Of a DNA stretch of 48,161 bases, positions 1 to 48,161 are shown piece after piece. The stretch comes from a virus. How positions within the stretch are numbered: the stretch's first letter is position 1; each line of letters opens with the position of its first letter. The stretch is taken from IMG/VR virus record IMGVR_UViG_3300046804_003658, positions 1 through 48,161 of that record. One strand, 5' to 3'. The position numbers and the translations under genes are program-made. The notes beneath the pieces were generated by a model that did no database searches, had not been told where the DNA came from, and was given only the letters and a program-made list of their open reading frames with translations.

Positions 1-2
1 TA

Positions 3-173
3 ATAGATCGTATACGCATGCTGGATAACGATCTAATCAGACTAAATCAAAAGCTAGAAACCACTCTTGAGCTGCGTGGCGACAAAATTGCTCAAGAACG
101 CGAAGAAAACATTCGTCATATTAATCGTCGACGTAAACCAGTGACTAAAGATAAACCCATAGATATGTCATAA
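3..173 (+). CDS. C-terminal fragment of an unknown charged protein, cut by window edge
   Basis: An open frame runs in from the left edge and ends with TAA at 171-173, giving 56 visible residues. The visible part is strongly charged and looks helical, possibly coiled coil (many Leu, Arg, Glu and Gln), with a basic tail. No domain is recognisable and the start lies outside the window. It overlaps the 3' end of the convergent minus-strand gene by 29 nt. Such an overlap is unusual but occurs in compact phage genomes, so this could also be a chance frame. Confidence 0.5.
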   Translation: MDRIRMLDNDLIRLNQKLETTLELRGDKIAQEREENIRHINRRRKPVTKDKPIDMS

Positions 174-363
174 TAGGGAACATGCTGATCAATATCATCA
201 GCAGTCCCACATGACGCCGCCACTGTAATTCCTCATGTATGGTTTCGATATCTTCGGGTGCCATGTTTTTTCGCACTTCAGGAGTCAATTCTGCCTGGGA
301 AGACACCCAGATTATGATGCCATACACAAAAAATATCATAACTAGTGTAGCAAAATACATCAT
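145..363 (-). CDS. small two-TM membrane protein
   Basis: 72 residues with two hydrophobic helices, about residues 3-20 and 52-70, separated by an acidic/charged loop. It is probably an inner-membrane protein with both ends on the same side. Its start overlaps the 3' end of the upstream cyclase gene by 4 nt, so the two are likely translationally coupled and cotranscribed with the coiled-coil gene further upstream. No family is recognised. A role as membrane partner of the cyclase is inference from gene order only. Confidence 0.65.
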   Translation of the reverse strand: MMYFATLVMIFFVYGIIIWVSSQAELTPEVRKNMAPEDIETIHEELQWRRHVGLLMILISMFPIMTYLWVYL

Positions 364-1592
364 CGTTGTCTATTATCATCAATAAATTTAATTTCGTCTA
401 CTAGTGCATCGCCATCAGTGCGATAATTGTTAAAATCTGATCGACTTATGGTTTTAGTAAGAGCTTCCAGCAGTGTTTGTGCTTCTGTATTGTGTTCAGC
501 ACGAGCAGCATACAGCCAACGAAATGCATTTTTCTTATCACCTACCTGCGTATAATACTTGCCTAAACTAAGCATAGCAGGTACCTTACGCTTCATTGCA
601 CTTTCCTTAAGATCTCCGATCACTGAATCAATTTCTGATTGACTGCTGTTGGCATCGCTGAATATCATAATAGCCAATCTATAACCAGCTTGCTCATTGA
701 CACGAGCTGCTGATCGCAAAAACTGCAAGGCCAAGCTGCGACTGTCTGATTCCACAATGTCCACAATACGCAAAGCCAGATCACTGTTGACCTTGGTACA
801 AAATTCTCTAAACACTGCGTAGACATATGGTTTAAGATCTGGGGGCACTAGATTTTTCTGCATGAGATTCAGCAGCTCATCCAAGGCCTGACTGTCATTT
901 TTACTCACACGCCACATCAATATGCGTGTGGCAGGAGCCATTTTACCATCGTGTCGAAAACTCATGGCATCAGCTAGACTGCGATTACGAGCAGCTTGAT
1001 CGTTAACCACAGCACGTACTAGATCTGCGTGACTGCGTGTGGTATCTGTAACAGTGTCAGGCTTTGGCTGCTTGGCCAGGTGTGGATTGGGTTCAATGCC
1101 AGGTAATTCCACACTGAATATTTCCATGGGTGCTACATTTTTAAATTCCTGGCGTCCACGGCTCACAAACTTGTAGTCCTTGATCTTGGGCTGTACCAAT
1201 TTGTACACAGCTTCGGTCATGGTAACACCACCATAATCGGCTAGGCTCTCAGTGCGAGCTGCTAGATTAACAGCATCGCCCATGAGGTTGGCACCATAGA
1301 CCCAGACTTCGCCCACATGCATGCCCACACGCCAGCGCAGGCCGTTGTTGAGCTTACGCATGCGTGTTTGCATTTCGATGCCAAAACGCACGGCATCCAC
1401 AGCACTGGCAAACTCTATCAACACACTGTCACCGCCGGTGTTGAACAATCGCCCACGGCTGGAATCTATCAAGGGATCAATGATGGCACGGCAAGCATCG
1501 AGTTTGGCCAGAGTACCAGCTTCGTCTTGCTGCATTTGGCTGCTGTAGCCAATGACATCACTACAAATTATGGTTGCAAGTTTAGTGTCCAT
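360..1592 (-). CDS. class III adenylate/guanylate-type nucleotidyl cyclase with Sel1/TPR-like C-terminus
   Basis: 410 residues. Residues 1-165 form a class III cyclase homology domain. The first metal Asp is D12 (ICSDVIGYS), the second is D55 (NTGGDSVLIEF), and the transition-state pair is N109 and R113 (NLAAR), so the catalytic core looks intact. The positions that choose the purine are not canonical: the lysine of adenylyl cyclases is replaced near N51, and the aspartate before MGD is N102. The substrate (ATP, GTP or a pyrimidine NTP) therefore cannot be read off. The C-terminal part is helical with Sel1/TPR-like repeats around residues 325-385, probably for protein binding. It overlaps its upstream neighbour by one base (TAATG) and its downstream neighbour by 4 nt. 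Similar cyclase domains are common in alphaproteobacteria but rare in phages. Confidence 0.88.
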   Translation of the reverse strand: MDTKLATIICSDVIGYSSQMQQDEAGTLAKLDACRAIIDPLIDSSRGRLFNTGGDSVLIEFASAVDAVRFGIEMQTRMRKLNNGLRWRVGMHVGEVWVYGANLMGDAVNLAARTESLADYGGVTMTEAVYKLVQPKIKDYKFVSRGRQEFKNVAPMEIFSVELPGIEPNPHLAKQPKPDTVTDTTRSHADLVRAVVNDQAARNRSLADAMSFRHDGKMAPATRILMWRVSKNDSQALDELLNLMQKNLVPPDLKPYVYAVFREFCTKVNSDLALRIVDIVESDSRSLALQFLRSAARVNEQAGYRLAIMIFSDANSSQSEIDSVIGDLKESAMKRKVPAMLSLGKYYTQVGDKKNAFRWLYAARAEHNTEAQTLLEALTKTISRSDFNNYRTDGDALVDEIKFIDDNRQR

Positions 1593-2038
1593 TAGGTTCC
1601 TTCTTCACGGCTCCACCGATATTCGGGCAAGCACTGTCTAGGTACTAATTTTTTATCTATGGTAATTACCAAAATATACTCGCACATGCGTTTAAAAGCT
1701 TCGGTATGTGATTGTAGTCTGCGCTCTAATCGTTGTTGATTCGCAGCAGCAGCGTCTTCTTGTGCCTTGGCCGCAGAGGCCTGGCGTTGTAATTGTTGTT
1801 CCAGTGCGTCAATCCTGGCTACAGCAGCGATTAATTCTGGATCAGGCTGTGGTGCAGGCGCAGGTTGTACCACTACTGCTGGCGGTGCAGCAGGCGGCGG
1901 TGCAGTAGGTGCGGGCATTTGTCGACGAATCACTGCCACAGCTACTAAGATCAGCAGACTAAAGTAAACTATGCCTAGCCAAAACCGCCAATTTTGTTCA
2001 AGATGTTGATTAACTTTTGTTGATATTTTAGTGTCCAT
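1592..2038 (-). CDS. single-TM, proline-rich, coiled-coil protein
   Basis: 148 residues from the ATG chosen at 2038. A longer frame exists upstream but would run into the divergent gene. It has a short cytoplasmic N-terminus, one TM helix at about residues 20-38, an Ala/Pro-rich linker (about 42-72), then a coiled coil rich in Gln, Ala and Arg, ending in a Cys-containing tail. This layout is that of a tethered inner-membrane protein; an i-spanin or a membrane partner of the cyclase are both possible. The stop/start overlap TAATG with the cyclase gene suggests coupled translation. No family is recognised. Confidence 0.65.
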   Translation of the reverse strand: MDTKISTKVNQHLEQNWRFWLGIVYFSLLILVAVAVIRRQMPAPTAPPPAAPPAVVVQPAPAPQPDPELIAAVARIDALEQQLQRQASAAKAQEDAAAANQQRLERRLQSHTEAFKRMCEYILVITIDKKLVPRQCLPEYRWSREEGT

Positions 2039-2090
2039 AGAAATATTTAGTGGTGTTAAGATAAGTAATTGTATATTAGGAGGACTCAAC

Positions 2091-2624
2091 ATGAGCGAAT
2101 CAAAACCTGCAGAAAAGAAACCCTTGACTAGATCTGAAAAAGAAGCAGCGATCAAAGACAAAGCTGGCTTTGTTATTGTGTTCCTAGCAGCACTATTGGC
2201 CATTAACACCATGATTGGCGGTAGTAACAGCAGCAAAATTCAGAATAATACCATACAGGCCAACAACATGTGGGCTTGGTATCAGGCCAAGAATGTGCGT
2301 GGTGTGTTATACGAAATCAATGCAGCCGAAACACAAATTCCTGCTAATAAAGAAAAGTTCGAAGCAGAAGCTAAACGCATGAGCGACGACAAGAAAGAAA
2401 TCATGGAAAAGGCCAAGGCCTTAGAGGCCGAACGTGATGCTGCCAAACAGCGCAGTCCATGGTTTACCTGGGGTGGCTCAATACTACAGATCAGCATTGT
2501 GTTGCTGACTGCCAGTATACTAGCTGCCAGCATGCCCATGTTTTGGGTCAGTACTGTGGTAGGCGCTGTTGGGTCTCTGATTGTCACACAAGCTCTATGG
2601 ATGTGGATGCCGTGGTTCGCCTAA
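2091..2624 (+). CDS. DUF4337-like membrane protein
   Basis: 177 residues. The start at 2091 was chosen because it is preceded by the strong ribosome binding site AGGAGG; an upstream in-frame start at 2031 would overlap the divergent gene. The layout is a charged N-terminus, TM helix (about 25-45), a segment NNTIQANNMWAWYQAKNVR, a long charged helical stretch, then two closely spaced C-terminal TM helices. The TM-helix-TM order and the NxxQAxNxWAxYQAK motif match the DUF4337 family of bacterial and phage inner-membrane proteins, whose function is unknown. It begins a plus-strand operon of small membrane proteins. Confidence 0.75.
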   Translation: MSESKPAEKKPLTRSEKEAAIKDKAGFVIVFLAALLAINTMIGGSNSSKIQNNTIQANNMWAWYQAKNVRGVLYEINAAETQIPANKEKFEAEAKRMSDDKKEIMEKAKALEAERDAAKQRSPWFTWGGSILQISIVLLTASILAASMPMFWVSTVVGAVGSLIVTQALWMWMPWFA

Positions 2625-2794
2625 TCGCTGCCATCGGCTTGGTATTCTTGGCAGGCTGTGGAGATCGCTATCGTTATCCCTGCCAAGATCCCAATAACTG
2701 GGACTCAGATGCTTGCAAAAAGCCCTACTGTGAAGTTAATCGATCATGCCCTGAGCATATATTCAAGGACGAAAACCCATGCAAAATAAAGTAA
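2597..2794 (+). CDS. small cysteine-rich lipoprotein
   Basis: 65 residues in a frame overlapping the 3' end of the DUF4337-like gene by 28 nt. Residues 6-21 are a hydrophobic signal with lipobox LAGC, so Cys21 is probably lipidated. The mature part carries five further cysteines around PCQDPNNW and the C-terminus, suggesting disulfides in the periplasm. Small lipoproteins of this type recur in marine phages next to membrane proteins. An outer-membrane spanin role is possible but not shown, as the protein is not proline-rich like Rz1. Confidence 0.75.
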   Translation: MDVDAVVRLIAAIGLVFLAGCGDRYRYPCQDPNNWDSDACKKPYCEVNRSCPEHIFKDENPCKIK

Positions 2795-3183
2795 ACACTG
2801 TGATTGATAAGGTATTGACTAGTATGGACAACAAAAACGACTCATCACCAAAAGCCAGCCGCCCCGGAGAACGCTACACCGAAAATGAACTCATGGTACG
2901 CCTTAAATTCTTTATCGGAGTCTGCTTGGCGCTGACTCTTATTGGCATTGTGTTTACTGTGTTATACAGTATAATGTTTGTTACTCAACCGCTTAATGCC
3001 ATCAGCCCTATTGATCAGAAATTTTTCGAATTAATTATTCCTGTGGCCACATTCCTTTGTGGCACACTGAGTGGTATCATGTTGGCAGGCACTGGTAAAG
3101 AAGCTGCCATGGCTGGTGCTGCTGCACAACGAGCAGCAGACAAAGACGCCAAAGATGCCAAGGAGGCCAGCAAAAAGGAGTAG
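2779..3183 (+). CDS. two-TM membrane protein with Ala/Lys-rich tail
   Basis: 134 residues. It has a soluble polar N-terminus, then TM helices at about 44-67 and 83-105, then an Ala/Lys/Asp-rich cytoplasmic tail. The start at 2779 overlaps the lipoprotein gene by 16 nt; ATG at 2824 is an alternative start. No family is recognised. Position in a run of small membrane-protein genes suggests a shared envelope role, such as lysis timing or superinfection exclusion (inference). Confidence 0.7.
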   Translation: MQNKVNTVIDKVLTSMDNKNDSSPKASRPGERYTENELMVRLKFFIGVCLALTLIGIVFTVLYSIMFVTQPLNAISPIDQKFFELIIPVATFLCGTLSGIMLAGTGKEAAMAGAAAQRAADKDAKDAKEASKKE

Positions 3184-3187
3184 TACT

Positions 3188-3370
3188 ATGACTTGGTTTC
3201 GTAGAAGACCGCATGTACCCGAGCGCACTGGCACACAACCTTATCGTGATGCCAGCGCCAAACCAGATCCCGTCATGGAGGAGATTAATCGAGAGTTTCG
3301 TAGAATGCAGGGGCCGAAAGCCCCTGCTCCTTTGGAAAAACCTGATGACCGAATTCCAAGAAAAACATAA
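3188..3370 (+). CDS. small basic/proline-rich hypothetical protein
   Basis: 60 residues starting at ATG 3188, 7 nt after an AGGAG ribosome binding site that sits at the end of the preceding gene. It is rich in Arg, Pro and Lys with a short central helix (DPVMEEINREFRRMQ). No domain is recognised. It overlaps the next gene by 26 nt. Confidence 0.6.
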   Translation: MTWFRRRPHVPERTGTQPYRDASAKPDPVMEEINREFRRMQGPKAPAPLEKPDDRIPRKT

Positions 3371-3581
3371 AATTGTAGTAGATGGAATACTACGTGTTAT
3401 AGAGCTTTGTTATCAACAAGGTGTCACTACCACATGGCGTGACATCTTTTTATTCCTTAGATTTCCTGAAGCTGCTTGGCAGGATATGCCTGATATCGAT
3501 GAGTCCATTGTTATCAACCAAGAGTCAGATTTGGTAATCATGCGAGCAATGATTTCCAGCTGGTTTGCCGTAAAACACTGA
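3345..3581 (+). CDS. hypothetical protein of 78 residues
   Basis: The start at 3345 gives a compact mixed helix/strand protein with many Ile, Val and aromatic residues (WRDIFLFLRF). No signal peptide or known motif is seen. It ends just before the first Pho-box promoter and so closes the left plus-strand operon. The function is unknown. Confidence 0.6.
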   Translation: MTEFQEKHKIVVDGILRVIELCYQQGVTTTWRDIFLFLRFPEAAWQDMPDIDESIVINQESDLVIMRAMISSWFAVKH

Positions 3582-3618
3582 TTGTAATAATTCTGTAATA
3601 ATTAAATGCTAATATAAT
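3582..3618 (+). promoter_or_regulatory. Pho box plus -10: PhoB-type promoter of phoX-pstS unit
   Basis: TTGTAAT-AATT-CTGTAAT-AATT at 3582-3603 is two 7-mers each followed by a 4-bp AT spacer. This is the 7+4+7+4 architecture of a proteobacterial PhoB binding site (compare CTGTCAT). A perfect TATAAT lies at 3613-3618, 9 bp after the box, with no -35 hexamer. That is how PhoB-activated sigma70 promoters are built. It sits directly upstream of phoX. The element is duplicated at 7169-7205. Confidence 0.85.
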
Positions 3619-3629
3619 GGTAAATAGTT
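3583..3629 (+). repeat. 47-bp promoter repeat, copy 1
   Basis: This copy matches 7170-7216 at 44 of 47 positions. The first 25 bases and the last 17 bases are identical; the differences lie only in the 5 bases before the -10. The repeat covers Pho box, -10 and the first leader bases. Confidence 0.9.
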
Positions 3630-3643
3630 TTATCGACTATTTA
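3621..3643 (+). other. inverted repeat in the phoX leader
   Basis: TAAATAGT (3621-3628) pairs with ACTATTTA (3636-3643) around a 7-nt loop, just downstream of the -10. The equivalent leader at 7213-7243 also holds an inverted repeat. It could be an operator or an mRNA-stabilising hairpin. Confidence 0.5.
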
Positions 3644-3660
3644 CTTACAAGGAGATCCCT

Positions 3661-5883
3661 ATGTTAGCAGACACAGATGGAACAGAGAATACCAGCTCTA
3701 ATCCACATATTCGTGATATTATTCAACAGGCATTTGCCAATCCAACACGCCGAAGTTTCCTAAAAGGAAGTTCGGCTTTTTTAACGGCGGCAACAGGTGC
3801 CACATTGGCAGGTTGTGCCAGTGGTGACGATGATGTTTTTACTCGTCCCACAGCCTTAACTTTTGAAGCAGTTCCTAAGAACACTTTAGATAAGGTCACA
3901 CTACCCCCAGGTTATCAATTCACAGTGCTACACGGCACTGGTGATAGACTAGTAAGTAGTATTCCTGCTTATTCAAACAAAGGTACAGAAACCGATGACT
4001 GGAGCCAGCGAGTAGGCGATCATCACGATGGTATCGAATTATTTCACTTAGACAGTGCTGGCAAATATACTAAAAATATGACTGACCGTGCTCTACTGTG
4101 TATGAACCATGAAAGTTCAGCAGACGCACATTTCTTTCATCCTAACGGACAGACCAGTAATGGCGTCAGTGGAAAAAAATATGATCAATTCGGTCAATGG
4201 GACCTAGGCACACGCCCAGGATTAGAAGCACTTAAAGAAATCAATCACCATGGTGTTAGTATTGTAGAGATCAACCGAGGCAGCACTGGTTGGACCTACA
4301 AGTTAGATAGTGCCTTCAATCGTAGAATAACCCCACAAACTGTTTGTCGTGTGGCAGGACCAGCAGCAGAACTAAACAGTATCAAGGCCTTGTTTACTAC
4401 ACGATTTGACACCACTGGTGCTACTGCTCGTGGAACCATAAACAATTGCGGCACAGGATATACTCCTTGGGGAACATTCTTAACCTGTGAAGAAAACTGG
4501 GCTACCTATTTCGCCATGCCCAAGGGCAGTCAAGCACCAGATGCCCGAATGACGCAGACCAGAGCAAGATATGGTGTTCGTAACTCAGCAACTGCTGCCA
4601 CTGCTACAACAGCAAACACACAGGGATGGCACACTGTAACTGATCAGCCAGATACAGCATTTAGATTTAGTCGTTGGGATGTCAGCATCAAGGGTGCTAC
4701 AGAGCGTGACGACTTTAGGAACGAACCACAGACCTTCGGATATATTGTTGAGATTGATCCTACCCAGCCAAACAGTCAACCTGTTAAACGAGTGGCCATG
4801 GGAAGGACCGCTCACGAGGCCTGTGTGTTCGGCAAGTTGGAAGCAGGCAAGCCAGTGACATTTTACATGGGCTGTGACAGTCGTAATGAGTATATTTACA
4901 AGTGGGTGAGCACAAAAACTTGGGATCCTGCTGATTTCGGTGGCGGCACTGCTGCTGGCGACAAGTATCTAAACGATGGTAAATTATATGTGGCCAAGTT
5001 TGCTGCTGATGGCACAGGCATGTGGTTAGAACTTTCAATCACTAATCCTGCTATTGCTAACTATGCTACATTCAAGTTTAACAATCAAGCGGAAATTTAT
5101 GTGTTTACAAGATTGGCGGCTGATGCTGTAGGTGCTACAAAAATGGATCGTCCTGAGTGGGGTGCTGTGAATCCTGCCAATGGCGAGATTTATTTCGCAC
5201 TTACAAATAATAATTCTACAAACAGAAATCCAAATACTACTGACGCAGCCAACCCAAGAAGTTATGCTGATCCAGATGGAAGAATGGGTTCAGGCAATCC
5301 TAACGGACATATTATTCGTTTTAAGGAAAGTTCAACAGGACTAACATTCCAGTTTGATATTTTCTTATTCGGTTCTGAAGAAGATAACGCTGCCAGTAAC
5401 ATCAGTAAACTCACTGCTAAAAACTCATTCAGTAGCCCAGACGGTTTATGGTTCAGCAAGGCCACTGGTCTATGCTGGATTCAAACCGATGACGGTGCTT
5501 ACACAGATGAAGTTCATTGTATGTTATTAGTTGCTATTCCAGGACAAGTTGGTGATGGTAAGGCTGTAACAATTACCAATACCTTAAGTGGTGCTACTAA
5601 AGATCAGGCAACATTTGTTGGTGCCGAATTAGGTGAAACAAAGTTGCGTAGATTCTTAACAGGTCCAGCAGGTTGTGAAATAACCGGTATTGCTGAATCC
5701 GCAGATGGTAGAACCATATTTGTCAATGTTCAACATCCTGGCGAAAATACCACAGCAGCCTTTTGGTCAGGCACAGCACCTGAAAGCCAATGGCCTGGTA
5801 ACGCAGGTTATGGTGTAACAGGTCGTCCTCGTTCTGCTACCTTGGTAATCACAAAGGTTGACGGCGGGCTAATAGGCGTATAA
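3661..5883 (+). CDS. phoX: alkaline phosphatase PhoX (DUF839)
   Basis: 740 residues. The calcium/iron-type phosphatase PhoX releases phosphate from phosphomonoesters outside the cytoplasm. The N-terminus carries a twin-arginine signal (TRRSFLKG, residues 29-36) followed by a hydrophobic stretch ending LAGC (Cys52), so export by Tat, perhaps as a lipoprotein, is expected. Family signatures in order are CMNHESS, GTFLTCEENW, GRTAHEACVF, YMGCDSRNEYIYKW, NGEIYFALTNNN, NPNGHIIRFKE, FSSPDGLWF, LWIQTDD-like, and the C-terminal GCEITGIAES with VQHPGE. Length fits PhoX. The ribosome binding site AGGAG precedes the ATG. It is the first gene after Pho box 1 and is followed by pstS, so one PhoB-driven unit is likely. 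Confidence 0.95.
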   Translation: MLADTDGTENTSSNPHIRDIIQQAFANPTRRSFLKGSSAFLTAATGATLAGCASGDDDVFTRPTALTFEAVPKNTLDKVTLPPGYQFTVLHGTGDRLVSSIPAYSNKGTETDDWSQRVGDHHDGIELFHLDSAGKYTKNMTDRALLCMNHESSADAHFFHPNGQTSNGVSGKKYDQFGQWDLGTRPGLEALKEINHHGVSIVEINRGSTGWTYKLDSAFNRRITPQTVCRVAGPAAELNSIKALFTTRFDTTGATARGTINNCGTGYTPWGTFLTCEENWATYFAMPKGSQAPDARMTQTRARYGVRNSATAATATTANTQGWHTVTDQPDTAFRFSRWDVSIKGATERDDFRNEPQTFGYIVEIDPTQPNSQPVKRVAMGRTAHEACVFGKLEAGKPVTFYMGCDSRNEYIYKWVSTKTWDPADFGGGTAAGDKYLNDGKLYVAKFAADGTGMWLELSITNPAIANYATFKFNNQAEIYVFTRLAADAVGATKMDRPEWGAVNPANGEIYFALTNNNSTNRNPNTTDAANPRSYADPDGRMGSGNPNGHIIRFKESSTGLTFQFDIFLFGSEEDNAASNISKLTAKNSFSSPDGLWFSKATGLCWIQTDDGAYTDEVHCMLLVAIPGQVGDGKAVTITNTLSGATKDQATFVGAELGETKLRRFLTGPAGCEITGIAESADGRTIFVNVQHPGENTTAAFWSGTAPESQWPGNAGYGVTGRPRSATLVITKVDGGLIGV

Positions 5884-5886
5884 AAT

Positions 5887-5910
5887 AGTAGGGGACTTTG
5901 GTCCCCTACT
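5887..5910 (+). other. strong intergenic hairpin between phoX and pstS
   Basis: AGTAGGGGAC and GTCCCCTACT form a perfect 10-bp stem with loop TTTG. No U-run follows, so it is not a standard terminator. An mRNA processing or stability element that sets the PhoX:PstS ratio is more likely (inference). Confidence 0.7.
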
Positions 5911-5933
5911 CTAACACACATAAGGAAAATTTA

Positions 5934-6944
5934 ATGAAACGACTAATCGCAGCCGTTGCGACTGCTCTATTCGCAACGATCACACAAGCAGCAGAGATCA
6001 CAGGGGCTGGTGCTACATTTCCCTATCCCATATACGCCAAATGGGCCGAAGCATACAATAAGGCCACAGGCAATACACTAAACTATCAAAGTATTGGTAG
6101 TTCAGGTGGTATCCGTCAAATCAATAATAAGACTGTGACATTCGGAGCGTCGGATGCTCCAGTAAAAGGAGAAGATCTTGACAAACTTGGACAAGTTCAA
6201 TTCCCTGCCATCATTGGTGGCACAGTGCCTGTCATCAATCTTGAAGGGTTCAAGCCAGGTGAACTTCGCATCACAGGACCTGTGCTTGCCGAAGTGTTTA
6301 TGGGCGACATCACTAAGTGGAACGACCCAAAACTACAAGCACTAAATCCAGGTAAGAAACTACCCGACCAAAATATCACCGTGGTTCATCGTGCTGATGG
6401 TTCTGGCACCACATTTAATTGGACTGACTACTTGACTGTGATCAGCCCAGAGTGGGAAAAGCGTGTGGGCCGTGGTGCTGCTGTAAAATGGCCTGCTACT
6501 AGTTCGGTTGGCGGCAAAGGTAACGAAGGTGTTGCTGCCAATGTAAATAGGATTAAAGGCAGCATAGGTTATGTTGAATATGCTTATGTTAAAAAGAATT
6601 TAATGAATTACATGTTGCTACAAAACAAGGCTGGTAACTTTGTTGCCCCTGATGATGCAACTTTCGCAGCAGCCGCAGCGGGAGCAGATTGGTTCTCAGT
6701 TCCAGGAATGGGCTTGAGTATTGTAAATCAGGGCGGCAAGGATACTTGGCCTGTGACTACTGCTTCGTTTATAATTATGTATCGGGAACCAGCAGACAAG
6801 CGAGCCAGCCAAGAAGTCGTCAAGTTTTTTGATTGGGCATTCAAGAACGGTGCTAAGTTAAGCGCAGAACTTGACTATGTTCATTTACCAGATAAGTTAC
6901 AGGCTGATATTCGTAGTCGTGTTTGGAGCCAAATCAAACACTAG
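5934..6944 (+). CDS. pstS: periplasmic phosphate-binding protein PstS
   Basis: 336 residues from ATG 5934, preceded by AAGGAAA; the longer frame from 5898 lacks a site. There is a Sec signal peptide, residues 1-19, ending TQA. Mature motifs of PstS are GAGATFPYPIYAKW, YQSIGSSGGIRQI, TFGASDAPV, VHRADGSGTTFNWTDYL and the SIGYVEYAY region, which together build the phosphate site. It binds phosphate for the host PstCAB transporter; no pstC, pstA or pstB is present here. Phage pstS is well known from cyanophages. It lies in the phoX transcription unit. Confidence 0.95.
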   Translation: MKRLIAAVATALFATITQAAEITGAGATFPYPIYAKWAEAYNKATGNTLNYQSIGSSGGIRQINNKTVTFGASDAPVKGEDLDKLGQVQFPAIIGGTVPVINLEGFKPGELRITGPVLAEVFMGDITKWNDPKLQALNPGKKLPDQNITVVHRADGSGTTFNWTDYLTVISPEWEKRVGRGAAVKWPATSSVGGKGNEGVAANVNRIKGSIGYVEYAYVKKNLMNYMLLQNKAGNFVAPDDATFAAAAAGADWFSVPGMGLSIVNQGGKDTWPVTTASFIIMYREPADKRASQEVVKFFDWAFKNGAKLSAELDYVHLPDKLQADIRSRVWSQIKH

Positions 6945-6953
6945 GAGTAATCA

Positions 6954-7169
6954 ATGGGTGACGCAGCGGGTGGATTTTTAGCAGTATTCGAACAACGGGT
7001 AAATCAATTAAGAAAAAGACTTAAGGATGAGTTAGACAAAGACAAACCCATCCGCTGTCGTAGAACTCTAAAAGGTATAATTAAAGAAATCAAAGAGTGG
7101 GAAGGTGTACTCAAACAACACCGTAAAGATACTAGACGTTGTCCACACTGCGATGGTAAATTAGACTAA
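6954..7169 (+). CDS. small helical protein with C-terminal CxxC
   Basis: 71 residues, highly charged and helical, ending with RRCPHCDGKLD, a CxxC knuckle that might hold zinc with a partner. It starts 9 nt after pstS behind AGGAG and closes the first phosphate unit. No known family is recognised. Confidence 0.65.
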   Translation: MGDAAGGFLAVFEQRVNQLRKRLKDELDKDKPIRCRRTLKGIIKEIKEWEGVLKQHRKDTRRCPHCDGKLD

Positions 7170-7205
7170 TGTAATAATTCTGTAATAATTAAATACGCAT
7201 ATAAT
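7169..7205 (+). promoter_or_regulatory. second Pho box plus -10: promoter of the plcP-agt unit
   Basis: ATGTAAT-AATT-CTGTAAT-AATT at 7169-7190 and TATAAT at 7200-7205 have the same 9-bp spacing as the first copy. No -35 is seen. It lies between the pstS unit and the lipid-remodelling unit. Confidence 0.85.
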
Positions 7206-7216
7206 GGTAAATAGTT
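7170..7216 (+). repeat. 47-bp promoter repeat, copy 2
   Basis: It is 44/47 identical to 3583-3629. Conservation of box, spacing, -10 and leader start, but not of flanking DNA, suggests recent duplication of a functional promoter cassette. Confidence 0.9.
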
Positions 7217-7243
7217 ATGTAGAATCAAAAGTTCTACATAACT
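7213..7243 (+). other. 12-bp stem-loop in leader of the plcP-agt unit
   Basis: AGTTATGTAGAA (7213-7224) and TTCTACATAACT (7232-7243) form a perfect stem with a 7-nt loop, immediately upstream of the AAGGGG ribosome binding site of the first gene. It could be an operator or a 5'-stabilising hairpin. Confidence 0.75.
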
Positions 7244-7258
7244 GTCAAGGGGCACACA

Positions 7259-7516
7259 ATGAAACTTGAAATGCGTGTTTTTAATTTAGATGTAGCAGTA
7301 GAACTAGATGACGATCAATATTATGATCAATTGGCCGTGTTAGAAAATGTCAAAACATTGATTCATAGCCTGGAGCAATTTGATAGCGTTTATCTACATG
7401 TTGAAACTGTGCGTGAAGACACAGAAGAAGTAGAAGGTAGTCCAATTAGCGATGATGTTGAGCCTTATCGTTTCGCAGAAGATCAGGCAGCCACCGTTGA
7501 TAAAATTGCTGCGTAA
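7259..7516 (+). CDS. small acidic protein, first gene of second Pho unit
   Basis: 85 residues with a beta-alpha pattern (EMRVFNLDVAVELDDDQYYD...) and an acidic C-terminal half. The ATG at 7259 follows AAGGGG. No family is recognised. Its place directly behind the Pho box and before plcP suggests a role linked to phosphate stress, but nothing in the sequence shows what. Confidence 0.65.
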   Translation: MKLEMRVFNLDVAVELDDDQYYDQLAVLENVKTLIHSLEQFDSVYLHVETVREDTEEVEGSPISDDVEPYRFAEDQAATVDKIAA

Positions 7517-7533
7517 GGATACAGGATCATGGA

Positions 7534-8310
7534 ATGGATTATCGCACCATCTTTATATCGGATACTCACCTGGGGAGTAAGGGTTGTCGAGCAGACCAGC
7601 TTGACAACTTTCTAAAATACAATACTGCCACCAAGTTATATCTTATAGGCGATATAGTAGACGGTTGGAAAATCCAGCAAAACAAATGGGCTTGGCGACA
7701 GGCCCATTCTAATGTTGTGCGTAGGATTTTAAGCCATGCCAAACGCGGCACCGAAGTGATTTATATTGCCGGCAATCACGATGAATTTCTAAGACCCATG
7801 ATACCATATGGTGTCACATTCGGGCGAATCAAAATAGCCAATCAAGCAGAACATCTAGGACAAGACGGTTTAAGATATCTTGTGGTACACGGTGACTTAT
7901 TTGATGGCATTACCAGACTGGCACCATGGATCAGTTTTTTAGGAGATCGTGCCTATGATGTGCTTATCTCGCTTAATTCTACCTTTAATCGTATTCGTAA
8001 TCGCCTTGGGTTCGGGTATTGGAGCCTTAGTCAGTATCTCAAACAGCGTGTCAAGCGTGCCGTGGACTTTATGTTTAGATTTGAGAATAATCTTAGTGAT
8101 TATTGCCGCAGGCGTGGCTTTGATGGAGTTATTTGTGGTCATATCCATCGTGCGGAAATCAAAGTCATCAACGGCATACGATATATGAATGATGGAGACT
8201 GGGTAGAAAGTTGTACCGCCTTGGTTGAACATCACGACGGTCGCTGGGAAATTGTGACATGGCCCTGGACAAAGGACACCTATGTGGGTACTGTTCCTCA
8301 TAGTGGTTAA
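7534..8310 (+). CDS. plcP: PlcP-type calcineurin-like phosphoesterase (phospholipase C, lipid remodelling)
   Basis: 258 residues with all five metallophosphoesterase blocks: D10-x-H12 (SDTHLGS), GD40xxD (LIGDIVDGW), GNHDE (80-84), VVHGD (H119), and GHIH (202-205). The whole-length pattern, including KGCRADQL, YWSLSQYLK and NDGDWVESCTALVEH, is that of bacterial PlcP, often mislabelled UDP-2,3-diacylglucosamine hydrolase. PlcP cuts phospholipid headgroups to leave diacylglycerol during phosphate starvation. It is followed by a GT4 glycosyltransferase, as in the plcP-agt pair of marine bacteria, and is preceded by a Pho box. The alternative, LpxH, is less likely given context and motifs. No signal peptide is seen, so the site of action would be the cytoplasmic face of the inner membrane. 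Confidence 0.87.
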   Translation: MDYRTIFISDTHLGSKGCRADQLDNFLKYNTATKLYLIGDIVDGWKIQQNKWAWRQAHSNVVRRILSHAKRGTEVIYIAGNHDEFLRPMIPYGVTFGRIKIANQAEHLGQDGLRYLVVHGDLFDGITRLAPWISFLGDRAYDVLISLNSTFNRIRNRLGFGYWSLSQYLKQRVKRAVDFMFRFENNLSDYCRRRGFDGVICGHIHRAEIKVINGIRYMNDGDWVESCTALVEHHDGRWEIVTWPWTKDTYVGTVPHSG

Positions 8311-8311
8311 C

Positions 8312-8470
8312 ATGTATGACGCCTCGGATGTTCCCGGACGCATACAATTACAGTTTAGAGATCAAGTCAGTTGTGAACTGGCTTTACAATCAATGACCTC
8401 ATGGGTCAAGTTTCCATGGTTTAGAGTAGAGGGAAGATGTGAGCAAAAAAATATTAATGGTAACAGATAA
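8312..8470 (+). CDS. small hypothetical protein between plcP and agt
   Basis: 52 residues with ATG at 8312 directly after the plcP stop. It overlaps the next gene's GTG start by 32 nt. It is mixed helix/strand with two Cys and no known domain. It may serve mainly to couple translation of the glycosyltransferase. Confidence 0.5.
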   Translation: MYDASDVPGRIQLQFRDQVSCELALQSMTSWVKFPWFRVEGRCEQKNINGNR

Positions 8471-9443
8471 TCTGCCTTCACAGATCAACGGTGTTGTCAC
8501 TACCTACAAAAATATTGAAGCTTTGGCGATTCGCGATGGTTATAGTGTTCATACTATTCATCCCGGGCAGTTCAGCTATGTTGATTGCCCTAAATATAAC
8601 GAAGTCAAACTTGCCCTACCCAGGAAAATGGGACAAAAGATTGAGGAGATATCTCCGGATTATATACACATCCAAACAGAAGGTCCTGTGGGTCTGTGGG
8701 CTAGAGCTTATCTTACAAAACATAATCTTAGGTACAATACTGCTTATCACACTAAGTTTCCTGAAGGATTGGAAACTCTTGTGGGAATTCCTGAATCCAT
8801 TACTTGGCGTTACATAAAATGGTTTCACAAACATACAGGTCGAGTGTTGACCACAACAGAATCAATGGTAAAGCAATTAAAGGACCATGGCCTACGCGGC
8901 GATATTGTTCCTTGGACACGAGGAGTAGATCGTGAAATATTTCACCCTGAACTGCCGGACCGTCGCAGTAGACTTGTGTTATTGTGTGTTAGTCGTGTGA
9001 GTCGAGAAAAAAACTTAGATGATTTTTGTGGCTTAGATTACTATGGTGCTAGGAAAATCATGGTAGGCGACGGTCCTTATCGTGAAGAATTACAAGCAAA
9101 ATATCCCGATGTGGAATTTGTTGGCTTCAAACAAGGTCGAGAACTAGCACACTATTATGCTCAAGCAGATGTTTTTGTGTTCCCGTCTCGCTGGGAAACA
9201 TTTGGCATAGTCATGATAGAATCCATGGCCTGCGGTACACCAGTGGCAGCGTATCCAGTTCAAGGACCACAGGATGTAGTAGATCATGGCATAACCGGAT
9301 ACTTGCGAGATGATCTCAAGCAGGCCATAACCGAATGTTTAACATTGAGCCGATATGATGTATTTCAAGGTAGTCAACGCTGGTCCTGGCTAGAAGCATG
9401 GCGAATTTTTAGAGATAATCTGGTGCCTACTATAAATACTTGA
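8439..9443 (+). CDS. agt: GT4-family glycosyltransferase, Agt-like (glycolipid synthesis)
   Basis: 334 residues from a GTG start, with AGAGGGA upstream. It has a GT-B fold: N-terminal Rossmann with KILMVTDNLPSQINGVV, a linker near TRGVDREIFHPE, and a C-terminal UDP-sugar domain with CVSRVSREKN and the EX7E motif (WETFGIVMIESMACGTPV). Close relatives are glycosyltransferases that add sugar to diacylglycerol or act on related lipids. Following PlcP, it would use the diacylglycerol released and make glycolipid in place of phospholipid. The exact sugar and acceptor cannot be read from sequence. It ends by ATGA-type overlap with the next gene. Confidence 0.85.
   Translation: MSKKILMVTDNLPSQINGVVTTYKNIEALAIRDGYSVHTIHPGQFSYVDCPKYNEVKLALPRKMGQKIEEISPDYIHIQTEGPVGLWARAYLTKHNLRYNTAYHTKFPEGLETLVGIPESITWRYIKWFHKHTGRVLTTTESMVKQLKDHGLRGDIVPWTRGVDREIFHPELPDRRSRLVLLCVSRVSREKNLDDFCGLDYYGARKIMVGDGPYREELQAKYPDVEFVGFKQGRELAHYYAQADVFVFPSRWETFGIVMIESMACGTPVAAYPVQGPQDVVDHGITGYLRDDLKQAITECLTLSRYDVFQGSQRWSWLEAWRIFRDNLVPTINT
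9431..9438 (+). promoter_or_regulatory. T4-late-promoter-like TATAAATA at the end of agt
   Basis: TATAAATA matches the T4 late -10 consensus, but it lies only 4 nt before the next ATG and inside agt codons. The same TATAAATACTTGATGA string is found at 19750. It is either a leaderless late promoter or coincidence. Confidence 0.3.
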
Positions 9444-9757
9444 TGAAAACACTTATAGCCTTTGCTGTTGCATTATTTGCTAGTGCAGCCGGGGCACAAT
9501 CGAATCCCCGTAATGTACGCGAAGTTGATTGGAAAATAGCTTGTGCTGATCAAGCTCAAGTAATTGACTTTCTAAAAGAGTTCGAAGAACGCCCGGTGCT
9601 GACAGGTAAGATGGGCAAGGCCGGTAGAATGGCCATGTTAATAAATACTGAAACAGGCACATGGACCTTGATTGGTTATACTGAACGAGGTGCTTGTATT
9701 ATGGCATCGGGAGAAGATGTACAACAACTTGACCGACCCACTAGAAATTCCCAATAA
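9443..9757 (+). CDS. secreted/periplasmic small protein
   Basis: 104 residues with a clear Sec signal peptide (MKTLIAFAVALFASAAGAQ, cleavage after about residue 19) and a small mature domain with two Cys (CADQAQ; GACIM), possibly disulfide linked. TGATGA overlap with agt suggests it is cotranslated in the second Pho unit. Similar signal-bearing proteins of this size occur in marine phages. The function is unknown. Confidence 0.75.
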   Translation: MKTLIAFAVALFASAAGAQSNPRNVREVDWKIACADQAQVIDFLKEFEERPVLTGKMGKAGRMAMLINTETGTWTLIGYTERGACIMASGEDVQQLDRPTRNSQ

Positions 9758-9890
9758 GCTCGTAGATGCTTATGTGAGTCTATGGGTAACTTCGTGGTTC
9801 TGGCCTTATTTTATTATAGGCAATGTTGATGACTGGCAAAAGCTGGGCATTACCATGAATGGCATACGCCCAATCTGCAATCCTAAGTAA
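9717..9890 (+). CDS. small tryptophan-rich hypothetical protein
   Basis: 57 residues in a frame overlapping the previous gene by 41 nt, with GGAGAAG just before ATG. It is rich in aromatic residues (SLWVTSWFWPYFIIG), possibly membrane-associated. It ends 8 nt inside the convergent structural gene. Confidence is moderate because of the overlaps. Confidence 0.5.
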   Translation: MYNNLTDPLEIPNKLVDAYVSLWVTSWFWPYFIIGNVDDWQKLGITMNGIRPICNPK

Positions 9891-11175
9891 CTTCTTCCCA
9901 ATTAATATGCCCAAATACATCTAGGTTGTTGCCACTGCCTTCGATCACAATGGTAAACTCATACATGGTATTAGTGAAAGTATTGCGTTCCAGTTGATAC
10001 TTAAATGGAAATTCTTCAGCACTAGGCGACGAACTGGCCTGATTGCTGCTGATAATATAAGCAGTGGTCAGTATGGTACCCCCAGTGTAACTGGTGGGAT
10101 TTAATTTGTATTCCACACTGCTGTTGGTGCCTGCTGATACCCAGGTGCCACCTGATGTGGTAGCACCAGTGATAATATGATATCTGAAATTGGCTGCATT
10201 GGTCACACCTAGACTGTGTGCTCTGGGCAGCACAATAGCGCCGGCGCGATCTGCCTTGAGACGAATACTCAATATAGGATAAAGGGTATTACTGTTGGTT
10301 AATCTATAAGGACTAGCTATAGGATGGCTGACATTAAATGACCTACCACGTAGTTCATAGCCACCTTCTGAAATCACACTGGTACAAATTACACGATAGC
10401 TGGCACCAGTGGTTGCACCAGTGTTTTCCAGTTCTACTCGAACCGGCAAGCAAGCAGTGGTCATATAAGGCACAGTCAATATGTTGGCATGATGAAATGA
10501 GTGTACGTGCACAAATTTACCGTCGATGACAAATCCTGCTCGCACAGTGCCTACGCCTAACCATTCTATGTCCATCCAGAATATCTGTGTGCGTGTGATA
10601 TCCAGTGTATAGCCACTGGCACCGGTACCAGTTAAAGTATCTTGATTCCAGGAGTTTTGTGCCACACGAGTTTCTTGCACTGTGCCCGAAGTACTGGTAC
10701 GTCGAACTAGATAAAGACTAGCACCAGCTTGTTCTATGAATATGCCATTAGCTGTGTCAAAATAGCCTTGTCGTTGACGCAGATTGGTCTGTGCAGGCGC
10801 CATGCAAAATGTTTGCAATATTAATAAACTTTTACCAGGTTGATAGGCAAAAGTCTTGGCGCTTTCTCTATAGATACGATCACCAGAAGCTGATCCCACG
10901 GTCATCACAATACAACCAGCATTGGCATCGTGTGTGCTAGAGGCTGTGCCTGCGGTATACTCTGTGATCTTGCCATTGTCTTGATATCTGTGAAAACTGT
11001 CAAATAAAGTAAATGGGTCACTGATTCGTAGTCGACCAAATGCATCAAGATTGGTAGGCGCAAAGCTGATGGTACTCGAGCTGCTGCTCATGGTCACAGG
11101 AATAGGGTTACCTGTGTCGTTTTTAATTTCTACTTCGTTGGTAACCTGTGTGTTTCCGGAAAACAAATATGTCAT
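9883..11175 (-). CDS. virion structural protein (marine-phage AFGRLR type)
   Basis: 430 residues, starting at the ATG at 11175 that overlaps the upstream stop (ATGA). It is beta-rich, with Ser/Thr/Gly-rich sequence typical of tail or capsid-decoration proteins, and carries the block LDAFGRLRISDPFTLFDS shared by a family annotated as structural in marine phages. No enzyme motif is seen. With the upstream gene it forms a two-gene structural pair on the minus strand. Confidence 0.75.
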   Translation of the reverse strand: MTYLFSGNTQVTNEVEIKNDTGNPIPVTMSSSSSTISFAPTNLDAFGRLRISDPFTLFDSFHRYQDNGKITEYTAGTASSTHDANAGCIVMTVGSASGDRIYRESAKTFAYQPGKSLLILQTFCMAPAQTNLRQRQGYFDTANGIFIEQAGASLYLVRRTSTSGTVQETRVAQNSWNQDTLTGTGASGYTLDITRTQIFWMDIEWLGVGTVRAGFVIDGKFVHVHSFHHANILTVPYMTTACLPVRVELENTGATTGASYRVICTSVISEGGYELRGRSFNVSHPIASPYRLTNSNTLYPILSIRLKADRAGAIVLPRAHSLGVTNAANFRYHIITGATTSGGTWVSAGTNSSVEYKLNPTSYTGGTILTTAYIISSNQASSSPSAEEFPFKYQLERNTFTNTMYEFTIVIEGSGNNLDVFGHINWEEVT

Positions 11176-11771
11176 ACAATTCTCCAACCATTGCTGTACA
11201 GCAGCTGAATACCACCGTTGTTCTGTGCCAGTATAAATCCTCCTGCATCGTTGTCTACTGTGCCTGTGACAGTGATAGGATAGCTAGCACAGTTACCAGA
11301 TTCGTCCTTGATATAGATGATCCTGCCTACTGCGGTCGAGGCTGGCAGTGTGATAGTAACTGGACCTGCATAGTTCACGCCCACATATTGATCGTTGTCA
11401 CCAATCACATAGGTAGGTGCATTGATCACTATGGTAGGCAGTACCAAGATGCCCAAAAAACTGCTGTTGACCACTTCGATCCACTGTCCGGAATCGCCGT
11501 CGTTGATATAGACCAGCATACGCATGTTGATGCTGTCTAACCAACGATCACCTACTGTGGGATTGGCAGGTGCAGTGGGTCCATAGGTGAAATTGCCACT
11601 GCCACCACCGCCTCCACCACCCAGAACAATGATACCGCCAGGTGTGGAGCCGTCGCTGACTCTAAGTGTATTGGTTACAGGATCATACCAAAGACGTCCC
11701 AACTCGCCTATGCGAGTACTACCGTCTGCGTAGTTGCGTCTACTGGTGAATAAGTCTTGCGTGAAGCTCAT
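11172..11771 (-). CDS. virion structural/tail-associated protein with glycine hinge
   Basis: 199 residues. The N-terminal block SFTQDLFTSRRNY...IGELGRLWYDPVTN...DGSTPGG is a recurring marine-phage structural motif. A Gly run (about residues 51-59) acts as hinge, followed by two beta-rich segments (GPTAPANPTVGDRWLDS and a C-terminal carbohydrate-binding-like part). It probably belongs to a fibre or baseplate-attached structure. Confidence 0.7.
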   Translation of the reverse strand: MSFTQDLFTSRRNYADGSTRIGELGRLWYDPVTNTLRVSDGSTPGGIIVLGGGGGGGSGNFTYGPTAPANPTVGDRWLDSINMRMLVYINDGDSGQWIEVVNSSFLGILVLPTIVINAPTYVIGDNDQYVGVNYAGPVTITLPASTAVGRIIYIKDESGNCASYPITVTGTVDNDAGGFILAQNNGGIQLLYSNGWRIV

Positions 11772-11780
11772 CCGGGCACC

Positions 11781-11993
11781 TTAGCCCAAGGGTTCGTCTT
11801 CGTCGTCTTGGTCGTCAAAAACGTTGGGTAAGCCTGCACTGCGTTTCTGTAGCTCGAGTTTCTGCTGCAATGGAGGCACCATGGTATCTAACTCTGGCTC
11901 ATCCCCTTGTGGCTCATTGGTAACTTCTGGGTCACCATCACCGTTGATCTTGATGGTAATAGGCACATTAATAACAAATTCGCGAGCTCTCAT
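11781..11993 (-). CDS. small acidic protein with MRAREF-type N-terminus
   Basis: 70 residues. It begins MRAREFVINVPI, similar to the shared N-termini of the 29.6-41 kb cassette, but lacks the following Glu that would mark a prohead-protease site. The rest is acidic with a basic helix and a poly-acidic end (DDQDDEDE). It could be a scaffold or internal protein. It lies between the structural pair and the desaturase. Confidence 0.65.
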   Translation of the reverse strand: MRAREFVINVPITIKINGDGDPEVTNEPQGDEPELDTMVPPLQQKLELQKRSAGLPNVFDDQDDEDEPLG

Positions 11994-12003
11994 AGTACAG
12001 TAT

Positions 12004-12705
12004 TTACCTTATCTGGGCCAGTCGCAGCCAACAAAACATCTTGAGGTAAGCATATCCTATATCAAATTCCCACCACTTTAGACTAAACTTGGGATTAGAT
12101 GGATCTAAATGATGGTTGGAGTGACATTCTTCGCCACCAATCCAAATGCCCCAAGGCACAATATTACGACTGCGATCTCTAGTTTCGCCATTTCTATACC
12201 CTATCCAATGTCCTAGGCCATTGATCACGCCAGCTGCCCAAAATGGTATCCAGGCCATCTGTATTAACCAAATCACTATGCCCCAGCCATGAAACAGCCA
12301 GGTGTTAAAGATCAACAACAACATAACACCTAGTAGCGAATACCTGCTGTAGACGTTGCGTTCCATCCAATCATCTGGTGTGCCTGCGCCATATTGCGCT
12401 ACCATAGCCTGATCGCGGGCGGCTGCTGAATACAAAAGTACGCCGCCAAACAACACACGCCTGATACCGTAGACATGAGGACTATGAGGGTCTCCCGGTT
12501 GATCTGCATGTCTATGATGCAGTCTGTGTACTGCTACCCACTCTCTTGTAACCATACCAGTAGTCAGCCATAACCACAACCTCATAGTGTGGCTCAATAT
12601 GGGGCGGAAAATGATCCCACGGTGGGACTGACCACGGTGCAGGTATAGGGTTACCGCAACAATGGTAATATGCGTCATAATCAGAGTGTATAAGATTTCG
12701 GTCAT
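12004..12705 (-). CDS. membrane fatty-acid desaturase
   Basis: 233 residues with the three histidine boxes of the di-iron desaturases: H23RGQSH28, H60RLHH64 and H195SNHH199, plus an additional His in NGLGHWIGYR. Hydrophobic stretches at about 2-22, 38-55, 125-142 and 145-165 fit a four-helix membrane enzyme. It inserts a double bond into acyl chains (delta-9 type by similarity) and would alter membrane fluidity. It is shorter than usual cellular enzymes (about 270-300). Desaturases are known from cyanophages; here one adds to the lipid-remodelling genes 3 kb away. Confidence 0.9.
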   Translation of the reverse strand: MTEILYTLIMTHITIVAVTLYLHRGQSHRGIIFRPILSHTMRLWLWLTTGMVTREWVAVHRLHHRHADQPGDPHSPHVYGIRRVLFGGVLLYSAAARDQAMVAQYGAGTPDDWMERNVYSRYSLLGVMLLLIFNTWLFHGWGIVIWLIQMAWIPFWAAGVINGLGHWIGYRNGETRDRSRNIVPWGIWIGGEECHSNHHLDPSNPKFSLKWWEFDIGYAYLKMFCWLRLAQIR

Positions 12706-12843
12706 TCATCGGCCTTGTCCTCGGCTTGGCTTGTAGCTACGGCGTCGATGCTTGTTCATGGAACTGGTTTTGGGACGAGATCCGCCTTGGCTGGTACGCT
12801 TAACGAGTGTTTTTCTGTTAGGATTTACTTGAGTTTTCGCCAT
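12706..12843 (-). CDS. small very basic protein
   Basis: 45 residues, about one third Arg/Lys, with no acidic residues, ending YKPSRGQGR. The ATG at 12843 follows AAGGAG. Its stop directly abuts the desaturase start. It may be a nucleic-acid-binding or packaged protein. No family is named. Confidence 0.7.
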   Translation of the reverse strand: MAKTQVNPNRKTLVKRTSQGGSRPKTSSMNKHRRRSYKPSRGQGR

Positions 12844-12894
12844 TGTTGAGCTCCTTACACGTTATTTAGTGCCATGTTGCAGGCACACAACAGG

Positions 12895-12923
12895 TTGACA
12901 CAGGCAAAATAATGCTGTATACT
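12895..12923 (+). promoter_or_regulatory. sigma70-type promoter
   Basis: TTGACA (12895-12900), 17-bp spacer, TATACT (12918-12923), about 30 nt before ATG 12954. It reads rightward into the structural operon. Confidence 0.75.
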
Positions 12924-12953
12924 CAACATTGACTACACAATTTGGAGACAGCT

Positions 12954-13328
12954 ATGAGCATGCATATGGAGGGCCCCTGGTTATCTACTACTGGTCGTCG
13001 GCGTGCCAAGTTTAAGTGGGCCAGTGCCGAACAAAAACGTCAGCATGAACAGCTCACAGCTGAATGGCAAACTCTCAAGGAGCGTACTATGACCAAACCT
13101 GTACAGTCACGTCCATTGACTCGTAGCGTTCCTAAGTTGGCACCGCCGCCAGGGCGCGAAACTCCCTATATACCCAGCCGTGACAGTGGCATTGGTGTGG
13201 CTGCTAAGAAAGACATTCCTGTCTACACTGGCGACAAGATGTTAGGCGTCACTATCTTACACAAGAGCTGCCTACAACCAGTGTTTAACGAACAGGCTGC
13301 TGTGGACGCTGCTCACATGCGTAGGTAA
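12954..13328 (+). CDS. hypothetical protein
   Basis: 124 residues from ATG 12954 with GGAGA upstream; an in-frame TTG at 12942 is less likely. It has a basic helical N-terminal half, a Pro-rich middle (KLAPPPGRETPYIPS) and a C-terminal part with repeated patterns KKDIPVYTGDKMLGV and LHKSCLQPVF. A similar C-terminal pattern is common in small proteins of T4-like marine phages. The function is unknown. Confidence 0.7.
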   Translation: MSMHMEGPWLSTTGRRRAKFKWASAEQKRQHEQLTAEWQTLKERTMTKPVQSRPLTRSVPKLAPPPGRETPYIPSRDSGIGVAAKKDIPVYTGDKMLGVTILHKSCLQPVFNEQAAVDAAHMRR

Positions 13329-13336
13329 CACTAAGA

Positions 13337-13377
13337 GCCATTTTACCCATAAATATAACATTAAAGGGTAAAATGGC
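13337..13377 (+). repeat. 12-bp inverted repeat flanking ATAAATAT
   Basis: GCCATTTTACCC (13337-13348) and GGGTAAAATGGC (13366-13377) are perfectly complementary around a 17-nt loop that begins with the late-promoter-like ATAAATAT (13349-13356). No U-tract follows. It could be a late promoter with flanking operator, or an mRNA hairpin before the structural gene. Confidence 0.7.
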
Positions 13378-13382
13378 CAATA

Positions 13383-15494
13383 ATGACTACTCCTGTATGG
13401 ATTACCCCGCCAGGTAATTTAGGTTGTGTTGAGTTAAACGCATATGTTAGTAAAAAGGTGACAGCAGAAAATGCTGTCACTTATGCCATTACCAGTGGAA
13501 CTTTGCCCACAGGCATGGGGTTTGCCACTAGCAGTGGTACCTTTTATGGCATTCCTGTGCTCGGAAATTATTCCACTAGCCAATCTATCTATAATTTTAG
13601 TTTTACAGTTACAGCCACTGGCAGCGACGCATCAACCTCTGCCAGAATATTTAATTTCAGCGTGGTCGGTGGTTGTGGTATGTATTTGCCAGAAACTGCT
13701 GTACTCAGCGACAGCATTAGATTTGGTAGCTTGCTGGCTGACATGCCTTTTGACTGTGATCCATGGGACCAAAGTTTATTTGATCAGACTGATGCACCAA
13801 TCAGCAGAACTGATATAAGATATCAGATCACAGTCGGAGAAGTCGACAGCGGCAATAATATAATATGGCGCATAGGACAAGGACAAATACCACCTAATAG
13901 CACCTTTTCAAATTTGGGTCTGCTGAGTATCAACACCGATCGAGCATTTTTGCCTTTTGGTAGAGAACAATTTATCAAATCCGATGCACCAAATTTACCT
14001 AGTCTCAGCGAAGCCAGTTGGTTTACCTGGTTACGCAGATACCTGAGTCAGGCACAACAAGAAGATTATCAATGGACCATTGAGTTAAGTGATGGTGTTG
14101 GACCAATTTTGCGTTCACACACCATGCGAGTGGTCTATTTACGTATACCTAGTAGTATATATTTTGATATGTCCAATTGGGACACTGACTTATATGACCA
14201 AACTGTAGCCGCTGATAATTGGTTTGAAATTAATAGACCTTATCTTAATATTGACAGTAATCAATACTATTATTTGATCATTGACAGCACACATGAACAA
14301 CTGTCTTGGATCACTGAACCCAATCTTGGTATAGTTGAAAATGGCAGCGTCAGTGAACAAGCAGTAGCAGCTACTGGCAATAGGCCTATTAGTTATAAGT
14401 TAAAACCATTTTCTCTAAGTAGATTACCACAAGGGATTATGCTGCGAGCCGACGGGCTGATCAGTGGTCGATACAGTTTTAAATGCTACGAAGATGACCC
14501 TGTGAATTTACCAGTAAACAATATCTATAATTTTTCTGTTAGAGCCAGTACCGCCTGTGATTGGAGTTTTACAGAACGCAGTTTCAGCCTACAAGTTCGT
14601 AGAATTAATGCAAGGCCTTCGGACATACTATGGATTCGACATTTTAGTTCTGTAGCTGAACGTCGCGAACTTAATAGATTGCTAGATGATCAAGACATGT
14701 TCCCAGATCATTTAATTTATAGAATCACTGACCCTTGGTGGGGCAAGCAGCGGTACATGCGATTCATTGCTGCCCCTGGTGTAAATATTAGAACACCAGC
14801 TACTTATCAGACAGCATTAGAATATAATCATTATTTTAAAACGCATTTGTTTGATCAACTACGCACAGCGGTTGCAGTAGACCAAGATCTTAAAGTACGC
14901 TACGAAGTGGTTTATCTTACCATACAAGATGATCTGCTTGGAAGAGATCCTGTTACAGGATTGCCAAAGCCTGAGCCTAACACCATTGATCTCAGGCCCT
15001 ACATTATTAATTACTATATTGCCAATGGGCAAACCTACTATACCCTGAGACCAAACGCATTGGAAAACATGCGCGAGCGTATACGTAGTTTTATAGGCTA
15101 TTATAATCCAGGTTTAGTACCTGCTTGGATGAGCAGTGTACAACCTATACCCGGTGAACCTGGGCTATTTACTGCCCCAATTGGTTTCATGCCAGCTATA
15201 GTATTAGCTTATTGCCGTCCTGGTGGAGCCAGTACAATTGCTTACAATCTCAGGAACGTGAAATTTAATTGGTTTAGATTCGAGTATGAAAGATATCAAC
15301 TTGAAAATAGACTAAGCAAAAACTACAATGCTGACACTAATTTATGGATTCCTACACAATTAACCGAGTTTGACAGTAATACCTGTGTGTTTGACAGTGG
15401 TACCACTTCCATTATAGAAAATCAAGACAGTTACGCTGACCCCGAAGTGGGCGATAAATACTTAAAGTTTCCAATGGTAGGAGCAATTAACTAA
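13383..15494 (+). CDS. large structural protein with Ig-like N-terminal domain
   Basis: 703 residues. Residues 1-95 form an Ig-like/cadherin-like domain (ITSGTLPTGMGF...GTFYGIPV). Repeats of the same kind follow near WRIGQGQIPPN and KLKPFSLSRLPQGIML...DGLISGRY. Later regions are rich in aromatic and Asp residues with no enzyme motif. The layout suits a tail-fibre, baseplate-wedge or other adhesion component. It overlaps the next gene by one base (TAATG). Confidence 0.7.
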   Translation: MTTPVWITPPGNLGCVELNAYVSKKVTAENAVTYAITSGTLPTGMGFATSSGTFYGIPVLGNYSTSQSIYNFSFTVTATGSDASTSARIFNFSVVGGCGMYLPETAVLSDSIRFGSLLADMPFDCDPWDQSLFDQTDAPISRTDIRYQITVGEVDSGNNIIWRIGQGQIPPNSTFSNLGLLSINTDRAFLPFGREQFIKSDAPNLPSLSEASWFTWLRRYLSQAQQEDYQWTIELSDGVGPILRSHTMRVVYLRIPSSIYFDMSNWDTDLYDQTVAADNWFEINRPYLNIDSNQYYYLIIDSTHEQLSWITEPNLGIVENGSVSEQAVAATGNRPISYKLKPFSLSRLPQGIMLRADGLISGRYSFKCYEDDPVNLPVNNIYNFSVRASTACDWSFTERSFSLQVRRINARPSDILWIRHFSSVAERRELNRLLDDQDMFPDHLIYRITDPWWGKQRYMRFIAAPGVNIRTPATYQTALEYNHYFKTHLFDQLRTAVAVDQDLKVRYEVVYLTIQDDLLGRDPVTGLPKPEPNTIDLRPYIINYYIANGQTYYTLRPNALENMRERIRSFIGYYNPGLVPAWMSSVQPIPGEPGLFTAPIGFMPAIVLAYCRPGGASTIAYNLRNVKFNWFRFEYERYQLENRLSKNYNADTNLWIPTQLTEFDSNTCVFDSGTTSIIENQDSYADPEVGDKYLKFPMVGAIN

Positions 15495-16519
15495 TGTCAG
15501 ACAGTCTGGTTAATCCCAGCAATATCAATTCCAGTTTTCCTTTGGCTGGCCAAAACAATCCCAGCCAAGGATTTCGTGATAATTTTGCAGCTATTAAAAG
15601 TGCTCTTAGCCGAGCTGCTACAGAATTATCAGAACTGCGTGATAATAGCATGTTAAAAAGTGCTGTCGATGGTGTGACCTTTGACAATGATCTCAGTTAC
15701 AACCGCATCACTCGAGCACAGTTGAAAAGTTTTTCAGAAACCTTCTACGACAATGGTTATATCAACTATGTGTTCAATCTGAATTATGCCAATGGCAATT
15801 TCCAAAAAATTGCCACCACAGCACCATTTGTGATCGCTTTTAGCAATTTTCCACCTGGTGCACAAATCGGCAGAGTAATAGTCTGGATCACCTGTACTCA
15901 CGTTGATCATAAAATGGGATTACCGGGCACTGTGTTATACGGCACTAATGCTAATTACATCTCTAATAGAGAAATAACCTTTCCTAGTGTAGGCCATTAT
16001 CTAATAGAATTTCTTAGTGTCAATAACGGACAAAATTACTGGATAATGCCAGTGTCAGGACTAGCTGAATTTGCCGGCACAGGCGGCACAGGAGCAGGGA
16101 CCGGATCATTGACTCTGCCAGTGGCTAGTACCACTGTGTTAGGCGGCGTGAAAATAGATGGTGATACCATTGCAATTAACAATGGTGTTATCAGTGTAGT
16201 CGGTACTCTGAGCAGCGACATACGCCTAAAAGAAAATGTAGAAGTAATCAGTAATGCCTTAGCTATTAACAGAACCCTAAACGGTGTAAGTTTTAGATTT
16301 AAAGACAACCAACAAGACAGCATTGGACTAATTGCACAAGACGTAGAACGTGTATTACCAGAATTAGTTCATGAAAACAGCAAAGGTTATAAAACACTCG
16401 AGTACGCCAACCTAGCAGGAGTATTTGTTGAGTGCATTAAAACTCTGGAAGAAAAAATCCAAACTTTGGAACAAACGGTTAAAGATCTACAAGACAAATT
16501 AGACAGCAGTCAAGGTTGA
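15494..16519 (+). CDS. tail fibre protein with C-terminal S74 intramolecular chaperone
   Basis: 341 residues. The N-terminal part starts with a phage attachment-like block (NSSFPLAGQNNPSQGFRDNF), followed by a beta-rich middle and a Gly/Thr hinge near residue 200. The C-terminus is an S74 chaperone: SSDIRLKEN, then SFRFKD, IGLIAQDVERVLPELV and a coiled coil (ECIKTLEEKIQTLEQ). In this family the chaperone drives trimer folding and is cut off at the Ser-Asp of the SDxRxK motif (Ser241-Asp242), with the Lys (Lys246) as partner. Both residues are present. Confidence 0.88.
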   Translation: MSDSLVNPSNINSSFPLAGQNNPSQGFRDNFAAIKSALSRAATELSELRDNSMLKSAVDGVTFDNDLSYNRITRAQLKSFSETFYDNGYINYVFNLNYANGNFQKIATTAPFVIAFSNFPPGAQIGRVIVWITCTHVDHKMGLPGTVLYGTNANYISNREITFPSVGHYLIEFLSVNNGQNYWIMPVSGLAEFAGTGGTGAGTGSLTLPVASTTVLGGVKIDGDTIAINNGVISVVGTLSSDIRLKENVEVISNALAINRTLNGVSFRFKDNQQDSIGLIAQDVERVLPELVHENSKGYKTLEYANLAGVFVECIKTLEEKIQTLEQTVKDLQDKLDSSQG

Positions 16520-16545
16520 CTCTGTACCAATGATTACGTTATACT
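16516..16545 (+). promoter_or_regulatory. sigma70-type promoter before mazG
   Basis: TTGACT (16516-16521), 18-bp spacer, TATACT (16540-16545), 21 nt before ATG 16566. It overlaps the stop of the fibre gene. Confidence 0.7.
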
Positions 16546-16565
16546 AAAGGCCATTGGAGATCAAC

Positions 16566-17003
16566 ATGGCACAAATCGATTTTAAAGCATATTCGGAATT
16601 CGTTCGTACAGTAACAAGCGAGCCCAGTAAAGACCTTACTACCTTCATGAATCGACTAGATGTCATTGATGGTAATTATGATTTTGTCAACAACCAACAC
16701 GGGCCCGATGTAAACGTGCCATTGATGTTAACTGGTGCCATGGGACTATGCTCAGAAAGCGGCGAACTCATGGAAATTGTAAAGAAAATGGTGTTTCAAG
16801 GCAAACCACTCTCAGCGGAAACGCATTTTCATATGATGCGAGAATTAGGAGATATTATTTGGTATTGGACTAATATGTGTTCTGCTCTCGGTCTAGATCC
16901 AAATCATGTCATAGCTGAAAATGTAAATAAACTTCGTTCACGCTATCCTGGGCAGGAATTTTCAGTTTACTATAGTGAAAATCGGCAACAAGGAGATTTA
17001 TAA
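16566..17003 (+). CDS. mazG: MazG-like nucleoside triphosphate pyrophosphohydrolase
   Basis: 145 residues starting at ATG 16566 behind GGAGA; an in-frame TTG at 16554 is less likely. The MazG/all-alpha NTP-PPase pattern is LTGAMGLCSESGELMEIVKK followed by MMRELGDIIWYWTNMCSALG, giving the metal-binding ExxE and ExxD helices. It hydrolyses NTP/dNTP or ppGpp-like nucleotides; the phage enzyme's substrate cannot be told from sequence. It is the first gene of an early-type operon. Confidence 0.88.
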   Translation: MAQIDFKAYSEFVRTVTSEPSKDLTTFMNRLDVIDGNYDFVNNQHGPDVNVPLMLTGAMGLCSESGELMEIVKKMVFQGKPLSAETHFHMMRELGDIIWYWTNMCSALGLDPNHVIAENVNKLRSRYPGQEFSVYYSENRQQGDL

Positions 17004-17239
17004 TGCATCCATTGGCTCCGGACCTCAGCGGTCTTAGTCTCGACGAACTCAACAAAAAATACAACGAATTAACACAGCGATACATCATGGCTAGTAGATC
17101 AGGCAGTGGCAGTGTGTTAAGTCAGATGGTCATGCTGCTAGACGATTATAGATCTGAGATATCTCGTAGACATCAAAAGATTCTAGACGACACTAGTAAT
17201 AAAAATCCTAATTTTAAAAATATCATTGACATAAAATGA
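17003..17239 (+). CDS. small helical hypothetical protein
   Basis: 78 residues, predicted two helices with a Gly/Ser loop (SRSGSGS). It is adjacent by one-base overlap to mazG and by 4 nt to the next gene. No domain is recognised. This type of small protein is common beside MazG in marine myoviruses. Confidence 0.7.
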   Translation: MHPLAPDLSGLSLDELNKKYNELTQRYIMASRSGSGSVLSQMVMLLDDYRSEISRRHQKILDDTSNKNPNFKNIIDIK

Positions 17240-17751
17240 ATTATGATCAGTATGGTAGGCCTAAAATTGCCAGCAAAGATTTAGTCAACTTGCTGTATCA
17301 ACAACCTGACCTTAGTCTAGCAGACTATTTTGTCGAGGATCCAGAACAATATAATAATAGCGTTAAGTCTTTGCACCTAGACTTTGATTTGTTATCCGCT
17401 TATCAACCATTACAATGCACTCTAGAAGAATTTGATAGTCTGAACCAACGTCGTTGGTACATGCCTGATGAATACAAGAATCTCGATATTGCTGCTTGGT
17501 TACTAGATCAATGCACTACACAAGAACAGTTACAGCGTATAGGCGAAGAATTATTATTGTTTCAAGAACGAAATCTGTTTCCTTTGCTGTGTTATCTTAA
17601 ATATCTAGTAGACACCATGCGAACCAACAACATAGTTTGGGGAGTAGGACGCGGCAGCAGTGTGGCCAGTTACGCACTGTTTCTGTTGGGTGTTCACAGG
17701 ATTGACTCAATGTACTATGATTTGTCAATCAAAGAATTTTTAAAGGACTAG
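17236..17751 (+). CDS. orphan DnaE-like (family C polymerase) fragment
   Basis: 171 residues. The C-terminal 35 residues (GVGRGSSVASYALFLLGV, then DSMYYDLSIKEFL) closely match the GPGRGSAAGSL block of bacterial DNA polymerase III alpha, which binds the incoming nucleotide. The rest is helical. The catalytic Asp motif (PDxD) and the rest of the polymerase are absent, so it cannot polymerise alone. It is an intact reading frame in an operon with the clamp loader, not obvious debris. Confidence 0.72.
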   Translation: MNYDQYGRPKIASKDLVNLLYQQPDLSLADYFVEDPEQYNNSVKSLHLDFDLLSAYQPLQCTLEEFDSLNQRRWYMPDEYKNLDIAAWLLDQCTTQEQLQRIGEELLLFQERNLFPLLCYLKYLVDTMRTNNIVWGVGRGSSVASYALFLLGVHRIDSMYYDLSIKEFLKD

Positions 17752-17753
17752 CT

Positions 17754-18104
17754 ATGAGTAAAATGTACAGAACAGCCATGGGCAAGGCTATTGACATGGA
17801 TCGACTGCGTTTAAGCAATGAAGAAACCATTGCTGTAGGTAACATGAAAGTCAATGCACGAGGTGATGAATTAGGACATGGCGGGCAAGTGGTAAAAAGT
17901 CGTAACGAAGTTATGAACGATTATTATCGTTTACGCACTCCGGTGATGATGCCCGAAACCAAAAAACCTGCGCTGGACGAAGCACAATTGCATGCCCAAA
18001 GTGTGGCTGCAGAAACACAGCGACGCAATCTACGTGGCAATTTAGCTGATCAAGTAATACGTAATCATCAACAAGCCCTAGAGGACTCAGAAGGAACAAA
18101 ATAA
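17754..18104 (+). CDS. conserved T4-like marine phage protein
   Basis: 116 residues with the characteristic N-terminal pattern MYRTAMGKAIDMDRLRLSN, then VGNMKVNARGDELGHGGQ. This pattern is shared by small proteins in many T4-like marine phages, whose function is unknown to me. The C-terminal half is charged and helical. It sits between the DnaE fragment and the co-chaperonin gene. Confidence 0.75.
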   Translation: MSKMYRTAMGKAIDMDRLRLSNEETIAVGNMKVNARGDELGHGGQVVKSRNEVMNDYYRLRTPVMMPETKKPALDEAQLHAQSVAAETQRRNLRGNLADQVIRNHQQALEDSEGTK

Positions 18105-18458
18105 ATGAGTGGCATTTTTATCAATAAAATCAGTCAATTACGAGCTCTACACGATTCGGTATTGATTACCGAAATGAGTTTTAACGAACGTATTAGTGGT
18201 TCTGGAATCATTATTCCAGTAGATGATGGCAAAAACAGTGGAATTAGACCACGTTGGGGACAAGTGTTTGCCATTGGCCCAGAACAACAAGATGTCAAGA
18301 TCGGCCAATGGATTTTGGTGGCACATGGACGCTGGACCAGGGGCATCACCATAGAAAACAGTGACGGTACTCATGTGGTACGCAGAGTAGACAACAATGA
18401 TATCCTTTTAGTCAGTGACACCCAACCTTTGGACGAAACTCTCAGTGACAAAGTCTAA
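18105..18458 (+). CDS. GroES-like co-chaperonin (gp31-type)
   Basis: 117 residues with a GroES beta-barrel pattern: LRALHDSVLI (GroES start), a mobile-loop region around MSFNERISGSGIIIP, WGQVFAIGPE (G-x-V-x-A-x-G), VKIGQWILVAHGRW and a final VDNNDILLV. It would cap host GroEL to fold phage proteins, as T4 gp31 does for the capsid protein. The mobile loop contains SGSGIIIP in place of GGIVL. Confidence 0.85.
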   Translation: MSGIFINKISQLRALHDSVLITEMSFNERISGSGIIIPVDDGKNSGIRPRWGQVFAIGPEQQDVKIGQWILVAHGRWTRGITIENSDGTHVVRRVDNNDILLVSDTQPLDETLSDKV

Positions 18459-18474
18459 GGTCTTAGTGTATAAT
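18445..18474 (+). promoter_or_regulatory. sigma70-type promoter before clamp-loader gene
   Basis: GTGACA (18445-18450), 18-bp spacer, TATAAT (18469-18474), overlapping the end of the co-chaperonin gene; ATG at 18504 behind AAGGAA. Confidence 0.65.
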
Positions 18475-18503
18475 AAATCTAGACACACTACAAGGAACAC
18501 TGC

Positions 18504-19436
18504 ATGTTGGCTAATCAATTATGGGTTGAGAAGTATCGTCCTAGTAAAGTAGATGACTACGTATTTGTTAACGAGGACACTCGGGAACAAGTAGTGCACT
18601 GGATCAACACTGGTAATTTTCCCCATCTCATGCTGCATGGGCCCAGTGGTACAGGCAAAACCACACTGGCTAAATTATTGATCCGAAATCTCGACATCAA
18701 TGATCTTGACATACTGTATGTAAATGGTAGTCAAGAAGGACGTAAAATTGATTGGCTTCGTGAAAAGGTAGAGGGTTTTTGTCAAACCATGCCTTTTGGC
18801 TCATTTAAGGTTATATTAATTGACGAAGCTGACTATCTTAATAAAGAATCAGTGCAGCCAGCCATGCGTAATCTCATGGAAGAATACAGTGATTCAGTTA
18901 GATTTATCATGACCTGTAATTTTCCTCACAAGATTCTACAGCCATTACGCAGTAGGTGTCACGAAATCAAGATAGACAAAACTGATCAGACTGAATACAC
19001 AGCCCGAGCAGCCACAGTCTTAGTTAATGAAAATATTGATTTTGATTTAGACACATTAGATAATTATGTTCGTAGTTGCTATCCTGACCTGCGTAAATGT
19101 CTTATGCAGTTACAGGCAAATAGCACTACCGGTCGATTAATCATGGTAGCAGCCACTGGCACCGCAGACTATCGAGTACGAGCTGTTGAACTATTTAAAC
19201 ATCGTCGTTATAAAGAAGCCAGGCAATTGATCTGTGCAGAAGCTAACCCTAACGAAATGGAAGAACTATTTCGATGGAGCTATGATAATCTAGATCTTTG
19301 GAGTGACATCGAAGAAGGCCAAGACGAAGCTATCTTGATTATCAGACGTAGTTATGTTAATCATGCTAGCTGTGCTGATCCAGAAATCAACATTGCAGCT
19401 ATGTTAATTGAACTTTGTAGCATTGGAAAATCATGA
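18504..19436 (+). CDS. 44: sliding-clamp loader AAA+ subunit gp44
   Basis: 310 residues. It opens and loads the gp45 clamp onto primer-template DNA. Motifs: LWVEKYRP start typical of RFC/gp44, Walker A GPSGTGKTT (46-54), Walker B VILIDEAD (103-110), sensor-1 CN (138-139), and the SRC trans-acting arginine-finger motif (150-152). Length is close to T4 gp44 (319). It overlaps the next gene by 4 nt. Its partner clamp is at 46012. Confidence 0.93.
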   Translation: MLANQLWVEKYRPSKVDDYVFVNEDTREQVVHWINTGNFPHLMLHGPSGTGKTTLAKLLIRNLDINDLDILYVNGSQEGRKIDWLREKVEGFCQTMPFGSFKVILIDEADYLNKESVQPAMRNLMEEYSDSVRFIMTCNFPHKILQPLRSRCHEIKIDKTDQTEYTARAATVLVNENIDFDLDTLDNYVRSCYPDLRKCLMQLQANSTTGRLIMVAATGTADYRVRAVELFKHRRYKEARQLICAEANPNEMEELFRWSYDNLDLWSDIEEGQDEAILIIRRSYVNHASCADPEINIAAMLIELCSIGKS

Positions 19437-19762
19437 GAAATTTATATTTGGTAGCTTATTATTATCAACGTCCTAACAACCCAAGAGTACGTACACAAAT
19501 TCCGGGTTGGATGAAGCAAGAAGGCAATCTTAGTTGGGACGAACAAGTGCAAATGACCACGCGGCTGCGTAACCGAGATCATAGTATGGCTAAAGTTATA
19601 CTCGATCTAGGCAAAAAAACTGTGGTAAAAAATTCATGGGATTCAGGAAAAAGTTTCGATGAATTATTTGAGTACTACAAGAAAAATTATCCTAAGTATA
19701 CCGAAGAACTAGCCACTAAACTATATCCTGATGTTGCTGCTCAACCCACTATAAATACTTGA
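19433..19762 (+). CDS. hypothetical protein following gp44
   Basis: 109 residues beginning MRNLYLVAYYYQRPNNPR, with a segment DHSMAKVILDLGKKTVVKN and an aromatic C-terminal helix. Position after gp44 is where T4 carries gp62, but length and sequence do not resemble it, so no name is given. It overlaps neighbours by 4 nt on one side and 1 nt on the other. Confidence 0.75.
   Translation: MRNLYLVAYYYQRPNNPRVRTQIPGWMKQEGNLSWDEQVQMTTRLRNRDHSMAKVILDLGKKTVVKNSWDSGKSFDELFEYYKKNYPKYTEELATKLYPDVAAQPTINT
19750..19757 (+). promoter_or_regulatory. T4-late-promoter-like TATAAATA
   Basis: TATAAATA sits 4 nt before ATG 19762 and inside the previous gene, the same arrangement and flanking bases as at 9431. 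If used, the message would be leaderless or start inside the next gene. Confidence 0.3.
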
Positions 19763-20007
19763 TGAACCCTGCGTTTGTTAAATCATTAAAACAGAAAAAA
19801 AAGCGTGAGCGTGATCCTAATCTGCCACCGCCGCCAACACTACTAGGACAGGTTAAAGAACTGCGCTTAACACGGGAAAACATTGAGCGTATGGAAATTC
19901 AGATCACAGCTCTGCATCAACGAATGGAATATCTGGAAAGTCGGAATCGCAGGCTAGAAAGCACAGTGGAAGCACTGGAAAATTGGATACGTAATCGTGG
20001 TCGATAA
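19762..20007 (+). CDS. coiled-coil hypothetical protein
   Basis: 81 residues: a basic start (KSLKQKKKRERDP), a Pro run, then a clear heptad coiled coil over residues 30-75 (IERMEIQITALHQRMEYLES). TGATGA overlap with the previous gene. It may be a structural or assembly adaptor; no family is recognised. Confidence 0.7.
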   Translation: MNPAFVKSLKQKKKRERDPNLPPPPTLLGQVKELRLTRENIERMEIQITALHQRMEYLESRNRRLESTVEALENWIRNRGR

Positions 20008-20021
20008 TCAGGAACTGTCAA

Positions 20022-20153
20022 ATGAAAAAATTTCCCAGCTGGTGCTGCCAGCAGTGTGGAGCCCATATTGGTTGGCTAGGACGCTTTTTTAATTTATTAT
20101 TACCCAAGTGGCACCGTTGTAGGGACCACGATCCTCCTAACTTAGGAATTTAA
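20022..20153 (+). CDS. 43-residue Cys/His-rich small protein
   Basis: ATG 20022 follows AGGAA. Cys at 8, 9, 12 and 33 with several His suggest a zinc knuckle (CCQQCG...HRCRDH). It is tightly packed between neighbours. The function is unknown. Confidence 0.6.
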   Translation: MKKFPSWCCQQCGAHIGWLGRFFNLLLPKWHRCRDHDPPNLGI

Positions 20154-20154
20154 A

Positions 20155-20370
20155 ATGCCCTATACTACAGTAGAGGTAGAAGTTAATCTAGATGATTTCA
20201 CCACAGAAGATCTAGTAGAAGAACTAAAACATCGTGACGCTTATCAGCAAGGACTGCCCGACGAGTTTCTTGAACAACTAGCACACATACATCATGCTAG
20301 ACTATGTGGGCAGCCCTGGGAAGACGACCTGGATCGCTTCCTCAAGGATACCTTAGGTCGTGCTATTTAG
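20155..20370 (+). CDS. small acidic hypothetical protein
   Basis: 71 residues, starting TTVEVEVNLDDFTTEDLVEEL, a pattern seen in small phage proteins. It is mostly helical, with AGGAA upstream of ATG. Its stop overlaps the convergent phoH stop by 4 nt. Confidence 0.7.
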   Translation: MPYTTVEVEVNLDDFTTEDLVEELKHRDAYQQGLPDEFLEQLAHIHHARLCGQPWEDDLDRFLKDTLGRAI

Positions 20371-21107
20371 AGTTCTCTGTATAGTTTCAGCACCTCCGTT
20401 ACCACTGGATGACGCTGTACATCGCGCACACCAAAATCCACACTGACTATACGATCGCTGTTGCTGGTCCGTAATCGGTCCATGAAGTCACGCAGGCCAT
20501 TATCGTCGGCGAATCTGCGATCCAATTGCTGTAGATCACCGGTTACTGTGAGTCTGCTACCTTCGCCTAGGCGTGTGAGAACCATTTTCATTTGATTCTG
20601 GGTGGCATTCTGCGCTTCGTCGAATATGACCCAAGCGTGCCTAAAGTTTCTGCCTCTCATATATGCCAGTGGAGCTATCTCTATAATTTGTTCATCTAGC
20701 ATATTAGCGATATCGCGAGTTGTGTAGTACTCGGCTACTACATCCATGATTGGACGAGTCCAAGGTGCCATTTTGGCTGTTAAATCACCGGGTAAGAATC
20801 CATGTTGTTCGTTGTCTACGCCCACTGCTGGACGAGTAATAACTATTCGATTTATCCGTCGTTCTTTAAGTGCTCGAATAGCAGCCATAACAGCTAACAT
20901 GGTTTTTCCTGTGCCTGCCGGTCCGGTGGCAAACACTATCATGCGTTTAGGGTCTTGTAGGTAATCGATATATTCTTCCTGTTTGAGTGTTTTAGGTAGT
21001 AGCACTACCTGTTTGCTGCGCTGTTGAACATAGTCCGTGATTCCAACCACATTGGTCGCATCAAAGCGACGCTCGCGGCTCTGTTGAGCTCGACGTTTTG
21101 CTGACAA
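20367..21107 (-). CDS. phoH: PhoH-like ATPase
   Basis: 246 residues with Walker A GPAGTGKTM (62-70), ITRPAVGVDNEQHGFLPGDL (90-109), Walker B VIFDEAQN (160-167), and VTGDLQQLDR. This is the single-domain PhoH ATPase found in most marine T4-like phages; RNA helicase/RNase-associated roles have been proposed for the family. The start is TTG at 21107, decided by a good AGGAGA 7 nt upstream. It is alone on the minus strand, and no Pho box was found at its start despite its name. Confidence 0.93.
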   Translation of the reverse strand: MSAKRRAQQSRERRFDATNVVGITDYVQQRSKQVVLLPKTLKQEEYIDYLQDPKRMIVFATGPAGTGKTMLAVMAAIRALKERRINRIVITRPAVGVDNEQHGFLPGDLTAKMAPWTRPIMDVVAEYYTTRDIANMLDEQIIEIAPLAYMRGRNFRHAWVIFDEAQNATQNQMKMVLTRLGEGSRLTVTGDLQQLDRRFADDNGLRDFMDRLRTSNSDRIVSVDFGVRDVQRHPVVTEVLKLYREL

Positions 21108-21321
21108 GTCTGATTCTCCTAAAGTGTTAATTTATATGACCTCGAACATTATGTACCGGATTGTACACAACCATATTTACAGACCAAATTCTATATTTTT
21201 TACTAGCAGATTACTTTTAATTTGGCGAGATAAGTATTAGGCTAGCTGAAATATGTCGTACTAGATGCTGCTACCTGGGTTGGTTTACTAAATAAAACTA
21301 AATATATAAAAGAGTTTACCA
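21108..21321 (+). other. divergent intergenic region
   Basis: 214 nt between divergent phoH and the next plus-strand gene, AT-rich, with several TA-rich -10-like strings. No small gene, tRNA or strong hairpin was found. It must hold the promoters of both flanking units, but no clear -35/-10 pair can be assigned. Confidence 0.5.
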
Positions 21322-21867
21322 ATGACCACCGACGTTAAAGACATCATTGACAATACAAAAAATCTCTATATGACCGATAGCGGATTAGAGACCTTGATGG
21401 ACTTTGAACGTGTTATGGATGAGCTAGATGTTTTTGTTTTTTCAAACTGGATAAAAGGCGAACTAGCAGAAGGTCCTATTTACGAAAAGTATTTTGTGAC
21501 CTGTACGTTCATGTGGCCATACAAATTTATGCCCGACCCGCGTGGTGCAGAGCGTTTACTTGATTACAATTGCAGTATACGGTACAAAAAGACCCAACTA
21601 AGTTATCCAGTCACAGTTGATGATCCCGATGACTTTCGCGACGGTACTCACATGCCTAAAATGGTTAAAAAACCAGTGTGGTTAGTGGAAATTGTCATGC
21701 CTAAACAGCTCATGCGGGATATACATAGAGGCAGTATAGAACTAGAAAGCGAAAAAATCGATCTAGAAGACATAGAACAAAGCTACGAAGTAGGCTTAGA
21801 TGACGACGTTTACAAGCAAGACAAAGAACAAACAAATGCACCAGCTATCCCAAACATTCCTCAATGA
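21322..21867 (+). CDS. conserved T4-like phage protein, unknown function
   Basis: 181 residues. Blocks LYMTDSGLETLMDFERVMDE, YFVTCTFMWPYKFMPDPRGA and KPVWLVEIVMPKQLM are characteristic of a conserved pair with the next gene in marine myoviruses. It has an acidic C-terminus. It is likely virion- or assembly-related given how conserved the pair is, but nothing catalytic is visible. Confidence 0.75.
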   Translation: MTTDVKDIIDNTKNLYMTDSGLETLMDFERVMDELDVFVFSNWIKGELAEGPIYEKYFVTCTFMWPYKFMPDPRGAERLLDYNCSIRYKKTQLSYPVTVDDPDDFRDGTHMPKMVKKPVWLVEIVMPKQLMRDIHRGSIELESEKIDLEDIEQSYEVGLDDDVYKQDKEQTNAPAIPNIPQ

Positions 21868-22402
21868 GGGATTAGAAGCAGACGATCTACGTAGACTAGT
21901 AGATCCTCGTGTTACTATTGATGAATATCGTAGCAAAATAGGCAGCGATAGTGCAGTAATGGTATTAACTTTTAAAGTACAAGGATCCGACCCGGCACTA
22001 GATTTGGTTAGTTTTATGGAGAAAGGTTATGATTGGGTTCTGGATGCTGATGCCAGCTCCGGCGAACTTGATGATGGTAGTTACTTGGTTTTTGTTGAAG
22101 CCGATCGAGAGCAGGAATTATTGGACAAATTAATATTAATGTTTCAGGACCTGGAAAATCTAACAGCGATCAAGCTAGAAGATTGGACCATAGTCAATCA
22201 TAAACCCTATGCCGAAGGACATCTTACCAAAGAAGACATGAGTAAAATAATATCTTGGTCGCCTGAAGCCTATGAAGCAGCACATAGAAATTTAAAAAAC
22301 AGCATTGACAGTTTAAAAACAGCAGCCGGGGTTCGAGTAGAAACTCGTGCACCTAAAAATGATTTTACAGAAAGTTTAAGGATCGCAGCCGGTATCCGTT
22401 AA
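21836..22402 (+). CDS. conserved phage protein, partner of preceding gene
   Basis: 188 residues from ATG 21836, overlapping the previous gene by 32 nt; upstream starts would lengthen the overlap. The N-terminus MHQLSQTFLNEGLEAD has an LNE that resembles a prohead-protease site. It is followed by VTIDEYRSKIGSDSAVMVLTF and ALDLVSFMEKGYDWVLDADAS blocks seen in related phages, then a Ser/Lys-rich helix. The function is unknown. Confidence 0.72.
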   Translation: MHQLSQTFLNEGLEADDLRRLVDPRVTIDEYRSKIGSDSAVMVLTFKVQGSDPALDLVSFMEKGYDWVLDADASSGELDDGSYLVFVEADREQELLDKLILMFQDLENLTAIKLEDWTIVNHKPYAEGHLTKEDMSKIISWSPEAYEAAHRNLKNSIDSLKTAAGVRVETRAPKNDFTESLRIAAGIR

Positions 22403-22423
22403 ACTCAAGGAGGCAGTTCAATA

Positions 22424-22966
22424 ATGTGGCAACTTTTCTATATCATTGATTTCTTTCCTGACATACTGTGGCACCTGCTGACTTTAGTCAGCTTTGTAGT
22501 ACTAATTGCCACAGCTATGATTAGGATCATACCATATAGACTACCCATTGGGGTTTTCAGCGCCTTACTATTTTCTTTCTGTATATGGACCGAAGGTGGC
22601 CTAGCCAATGAACAAAAATGGTTGGAAGAAATAGCCAAGTTACAAGAAGCTGTAAAGGCTGCTGAGGAAAAGGCCCGACAAGCCAACAGCCAGATTCAAA
22701 CTGAAATTGTAGAAAAAGAAAAAGTCATAGTCAAGCGCGGAGAAACCATTGTCAAAGAAATTGACAAAATAGTGGAAGTACCCGGACCTGAACGAGTCAA
22801 GGAAGTGACCAAGGACATGAGTGAGGAACAGCGTAAGAAATACGAAGATGAGCTAGCACAATTACGCAAAATGACTTCACAAGAATGTGCATTACCTAAG
22901 CCTTTAATTGATGTACACAATGAAGCTGCAAAGAATCCTGCTGCTACTAAAGGAGAAAAGAAATGA
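22424..22966 (+). CDS. inner-membrane coiled-coil protein, i-spanin-like
   Basis: 180 residues: two TM helices (about 12-32 and 36-55), then a long charged coiled coil (62-150) facing the periplasm. It overlaps the next gene, a lipoprotein, by ATGA and is followed by endolysin and holin genes, which is the classic place for an i-spanin that bridges the inner and outer membranes. The two TM helices are unusual for Rz. Confidence 0.68.
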   Translation: MWQLFYIIDFFPDILWHLLTLVSFVVLIATAMIRIIPYRLPIGVFSALLFSFCIWTEGGLANEQKWLEEIAKLQEAVKAAEEKARQANSQIQTEIVEKEKVIVKRGETIVKEIDKIVEVPGPERVKEVTKDMSEEQRKKYEDELAQLRKMTSQECALPKPLIDVHNEAAKNPAATKGEKK

Positions 22967-23253
22967 GAATCATTGCTATACTCCTTGTAGCTGCTGCCTT
23001 AAGCGGTTGTGGTATGATGACAAAACTTTTACCAGTCATGCCTGAGTTCCCTGAACCCATTAAAGAGTTAACAGAAAAATGCCCTGACCTTAAACAAATC
23101 GAAGGTGACCAAGTTGCCGTCACAGACTTGCTTAAAGCAGTGGTCAACAACTATACCTTGTACTATCAGTGCAGCCTAAAGAACGATGGGTGGAATGACT
23201 GGTACAAGAAACAAAAAGAAATTTATGATGAAGTCAAAAAGAAAGGGAGATAA
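22963..23253 (+). CDS. lipoprotein, o-spanin-like
   Basis: 96 residues with a lipoprotein signal (IAILLVAAALSGC; lipidated Cys16). The mature part has few prolines, a charged helix, and two more Cys. ATGA overlap with the coiled-coil gene and one-base overlap with the endolysin gene. Its spanin role rests on pairing and position. Confidence 0.68.
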   Translation: MRIIAILLVAAALSGCGMMTKLLPVMPEFPEPIKELTEKCPDLKQIEGDQVAVTDLLKAVVNNYTLYYQCSLKNDGWNDWYKKQKEIYDEVKKKGR

Positions 23254-23879
23254 TGAGCGACGAATTTATCCTAACTCGTGATCAGTTGGCACAATTAATT
23301 AAGGGTAATCCTTATATAGATTACTGGCATGACGCTATGCGTCGCTGTTTACCCGATTATGACATTAATAGTCCGCAGCGTGTGGCTGCTTTTGTAGCAC
23401 AATGTGCTCACGAAAGTGGTGGATTTAAATTTCTCAAAGAGAATCTTAAATATCGTGCTGCCAGCTTGGTTAAAGTTTGGCCCAAGTATTTTCCTAACAT
23501 GGATATTGCCAATCGCTATGCTGGCAATGAAGAAATGATTGCTAATCGTGCTTATGCCAATCGTATGGGCAATGGATCAGAAGAATCAGGCGATGGCTGG
23601 CGGTTTTGTGGACGTGGACTAATTCAGCTCACTGGACGTAACAACTATCAAAACTTTGCTGACAGCATTGAAACAGACATCAACGATATTCCGCACTACC
23701 TTGCTACGTTTGAAGGCGCAGTACAATCGGCCTGCTGGTTTTGGGAAACCAACAATCTTAATCAATGGGCCGATAAAGGCGACATGCTGACTTTGACCAA
23801 ACGTATCAATGGCGGCACACTAGGATTAGAAGATCGTAAGAAACATTATGAACACGCCCTGCATGTACTAGGACTTTGA
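23253..23879 (+). CDS. GH19 endolysin (chitinase-like muramidase)
   Basis: 208 residues, one GH19 domain: FVAQCAHESGGF with catalytic Glu54, LKENLKYRA, then FCGRGLIQLTGRNNY and the final WADKGDML...KRINGG. Length is usual for phage GH19 lysins. No signal peptide is present, so release depends on the neighbouring holin. It degrades peptidoglycan glycan strands at lysis. Confidence 0.92.
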   Translation: MSDEFILTRDQLAQLIKGNPYIDYWHDAMRRCLPDYDINSPQRVAAFVAQCAHESGGFKFLKENLKYRAASLVKVWPKYFPNMDIANRYAGNEEMIANRAYANRMGNGSEESGDGWRFCGRGLIQLTGRNNYQNFADSIETDINDIPHYLATFEGAVQSACWFWETNNLNQWADKGDMLTLTKRINGGTLGLEDRKKHYEHALHVLGL

Positions 23880-23880
23880 T

Positions 23881-24444
23881 ATGGGCATATTTTCAAAAAA
23901 GAAAGGAACAACCAAAGTGGCCGAAGAAGAAAAAAAAGATGTAGCCGCTGAAGGAAAATCAGATTCAGCTAAGAAGCAAGAAGATTGGATGAACTCGAAG
24001 TGGCGTCCAGCTATGGGTTGGATGTACATGATGGTTTGTGTGTTTGACTTTATTGTGTTTCCTATCATGTACACTATCGTACAGTTTTGGGAAACAGAAG
24101 CAGCCAATGACGCTTTCCGCCAATGGCAACCACTTACCCTGGCTGGTGCTGGTTTGTTTCACATGGCCATGGGTGCTGTGCTAGGACTAAGTGCTTGGGG
24201 TCGTACACAAGAGAAATTAAACGGTGCTAACAATGGTGGTATTGCGCCTCCCGGAGGCGCAGCACCTCCTACGGCCGGTGGCGGAAATTTCGGTAGTGCC
24301 CCAGCGGGTAATTTTGGTGCCGGCGCTGGTGGCTTTGGGGCACCAGCCCAAATATCTGCCCCAAGTCAGGGCGGCTTTGGGCAAGTAACCACTGGATTCG
24401 GGGGTAAGCCTGCTCCAGTAGAACCACCAAGGGAATGGATTTAA
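23881..24444 (+). CDS. holin (GTA_holin_3TM-like) with Gly-rich tail
   Basis: 187 residues. A charged N-terminus is followed by KWRPAMGWMYMMVCVFDFIV, the hallmark start of the three-TM GTA-type holins, then TM helices at about 40-62 and 82-102. The C-terminus is a Gly/Ala/Pro-rich tail with repeated FG pairs. It immediately follows the endolysin. The FG-rich tail is longer than usual. Confidence 0.82.
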   Translation: MGIFSKKKGTTKVAEEEKKDVAAEGKSDSAKKQEDWMNSKWRPAMGWMYMMVCVFDFIVFPIMYTIVQFWETEAANDAFRQWQPLTLAGAGLFHMAMGAVLGLSAWGRTQEKLNGANNGGIAPPGGAAPPTAGGGNFGSAPAGNFGAGAGGFGAPAQISAPSQGGFGQVTTGFGGKPAPVEPPREWI

Positions 24445-24453
24445 GGAGAAACC

Positions 24454-24822
24454 ATGCGTAATATTTTGATTAGTTTAATGTTCGGTCTAGCAATGACCAC
24501 AGCACAGGCAGCTGAACCTGCTAAAGGTGCCGAACCTGGCAAGCCAGCCAAGGCAGCTACAGCATCTAGTGCAGCACCAGCAGCAGCCGCAGCCACACCA
24601 GCAGCTGGTGCCAGTGGAGCCAAAGTTGGCGAACCAGCTAAGGCAGCAGATAATTCAGGTGCCGACACAGCCGGTAAAGGTGAAGTCAAAGTAGTATGCC
24701 ATGACAAAGTCAAGGATGGCAAGCCAGTTATGGGCAAAGATGGTAAGCCTGAACAAGAGTGCAAAAAGATCAAAGTACGTCAAAAGCTAGAGGCACACGA
24801 TATTCCTCCAGCCAAAAAGTAA
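24454..24822 (+). CDS. exported Ala/Pro/Lys-rich protein
   Basis: 122 residues with a Sec signal peptide (MRNILISLMFGLAMTTAQA, residues 1-19). The mature chain is low-complexity Ala/Pro/Lys with a C-terminal segment with two Cys (VVCHDKVKDGK...QECKKIKV). It is probably a periplasmic linker; its place behind the lysis genes suggests involvement there. Confidence 0.72.
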   Translation: MRNILISLMFGLAMTTAQAAEPAKGAEPGKPAKAATASSAAPAAAAATPAAGASGAKVGEPAKAADNSGADTAGKGEVKVVCHDKVKDGKPVMGKDGKPEQECKKIKVRQKLEAHDIPPAKK

Positions 24823-24826
24823 TAGC

Positions 24827-24870
24827 TTGACACAGACCTGAAAGGTATAGTATTATTTGCTATACCTTTC
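24827..24870 (+). promoter_or_regulatory. promoter with overlapping inverted-repeat operator
   Basis: TTGACA (24827-24832), 18-bp spacer, TATTAT (24851-24856). An 11-bp perfect inverted repeat, GAAAGGTATAG (24840-24850) and CTATACCTTTC (24860-24870), brackets the -10. This looks like a repressor or activator site, or an RNA hairpin. It lies ahead of dnaJ-clpA. Confidence 0.7.
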
Positions 24871-24891
24871 GCCATTTATACTATATACACA

Positions 24892-25719
24892 ATGAAGGAT
24901 CATTACTCTACTTTAGGACTTGAGGCTGGTGCTAGCGAAGAGGAAGTTCGCCGAGCCTACAAGAAATTGGCCATGCAGCATCATCCAGATCGTGGTGGCA
25001 ATGCTGCTGAGTTCCAGCAAATACAAGAAGCCTATAGCACATTAAGCGATCCCGGACGTCGTGCCGAATGGGAACAGCAACAGGCCTTTGCTAACATGGG
25101 TGGTCAGCCAGGAGGATTTAACTTTAGTTTTAATTTTGGCCCTGACATCAATGACATACTGCGCGGCTTTCACGGTAATCATCCATTTGGTAATTTTCGC
25201 AGTGTGAAAAATCGTGACCTACGAATAAAAATTGAAGTTGATTTAGCAAGCACCTTAGAACAACAAGAAAAACATATAGAAGTAAGGCATCAAGATGGTA
25301 GTACAAGAACTGTGCAAATTACCATTCCAAGAGGTGTACAAACTGGAATGCAGATGCGCTGTCCAAGCCACGGTGACCATAGTATGAAAACCCAACCGCC
25401 TGGCGATCTATATGTTGATTTTTTTATTATTAATAACAGAGGATTCCACATTGATGGTATAAATTTAGTTCGACAAGTTAAATTAAATTGCATAGATGCC
25501 ATTATGGGCACTGAAATAACTGTTCATGGCCTTGATCACAAACAATTTAACATCACTATTCCTAAATCCACGCAACACGGTACCATGTTGAAGATAGCTC
25601 AACAAGGACTTTGGGATATTAATCAACCCATACGTGGCGATTTACTGGTGCACGTAGAATTAGATGTGCCTACTAGGATTACCAGTGAACAGCTCGCTCG
25701 ATTACAAAAATTTATTTAG
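24892..25719 (+). CDS. DnaJ/CbpA-type J-domain co-chaperone without zinc finger
   Basis: 275 residues. J domain 1-65 with HPD (31-33), a Gly/Phe-rich region (75-110), then two C-terminal beta-barrel substrate domains (KNRDLRIKIEVDL..., ITVHGLDHKQFNITIPKS). The Cys-rich zinc module is absent, so it is the type-B/CbpA class. It would direct host DnaK to phage targets. It is followed 8 nt later by the ClpA-like gene. Confidence 0.92.
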   Translation: MKDHYSTLGLEAGASEEEVRRAYKKLAMQHHPDRGGNAAEFQQIQEAYSTLSDPGRRAEWEQQQAFANMGGQPGGFNFSFNFGPDINDILRGFHGNHPFGNFRSVKNRDLRIKIEVDLASTLEQQEKHIEVRHQDGSTRTVQITIPRGVQTGMQMRCPSHGDHSMKTQPPGDLYVDFFIINNRGFHIDGINLVRQVKLNCIDAIMGTEITVHGLDHKQFNITIPKSTQHGTMLKIAQQGLWDINQPIRGDLLVHVELDVPTRITSEQLARLQKFI

Positions 25720-25727
25720 GGTAACCA

Positions 25728-28043
25728 ATGAGTTCTCAGATCAGATCTAATTCAGAAATCGAAGAAATTATTGTGGCCGCAGGTGAACTGGCTCGTCAAA
25801 TGCAGCATGAATATGTTACGCTAGAACATTTAGTATTTTGTATTTTTGCACATCCTAATTTTAAATCTAAAGTGGAAAGTGTTAACATAAATGCAGATCA
25901 TATCACCGCAGATTTAAAAAATTATCTAGAACGACAGCAACATTTGGTTAAAGCCACTGATCTACCACCACGTAAAACACACAGCCTAGAGCGGGTGTTT
26001 AACAGAGCGCTAACACAAATTTTGTTTAACATGCAAGATAGGATTAAAATAGTAGACTTGATATTAAGTGTTAGTGCCGAAACCAATAGCTTTGCTGCCT
26101 ATTATATGGCCTTACATGGTCTTGATCGTCCTACCATAGCACAATTATATAAAAAACTACACACTGCAATGGATGAAAATCATCCAACCAGCGAATTAAA
26201 AAAGGTGGAGGAAATACTTAAAGAGTTTTGTACTAATTTAAATGAATTAGCCAAAGAAGGACGCATCGATCCTATCATTGGCCGCGATCATGAATTAAAA
26301 GAAATAGCAGAAGTTATGGCCAAGCGTACCAAGGCTAATGTATTGCTGGTAGGAGATCCTGGAGTTGGTAAAACTATGTTGGCAGAAGGACTAGCTAGAA
26401 ACATTGTTAACCAAGATTGCCCAGAATATCTTCGTGGATATACTGTATATAATTTAGATATTGGTACCTTATTAGCCGGAAGTAAATATCGCGGCGATTT
26501 TGAAGAAAAATTAAAGAATGTCTTGCATGCATTGGATAAAAAAGGACGTTGTATTTTATTCATTGATGAAGCACATACCATGCGCGGTGCTGGTGGTAGT
26601 AGTTCAGGTGGTACAATGGATTTTAGTAATATGATCAAGCCAGCATTGACCAGGGGACGAATCAAGGTCATTGCTAGTACTACTTGGGAAGAATACACTC
26701 AAAGCTTCGAAAAAGATCGTGCACTAATGCGTAGGTTTTATAAACTTAGCATCGACGAACCTACACCAGACATGGCTAAAAAAATACTATATGGGATTAA
26801 ATCACAGTTTGAACAATTTCATTGCTTGGTAATCACTGCCGATGCTATCGAAGCCGCAGTTGACTACAGTGTGCGTTATCAAACCGACCGCAGGTTGCCA
26901 GACAAGGCCATTGATCTAATAGACAGTACCGCAGCTAGAATAAAAATTGATGTCAACGATCAATCTAAAATAGTGGACCGGGCAGATATCATTGAATCGC
27001 TAAGCCGAGCAACTAGAATTCCAGTAGACCAACTTAATACAGAAAAATCAAAAACCAAGTTGTCGGATATGGAAAACAATATAAAACGTCAGTTATACGG
27101 ACAAAATACCGCGGTTGATGCAGTATTAGAAAAAATTTACATTGCCAAAGCCGGTATGAAGTCTATTAATAAACCAATTGGCAACTTTTTATTCCTAGGA
27201 CCAACCGGCACTGGTAAAACCGAATTAGCTAAACAAATCGCAGCTAGCATGAATATGAAGTTGCTGCGTTATGACATGAGTGAGTATCAAGAGCGCCATG
27301 CAGTAGCCAAATTAATTGGTGCTCCTCCGGGCTATGTGGGCTACGATGATGGCAACATCGGTGGCGGATTACTGATCAGTGCTATTGAAAAGAACCCTCA
27401 CTCAGTGATCTTGTTTGACGAAATTGAAAAAGCACATCCAGATGTCAGCAATGTACTACTGCAATTCATGGACGAAGGTTTTGTAACCAGCAGCAATGGC
27501 AAGCGAGCCGACGGTCGTAATTGTATTTTGATCATGACCAGTAATCTAGGTGCTGCTGACAATGAGCGCAACACCATTGGATTCAGCACCGATTTGCAGC
27601 GAACCGGCGAAGACGATCGTGCAGTAAAAGAGTTTTTTAAACCTGAATTTCGTAACAGGATTGACGCGGTATGTAAGTTCCGTCCATTGGAAAAATCCAG
27701 TATGCGACAAATTGTTACAAAATTTATTCATGAGCTTAACGATTTATTGGCAGACCGACGTATTCGAATTAGGCTCACTGATAACGCAGTAGACCTGTTG
27801 ATTGAGCGTGGTTTTGATCCAAAAATGGGCGCTAGGCCTTTAGCCAGAACAATTACAGACATGATCAAGGTGCCAGTGAGTAAAAAAATTCTATTCGAAA
27901 ATCTAGTAGCTGATTCAGTGATTACTATAGATAGAGCAGATAAAGACTTGACTTTTAGTGTTGTAGAGTATAATATCTATCCAGCATTGACTGCTAATGC
28001 TGACTCAATAGTAAATGAAAATGGATATATCACTCTGGCGTAA
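25728..28043 (+). CDS. ClpA-like AAA+ unfoldase
   Basis: 771 residues. Clp N domain (1-145), first AAA with Walker A GDPGVGKT (209-216) and Walker B LFIDEAH (277-283), second AAA with Walker A GPTGTGKT (491-498), Walker B ILFDEIEKAH and sensor motifs, then a D2-small domain with GARPLARTI. It lacks the M-domain of ClpB, so it is a ClpA-type unfoldase. The loop NTIGFST (616-622) retains the ClpP-docking tripeptide IGF. No clpP is present here, so docking on host ClpP is the obvious idea. It overlaps the next gene by 29 nt. Confidence 0.93.
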   Translation: MSSQIRSNSEIEEIIVAAGELARQMQHEYVTLEHLVFCIFAHPNFKSKVESVNINADHITADLKNYLERQQHLVKATDLPPRKTHSLERVFNRALTQILFNMQDRIKIVDLILSVSAETNSFAAYYMALHGLDRPTIAQLYKKLHTAMDENHPTSELKKVEEILKEFCTNLNELAKEGRIDPIIGRDHELKEIAEVMAKRTKANVLLVGDPGVGKTMLAEGLARNIVNQDCPEYLRGYTVYNLDIGTLLAGSKYRGDFEEKLKNVLHALDKKGRCILFIDEAHTMRGAGGSSSGGTMDFSNMIKPALTRGRIKVIASTTWEEYTQSFEKDRALMRRFYKLSIDEPTPDMAKKILYGIKSQFEQFHCLVITADAIEAAVDYSVRYQTDRRLPDKAIDLIDSTAARIKIDVNDQSKIVDRADIIESLSRATRIPVDQLNTEKSKTKLSDMENNIKRQLYGQNTAVDAVLEKIYIAKAGMKSINKPIGNFLFLGPTGTGKTELAKQIAASMNMKLLRYDMSEYQERHAVAKLIGAPPGYVGYDDGNIGGGLLISAIEKNPHSVILFDEIEKAHPDVSNVLLQFMDEGFVTSSNGKRADGRNCILIMTSNLGAADNERNTIGFSTDLQRTGEDDRAVKEFFKPEFRNRIDAVCKFRPLEKSSMRQIVTKFIHELNDLLADRRIRIRLTDNAVDLLIERGFDPKMGARPLARTITDMIKVPVSKKILFENLVADSVITIDRADKDLTFSVVEYNIYPALTANADSIVNENGYITLA

Positions 28044-28728
28044 GATTACCCCGCATATCTCTGTATCACACACCATGCGACGATTTTATCGTCGCTATGA
28101 TCATAAGTTGACCTACTTCATACCAGGAGCCAGTGCAGTACCTAGATTTAATGAACTATACGATCTCAGTGTTTACTACACTGGACTACGACCCAGTGAC
28201 TACAAAGACGAATCTCAGTATTATCAAGCTGTGCATCAGCGTGGTTTATATTTGGCGCCATTGGCTCGAGCTTATCAACAACGTGGTGTTGATACCAGAT
28301 ACAGAATTGAACGTAATACAGTAAGTATATTTGCTAGTAGCCTTGATCAGTTATATAATCTAGCCCAGACTGACTTGTCTAGTTATGCCACAAACCTACG
28401 CACACTGACTACACCTGCTAGTACAAAGGACCAGCAGGTCCTAGACCAAGACTGTATTGTGGTACGAAGTCTGCCTGATCATGCTTATCGTGTTTACATA
28501 CGCGATGGATTTTATCGCAATAACAATGAACGACAAGCACTAGTAGACTATCTGGTAAACATAGGAGACCAAGTTCGCATTAGCAAAAATTATTTAGATG
28601 AGATACGTGGCCCAAGTAAATACATTAGAGCTGGTTATTTCCATGTTGCTGATCCTAGATTAGTAGACATGATCAGTTTAATCATGCCAAGATTAGTACA
28701 GCGTGTTCAACAATTAGTAGTAGCCTAA
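28015..28728 (+). CDS. conserved phage protein of unknown function
   Basis: 237 residues, basic and aromatic, with TMRRFYRRYDHKLTYFIPGA near the N-terminus, a pattern seen in marine phage proteins. Start at 28015 or 28021 (the second gives MDISLWRKITPH). The C-terminal part with VVRSLPDHAYRVYIRDGF may be a small alpha/beta domain. There is no catalytic signature. Confidence 0.72.
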   Translation: MKMDISLWRKITPHISVSHTMRRFYRRYDHKLTYFIPGASAVPRFNELYDLSVYYTGLRPSDYKDESQYYQAVHQRGLYLAPLARAYQQRGVDTRYRIERNTVSIFASSLDQLYNLAQTDLSSYATNLRTLTTPASTKDQQVLDQDCIVVRSLPDHAYRVYIRDGFYRNNNERQALVDYLVNIGDQVRISKNYLDEIRGPSKYIRAGYFHVADPRLVDMISLIMPRLVQRVQQLVVA

Positions 28729-28738
28729 ATCAAAAATT

Positions 28739-29611
28739 ATGGAAACCAATACAACATCAACCAACTCAACCGTGGAGTTACCCGGTAAAACAGCCACTGA
28801 TGTAGTGGCCAAAATCTCAGAGCTAATGAAAAAGCAAAAAGCTGCCAAGGAAGAATCTGAAACTGGAGAAAAACCCAAAGGTATTCCCTATGACTTCAGC
28901 AAGATTCACCTGCACATAGGCATTCCCTGCTATGGTGGCATGATGAGTGAACCCACTGTAACCAGCTTGCTTAAATTTATCTTAATGGCCAGTCGTGCTG
29001 GTTTGAACTGGAGCCTAGACACCATGGTCAATGAAAGTCTAATCACTCGTGGGCGTAACAACCTAATGGCCAAGATGATGAGCAACCAAAGTGCTACACA
29101 TTTTATGTTCATTGACGCAGACATTAGATTCGAACCAGACAGTATTTTCCAAATGCTGGTTTACGAAAAAGATGTCATTGGTGGACTGTATCCTAAGAAA
29201 AGTATTCCTACCAACTATGTGATTAATCTGCTGCCACAAACACAGATTCATGGGGATACATTTACTGTGGATACCATGGGCACTGGATTTTTAATTTTTA
29301 AACGCGAAGTTTATCAGAAATTGTGCGATGCACACCCAGAATGCAAATATGTAGACGATGTGGGTCTAGGCAAGCAGTATGAGCCTTATATGTACGCTAT
29401 CTTTGATGTGGGCATTGATGAAAAAGGTCACTATCTCAGTGAAGACTGGATGTTCTGCCGGCGTTGGCAAAAGCTAGGTGGTACTATCTGGGCACACAGC
29501 AAGGTCTTACTGAACCACTGTGGACACTATGAGTATAAAGGCGACCTGTCACAGATGCCGTCATTTACTAAACCAGAAGCCAAGTCGCAGCCAGAACCGT
29601 CGGCTGCATAG
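28739..29611 (+). CDS. GT-A-fold glycosyltransferase
   Basis: 290 residues. A polar N-terminus (1-55) precedes a nucleotide-sugar domain: LHIGIPCYGGMM, ESLITRGRNNLMAKMM, then DxD-type FIDADIRFEPD, IGGLYPKK and DTMGTGFLIFKREVY, with EDWMFCRRW near the end. This is the phage GT-A type that may glycosylate virion proteins or DNA bases. No lipid link is seen. A rho-independent terminator follows. Confidence 0.82.
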   Translation: METNTTSTNSTVELPGKTATDVVAKISELMKKQKAAKEESETGEKPKGIPYDFSKIHLHIGIPCYGGMMSEPTVTSLLKFILMASRAGLNWSLDTMVNESLITRGRNNLMAKMMSNQSATHFMFIDADIRFEPDSIFQMLVYEKDVIGGLYPKKSIPTNYVINLLPQTQIHGDTFTVDTMGTGFLIFKREVYQKLCDAHPECKYVDDVGLGKQYEPYMYAIFDVGIDEKGHYLSEDWMFCRRWQKLGGTIWAHSKVLLNHCGHYEYKGDLSQMPSFTKPEAKSQPEPSAA

Positions 29612-29620
29612 AAGTCAAGA

Positions 29621-29643
29621 AGCCGCTAGCAGCGGCTTTTTTT
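29621..29643 (+). terminator. rho-independent terminator
   Basis: AGCCGCT-AGC-AGCGGCT stem-loop (29621-29637) followed by a run of seven T (29637-29643). It separates the chaperone/glycosyltransferase unit from the capsid-cargo cassette. Confidence 0.92.
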
Positions 29644-29651
29644 GTGGGACC

Positions 29652-29659
29652 ATAAATAT
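29652..29659 (+). promoter_or_regulatory. late-promoter-like ATAAATAT
   Basis: CATAAATAT, close to T4 late TATAAATA, lies directly after the terminator and 7 nt before ATG 29666. No ribosome binding site is seen between, so a near-leaderless transcript is possible. Confidence 0.5.
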
Positions 29660-29665
29660 GTTATT

Positions 29666-30412
29666 ATGTTCCTAACCGAAATCTTTGAAGCAGCTACAGT
29701 GCCCATAGTGGTAATCTATCCGGGTAGATTCCAACCGTTCCACAAGGGTCATTATAAAGTATTTGAGTATCTCACAAAAAAGTTTGGTAGAGATAATGTC
29801 TACATAGCTACCAGCAACAAGGTAGCGCCACCCAAAAGTCCTTTTAATTTTTCACAAAAGGCCGCTATGATGCGCCTAACTGGCGTACCCATGGATCGTG
29901 TAGTAGAAACACGTGAGCCATATCGTGCTGATGAAATCTTGGCCAAGTATCCTGTTGAAACTCGTGTGATTTATGCTGTCAGCGAAAAGGACATGGCCGA
30001 AGATCCACGCTTTGCTAAGTTCACTAAAAAGGACGGATCGCCTAGTTATTTCCAGCCAGCACCTGCCAAACTCAAAGACATGCAAAACAAGGAACAGCAT
30101 GCCTATATAATGACCGTGCCTACATTCGAATTTACTGTACTAGGTCAACCCATGCATAGTGCCACAGAACTACGTCGTCAATTCTCTCAAGCCGACGATG
30201 ACACACAGCGTGCCATGGTACAAGATCTGTTTGGTGCATTTGATCAAGAAGTCTATGCTATCATGCGCGACCAAATACATGAAGATGCTGCTGGCGTAGG
30301 TGTCGTTGCCAGCAAGAAACAGCGCAAGGATCCGCGTTATCTTAACAGTCTCACAGTAGATGTGCAACCGGGTACACAGCGTAAGATGATGAAGGCGCTG
30401 CGCCTAATATAA
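29666..30412 (+). CDS. nucleotidylyltransferase (HxGH) with capsid-targeting-like N-terminus
   Basis: 248 residues from ATG 29666. Residues 1-10 MFLTEIFEAA closely resemble T4 Alt's capsid-targeting start, with IFE as a likely prohead-protease site. The domain follows directly: VIYPGRFQPFHKGH (HxGH at 26-29) and, later, SATELRR (the ISTxxR-like motif), which together bind nucleotide in the NMN/pantetheine-phosphate/CTP-transferase class. The last 30 residues form a basic tail. It is not a full NadM or CoaD. The substrate is unknown. Confidence 0.82.
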   Translation: MFLTEIFEAATVPIVVIYPGRFQPFHKGHYKVFEYLTKKFGRDNVYIATSNKVAPPKSPFNFSQKAAMMRLTGVPMDRVVETREPYRADEILAKYPVETRVIYAVSEKDMAEDPRFAKFTKKDGSPSYFQPAPAKLKDMQNKEQHAYIMTVPTFEFTVLGQPMHSATELRRQFSQADDDTQRAMVQDLFGAFDQEVYAIMRDQIHEDAAGVGVVASKKQRKDPRYLNSLTVDVQPGTQRKMMKALRLI

Positions 30413-30416
30413 ATAT
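30408..30416 (+). promoter_or_regulatory. late promoter TATAAATAT
   Basis: TATAAATAT overlaps the stop of the previous gene and lies 22 nt before ATG 30439, the spacing expected for a T4-type late -10. Confidence 0.6.
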
Positions 30417-30438
30417 AGATATTAACTGGACTAAACAC

Positions 30439-30969
30439 ATGAAACCCACTGATTTTATCACTGAAAACCATAACATTGTACAGGCCGTGGTAGAAATGCA
30501 TGACGATCACGAAATACAAATGGCTCGTGAACAGTGCTATACAGCAGCCAGTCATGCCATTGAACTGCATCGCATGCTGAAACACATCACCGAGCGTGAA
30601 GGACTAGAAGGCTGGGTTCAGGAAAAAATCACCTTGGCATCTGACTATCTACGTCAAGTCAAAGAGTGGATGGAATACGAAATGATGAGCAAGATGAACC
30701 AGCCAATGGGCGAAACAGCCAGTGCTGGTGCCAGTGCAAGCGGTAGTATAGCTGCTAATCCCATGTCATTTAGAAAAATGCAGCGTAGAGTCAAGGAACA
30801 AGACTACGATCCTGTAAAGAGTGGTGAGGAAGCTAGACAAAAGCTAAAGACACCAGCAGTGTTTCGTAAAAGCATGCGTCAGCGTCCAGCCACACTAGGC
30901 GACGTTGAGCGTAGTCAACAACATCGTAGCAGCAGCTCAGTGCTGGGTCAGCAGAACACCAAGGGCTAA
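30439..30969 (+). CDS. conserved phage protein with FITE N-terminus (putative capsid-targeted)
   Basis: 176 residues starting MKPTDFITENHN, with ITE at residues 7-9 as a likely gp21-type site. A helical region (EIQMAREQCYTAASHAIELH, RMLKHI) follows and recurs in marine T4-like phages. It ends with an Arg/Ser-rich tail. This could be an internal head protein. Function unknown. Confidence 0.75.
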   Translation: MKPTDFITENHNIVQAVVEMHDDHEIQMAREQCYTAASHAIELHRMLKHITEREGLEGWVQEKITLASDYLRQVKEWMEYEMMSKMNQPMGETASAGASASGSIAANPMSFRKMQRRVKEQDYDPVKSGEEARQKLKTPAVFRKSMRQRPATLGDVERSQQHRSSSSVLGQQNTKG

Positions 30970-30970
30970 T

Positions 30971-31234
30971 ATGAAACTCAGTGAAATTGGCTATATTCAG
31001 CCCACTACCAATACCAGTATGCCAGCGCCGGGCAGTCAGCCCAAGCCCCCTGCTGGGGCAGTTAGTCCACAGGCTGTGAAACCTGCAGATCCTGCTGCTA
31101 ATGTACAAGTCGGCGGCACTACTATCATGGATCCGAATAAGTTTAAACAAGACATTATCAACAAAATCAAAACAGATTCAAAGGCCGCCGGCCAATTTGG
31201 TGATTTACTCACTACTCTACTAAAGAAAAAATAA
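30971..31234 (+). CDS. small proline-rich protein, related N-terminus
   Basis: 87 residues beginning MKLSEIGYIQPT, a weaker version of the cassette N-terminus with no Glu at the expected cut. The middle is Pro/Ala-rich and disordered; the C-terminal helix is basic. Starts 1 nt after the previous stop. No fold is recognised. Confidence 0.7.
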   Translation: MKLSEIGYIQPTTNTSMPAPGSQPKPPAGAVSPQAVKPADPAANVQVGGTTIMDPNKFKQDIINKIKTDSKAAGQFGDLLTTLLKKK

Positions 31235-31235
31235 C

Positions 31236-31676
31236 ATGCGAGTCAGTGACATATTCAGCGAACAAGTTCCTGTACCACAGTCAAGGCCTGCAGAAACTCA
31301 ATCAGCTCCTGCCAAGAAACCTGCGAATCCCATAGATCGTGTGACCATGGATGTGCCGCTGTTGCTGCGTATCATGGAATACAGCAAAGAAGATGCCAAA
31401 ACTGACATGGATCTGCATCACGTAGTCGAAAAGCTAGTTGAACTCAGTGCCAATGGACAAGCACTGAACATGGACAACTATAATGACATTGTCGGCAGTG
31501 TGCAGGAAGGCAGTGCCGAAGGTCTAGCACCAGCAGAAAAGCTAATCAAAGACGTAGAATATCAACCCGAACGCAGCGACGACGAAGAAGATGTGCAAGA
31601 AGGCCATGGTCGCTATTGGTGCAGCACTGACAAGCGTTGGAAAGAACGCAAAGGTCCCAAGCAATCGAGGGGCTAG
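31236..31676 (+). CDS. conserved phage protein with FSE N-terminus (putative capsid-targeted)
   Basis: 146 residues. The start MRVSDIFSEQVPVP carries the targeting-like signal (FSE at 7-9). The linker is Pro-rich, then a helical domain (DVPLLLRIMEYSKEDAKTDM...VVEKLVELSANG). The C-terminus GRYWCSTDKRWKERKGPKQ is a short Trp/Cys/Lys motif seen at the ends of several marine phage proteins. Confidence 0.77.
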   Translation: MRVSDIFSEQVPVPQSRPAETQSAPAKKPANPIDRVTMDVPLLLRIMEYSKEDAKTDMDLHHVVEKLVELSANGQALNMDNYNDIVGSVQEGSAEGLAPAEKLIKDVEYQPERSDDEEDVQEGHGRYWCSTDKRWKERKGPKQSRG

Positions 31677-31677
31677 T

Positions 31678-32364
31678 GTGCGTGTTGATCAACTATTTGA
31701 TGATAGCCTAAACGAAATCATACTACTGCCCCAGGAGATGTACAAAGGGGACTGGCTAAACAAAATACCTTACAAACGGTATATGGATGATCGTATACCT
31801 TTTCCCAACAGTGACACACTGCTGTTGAGTTTTCAAAACAACTTCGAAGACATCTATGTGGTAGACCCTGATGGGCAGAGAGTAGCTGCTAAGATGAGTA
31901 TGGAGCCTGTGACCTTTCCGTCTAAACGAGCCAAGACTGTGGCTGGTATAATTGTGGATCCTGACTACCGAGGACAAGGTATAGCACAGACACTGTATCA
32001 GGTGGTCCTGCGTAGCCTAAAAGTCCTGCTCATTGCCGGTGACGTACAAACCGCTGGTGGTGCAGCCAATTGGCTTAGACTCAGCGGTATCCCCGGCGTC
32101 GAAGTCATGGGTTATATCAGCATCAGTCATCGCAGTTTAGATACACGGACGCCACGTGAGATAGGTAATATCCTAGCACAGGATCTATTAGAAATAGGCG
32201 GATTCCATATTGGTCGCCGCCAAGGCACAGACTTTTATGCGTTTCCTGTTAGACGTGGTTTTGATCGTATGGAAACCAAAATACGTAACAGCATAATTGA
32301 ATTATATGGCTATGACGATGTCAGTTATGAAATTGGCATGTTTGCACACTGGGTAGGACGATGA
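31678..32364 (+). CDS. GNAT-type acyltransferase with targeting-like N-terminus
   Basis: 228 residues from GTG 31678, which overlaps the previous stop; a longer frame upstream overlaps that gene by 86 nt and is less likely. The N-terminus RVDQLFDDSLNEI has LNE as possible cut. Residues 80-120 hold the acetyl-CoA motif VAGIIVDPDYRGQGIAQTLY (RxxGxA). Likely an N-acetyltransferase; target unknown. Confidence 0.75.
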   Translation: MRVDQLFDDSLNEIILLPQEMYKGDWLNKIPYKRYMDDRIPFPNSDTLLLSFQNNFEDIYVVDPDGQRVAAKMSMEPVTFPSKRAKTVAGIIVDPDYRGQGIAQTLYQVVLRSLKVLLIAGDVQTAGGAANWLRLSGIPGVEVMGYISISHRSLDTRTPREIGNILAQDLLEIGGFHIGRRQGTDFYAFPVRRGFDRMETKIRNSIIELYGYDDVSYEIGMFAHWVGR

Positions 32365-34670
32365 GAGCTAGACATTTTATTATATCAGAAGCCGAACTGT
32401 TTGAAATAAACATGAGTCCCGGCAACCTTAAACAGTTGGCCAGTAAAATAGACGCTCGTGTGGGCATGGAATTTGAAATGATTGTGCCCAATATCGAATC
32501 CGACGAGAACAGCGAAAGCGAACCCGATTATACCAATGATGAGCGTGTACGCGGTTGGAGTTCCATTGAACAATTTTACAACGACGGTGAATACAACTCA
32601 AGATCCTCAGTAGCTAGACTACATGGGGAACTGACTCAAGAATACACAGAAAGTGACTACTGGCAGGAAGCCGAAGACTCGTGGTGGGAAGAAAACGAAG
32701 AATACTATGTAGAACAAGCAGTTGAAAAAGAACTAGGCGAAGAGCTTTGGGAACAGGCTGCGGAACAGTTAGGCAACAAAAAGTTTGCCGACGAGCGTGA
32801 TCGTAAAAATGCCATACAAGAGATATACAGCACTCTGGTCTCGGATCGTAGAGATGAAAGTATAGAGAACCGAGACGAAATCTATGATCTAGCTCGTGAC
32901 GACGCCATGGAGGAGTCTGAGCCAGACCATGACACCGGCTTTGATCGTTTCCTGCGTGACCAATATAGCTACATGACCGACATTGAAAGTAGTTTCGGTC
33001 ATATCGTAACTTGGCCGCATTGGGAGATGAGCGGCGATACCGATATTGATATCAGCACAGTAGCTAACGATTTCTCCCCTTTTGTTAACATGAAGGTAGA
33101 CTACAGCCAAAGTTATCACGGTGCCAAACGCCGACCAGATACCTATGTGGTTGAACCTGACTCCAGTTTAACCGGAGACAATCCCGGCGACACAGGCTTA
33201 GAGTTCGTGAGTCCACCATTGACCCTAGAACAAATGGGCAAGCACTTGGAAGCTGTACGAGAATTCGCTGAGTTTTATCACTGCTATACTAATCGTACCA
33301 CTGGTCTACACATCAATGTCAGCGTACCCAACATGAACTTGGAAAACCTAGACTATGTTAAGTTGGCGCTACTCTTAGGTGACAAGTATGTATTGGAACA
33401 ATTTGGTAGATCTGCCAATACCTACTGTAAAAGTGCCATGGAAGAAATACTGAGCCGAGCTAAAAGCAATCGTGATCAAGTTCCTGGCTTATTAGACATG
33501 ATGAAGAATGGCCTAAACAAAATGGCCAGTAAAATGATACACAGTGGTATCACCGGCAAGTATACCAGTATCAATACCAAAGACAAATACATTGAGTTTC
33601 GTAGCCCAGGTGGCGACTGGCTCAAAGAAGACCTAGACAAGATTGTGGCCACTATGAATCGCTTTGCTGTGGCCTTAGACGCCGCAGTTGATCCAGAAAA
33701 GTACAAAGAAGAATACAGTAAAAAATTATACAAAGTCATAGCACCAGAAGATGCTGATGATACCATCAAGTACTTTGCCAAATATGCGGCAGGAGCCATG
33801 CCCAAGGCAGCACTAAAGAGTTTCCTTAAACAAGCAAAACTAGAACGCGAAGTCAAGCGTAAGCCCGATTCTGGCAAACGCTATTGGTGGCATGTCACAG
33901 TGGCAGGCAGTGGTGCAGGAACGGAAGTAGTTGCCGCTAATCGGGATGAAGCCATTGATGCTGCCATAGCCCATAACTCGGGACTGGCACGATACAATCG
34001 CGGTGCGTTTTCAGCCACAGTAATGAAGCCTTATGAAGAACCCGAGACTCCACCAAACAATGTACCTGTAAGTAGCACTGGATCATACATGGTAGTCAGT
34101 AGTAGCACTGCATTACCACTAGGACAATACGACACTGAAGAACAGGCCATGACAGCAGCACGAGAGTGGGCTAATCAGCGAAATGAGCGTGTTTTAGTAC
34201 GACACGGTCTTGGTACCAGACCAGTAGAGCCCAATGAACAACCGCGTAGACAAGACGGATCAATGACCGCACCCGAAACTGACCCTGATGCTAATTATGC
34301 TATTATAAGATCCAGTGACGACGCTGTTATTATCTACTTTACTAGAAACACTAGGGCGGAAGCAGAACGGTCATTCACTCAGTGGCTGGCGTCACAAGGT
34401 ATAACAGGCGATACCACACACCCATATTATCTTATTGCCATAAGACCCCGGCGTGATCCTGAGAGTCAAGCCAATGACGGAGCCTGGACCGGGCGTTGGA
34501 ACATTGTCACAGATCAAGGACAGGTCTTACATACATTTGGTGGTGTAGGTAATAGCCAAGCCGATGCCAATGCTCATGCTAGAGAGTGGCTAGAAAGAAA
34601 TAGTAGATTGGCTCGATCAGCAGCAGGAGGATCACTCCTTGGACTAACAGTTGTTCCGGACCGTGCATGA
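32361..34670 (+). CDS. amidoligase-like enzyme with repeated C-terminal domains and targeting-like N-terminus
   Basis: 769 residues. Start MRARHFIISEAEL has ISE at 8-10. Residues 30-430 show amidoligase-type blocks: GMEFEM (35-40), GLEFVSPPLTLEQM (279-292), TTGLHINVSVPN (313-324) and KYIEFRSPGGDWL (about 415). This family makes amide bonds using ATP and is often found with peptide or cell-wall chemistry. An acidic helical insert lies at 85-190. The C-terminal third has about four copies of a 60-residue repeat (WWHVTVAGS..., SYMVVSSS..., NYAIIRSSDD..., RWNIVTDQG...), possibly binding domains. Confidence 0.73.
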   Translation: MRARHFIISEAELFEINMSPGNLKQLASKIDARVGMEFEMIVPNIESDENSESEPDYTNDERVRGWSSIEQFYNDGEYNSRSSVARLHGELTQEYTESDYWQEAEDSWWEENEEYYVEQAVEKELGEELWEQAAEQLGNKKFADERDRKNAIQEIYSTLVSDRRDESIENRDEIYDLARDDAMEESEPDHDTGFDRFLRDQYSYMTDIESSFGHIVTWPHWEMSGDTDIDISTVANDFSPFVNMKVDYSQSYHGAKRRPDTYVVEPDSSLTGDNPGDTGLEFVSPPLTLEQMGKHLEAVREFAEFYHCYTNRTTGLHINVSVPNMNLENLDYVKLALLLGDKYVLEQFGRSANTYCKSAMEEILSRAKSNRDQVPGLLDMMKNGLNKMASKMIHSGITGKYTSINTKDKYIEFRSPGGDWLKEDLDKIVATMNRFAVALDAAVDPEKYKEEYSKKLYKVIAPEDADDTIKYFAKYAAGAMPKAALKSFLKQAKLEREVKRKPDSGKRYWWHVTVAGSGAGTEVVAANRDEAIDAAIAHNSGLARYNRGAFSATVMKPYEEPETPPNNVPVSSTGSYMVVSSSTALPLGQYDTEEQAMTAAREWANQRNERVLVRHGLGTRPVEPNEQPRRQDGSMTAPETDPDANYAIIRSSDDAVIIYFTRNTRAEAERSFTQWLASQGITGDTTHPYYLIAIRPRRDPESQANDGAWTGRWNIVTDQGQVLHTFGGVGNSQADANAHAREWLERNSRLARSAAGGSLLGLTVVPDRA

Positions 34671-35125
34671 GAATTCACGAATTAGTCAATACCAAATCCT
34701 TGAATCCTGAATTTAAAGATCAGCGACAAGTTGGCGATATATTACTTAAGGCCCAAGGTGGTAGCACAGGAAGACTACATGTTCGTGCGTTTGATGTATC
34801 TGACCCCGGCAATCCTGTAGAAGCAGGTTTCGCTGATTTTGCTATTAGAACTAACGCACAAGGCGAAGATTATCTTAGAGCATATTATACTTTTGTCAAC
34901 AAGTCTTATCGCGGCAAAGGTATAGCGAAACAAATATATCTGTTTGTCAACGACATAGGCAATGACATCATGCCCAGTGAATTACAAACCGATCTAGGTA
35001 AAAAAATGTGGCGAGGTCTCAGTAAATCTATTAGACAGCCCAATGGTCAACCGGCACCTAAACCCGAGCCCGAGCCTACTAGATTAGATAAATTCAAGAA
35101 ATTTTTCTCAGGATTTGGCAAATGA
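34667..35125 (+). CDS. GNAT-like domain protein
   Basis: 152 residues. N-terminus MRIHELVNTKSL resembles its neighbours' but lacks the cut-site Glu. The middle has an acyl-CoA-binding-like motif FVNKSYRGKGIAKQIYLFV (RGKGIA). A proline-rich linker and basic helical tail follow. Overlaps both neighbours by 4 nt. The acetyltransferase assignment is moderate. Confidence 0.68.
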   Translation: MRIHELVNTKSLNPEFKDQRQVGDILLKAQGGSTGRLHVRAFDVSDPGNPVEAGFADFAIRTNAQGEDYLRAYYTFVNKSYRGKGIAKQIYLFVNDIGNDIMPSELQTDLGKKMWRGLSKSIRQPNGQPAPKPEPEPTRLDKFKKFFSGFGK

Positions 35126-36912
35126 GAGTACATCATTTATTCGAAGGTGGCTGGACTACCACAGTTACGCAAAACACCGTGATTACTCCTGCTGTGGTAC
35201 GCAGTAGTTTGGCTGTGATGAATCAGTTTGTGCGTGAGTTTAATCGTTATTTAAAAACTAAAAACTTACCTGAAGTGCGAATGGGACGACCAACCGGTAG
35301 CAGTGCTTATCACGCTGTAGATGATCCAGACAAAATCTACGGAGACATCGATCTACAAATGATTGCTCCACAACTGGAGCCAGGTAGTCAAAGTGCCTAT
35401 GGTGGTTTTTGGAATAAACTAGCACATAGTTTTATCATGGAAACTATGCCCGATTATGTAGATGCCGCCGAAAGCAAGATTGGTCATCCCATATTACGCA
35501 TCGGTGCGGATCAATTTGTACAAATAGATTTCATGTGGCACACACCAGAACTCAGTGACTGGGGTGCGGCCCGTGTTACTCCTGAGCGTGGAGTAAAGGG
35601 CCTGTTGTTTGGCAAGATGTTCAGTGTGTTTGGCGAAATGCTAGGCATGAGTATACAACATGCTGGTGTACAATATAAAACCATCAACGGTCTACGAGTA
35701 CCATTTAGCAAACAAAAAGGTGTTGAAATCAACACCATTAGTAGCAATCCTAAAACTTATATTGTAGACATACTACGCTGGATCGCTGCTAGACAAGGTG
35801 TCAAGCGTGTAAAAATTAACCCTATGTTGGCACAAAACTCAGGCACCGACATCAACGATGTACGCATACAGCGATTGGTGCGTAGTGTGAAAGGCTTTGC
35901 TGCCAGTGCTGAAGCCAATGGCTTATTCGGTCAAGGCGACCTAGCCAATTATAGTAGCGCAGATGATTTTATTACTCGGTTCGTACAGCAGTATCGCGCC
36001 GAGTCAGAAGCAGAAATGGTCAGTGCCAAACGCGACAAGGCTTCAACACCTGCTGCCATTGCTAGAGCCGAAGCCGATCGTGAAAAGATTCGCACCGGCC
36101 TGGACACAGTAATGGGTTACTTTCGCGAGGGTATCGAATTAGAAGAAGACTGGCCCAAATGGTTTGCCACTGGCTTAGGCGCTGCTGCTGTGGCCACTGG
36201 TATGGCTCATCGCCAAGGCCCTGCTTATGACAAACCACAGCCTTATGTGGCCCCCGTAGCACAGGTAGCCGCAGCGCAGCGTCCACAAACTGCTCCTGCA
36301 CCGGTACCTCAGGCCAAAGTGGCTCCTGCTGTGAAATCAGCGGAACCAGCTAAGACTGCGGCAAAACAATTACCGCCCGTAGAAAAGCCACAGATAAAAA
36401 ATAAACCAATTACATTAGAAAATCCCAAAGCCAATGTACTAGCACAGCGAGCACAAAAGTCTGGTATTAAGGGCATCGAACTAGCACAATTCCTAGCACA
36501 GATGGAACACGAGTCTTGGGATTTTCGTAAGATGAAAGAAGTTCCCCAGGGCAAGGATTATTTCAAACGCTATGACCCCAAACATGCTCCTCGTACAGCA
36601 CAAAAGCTAGGCAATGTCAAGGCCGGTGACGGCGAGCGTTTTCGAGGGCGCGGTTTCATACAGTTGACTGGCCGTGATAACTATCGTGCTGCCAGCCAAG
36701 CACTGGGCGTTGATTTAATAAAGAATCCTGATCTTGCTGCTCGTCCAGACATTGCTGCTGAAATTGCCATATGGTATTGGTTTGAGCGTGTGCGCCCGGG
36801 TGTAATGGATTTTGCCAATACTGTGGCAGTGACCAAGCGTATAAATCCTGCACTAGCTGGTATAGAAGATAGACACGAGAATTTCAAATATTACCTTAAA
36901 TACATGCGATGA
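35122..36912 (+). CDS. nucleotidyltransferase-GH19 muramidase fusion with targeting-like N-terminus
   Basis: 596 residues. Start MRVHHLFEGG has LFE at 6-8. Residues 45-240 are a nucleotidyltransferase fold: PTGSSAY (GS at 59-60), GDIDLQM (D75, D77) and QIDFMW (third Asp, about 136). A small TM-like segment WFATGLGAAAVATGMAH (about 350) and an Ala/Pro linker lead to a C-terminal GH19 domain (440-596) with MEHESWDF and FRGRGFIQLTGRDNY. This is a second muramidase, distinct from the endolysin; a virion-borne one would fit local cell-wall opening. Confidence 0.82.
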   Translation: MRVHHLFEGGWTTTVTQNTVITPAVVRSSLAVMNQFVREFNRYLKTKNLPEVRMGRPTGSSAYHAVDDPDKIYGDIDLQMIAPQLEPGSQSAYGGFWNKLAHSFIMETMPDYVDAAESKIGHPILRIGADQFVQIDFMWHTPELSDWGAARVTPERGVKGLLFGKMFSVFGEMLGMSIQHAGVQYKTINGLRVPFSKQKGVEINTISSNPKTYIVDILRWIAARQGVKRVKINPMLAQNSGTDINDVRIQRLVRSVKGFAASAEANGLFGQGDLANYSSADDFITRFVQQYRAESEAEMVSAKRDKASTPAAIARAEADREKIRTGLDTVMGYFREGIELEEDWPKWFATGLGAAAVATGMAHRQGPAYDKPQPYVAPVAQVAAAQRPQTAPAPVPQAKVAPAVKSAEPAKTAAKQLPPVEKPQIKNKPITLENPKANVLAQRAQKSGIKGIELAQFLAQMEHESWDFRKMKEVPQGKDYFKRYDPKHAPRTAQKLGNVKAGDGERFRGRGFIQLTGRDNYRAASQALGVDLIKNPDLAARPDIAAEIAIWYWFERVRPGVMDFANTVAVTKRINPALAGIEDRHENFKYYLKYMR

Positions 36913-38261
36913 GAGCTACCGAATTCCTAATTGAACGTATTAGCAGTAGAGTATTTCATTATACTCGTGTTACCACTGCTCTCAAAATACTACAGACTGG
37001 TAAGTTTGAACTCAGTCATACACTGGGCACAAGTTGGGAAGCACAGTTCGCACCACAAGGTTATCCTTACTTTCTCAGCACTACAAGAACACGCCATGGT
37101 GGGTATCATGGATGGCTCGGGCAGGATGCTGTGTTATTAGAACTCGATGGTGATTTTTATAATCAACGCTACCCCGGTAAAGCCGTAGACTATTGGAACA
37201 ATCGCGATCCTGCCAAAGACCATCATAAAGCACACGAAGCCGAAGATCGTATATTCAGCAAAGAGGCTGCTATACCTGCTGCTATTCGTGCTATAGATCT
37301 TTACATAGCACCAGACGCTGATGATGCTGCTCGTGCTCGCACAAGACAGGTTATTATTTTAGCCAAAAAGTCCGGTATACCCGTTAACTTGTTTAATGAC
37401 CAAGAAGCATGGCGTCAGCGTGATACTAGAAAGACAGCAGATGTCGGTCAGCTTACGGGCCAGGATCCTGCTCGTGGTTATGTGTCAAGTCGTAGAGGCG
37501 GATACTTAAAACCCTGGATGGAACTCATGCAGGCCAAGACCAAGGCACAGTTAAGTAAGGACGCTGATCGTCGGCGTTATGATCTACAATACACTTACGA
37601 TCGGCAAGGCTTGGCTAAGAGTCTAGCAGTAGACCTAAGCAATGCTCGTAAGCCAGGGCCGGATCCAGATCGCAACAATGCCATAAGAATCATCAAGTTC
37701 ATGCAACAAAACCAGCTGGCCACTGTCAACGACTTTGTTGATTATCTAGCTGACAAATGGAAGAACATCAAAGAAGATATCACAGAAGATAGCAGGCCAG
37801 TCTACCATCTCCCTGAAGTTGTGCTGATTTTAGATCCACATTTTTTCGAACGTATAGGCACAAGAGAACTTAATCGACGAGTGGTAGAACAACTCTTAGA
37901 TCGACTTAAAAGTATTACTCGAGAATTACATCAATTTGAGCCAGGACAAAAGATTTGGGTCAATAGTCCCAGTCTACGAGCTAAGTTAGGTATGCGTAGG
38001 CAAATGGATCGCAATGGTAAAATGACTTATCTGCTTAAGACTATTGTAAAAGATCCAAAATGGGATAATCCAGATCCCACGATTACTGTGGAAAACTTTG
38101 CCGACGGACGGAAGCCTGGTCGTAAAGGTTTAAGTAAAAGAGTCGGAATACCAAAAAAAGCTACCCTGGCACAATTAGAAAAGATTGCTGGATCTAGCAC
38201 TGGTGAACGTCGACGAATGGCTCAATGGCAATTAAATATGCGACGTGGAAAAAGCAAATAA
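36909..38261 (+). CDS. ADP-ribosyltransferase-like protein with targeting-like N-terminus and basic tail
   Basis: 450 residues. Start MRATEFLIERIS has LIE at 7-9. Residues 13-90 have an ART/DarT-like pattern: VFHYTRVTTALKILQTG, then PYFLSTTRTR (STT block) and VLLELDGD. The catalytic Glu is not certain. Residues 230-400 are charged. The C-terminal 45 residues (KGLSKRVGIPKKATLAQL and GERRRMAQWQLNM) form a basic motif shared with many marine phage proteins, probably nucleic-acid binding. T4 Alt, an injected ART, is the obvious functional parallel. Confidence 0.65.
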   Translation: MRATEFLIERISSRVFHYTRVTTALKILQTGKFELSHTLGTSWEAQFAPQGYPYFLSTTRTRHGGYHGWLGQDAVLLELDGDFYNQRYPGKAVDYWNNRDPAKDHHKAHEAEDRIFSKEAAIPAAIRAIDLYIAPDADDAARARTRQVIILAKKSGIPVNLFNDQEAWRQRDTRKTADVGQLTGQDPARGYVSSRRGGYLKPWMELMQAKTKAQLSKDADRRRYDLQYTYDRQGLAKSLAVDLSNARKPGPDPDRNNAIRIIKFMQQNQLATVNDFVDYLADKWKNIKEDITEDSRPVYHLPEVVLILDPHFFERIGTRELNRRVVEQLLDRLKSITRELHQFEPGQKIWVNSPSLRAKLGMRRQMDRNGKMTYLLKTIVKDPKWDNPDPTITVENFADGRKPGRKGLSKRVGIPKKATLAQLEKIAGSSTGERRRMAQWQLNMRRGKSK

Positions 38262-38262
38262 C

Positions 38263-38958
38263 ATGCCTGAAAATTTTGTACAAGGTAATGTTGCTTATAA
38301 CCAGACTCTGGCTCCTGAGGCCTGGATTGATTCTGGTCTGCGTCGCGAAGTGCGTTATAAGTTATTAAAAGCAGCACAGATGTTCATAGACACACTGGAT
38401 ATCAACAACTTCAAGCTCTATGACATTGTGCTAACCGGCAGCATGGCCAACTATAACTACACTCGATACAGCGATTTCGATGTGCATGTGGTTACCAAAT
38501 ACAGCGAATTAGACTGTGACGATTTAGCTGAAGCATTTTATTCGGCCAAAAAAAAGATTTGGAACGATGATCATGATATCATAGTGCGTGGACATGAGGT
38601 AGAGCTATATGTGGAAGATCTAGATCAACCCCCGGTTGCGGCTGGTATCTACAGTCTATTAGATAATGTTTGGATAAAGCAACCTAGTTATGATCTGCCG
38701 ACTATAGCAGACTTAGACGTCAATGCCAAGGTACTTGATCTTATTAAACAAATACAAGCAACCATTGAAGGAGCCAATGAAGCCAATGACATACGTAGAT
38801 TGCTGTATAAACTCCGTAATATGCGCCAAAGTGGCCTAGAGCGTCACGGAGAATACGGTGTAGAAAACCTGAGCTACAAGATACTGCGTAATCTAGGGTA
38901 TTTAGACAAACTCAGTAAGGCCATAAAAGACCAACAAGATTTAGCACTGAGTTTATGA
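38263..38958 (+). CDS. nucleotidyltransferase domain protein
   Basis: 231 residues from ATG 38263, one base after the previous stop; an upstream ATG at 38245 overlaps it. A minimal nucleotidyltransferase: LTGSMANYNYTRYSDFDVH, GS at 59-60 and DxD at 71-73, followed by VELYVEDL (third Asp/Glu). The helical C-terminus (150-230) may bind substrate. It has no MRxxxF-type start, so it may stay cytoplasmic, unlike its neighbours. Target unknown. Confidence 0.8.
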   Translation: MPENFVQGNVAYNQTLAPEAWIDSGLRREVRYKLLKAAQMFIDTLDINNFKLYDIVLTGSMANYNYTRYSDFDVHVVTKYSELDCDDLAEAFYSAKKKIWNDDHDIIVRGHEVELYVEDLDQPPVAAGIYSLLDNVWIKQPSYDLPTIADLDVNAKVLDLIKQIQATIEGANEANDIRRLLYKLRNMRQSGLERHGEYGVENLSYKILRNLGYLDKLSKAIKDQQDLALSL

Positions 38959-39089
38959 TACCTTGGTATCTGCACTTATATCACCTGGCATGGTTAGTAT
39001 TTTTCTTGGCTTTGGGCCATTACGTTTCCTGGGCATTAACCGGTATAATGTTTTCTGCAATGGCAGTAACTTTTTTCATGTACCGCTAA
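38955..39089 (+). CDS. 44-residue membrane protein
   Basis: ATG 38955 overlaps the previous stop (ATGA). Almost wholly hydrophobic: two helices (about 9-24 and 27-42) with a Gly/His turn. Possibly a small holin- or antiholin-like peptide, but no evidence beyond hydrophobicity. Confidence 0.6.
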   Translation: MIPWYLHLYHLAWLVFFLALGHYVSWALTGIMFSAMAVTFFMYR

Positions 39090-39096
39090 TAAATAT
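39089..39096 (+). promoter_or_regulatory. late-promoter-like ATAAATAT
   Basis: AATAAATAT, overlapping the stop of the 44-residue gene, lies 21 nt before ATG 39118 and is followed by AAGGAA. Same class as at 29652 and 30408. Confidence 0.5.
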
Positions 39097-39117
39097 GTGT
39101 AAGTAAGGAATTCTACA

Positions 39118-40182
39118 ATGAAATCTGCAGATTTTGCCCAAGAAGCAGCTACACCTGCACAACAAGCGGCTATAGCTATTAGTATGAAGCGAGCTGGTAA
39201 GAAACCCAAAAACGAAGACGAAATCGAAGAGCGTTTTCAATTACCAAAACGTCTTGGTACCAGAAGAGATCGTTTTAAAAGTTTGCGTAAAGAAGCTGCC
39301 AAAGACACCGGACCGAAATTCACCGGATATTTTAAAGGCCAAGACAAGCCTCCAGTGGGCAAGAGATTGGTGGGCGAAACAGACATTGAACCCGGCGACT
39401 ATGTACGCACTCACAAAATGGGCTATCGCGGCATGGTAGAAGGTGTTGAGTTATACAGACCATTTGGCGAGCTAGCTGTGTATTTTCGTACCGAGGATGA
39501 TCAACTTCTGCGTACTCCTCTCAGTAATGTATTTCGTATACCAGTTTCAGAAGCAGTTGCAGGAGATGCTAATTTTGATCCTGCGGGAGAATACAAAAAT
39601 TATCCCTTATACGTTACCCTAAAACCTTGGCGTGGTAAATTCATTGCAGTAACAGAAATTGGTAGACAAGAATACAAGGAAGCTGGTGCCACACGTGAAC
39701 TAGCACTACAGGCCATACGTGACCGCATTGACTTTCTGCTCAACGCTCAACGCAAAGTAGAAGCCAGTGCCAGTATTGATTTCAATAAACGTTTTGTAAC
39801 AGATATATTAGCTAGTCCCAGAGAAAAGTTTTTCGCTAAGATTGCCAATATTGGTGGTCAACCCAAGTTGGTCATTGCCGGCGACGAAATGCTGACCTTT
39901 GGGCGTGAACTAGCCGAGCTGGGATTCAAGCCCAGTGCACTGCGTATTGATCCAGAAAATCCCGATGCTACCCCATTACCTGGCATCGGGTATACCAAGA
40001 ATCAAATCAGCGGGTTAGGATTGATTGCCAATGGCAGATACGTAATTGGCAACATGCAGGTAGACAGCGACGGTAATCGAATTTTTGATCTCAAATACGA
40101 CAGCACAGTACATACCAAAAGCGATAAACTAAGATTAAATCAGCCTGCTTTGACAGTGGGTACCCGACGCAGCGAGGCATAA
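39118..40182 (+). CDS. structural/internal-type protein with FAQE N-terminus
   Basis: 354 residues. Start MKSADFAQEAATPAQQAA: FAQE at 6-9 is a looser version of the targeting signal, and the following AATPAQQAAIAISMKRAGKK pattern recurs in marine phage proteins. It then has a basic region and beta-rich domains (IEPGDYVRTHKMGYRGMVEG, SH3-like; KNYPLYVTLKPWRGKFIAV). No catalytic motif. May be an internal head protein. Confidence 0.75.
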   Translation: MKSADFAQEAATPAQQAAIAISMKRAGKKPKNEDEIEERFQLPKRLGTRRDRFKSLRKEAAKDTGPKFTGYFKGQDKPPVGKRLVGETDIEPGDYVRTHKMGYRGMVEGVELYRPFGELAVYFRTEDDQLLRTPLSNVFRIPVSEAVAGDANFDPAGEYKNYPLYVTLKPWRGKFIAVTEIGRQEYKEAGATRELALQAIRDRIDFLLNAQRKVEASASIDFNKRFVTDILASPREKFFAKIANIGGQPKLVIAGDEMLTFGRELAELGFKPSALRIDPENPDATPLPGIGYTKNQISGLGLIANGRYVIGNMQVDSDGNRIFDLKYDSTVHTKSDKLRLNQPALTVGTRRSEA

Positions 40183-40183
40183 C

Positions 40184-40351
40184 ATGGAAAACTACATAGA
40201 CGACAATGAAGCATACTATCGTTTGACACATCGTTGTGGATGTGGATGTTTTCATCATTGCAAAGGCGAATGTCTCACAGATGGCTGCGATTGTAAAGAA
40301 TGTACATGCAACGACTGCATAGACAAGCACATAATCAAAAGCAATAACTAA
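40184..40351 (+). CDS. 55-residue cysteine-rich protein
   Basis: Ten Cys in 28 residues (CGCGCFHHC...CDCKECTCNDC), with two extra His: metallothionein-like density or two zinc clusters. The stop overlaps the next ATG by one base (TAATG), which supports it being real. Confidence 0.7.
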   Translation: MENYIDDNEAYYRLTHRCGCGCFHHCKGECLTDGCDCKECTCNDCIDKHIIKSNN

Positions 40352-40770
40352 TGCGTAATCTAATTCGTATTGTGGAAGCTGCAAGTAAGGGTTGTCCACG
40401 AGCCACACACGACATTGATCTCAATCTTAAAAATCGGCAACGTGCCATTGACGAATACCACTATGGTCCAGCCAATCCTGACGAGCCAGGCGATTACTGG
40501 AAAGCAGCGGCCGAACGTTGGGATATCACAGAAAAAATAGCCAAGACCATGCGGTGCGGTAACTGTGCTGCCTTTGATGTATCCGACAAGATGTGGGCTT
40601 GTATTGAATCGGGTATCAAGGGCGACGAGAAGCATGCTGATGCTATGGCTACTATACACAAGGCAGACTTGGGATACTGTAATTTCTTACATTTCAAATG
40701 TGCCGGAAGCCGTTCATGTACTGCCTTTGTAACAGGCGGCGCCATAGACAATCGCGACCGAACAAAATAA
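40351..40770 (+). CDS. Cys-rich conserved phage protein with IVE N-terminus
   Basis: 139 residues. Start MRNLIRIVEAASK matches the cassette's signature (IVE at 7-9). Then a block ATHDIDLNLKNRQRAIDEYH and a metal-binding C-terminal half with CGNCAAF and four further Cys. Recurs in cyanophage-like myoviruses. Function unknown. Confidence 0.77.
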   Translation: MRNLIRIVEAASKGCPRATHDIDLNLKNRQRAIDEYHYGPANPDEPGDYWKAAAERWDITEKIAKTMRCGNCAAFDVSDKMWACIESGIKGDEKHADAMATIHKADLGYCNFLHFKCAGSRSCTAFVTGGAIDNRDRTK

Positions 40771-40773
40771 ACC

Positions 40774-41388
40774 ATGCTTAGTTGTAACCAAATTAGTATA
40801 CGTACTGATTTGTATTGTGATCGTGTGTGTCTCGATTTGCATAAAAACGACTTTCTGTACTATGACAAAGATGGGTTTGAACTAAATCGTGCCGAACAAA
40901 AGTATTATCAAATCTGCGGCTACAAGTTAGATCATACGCTTAACCACCATGCTTATCAGGTACCCTGGTACACCAGTTCGGATCCAACCCTGATTGTGGA
41001 TCATAGTTTAATTTTATATCGTTGCGGATACAGAGGGGATGCTGAACGACAGCTTCGAGCACTAAAAGAATCCATACCTCAAACCAGTTTAATGCTAATG
41101 ACCAAACCAAAATGGGGATTTGATTTTGCTTTAGACAGCATAGACGAATACGGCGATGTCTATGAAGTGGTACACATAGAATACGACACAAATATTTTCA
41201 TCCAGTTTGTAGATGAGTTAAATAAAATATGTGAACGCATTGACAGCATAGATTGGAGTAATGCTGCTAGGAGCATGGAACATAAACGCGATCAGTGGCA
41301 GTCCTTGCGTGGTTTCGCACAGAATGATTGGAAAGCTCGTTACTTGTTGAATTGGTCACGTGCCGAGTTTACCGAAAAGGCCATATAA
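40774..41388 (+). CDS. hypothetical protein, possibly conserved in T4-like phages
   Basis: 204 residues, soluble, alpha/beta, rich in Asp/Tyr/Trp, with a compact middle (HSLILYRCGYRGDAERQLRA) and ending in a charged helical part. No signal or motif is recognised. Ends the cassette before the structured non-coding segment. Confidence 0.7.
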   Translation: MLSCNQISIRTDLYCDRVCLDLHKNDFLYYDKDGFELNRAEQKYYQICGYKLDHTLNHHAYQVPWYTSSDPTLIVDHSLILYRCGYRGDAERQLRALKESIPQTSLMLMTKPKWGFDFALDSIDEYGDVYEVVHIEYDTNIFIQFVDELNKICERIDSIDWSNAARSMEHKRDQWQSLRGFAQNDWKARYLLNWSRAEFTEKAI

Positions 41389-41393
41389 GTTTT

Positions 41394-41480
41394 CCTTAGG
41401 ACCGTCCTAGTTACCTAGGCCTAAGGCATCGGGCGGCTGCTGCCCTGTCGATCCAACCTCCGCTACCACCCCGGATCGGC
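41394..41480 (+). ncRNA. possible structured RNA of three hairpins
   Basis: Within the 165-nt gene-free gap 41389-41553. Hairpin A: CCTTAGG (41394-41400) with CCTAAGG (41420-41426), and inner CCTAG/CTAGG (41406-41410/41415-41419). Hairpin B: GGGC (41431-41434)/GCCC (41442-41445). Hairpin C: GTCGATCC (41447-41454) with GGATCGGC (41473-41480), one G-U. More GC-rich than its surroundings. Not a tRNA. Could be a phage small RNA, an attenuator or an RNA-processing site. Confidence 0.45.
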
Positions 41481-41500
41481 TAAAGTGAGCATGAACATTC

Positions 41501-41529
41501 TTGCAATCTGCCCCCAAACACTGTATAAT
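41501..41529 (+). promoter_or_regulatory. sigma70-type promoter
   Basis: TTGCAA (41501-41506), 17-bp spacer, TATAAT (41524-41529), about 25 nt before ATG 41554. Drives dsbA and the polymerase. Confidence 0.75.
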
Positions 41530-41553
41530 ATAACTTTTAACTAAGGAGTCTTG

Positions 41554-41814
41554 ATGAGCGATCGCATGTTCAGTGCCGAACAAAAGGCCAAACTCACACA
41601 GATAATCAACGAAGGCATTCAGGTCATGACCGAAATCGAAGACCTTAATGCTGGGCTCAGTGACACTATCAAAGCAGTAGCAGAAGAATTAGAAATTAAA
41701 CCAGCTATACTGAAAAAGGCCATTCGAATTGCTGCTAAAAGCAAGTTAGGAGAAACCAATCGAGACAATGAAGATCTAAATACTATTTTGGAGACCGTAG
41801 GTCGTACTCTATGA
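41554..41814 (+). CDS. dsbA: DsbA-like dsDNA-binding late-transcription factor
   Basis: 86 residues from ATG 41554 behind AAGGAG; an in-frame TTG is 3 nt upstream. A helical protein with the block IKAVAEELEIKPAILKKAIRIA typical of the T4-like DsbA family, which binds double-stranded DNA near late promoters in T4. It overlaps the polymerase start by 4 nt. Confidence 0.78.
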   Translation: MSDRMFSAEQKAKLTQIINEGIQVMTEIEDLNAGLSDTIKAVAEELEIKPAILKKAIRIAAKSKLGETNRDNEDLNTILETVGRTL

Positions 41815-43433
41815 GTTATGTGGACGCTCTGTATTCCAGAGACGATAATCGTGTCTATGTGGTAGAACGTGTCAACGGAGAACGTCACTATCGTGACTAC
41901 CCAGCCGAGTATCGATTTTACTATGATGATCCTCGTGGCAAGTTTCGAACTATCTATGGAACCACTGTCAGTAGATTCAGCACTCGCAATATCAAAGAGT
42001 ACAACAAAGAGCTTAAACTGCACAGTCATCAACGACTTTGGGAATCAGATATTAAGCCAGTTAACCGATGCTTGGAAGAAAACTATCTAGGACAAGCTGC
42101 ACCTAAACTGCACACAGCATTTTTCGATATTGAGGTCGATTTTGATCCAGTACGCGGATTCAGTCGACCTGAAGATCCTTTCAATCCGGTGACTGCAATC
42201 ACTGTGTACCTAGATTGGTTAGATCGATTAGTTACCTTGGTTGTTCCTCCACAGACACTGAGTTGGAGCAGTGCTCAAGAGCTGACCAGTCGATTTGAAA
42301 ACTGTTTTCTCATTGAGCGCGAAGAAGATCTCATACAGACCTTTTTGGACTTGATTGATGATGCTGACATACTGTCGGGCTGGAACTCCGAAGGTTTTGA
42401 TATTCCTTACATGGTCATGCGTACCAACCGTATACTCAGCAAAGACGATACCCGCAGATTCTGTTTGTGGAATCAATATCCCAAACAGCGCACATTCGAA
42501 CGATTTGGTGCCGAGCACATTACTTTTGATCTTAGTGGTCGTGTGCATCTGGACTATATGCAGTTATACAGAAAGTATACCTATGAAGAACGCCATAGCT
42601 ATAGTTTGGATGCCATTGGAGAGTATGAGCTAGACGAACGTAAAATTCAATATGAAGGAACCTTAGACCAATTATACAATAGAGACTTTGGTACATTTGT
42701 AGATTATAACAGACAAGATACCATGCTGTTGGCCAAACTGGATCGCAAACTGCGATTCCTAGACCTAGCCAATGAACTAGCACATGACAACACTGTGTTA
42801 TTGCCCACTACCATGGGTGCTGTAGCGGTCACCGAGCAGGCCATTATCAACGAAGCCCATAGTTTAGGGCTTGTAGTTCAGAATAGGAAATCATCAGATG
42901 GTGACACACAAGCAGCAGGTGCCTACGTTGCTTATCCCAAAAGGGGCATGCACGAATACATTGGCGCCATTGACATCAATTCGCTGTACCCCAGTGCGAT
43001 CCGCGCTCTTAACATGGCGCCAGAAACCATCGTGGGACAACTGCGACCAACCTATACAGAAAAATACATAGCTGATAAAATAGCAGAAGGATCCAGCTTT
43101 GCTGACGCTTGGGAAGGTTTATTTGGCAGCATGGAGTATACCGCAGTCATGGAGCAAGAGCCAGGTAGAGAAATCACCATAGATTGGGAAACTGGTGGTT
43201 CAGATACCATGATGGCTCGTGATGTTTATCATTTGATCTTCGAGGGTCAACAACCTTGGATATTAAGCGCAAATGGAACTATCTTTAAATATGATACCAA
43301 AGGCATTGTACCAGGCCTACTTGAACGTTGGTACGCGGAAAGGAAAGTAATGCAAAGAACTAAAAAACAATTTCAAGAACTATTCCAAGGTATAGAAATA
43401 CCAGACAGATTAAAAACTAGTCCAAAAAATTAA
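41811..43433 (+). CDS. 43A: DNA polymerase gp43, N-terminal half (gp43A)
   Basis: 540 residues of a T4-type family-B DNA polymerase. Proofreading: exo I FFDIEVD (D106, E108), exo II SGWNSEGFDIP (N192, D197), exo III YNRQD (Y299, D303). Polymerase motif A DINSLYPSAIR (D388). Ends after WYAERKVMQRTKKQFQEL with an unrelated, AT-rich tail (about 15 residues) and a stop, before motif B. The rest of the polymerase is a separate reading frame 1 kb downstream. Motifs B and C are missing here, so activity needs the second polypeptide. Confidence 0.92.
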   Translation: MSYVDALYSRDDNRVYVVERVNGERHYRDYPAEYRFYYDDPRGKFRTIYGTTVSRFSTRNIKEYNKELKLHSHQRLWESDIKPVNRCLEENYLGQAAPKLHTAFFDIEVDFDPVRGFSRPEDPFNPVTAITVYLDWLDRLVTLVVPPQTLSWSSAQELTSRFENCFLIEREEDLIQTFLDLIDDADILSGWNSEGFDIPYMVMRTNRILSKDDTRRFCLWNQYPKQRTFERFGAEHITFDLSGRVHLDYMQLYRKYTYEERHSYSLDAIGEYELDERKIQYEGTLDQLYNRDFGTFVDYNRQDTMLLAKLDRKLRFLDLANELAHDNTVLLPTTMGAVAVTEQAIINEAHSLGLVVQNRKSSDGDTQAAGAYVAYPKRGMHEYIGAIDINSLYPSAIRALNMAPETIVGQLRPTYTEKYIADKIAEGSSFADAWEGLFGSMEYTAVMEQEPGREITIDWETGGSDTMMARDVYHLIFEGQQPWILSANGTIFKYDTKGIVPGLLERWYAERKVMQRTKKQFQELFQGIEIPDRLKTSPKN

Positions 43434-43476
43434 ACTAAACTCGCTGAGATAAATAATTAAATAATAAAGGGTGTTT

Positions 43477-44466
43477 ATGAAAAATATCTCAGCAATAGAC
43501 TTTAAAAAAAAGTATCCTAGACAATATGATTGGTTAATCAAATATTATGGTGGTAAAAAAAATGTTTTCGATATACCAGCAGCAATTTCTCTTTACTTAA
43601 GAAAAATGCCTCCACCAAAATGTTCCATTTGCGAAATTCCCTTATCTATAACAAAAAAATTTAGATCTCCGGTGGTAAATCCTCGATGTAAATATCATAT
43701 AAATTCTAATAATATTGTTTCTCTTGATCAACTCAAAGAAGCTTCAAAAGAATCTTCTTATGAGATTGTTTTTATTCCAGACAAACTATTGTCTAATACC
43801 GATCAGATTGAGGTGAGCTGTCCTACGCATGGTAATTATCGAGTTAACATAGGAAATTTTTTAAAAGGAATGAAATGTCAAAAATGCTATCACGAAGCCA
43901 AAATCGGTCACTCAAGATCACCTCACTCCGAAGAAACTAAAAAAATTATATCACTAAAAAAGCAAGGCACTAAAGTAAACTACACTTCCGAATCTAAAAA
44001 ACTTAAAAAACAGAATCAAGAACTGGCGTGGCAAAAAAGAAAAGATAATGTTGAAGAATACCAACTATATCTTAATAAACTTAGCGAGAGACGGAAAAAA
44101 TATATTAAGGATAATGGTTTTCAGTTCCCAAATAAAGACAAAACAGGTTTGGAAAAAAGATTTGAGAATTTTTTAATTGATTCGAATATCAAATACCAGA
44201 CACAATACCTATTAGATAATAAAAAATTTGACTTTTACCTAAAGGATATGTCATTATTAGTAGAAATAGATGGTGAGTATTGGCACCGATTTCCGAGCTC
44301 TATTAAGAATGATATTGAAAAACACAAAATTAGTTCCAGGTATAATATACAATTGGTGAGAATTTCTTCAGACAATTTTAATCCCGAAATTATATTCGAT
44401 GACCAAATCGCACAGAATAAACAAAATGAACAAATTTTACAAAAGAGAGGTATAGATGGATTTTAA
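43477..44466 (+). CDS. EDxHD/VSR-like homing endonuclease
   Basis: 329 residues from ATG 43477 behind AAAGGG. A zinc-ribbon-like part CPTHG...CQKC (115-137), NUMOD3-like SPHSEETKKIISLKKQG (148-164), then a nuclease domain 222-300: TGLEKRFENFL (E226), KFDFYL (D252), LVEIDGEYWH (E263, D265, H270). This is the EDxHD fold of intron- or gene-homing endonucleases. The region is conspicuously AT-rich compared with the flanking DNA, a sign of recent arrival. Its end overlaps the start of gp43B. Confidence 0.87.
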   Translation: MKNISAIDFKKKYPRQYDWLIKYYGGKKNVFDIPAAISLYLRKMPPPKCSICEIPLSITKKFRSPVVNPRCKYHINSNNIVSLDQLKEASKESSYEIVFIPDKLLSNTDQIEVSCPTHGNYRVNIGNFLKGMKCQKCYHEAKIGHSRSPHSEETKKIISLKKQGTKVNYTSESKKLKKQNQELAWQKRKDNVEEYQLYLNKLSERRKKYIKDNGFQFPNKDKTGLEKRFENFLIDSNIKYQTQYLLDNKKFDFYLKDMSLLVEIDGEYWHRFPSSIKNDIEKHKISSRYNIQLVRISSDNFNPEIIFDDQIAQNKQNEQILQKRGIDGF

Positions 44467-44642
44467 CAAATTAGATTTTATACTGCAAAATGGTACACTA
44501 AAGGAACTTGACAATTTTTGTAGCGAAAACAATTTAATGATTAAAGACGGCAAAATTTACCACCAAAACCAAAAGGAAATCGAAGATGCTATAGAGTATT
44601 GGGATAAGAAGCAACTAGTAAAGAAAATTAATTTAAATTCGT
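44456..44642 (+). CDS. 43B: DNA polymerase second half (gp43B), exon 1
   Basis: Starts at ATG 44456, overlapping the endonuclease stop, with AGAGAGG upstream. Residues 1-41 are an unrelated AT-rich extension; residues 42-62 (EIEDAIEYWDKKQLVKKINL) are the polymerase stretch leading into motif B. It reads N-S then hits TAA in the unspliced RNA. After group I splicing at 44642/44914 the frame continues as L-Y-G-A-I-L-N. Total protein about 403 residues. Confidence 0.83.
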
Positions 44643-44913
44643 AAAAAACAACTGCGACTTCTATTGGTAACAATAGTCGAATAACTCCTCTAATTGCTGG
44701 AAACTCTGACCATGAAAGATGAAGACAATCAGCAGCCAAGCGTATTATATACGAAGGTTCAACGACTAGTTTTAATAACGTAGACTCAAGCGAGTTCGAA
44801 ATGGGGAGCGTCCAACGTTGTTGGACGGTGATATAGTCTGATCCTTATAGAAATATAAGGCAGTTTATAAAAATAAACGGGTTGACTTTAGCGAAGTCAA
44901 TTGAACATAGATG
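44643..44913 (+). ncRNA. group I intron in the polymerase gene
   Basis: 271 nt. 5' exon ends in U (44642) whose UCGU pairs with guide GCGA (44654-44657), giving P1 with the conserved U-G. Core elements: P2 CTATTG-GTAA-CAATAG (44661-44676), P region TAATTGCTGGAAA (from 44691), Q ATCAGCAGCC (44729-44738), R GGTTCAACGACTAG (44756-44769), P8 hairpin CGTCCAA/TTGGACG (44809-44827), S GATATAGTC (44830-44838), P9 CCTTATA-GAAA-TATAAGG (44843-44860) and a further hairpin TTGACTT/AAGTCAA (44882-44900). Last intron base is G (44913). No ORF inside. Confidence 0.92.
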
Positions 44914-45938
44914 TGTATGGAGCCATTCTGAATCCCGGGTGCAGATTTCAGGACAAGCGTATTGGTCAGAGTACAACCTTGACCGGGCGTGCCATTGCAC
45001 GTCACATGGACAGTCATGTCAATGAGTGCATTACTGGCAGATATGATCACGTTGGCGAAGCTATCATTTATGGTGACACAGATTCGGTCTACTTCTCTGC
45101 TTATCCCATACTGCGCGGCGACATTAAGGCAGGACGCATGTCCTGGGATCATGATGTTTGTGTACAGCTCTATGATACCATAGCCGATTCAGTCAACGAC
45201 AGTTTCCCTGGGTTTATGGATCGTGCGTTTAATTGTCCCAGAGACATGGGATCAATCATACGTGGCGGACGTGAGCTGGTTGCCAGCAAGGGTCTGTTTA
45301 TTAAAAAGAAACGCTATGCTGTGTTGATCTATGAACTCGAAGGTTCCAGACTTGATGTCAACGGTAAGCCAGGTAAAGTCAAGGCCATGGGCTTGGATCT
45401 TAAACGCTCGGACACACCCAAGGTAGTGCAGGATTTTCTCAGTGAGATCTTGCTCAAAGTGCTAACTGGTAGTGATCAACACTGGGTATACGAACGTGTA
45501 CGTGAATTCAAAGAGGCTTTTCAAAAGAGGCCGCCTTGGGAAAAAGGCACACCTAAACGTGTTAATAATCTAACGCACTATGGTGATCTAGAAGCCAAGC
45601 GAGGTCGTACCAACATGCCCGGGCATGTACGTGCTGCCTTAAACTGGAACACTCTGCGCCGCATGCACTCAGACAACTACAGCATGGCCATTGTTGACGG
45701 TATGAAAACCATTGTGTGTAAACTCAAGCCCAATGCTTTGGGTTACACTTCTGTGGGCTATCCCACAGATGAAACTCATATACCACAGTGGTTTAAAGAA
45801 TTACCCTTCGACGATGGTCTCATGGAAGATACTATTGTGGATCAGAAAGTGGAAAACCTGCTGGGCGTACTAGGTTGGGCAATCTCAGAACATACCAACA
45901 TTAAAACTACCTTCGATCAATTGTTTAGTTTTGAATAA
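44914..45938 (+). CDS. 43B: DNA polymerase second half (gp43B), exon 2
   Basis: Begins with the last two bases of the Leu codon of NSLYGAILNPGCRF (motif B), then IIYGDTDSVYFS (motif C, catalytic Asp pair near 45075-45083), KKKRYAVLIYE (thumb-side KKRY block) and a C-terminal end. With exon 1 and gp43A it completes a T4-type polymerase. An ORF starting at TTG 44901 exists but its first 4 codons are intron sequence. Confidence 0.9.
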
Positions 45939-45956
45939 ATCTCTATATAATTGCTA

Positions 45957-45986
45957 TTGCATCGGTCTAAATAGATCATGTATAAT
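45957..45986 (+). promoter_or_regulatory. sigma70-type promoter before gene 45
   Basis: TTGCAT (45957-45962), 18-bp spacer, TATAAT (45981-45986), about 25 nt before ATG 46012, which follows AAGGAC. Confidence 0.65.
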
Positions 45987-46011
45987 ACACACTCTACTCA
46001 AGGACTAACTT

Positions 46012-46746
46012 ATGAAAGACGCACTAAAAGATATTGTTAAACATACTCATGGATTAGGAGGTATTGATCTAGTCAAGATCACAGGAACCAATGATGAAAC
46101 CATAATCAGCGCCATTGCTGAGGATAAAAGCGTGATTGTGGAAGCTAAATTACATGTGCCTATTCCTGAATTTACAGGACTATTTGGTATGCCAAATTTA
46201 GCCAAACTAAAATTTATTCTCGATATCCCCGAATACGCAGAACACGCAGACATTAAGCTAGCTCGGCAAAAAGATCCCGAAGGCAACACAGTGCCTAGTG
46301 GCCTAGAGTTCAGCAACAAGGTTGGAGACTTTCGTAACAACTTTAGGTTTATGCTAGCACACATTATCACCGAAAAACTTAAAACAGTGAAATTCCGTGG
46401 CGCTAACTGGGATGTGGAACTAGAGCCCAGCGTTAACAGCATTACTAGATTTAAATTCCAAAGCCAGGCACACAGTGAAGAAACCAGTTTCATAGCTAAA
46501 ACCGAAGCCAATAATTTAGAATTTCATTTTGGCGATGCCAGTAGCCATGCTGGTAACTTTGTGTTTGCCAGTGGTGTGTCTGGCAAACTCACCGCAGAAC
46601 GCATGTGGCCTGTGTCAGTGTTTGCCAGTATCTTTGCACTTAGTGGCGACAAGGTCATGCGTTTTAGCGACCAAGGTGCAGCACAAATCACTGTGGATTC
46701 AGGCATGGCACAGTATACCTATACTATTCCTGCTCTGCAAAAATGA
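46012..46746 (+). CDS. 45: sliding clamp gp45
   Basis: 244 residues, two-domain clamp as in T4 gp45 (228). Pattern at start MKDALKDIVKHTHGLGGIDL, then FTGLFGMPNLAKLKFIL, and C-terminal RFSDQGAAQITVDSGMAQYTYTI. It confers processivity on the polymerase and acts in late transcription. Loaded by the AAA+ clamp loader at 18504. It overlaps the next gene by 4 nt. Confidence 0.92.
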   Translation: MKDALKDIVKHTHGLGGIDLVKITGTNDETIISAIAEDKSVIVEAKLHVPIPEFTGLFGMPNLAKLKFILDIPEYAEHADIKLARQKDPEGNTVPSGLEFSNKVGDFRNNFRFMLAHIITEKLKTVKFRGANWDVELEPSVNSITRFKFQSQAHSEETSFIAKTEANNLEFHFGDASSHAGNFVFASGVSGKLTAERMWPVSVFASIFALSGDKVMRFSDQGAAQITVDSGMAQYTYTIPALQK

Positions 46747-47099
46747 TTAAAAGCGTTGTTTCGCAGGGCCCATACCTGGTAATAAATGGTGGGTATCATA
46801 ACTTTCCATATATTAGTCCGGGTACTGTTGGCGCAGGGCATGTAAGGTGGAACTCGAATATGAATGAACTGGAAGTCAATGATGGCGTTACCTGGCGTAG
46901 TCTAAGTGCCAATAGCACTAGTATCTCGCTGACCAATGATGCACAAGACGCACTGAGTTGGGCACTAAGGAAAATGCAGCAAGAACGCGAACTCCAAGAT
47001 CGTATGCAACGTCATCCAGGCCTGCGTGATACTTGGGAAAAATTTCGAATAATGGAAGCACTATGTCAGGAAGAAGATGCAAGACAATCTAACAGCTAA
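46743..47099 (+). CDS. conserved T4-like phage protein
   Basis: 118 residues. GGYHNFPYISPGTVGAGHVR and NSNMNELEVNDGVTWRSL form a beta-rich repeat seen in tail or head proteins; the C-terminus is a charged helix. The same pattern occurs near gene 45 in other marine phages. Function unknown. Confidence 0.72.
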   Translation: MIKSVVSQGPYLVINGGYHNFPYISPGTVGAGHVRWNSNMNELEVNDGVTWRSLSANSTSISLTNDAQDALSWALRKMQQERELQDRMQRHPGLRDTWEKFRIMEALCQEEDARQSNS

Positions 47100-48161
47100 A
47101 CAATCGGACTATGCTGTATTCCTTCCGGCTATTTCTGGTTTCTACGCTACCTTTATAGGAAAACAGCGTGACCCTGTAAACGGGCCTTATGTGGATCCTG
47201 CACGTTTCCCAACAGGACTCGTTGACATGGAGCAACTAAATTGGCTAAATGCTCAACAGGGTCTATACACTTATAAGTGGAGTTTGTATTCGGGCGGACA
47301 TGCCAACCTAGATCTTAAAAAACAAGATTGGAGCGAAGACATGGTGCGAAATCGTGCACCAGGTACCTTTATGCTAGGCGATTCAGGCGGATTTCAGATT
47401 GCCAAAGGCTTATGGGAAGGTGACTGGCGTGCTAATTCAGGTTGTGTACGAGCACAAGAAAAACGCAGCATGGTATTGACCTGGTTAGACACTGTCAGCG
47501 ACTATGGCATGATCTTGGATATTCCAACCTGGGTCATACATGATAAAAAGGCCAGTAAGGCCTGTGGTATCAGCACCTTGCCCGAAGCTGTGGATGCCAC
47601 CAAATTTAATAATGAATACTTTATTAACAACCGTCGCGGTATACGTGCCGGAGGTGCTAGATTCCTTAATGTCTTGCAAGGCGACAATCATACCAGTGCA
47701 GAAATTTGGTACCAAACCATGAAACATTATTCAGATCCTGCACAATATCCAGGACGTCATTTTGATGGTTGGGCCATGGGTGGACAAAACATGTGCGACG
47801 TGGAATTGATACTAAAACGCCTGATTGCACTTAAGTACGACGGATTATTACAGGAGGGTGTACATGATTGGATGCACTTTTTGGGAACCAGTAAGCTGGA
47901 GTGGGCGGTCTTACTTACAGTCATACAGCGAGCAGTACGCAGATACGCGAATCCCAACTTCACCATCAGCTTTGACTGTGCTAGTCCATTCTTGGCAACC
48001 GCCAACGGCCAGGTCTATTACGAAAACGTATATCCCCATGATGACAAATGGAGTTATCGAATGGCGCCAAGTGCCGACGATAAAAGATACGCAACCGATA
48101 CACGTCGGTGGAGTACTGGGATACTAGCTGATGGTATTTGCTCGAATTGGCAAGAAAGTCC
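47077..48161 (+). CDS. dpdA: DpdA-like 7-deazaguanine DNA transglycosylase, partial (cut by window edge)
   Basis: 361 residues visible from ATG 47077, overlapping the previous gene by 23 nt; open at the right edge. TGT fold: MLGDSGGFQIA (D102, base-exchange Asp), MILDIPTW (D148), NVLQGDN (199-203), HFDGWAMGGQ (229-237), HFLGTSKLEWAV, and SFDCASPF (D300, the nucleophile). The N-terminal FLPAISGFYATF plus YKWSLYSGGHA pattern is that of phage DpdA rather than bacterial tRNA TGT. It would replace guanine in DNA by preQ0-type bases, protecting phage DNA from nucleases. No 7-deazaguanine synthesis gene lies in this window. Confidence 0.82.
   Translation, partial: MQDNLTAKQSDYAVFLPAISGFYATFIGKQRDPVNGPYVDPARFPTGLVDMEQLNWLNAQQGLYTYKWSLYSGGHANLDLKKQDWSEDMVRNRAPGTFMLGDSGGFQIAKGLWEGDWRANSGCVRAQEKRSMVLTWLDTVSDYGMILDIPTWVIHDKKASKACGISTLPEAVDATKFNNEYFINNRRGIRAGGARFLNVLQGDNHTSAEIWYQTMKHYSDPAQYPGRHFDGWAMGGQNMCDVELILKRLIALKYDGLLQEGVHDWMHFLGTSKLEWAVLLTVIQRAVRRYANPNFTISFDCASPFLATANGQVYYENVYPHDDKWSYRMAPSADDKRYATDTRRWSTGILADGICSNWQES

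Follow-up and report, generated by a model that had tools for sequence, protein, structure and literature searches.

Why should the products of one phage locus begin alike and then diverge into differing domains? The question is raised by a cassette of 12 genes (positions 29,666-40,770) in the window, a 48,161-nucleotide (48-kb) fragment of a large uncultured T4-like phage (IMG/VR record IMGVR_UViG_3300046804_003658). Injected phage proteins are difficult to spot because their mature parts share nothing. It is very probable that the cassette encodes late-expressed internal (ejection) proteins of a large phage of the T4 superfamily, each with a capsid targeting sequence (CTS). The preliminary description had proposed a cassette of cargo genes whose products bear T4-like, gp21-cleavable leaders, and this central claim is supported by the enrichment of the leader in the cassette and by a gp21 homologue in relatives.

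The leader motif

All nine N-terminal starts quoted in the preliminary description are found at their loci; three genes had been overlooked, two with minimal leaders (starting at 30971 and 34667) and one with none (38263). The leaders comprise 8-13 residues and approximate to M-[KR]-hydrophobic-x-[DEHQ]-[FIL]-[FILV]-x-E. An [IL]xE motif with Glu at residue 5-14 is present in 9 of 12 cassette genes and in 2 of the 52 other genes of the window (Fisher 4e-7), and is therefore not equally common outside the cassette. When residues 2-15 of these genes were shuffled, the mean was 2.1 matches, and nine were never reached in 2000 trials. The strict expression M[KR]x(2,5)[FL][IL]xE suggested earlier matches just 2 of the 12 cassette genes; it proved too narrow and was replaced by the looser [IL]xE rule and by a trained profile.

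At least 10 leaders are borne in a single cassette, on proteins of up to 769 residues, several with enzyme domains. The mature parts contain differing domains, and gene content at this one locus is mosaic among relatives. The earlier statement that the proteins have nothing in common after the leader mostly holds, except that the products starting at 31678 and 34667 each match GNAT profiles and phrog_3307; among the cassette genes of relatives, some C-terminal and basic modules recur.

Gene content of the cassette

All genes lie on the plus strand; a slash marks the putative cleavage position. The first, g1 (29666-30412, 248 aa), is cytidylyltransferase-like (Pfam CTP_transf_like, 2.9e-10; phrog_395) and has the leader MFLTEIFE/A (29666-29689), with homologues starting MFVFDLFE (G010), MFLNDLYE (G021), and MYIFEMFE (G011). 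The product of g2 (30439-30969, 176 aa; leader MKPTDFITE/N, 30439-30465) has no known domain and is 67% identical to its G010 and G021 counterparts across the N-terminal ~90 residues, their leaders being MKPIDFIPE and MKPTDFIPE. It is followed by g2b (30971-31234), encoding an 87-residue Pro/Ala-rich protein with the minimal leader MKLSE/I, and by g3 (31236-31676, 146 aa; leader MRVSDIFSE/Q, 31236-31262), whose counterpart in G010 is a C-terminal module within a 1236-residue protein.

The GTG-initiated g4 (31678-32364, 228 aa) encodes a GNAT acetyltransferase-like protein (Pfam Acetyltransf_1, 2.5e-6) with the leader MRVDQLFDDSLNE/I (31678-31716). The largest product, that of g5 (32361-34670, 769 aa; leader MRARHFIISE/A, 32361-32390), is amidoligase-like, its sole profile match being phrog_2443 amidoligase (2.1e-5); searches of Pfam and of PDB profiles gave no match. 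A second GNAT-like protein is encoded by g6 (34667-35125, 152 aa), which has a weak Pfam GNAT match and the minimal leader MRIHE/L, while its G026 homologue begins MRAHEFLSE/G.

The product of g7 (35122-36912, 596 aa; leader MRVHHLFE/G, 35122-35145) combines a putative nucleotidyltransferase-fold domain with a GH19 muramidase/chitinase domain (Pfam GH19, 3.3e-13). An AlphaFold model of residues 1-335 has a pLDDT of 78, with residues 1-20 disordered, and its best PDB matches are CD-NTase/cGAS/OAS enzymes, although these are weak (E 3e-3, TM about 0.25). The motifs TGSSAYH...YGDIDLQM and FVQIDFMW are invariant in the nucleotidyltransferase, which found no match in cultured phages by tblastn; the family is known here from metagenomic contigs alone. 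A cytoplasmic target for the GH19 domain is not obvious, a point that counts against the preferred explanation.

The 450-residue product of g8 (36909-38261; leader MRATEFLIE/R, 36909-36935) contains an FHYTR motif and no confirmed domain. The ART-like label given to it earlier is rejected, as Pfam, PHROG, and PDB profile searches returned no match and the AlphaFold model is of low confidence (pLDDT 53). The adjacent g9 (38263-38958, 231 aa) encodes an NTP_transf_2-like nucleotidyltransferase (phrog_36119, 6e-41) that is 41.7% identical over 180 residues to the S-CREM2 virion protein gp156 (E 1e-43). The window copy starts MPENFVQGN and lacks a leader, whereas its orthologue in G021 does bear one (MRVKDFKNE/I). 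The missing leader of g9 and the minimal leaders of g2b and g6 also count against the preferred explanation. The cassette closes with g10 (39118-40182, 354 aa; leader MKSADFAQE/A, 39118-39144), containing a basic AQQAAIAI..KKPK module, and g11 (40351-40770, 139 aa; leader MRNLIRIVE/A, 40351-40377), which is Cys-rich. A PADLOC search of the cassette returned weak matches only, none convincing.

Relatives, protease, and late promoters

In five long relatives, matches to the leader expression exceed the shuffled means genome-wide (8 against 1.5, 7 against 3.0, 14 against 5.3, 15 against 4.8, and 10 against 4.8). The cassette locus lies between clpA and regA-like/gp43 genes, with cargo differing by phage. 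A Peptidase_S77 protein, of the gp21 family, is encoded by 11 long relatives (G001 and 10 of 20 further contigs), and by all but one of the further long relatives of at least 250 kb. The preliminary description had held that a genome devoid of a gp21-like protease would speak against it; the homologue is found in these relatives and is absent from the 48-kb window fragment. Major capsid propeptides of the relatives bear LLE/G, ILE/N, and L[AKT]E/[STN], the same L/I-x-E sites as the leaders.

The leaders diverge faster than what follows, and the site itself is retained. Among the nucleotidyltransferase (NTase) orthologues, identity is 0.30 in the leader and 0.70 in the mature part, with Glu conserved in 12 of 12 and P3 being Ile, Leu, or Val in 12 of 12. 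The corresponding identities for g10 are 0.36 and 0.90, with Glu in 7 of 7 and an invariant Glu-Ala even though the leader varies.

A T4-like late-promoter motif, ATAAATAT, occurs on the plus strand just upstream of g1 (29652-29659), and upstream of g2 (30409-30416) and g10 (39089-39096). This 8-mer emerged from a de novo search of the regions preceding genes in five relatives (46 occurrences, 1.3 expected), and is kept before the g1 orthologues of G010, G021, and G011 and the g2 orthologues of G010 and G021. Guessed late-promoter strings (ATAAATAC and CTAAATAC) showed no excess within the window. The motif matches before the three cassette genes and the relatives' orthologues suggest that the cassette is expressed late.

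T4 substrates and cyanophage virions

A profile trained solely on the leaders of relatives was applied to 263 T4 genes, and separated the ten known gp21 substrates from the 253 others with an AUC of 0.91 (p 2e-6). The top ten include gp24, IPII, IPIII, gp22, and Alt, while IPI ranks only 36. The T4 CTS spans 10 residues, of which 4 and 7 serve targeting and 8 and 10 processing (PMC9026906), and IPI-III, once injected, act as inhibitors of the GmrSD type IV restriction enzymes (Mullaney & Black 1996, as reviewed in PMC9026906; PMC12373910).

Virion presence was checked on relatives: leader-bearing homologues or proteins of the same superfamilies occur in published cyanophage virion proteomes. 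In cultured S-CREM2, the sole four genes matching MK-x-F[LIM]xE (SAM hydrolase, kinase, cytidylyltransferase, and gp13) all encode proteins of the published virion proteome (p 0.004 against all virion genes), although this expression, which is modelled on the T4 leader, was applied after the matches had been seen and is post hoc. A profile-threshold test in S-CREM2 was marginal (p 0.04-0.06); the four strict matches are stronger evidence, though more post hoc. For S-SCSM1, a leader test across the whole proteome was not significant, with one of two strict and one of ten loose matches among the virion proteins; a leader is therefore not required for virion detection, and does not always suffice for it. 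In both phages many virion proteins belong to the tail or other structures and lack leaders. The proteome authors state that CsCl virion preparations may include non-packaged proteins. The NMNAT/cytidylyltransferases recorded in virions start MKSFLQFLKE/A in S-SCSM1 and MRFRQFIIE/A in S-SZBM1.

Alternative explanations

Alternatively, prohead targeting by the leaders might serve assembly or structure: the proteins would be core, scaffold, or neck components, and would either not be ejected or have no role in the host. The T4 core proteins gp22, gp24, and gp67 have similar sites and are not effectors, some leader genes of relatives sit among baseplate and head genes (for instance MKTFLDYLSE, 158840-159430 in G001), and the g5 homologue of Agrobacterium phage Atu_ph07 adjoins portal and prohead genes. 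We nevertheless regard this explanation as improbable: the annotated cargo is mostly enzymatic (cytidylyltransferase, GNAT, NTase, GH19), and its content varies by phage at a fixed locus, unlike core head parts.

It is highly improbable that the N-terminal likeness is no packaging signal but stems from an amphipathic beginning, a common tag for protein interaction, or compositional convergence, and that the cassette is an accessory locus of the usual early or middle kind. N-termini in general evolve fast and [IL]xE is a weak motif, matched by 42 of 360 non-cassette genes of G001. Against this stand the recovery of T4 gp21 substrates by an independent profile, the invariant Glu and the confinement of P3 to Ile, Leu, or Val, the late-promoter motifs, and the virion detection in S-CREM2.

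Proposed mechanism and significance

Packaging of the cassette proteins in the head, cleavage, and injection with the DNA can be proposed for the window phage by analogy with T4. Late transcription would begin at TATAAATA-type promoters, whose motifs are present in the sequence. The amphipathic leader may then bind the scaffold core, as in T4, enclosing the protein in the prohead, where a gp21-like protease would cut on the C-terminal side of the [IL]-x-E Glu, concurrently with cleavage of the capsid propeptide. The freed mature domains would remain in the head and exit with the DNA at infection, and the cargo might act on host NAD/nucleotide metabolism, protein acetylation, or defence. The leader would be a swappable tag, so that different phages bear different cargo at the same locus.

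A leader pattern conserved between T4 and large uncultured phages, and coinciding with virion detection in a cyanophage, offers a sequence test for packaged proteins, and the tag may allow such cargo to be recognised in many environmental phages. DUF6267, phrog_36119, NTase-GH19 fusions, and amidoligase-like proteins, from an environmental phage group that is abundant, become candidates for roles in host takeover or counter-defence. It is tempting to speculate that fresh/marine T4-superfamily phages bear a wide array of injected enzymes that can be recognised in genomes by the gp21-cleavable leader. Among them would be a CD-NTase-like nucleotidyltransferase and cytidylyltransferases that, during the first minutes of infection, reprogram nucleotide/NAD signalling and oppose defence; this possibility is tentative and, on balance, doubtful. 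The arsenal had been called mostly undescribed, a phrase that must be narrowed, as cyanophage virions have already been reported to contain a cytidylyltransferase/NMNAT-like protein, and the loading of varied proteins by CTSs has likewise been published as a general concept.

Comparison with known systems

In the phiKZ-like phage SPN3US, the prohead protease also cuts after Glu and many inner-body proteins are ejected, but the propeptides mostly exceed 100 residues and have other site motifs (PMC5694885), unlike the cassette leaders. The polyvalent proteins of phages and plasmids are multi-domain and predicted to be injected with DNA (PMC5512222); a 1625-residue G026 protein likewise fuses g9 and g5 domains, whereas most domains of the window are encoded by individual genes that each have a leader and a gp21-type site. 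Among the virion-associated enzymes of the T4-like cyanophages S-SM1, S-SCSM1, S-SZBM1, and S-CREM2 are a cytidylyltransferase/NMNAT of the g1 superfamily, a kinase, and a SAM hydrolase. The T4-style leaders on virion enzymes of the latter three phages were recognised in the present analysis; the parts of the published reports consulted, the S-CREM2 virion-protein section included, do not mention a targeting leader. In the cyanophages these loci are flanked by mazG and gp61/nrdA, and the cassette locus is flanked by clpA and gp43.

The closest parallels are in T4 itself. No ART domain is confirmed in the cassette and no Alt homologue was found by Pfam or PHROG, unlike T4 Alt; this packaged ADP-ribosyltransferase is nonetheless a leader-bearing enzyme that is packaged in the head and injected, as proposed for the cassette. 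The T4 internal proteins are small, in contrast to cassette proteins of up to 769 residues. As in IPI, IPII, and IPIII (leader MKTYQEFIAE, compared with M[KR]I..[FIL][IL]xE here), a short N-terminal leader ending in [IL]xE precedes mutually unrelated mature parts, encoded by late genes that vary between related phages.

Gene content of the cassette

The window is a complete IMG/VR record of 48,161 bases and represents a fragment of a far longer T4-like phage genome. The cassette (29666–40770, plus strand) is flanked on the left by a clpA-like gene and its neighbours (25728–29611), and on the right by a regA-like gene and, after it, a gp43-type DNA polymerase (41554–45938). All nine leader starts quoted in the preliminary description were found, but the cassette totals 12 genes, not nine; those overlooked begin at 30971 (MKLSE/I, the slash marking the predicted gp21 cut), 34667 (MRIHE/L), and 38263 (g9, without a leader). 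The polymerase (41811–45938) is split into 540 and 341 residues by an inserted homing-endonuclease-like gene (43477–44466) and a small ORF; some relatives have an intact 884-residue enzyme. As read from sequence, the left arm (360–9757) carries apparent auxiliary metabolic genes: a class III nucleotide-cyclase-like protein (360–1592), a secreted PhoX-like phosphatase (3661–5883), a PstS-like phosphate-binding protein (5934–6944), a metallophosphoesterase, and a glycosyltransferase. An apparent fatty-acid-desaturase-like membrane enzyme (12004–12705, minus strand) adjoins virion-type genes.

The cargo domains are cytidylyltransferase-like in g1 (29666), GNAT in g4 (31678), weakly amidoligase in g5 (32361), weak GNAT in g6 (34667), an NTase-fold domain plus GH19 in g7 (35122–36912), and NTP_transf_2 in g9. 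For the g7 NTase domain, CD-NTases, cGAS, and OAS rank first among solved structures; at E 3e-3 and with a low TM, these matches suggest no more than the superfamily. No domain was assignable to g8 (36909) by Pfam and PDB profile searches or an AlphaFold model. Besides the g7 C-terminal domain, the window holds a second GH19-like domain in a stand-alone endolysin-like gene (23253–23879); no cytoplasmic target is obvious for a muramidase carried within the head. DUF6267 proteins (PF19782) with leader-like starts occur in L392 (17069–18961) and L027 (11026–12921), one fused to a cytidylyltransferase-like half, and homologs occur in 456 phage records, mostly of cyanophages.

Leader sequences

Reduced to [IL]xE with Glu at residue 5–14, the T4 rule is matched by 9/12 cassette genes versus 2/52 other window genes (Fisher 4e-7), confirming that the motif is not equally frequent outside the cassette. 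Shuffling the N-termini of the same cassette genes gave a mean of 2.1 matches and never reached nine in 2000 trials. In five long relatives, the expression M[KR]x(2,7)[ILFVM]xE, run on all genes, matched 8, 7, 14, 15, and 10 starts versus shuffled means of 1.5, 3.0, 5.3, 4.8, and 4.8, where some leaders may have been overlooked or wrongly placed because gene starts came from a purpose-written simple caller. In the 322-kb relative G001, the motif occurs in 6/10 cassette genes versus 42/360 elsewhere (p 5e-4); from this background and the shuffled counts, the motif is weak alone, and position and composition matter. Outside the cassette, a 70-residue window protein (11781–11993, minus strand) has the leader-like start MRAREFVIN/V, with Asn replacing Glu. 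A second leader-bearing cluster of five large genes lies in the relative G011 (28988–38998; L373 8988–18998), with starts MRYQDFLAE, MRYSELIE, MRYNEIIE, MKSKDFLNE, and MRYNELIE; three of the five were scanned, with nothing above the Pfam cut-off.

A position profile was trained on 66 leaders of IMG/VR relatives, leaving out the window, G001, and T4. When the profile was applied to T4 (263 called genes), the ten gp21 substrates known there outscored the remainder (AUC 0.91, p 2e-6), with gp24, gp2, IPII, IPIII, gp22, and Alt in the top ten; IPI ranks only 36, and gp23, with its site far into the protein, is not recovered. The top score, above IPII, IPIII, and Alt, belongs to gp61.1 (L156 18966–19130; MKTFKEFIKE/D, 54 residues), by its sequence a candidate unrecognised internal protein or capsid targeting sequence (CTS) decoy. 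In IPIII, a ten-residue leader was shown to be sufficient by truncation and suppressor experiments; targeting depends on residues 4 and 7, and processing on 8 and 10 (PMC9026906). In T4 register (Glu at position 10), window leaders place a hydrophobic pair, F/I/L–I/L/F, at the positions corresponding to 7 and 8.

Across 12 NTase orthologs, identity is 0.30 in the leader and 0.70 in the mature part, with Glu invariant and P3 being I, L, or V in 12/12; ortholog counts, here and for g10, are not independent events because the relatives share ancestry. Compared with L005, a relative 94% identical to the window, only the leader has changed (MRVHHLFE in the window, MRLHEFLTE in L005). Seven g10 (39118) orthologs carry MKSADFAQE, MKLSDIVKE, MKIQEFVVE, MKLSEFIDE, MKPSDFIKE, MRIKDIISE, and MKIKDFVVE, all preceding a conserved A-[AV]-[TN]-PAQQAAIAI. 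AlphaFold models residues 1–20 of the g7 NTase domain as disordered, with the fold beginning thereafter.

Protease and late-promoter-like motifs

The 48-kb window encodes no gp21, as expected of a fragment without head genes. The gp21-like protease presupposed by the preliminary description is present in relatives of the window, as Peptidase_S77 in G001 (E 7e-27) and in 10/20 further long relatives. The major capsid proteins of these relatives are homologous to T4 gp23 and have propeptides containing LLE/G, ILE/N, and L[AKT]E/[STN]. Capsid sites in the cyanophages S-CREM2 and S-SCSM1 (LLTE/AP, FLAE/AP) share the P3–P1′ pattern of the leaders FLTE/A and FLKE/A.

When 8-mers lying upstream of genes were counted without bias in five relatives, ATAAATAT came out first (46 versus 1.3 expected); in those genomes this T4-like late-promoter string stands before tail genes and further structural genes. 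The window has four copies, all on the coding strand, one before a virion-type gene (13349) and three before g1, g2, and g10 (29652, 30409, and 39089, respectively). The string is kept before the g1 ortholog in G010, G021, and G011 and the g2 ortholog in G010 and G021, and also precedes the first cassette gene of G001.

Cyanophage virion proteomes

The published S-CREM2 proteome lists 52 virion proteins (PMC10665884). Four S-CREM2 genes carry a strict T4-style leader, MK-x(1,5)-F-[LIM]-x-E, and all four products are in that virion list: a SAM hydrolase, an APH/ChoK-like kinase, a cytidylyltransferase, and gp13. The hypergeometric p values (0.004 against all virion genes, 0.0004 against non-structural ones) are indicative only, since the expression, in the form of T4 internal protein leaders, was applied after inspecting those proteins; looser profile thresholds are marginal (p 0.04–0.06). 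The S-SCSM1 virion NMNAT begins MKSFLQFLKE/A and the S-SZBM1 virion cytidylyltransferase MRFRQFIIE/A. S-SCSM1 has just one further strict match, which carries no virion-protein annotation, and so gives no significant leader–virion association. The S-CREM2 virion protein gp156 matches window g9 (41.7% identity over 180 residues, E 1e-43), so even the sole leaderless cassette member has a homolog listed in virions; the g9 ortholog in G021 has a leader. Blastp found no direct match between g1 and the cyanophage enzymes, which have only the superfamily in common. S-CREM2 gp12 (L182 7704–10313), listed in virions and annotated as a Cas9-like nuclease, contains FASFMAE/A at residue 25, possibly a displaced leader or a misannotated start. 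Virion-associated NMNAT-like enzymes are known in cyanophages, and their authors could not exclude carry-over.

Comparison with known systems

We infer that cassette proteins of the window's phage would be packaged, cleaved by the gp21-like protease, and injected to act in the host. CTS-bearing internal proteins of T-even phages, their variability, and their anti-restriction roles are already known (PMC12373910), as is the general idea that T4-like phages load varied proteins by CTS (PMC9026906). The open-access literature that was searched yielded no paper linking CTS leaders with the virion-associated NMNAT-like cyanophage enzymes. Two points are new: an abundant, uncultured phage group carries a multi-enzyme cassette marked by leaders, and in S-CREM2 the leader is linked to detection in the virion. 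Cargo domains are shuffled among relatives: GH19 stands in a separate leader gene in L008, L009, and L010, but the window and L005 join it to the NTase, g9 and g5 form one 1625-residue protein in G026, and g3 (31236) is a module of a 1236-residue protein in G010. Such shuffling and fusion resemble the polyvalent proteins, which have been proposed to be phage-injected (PMC5512222).
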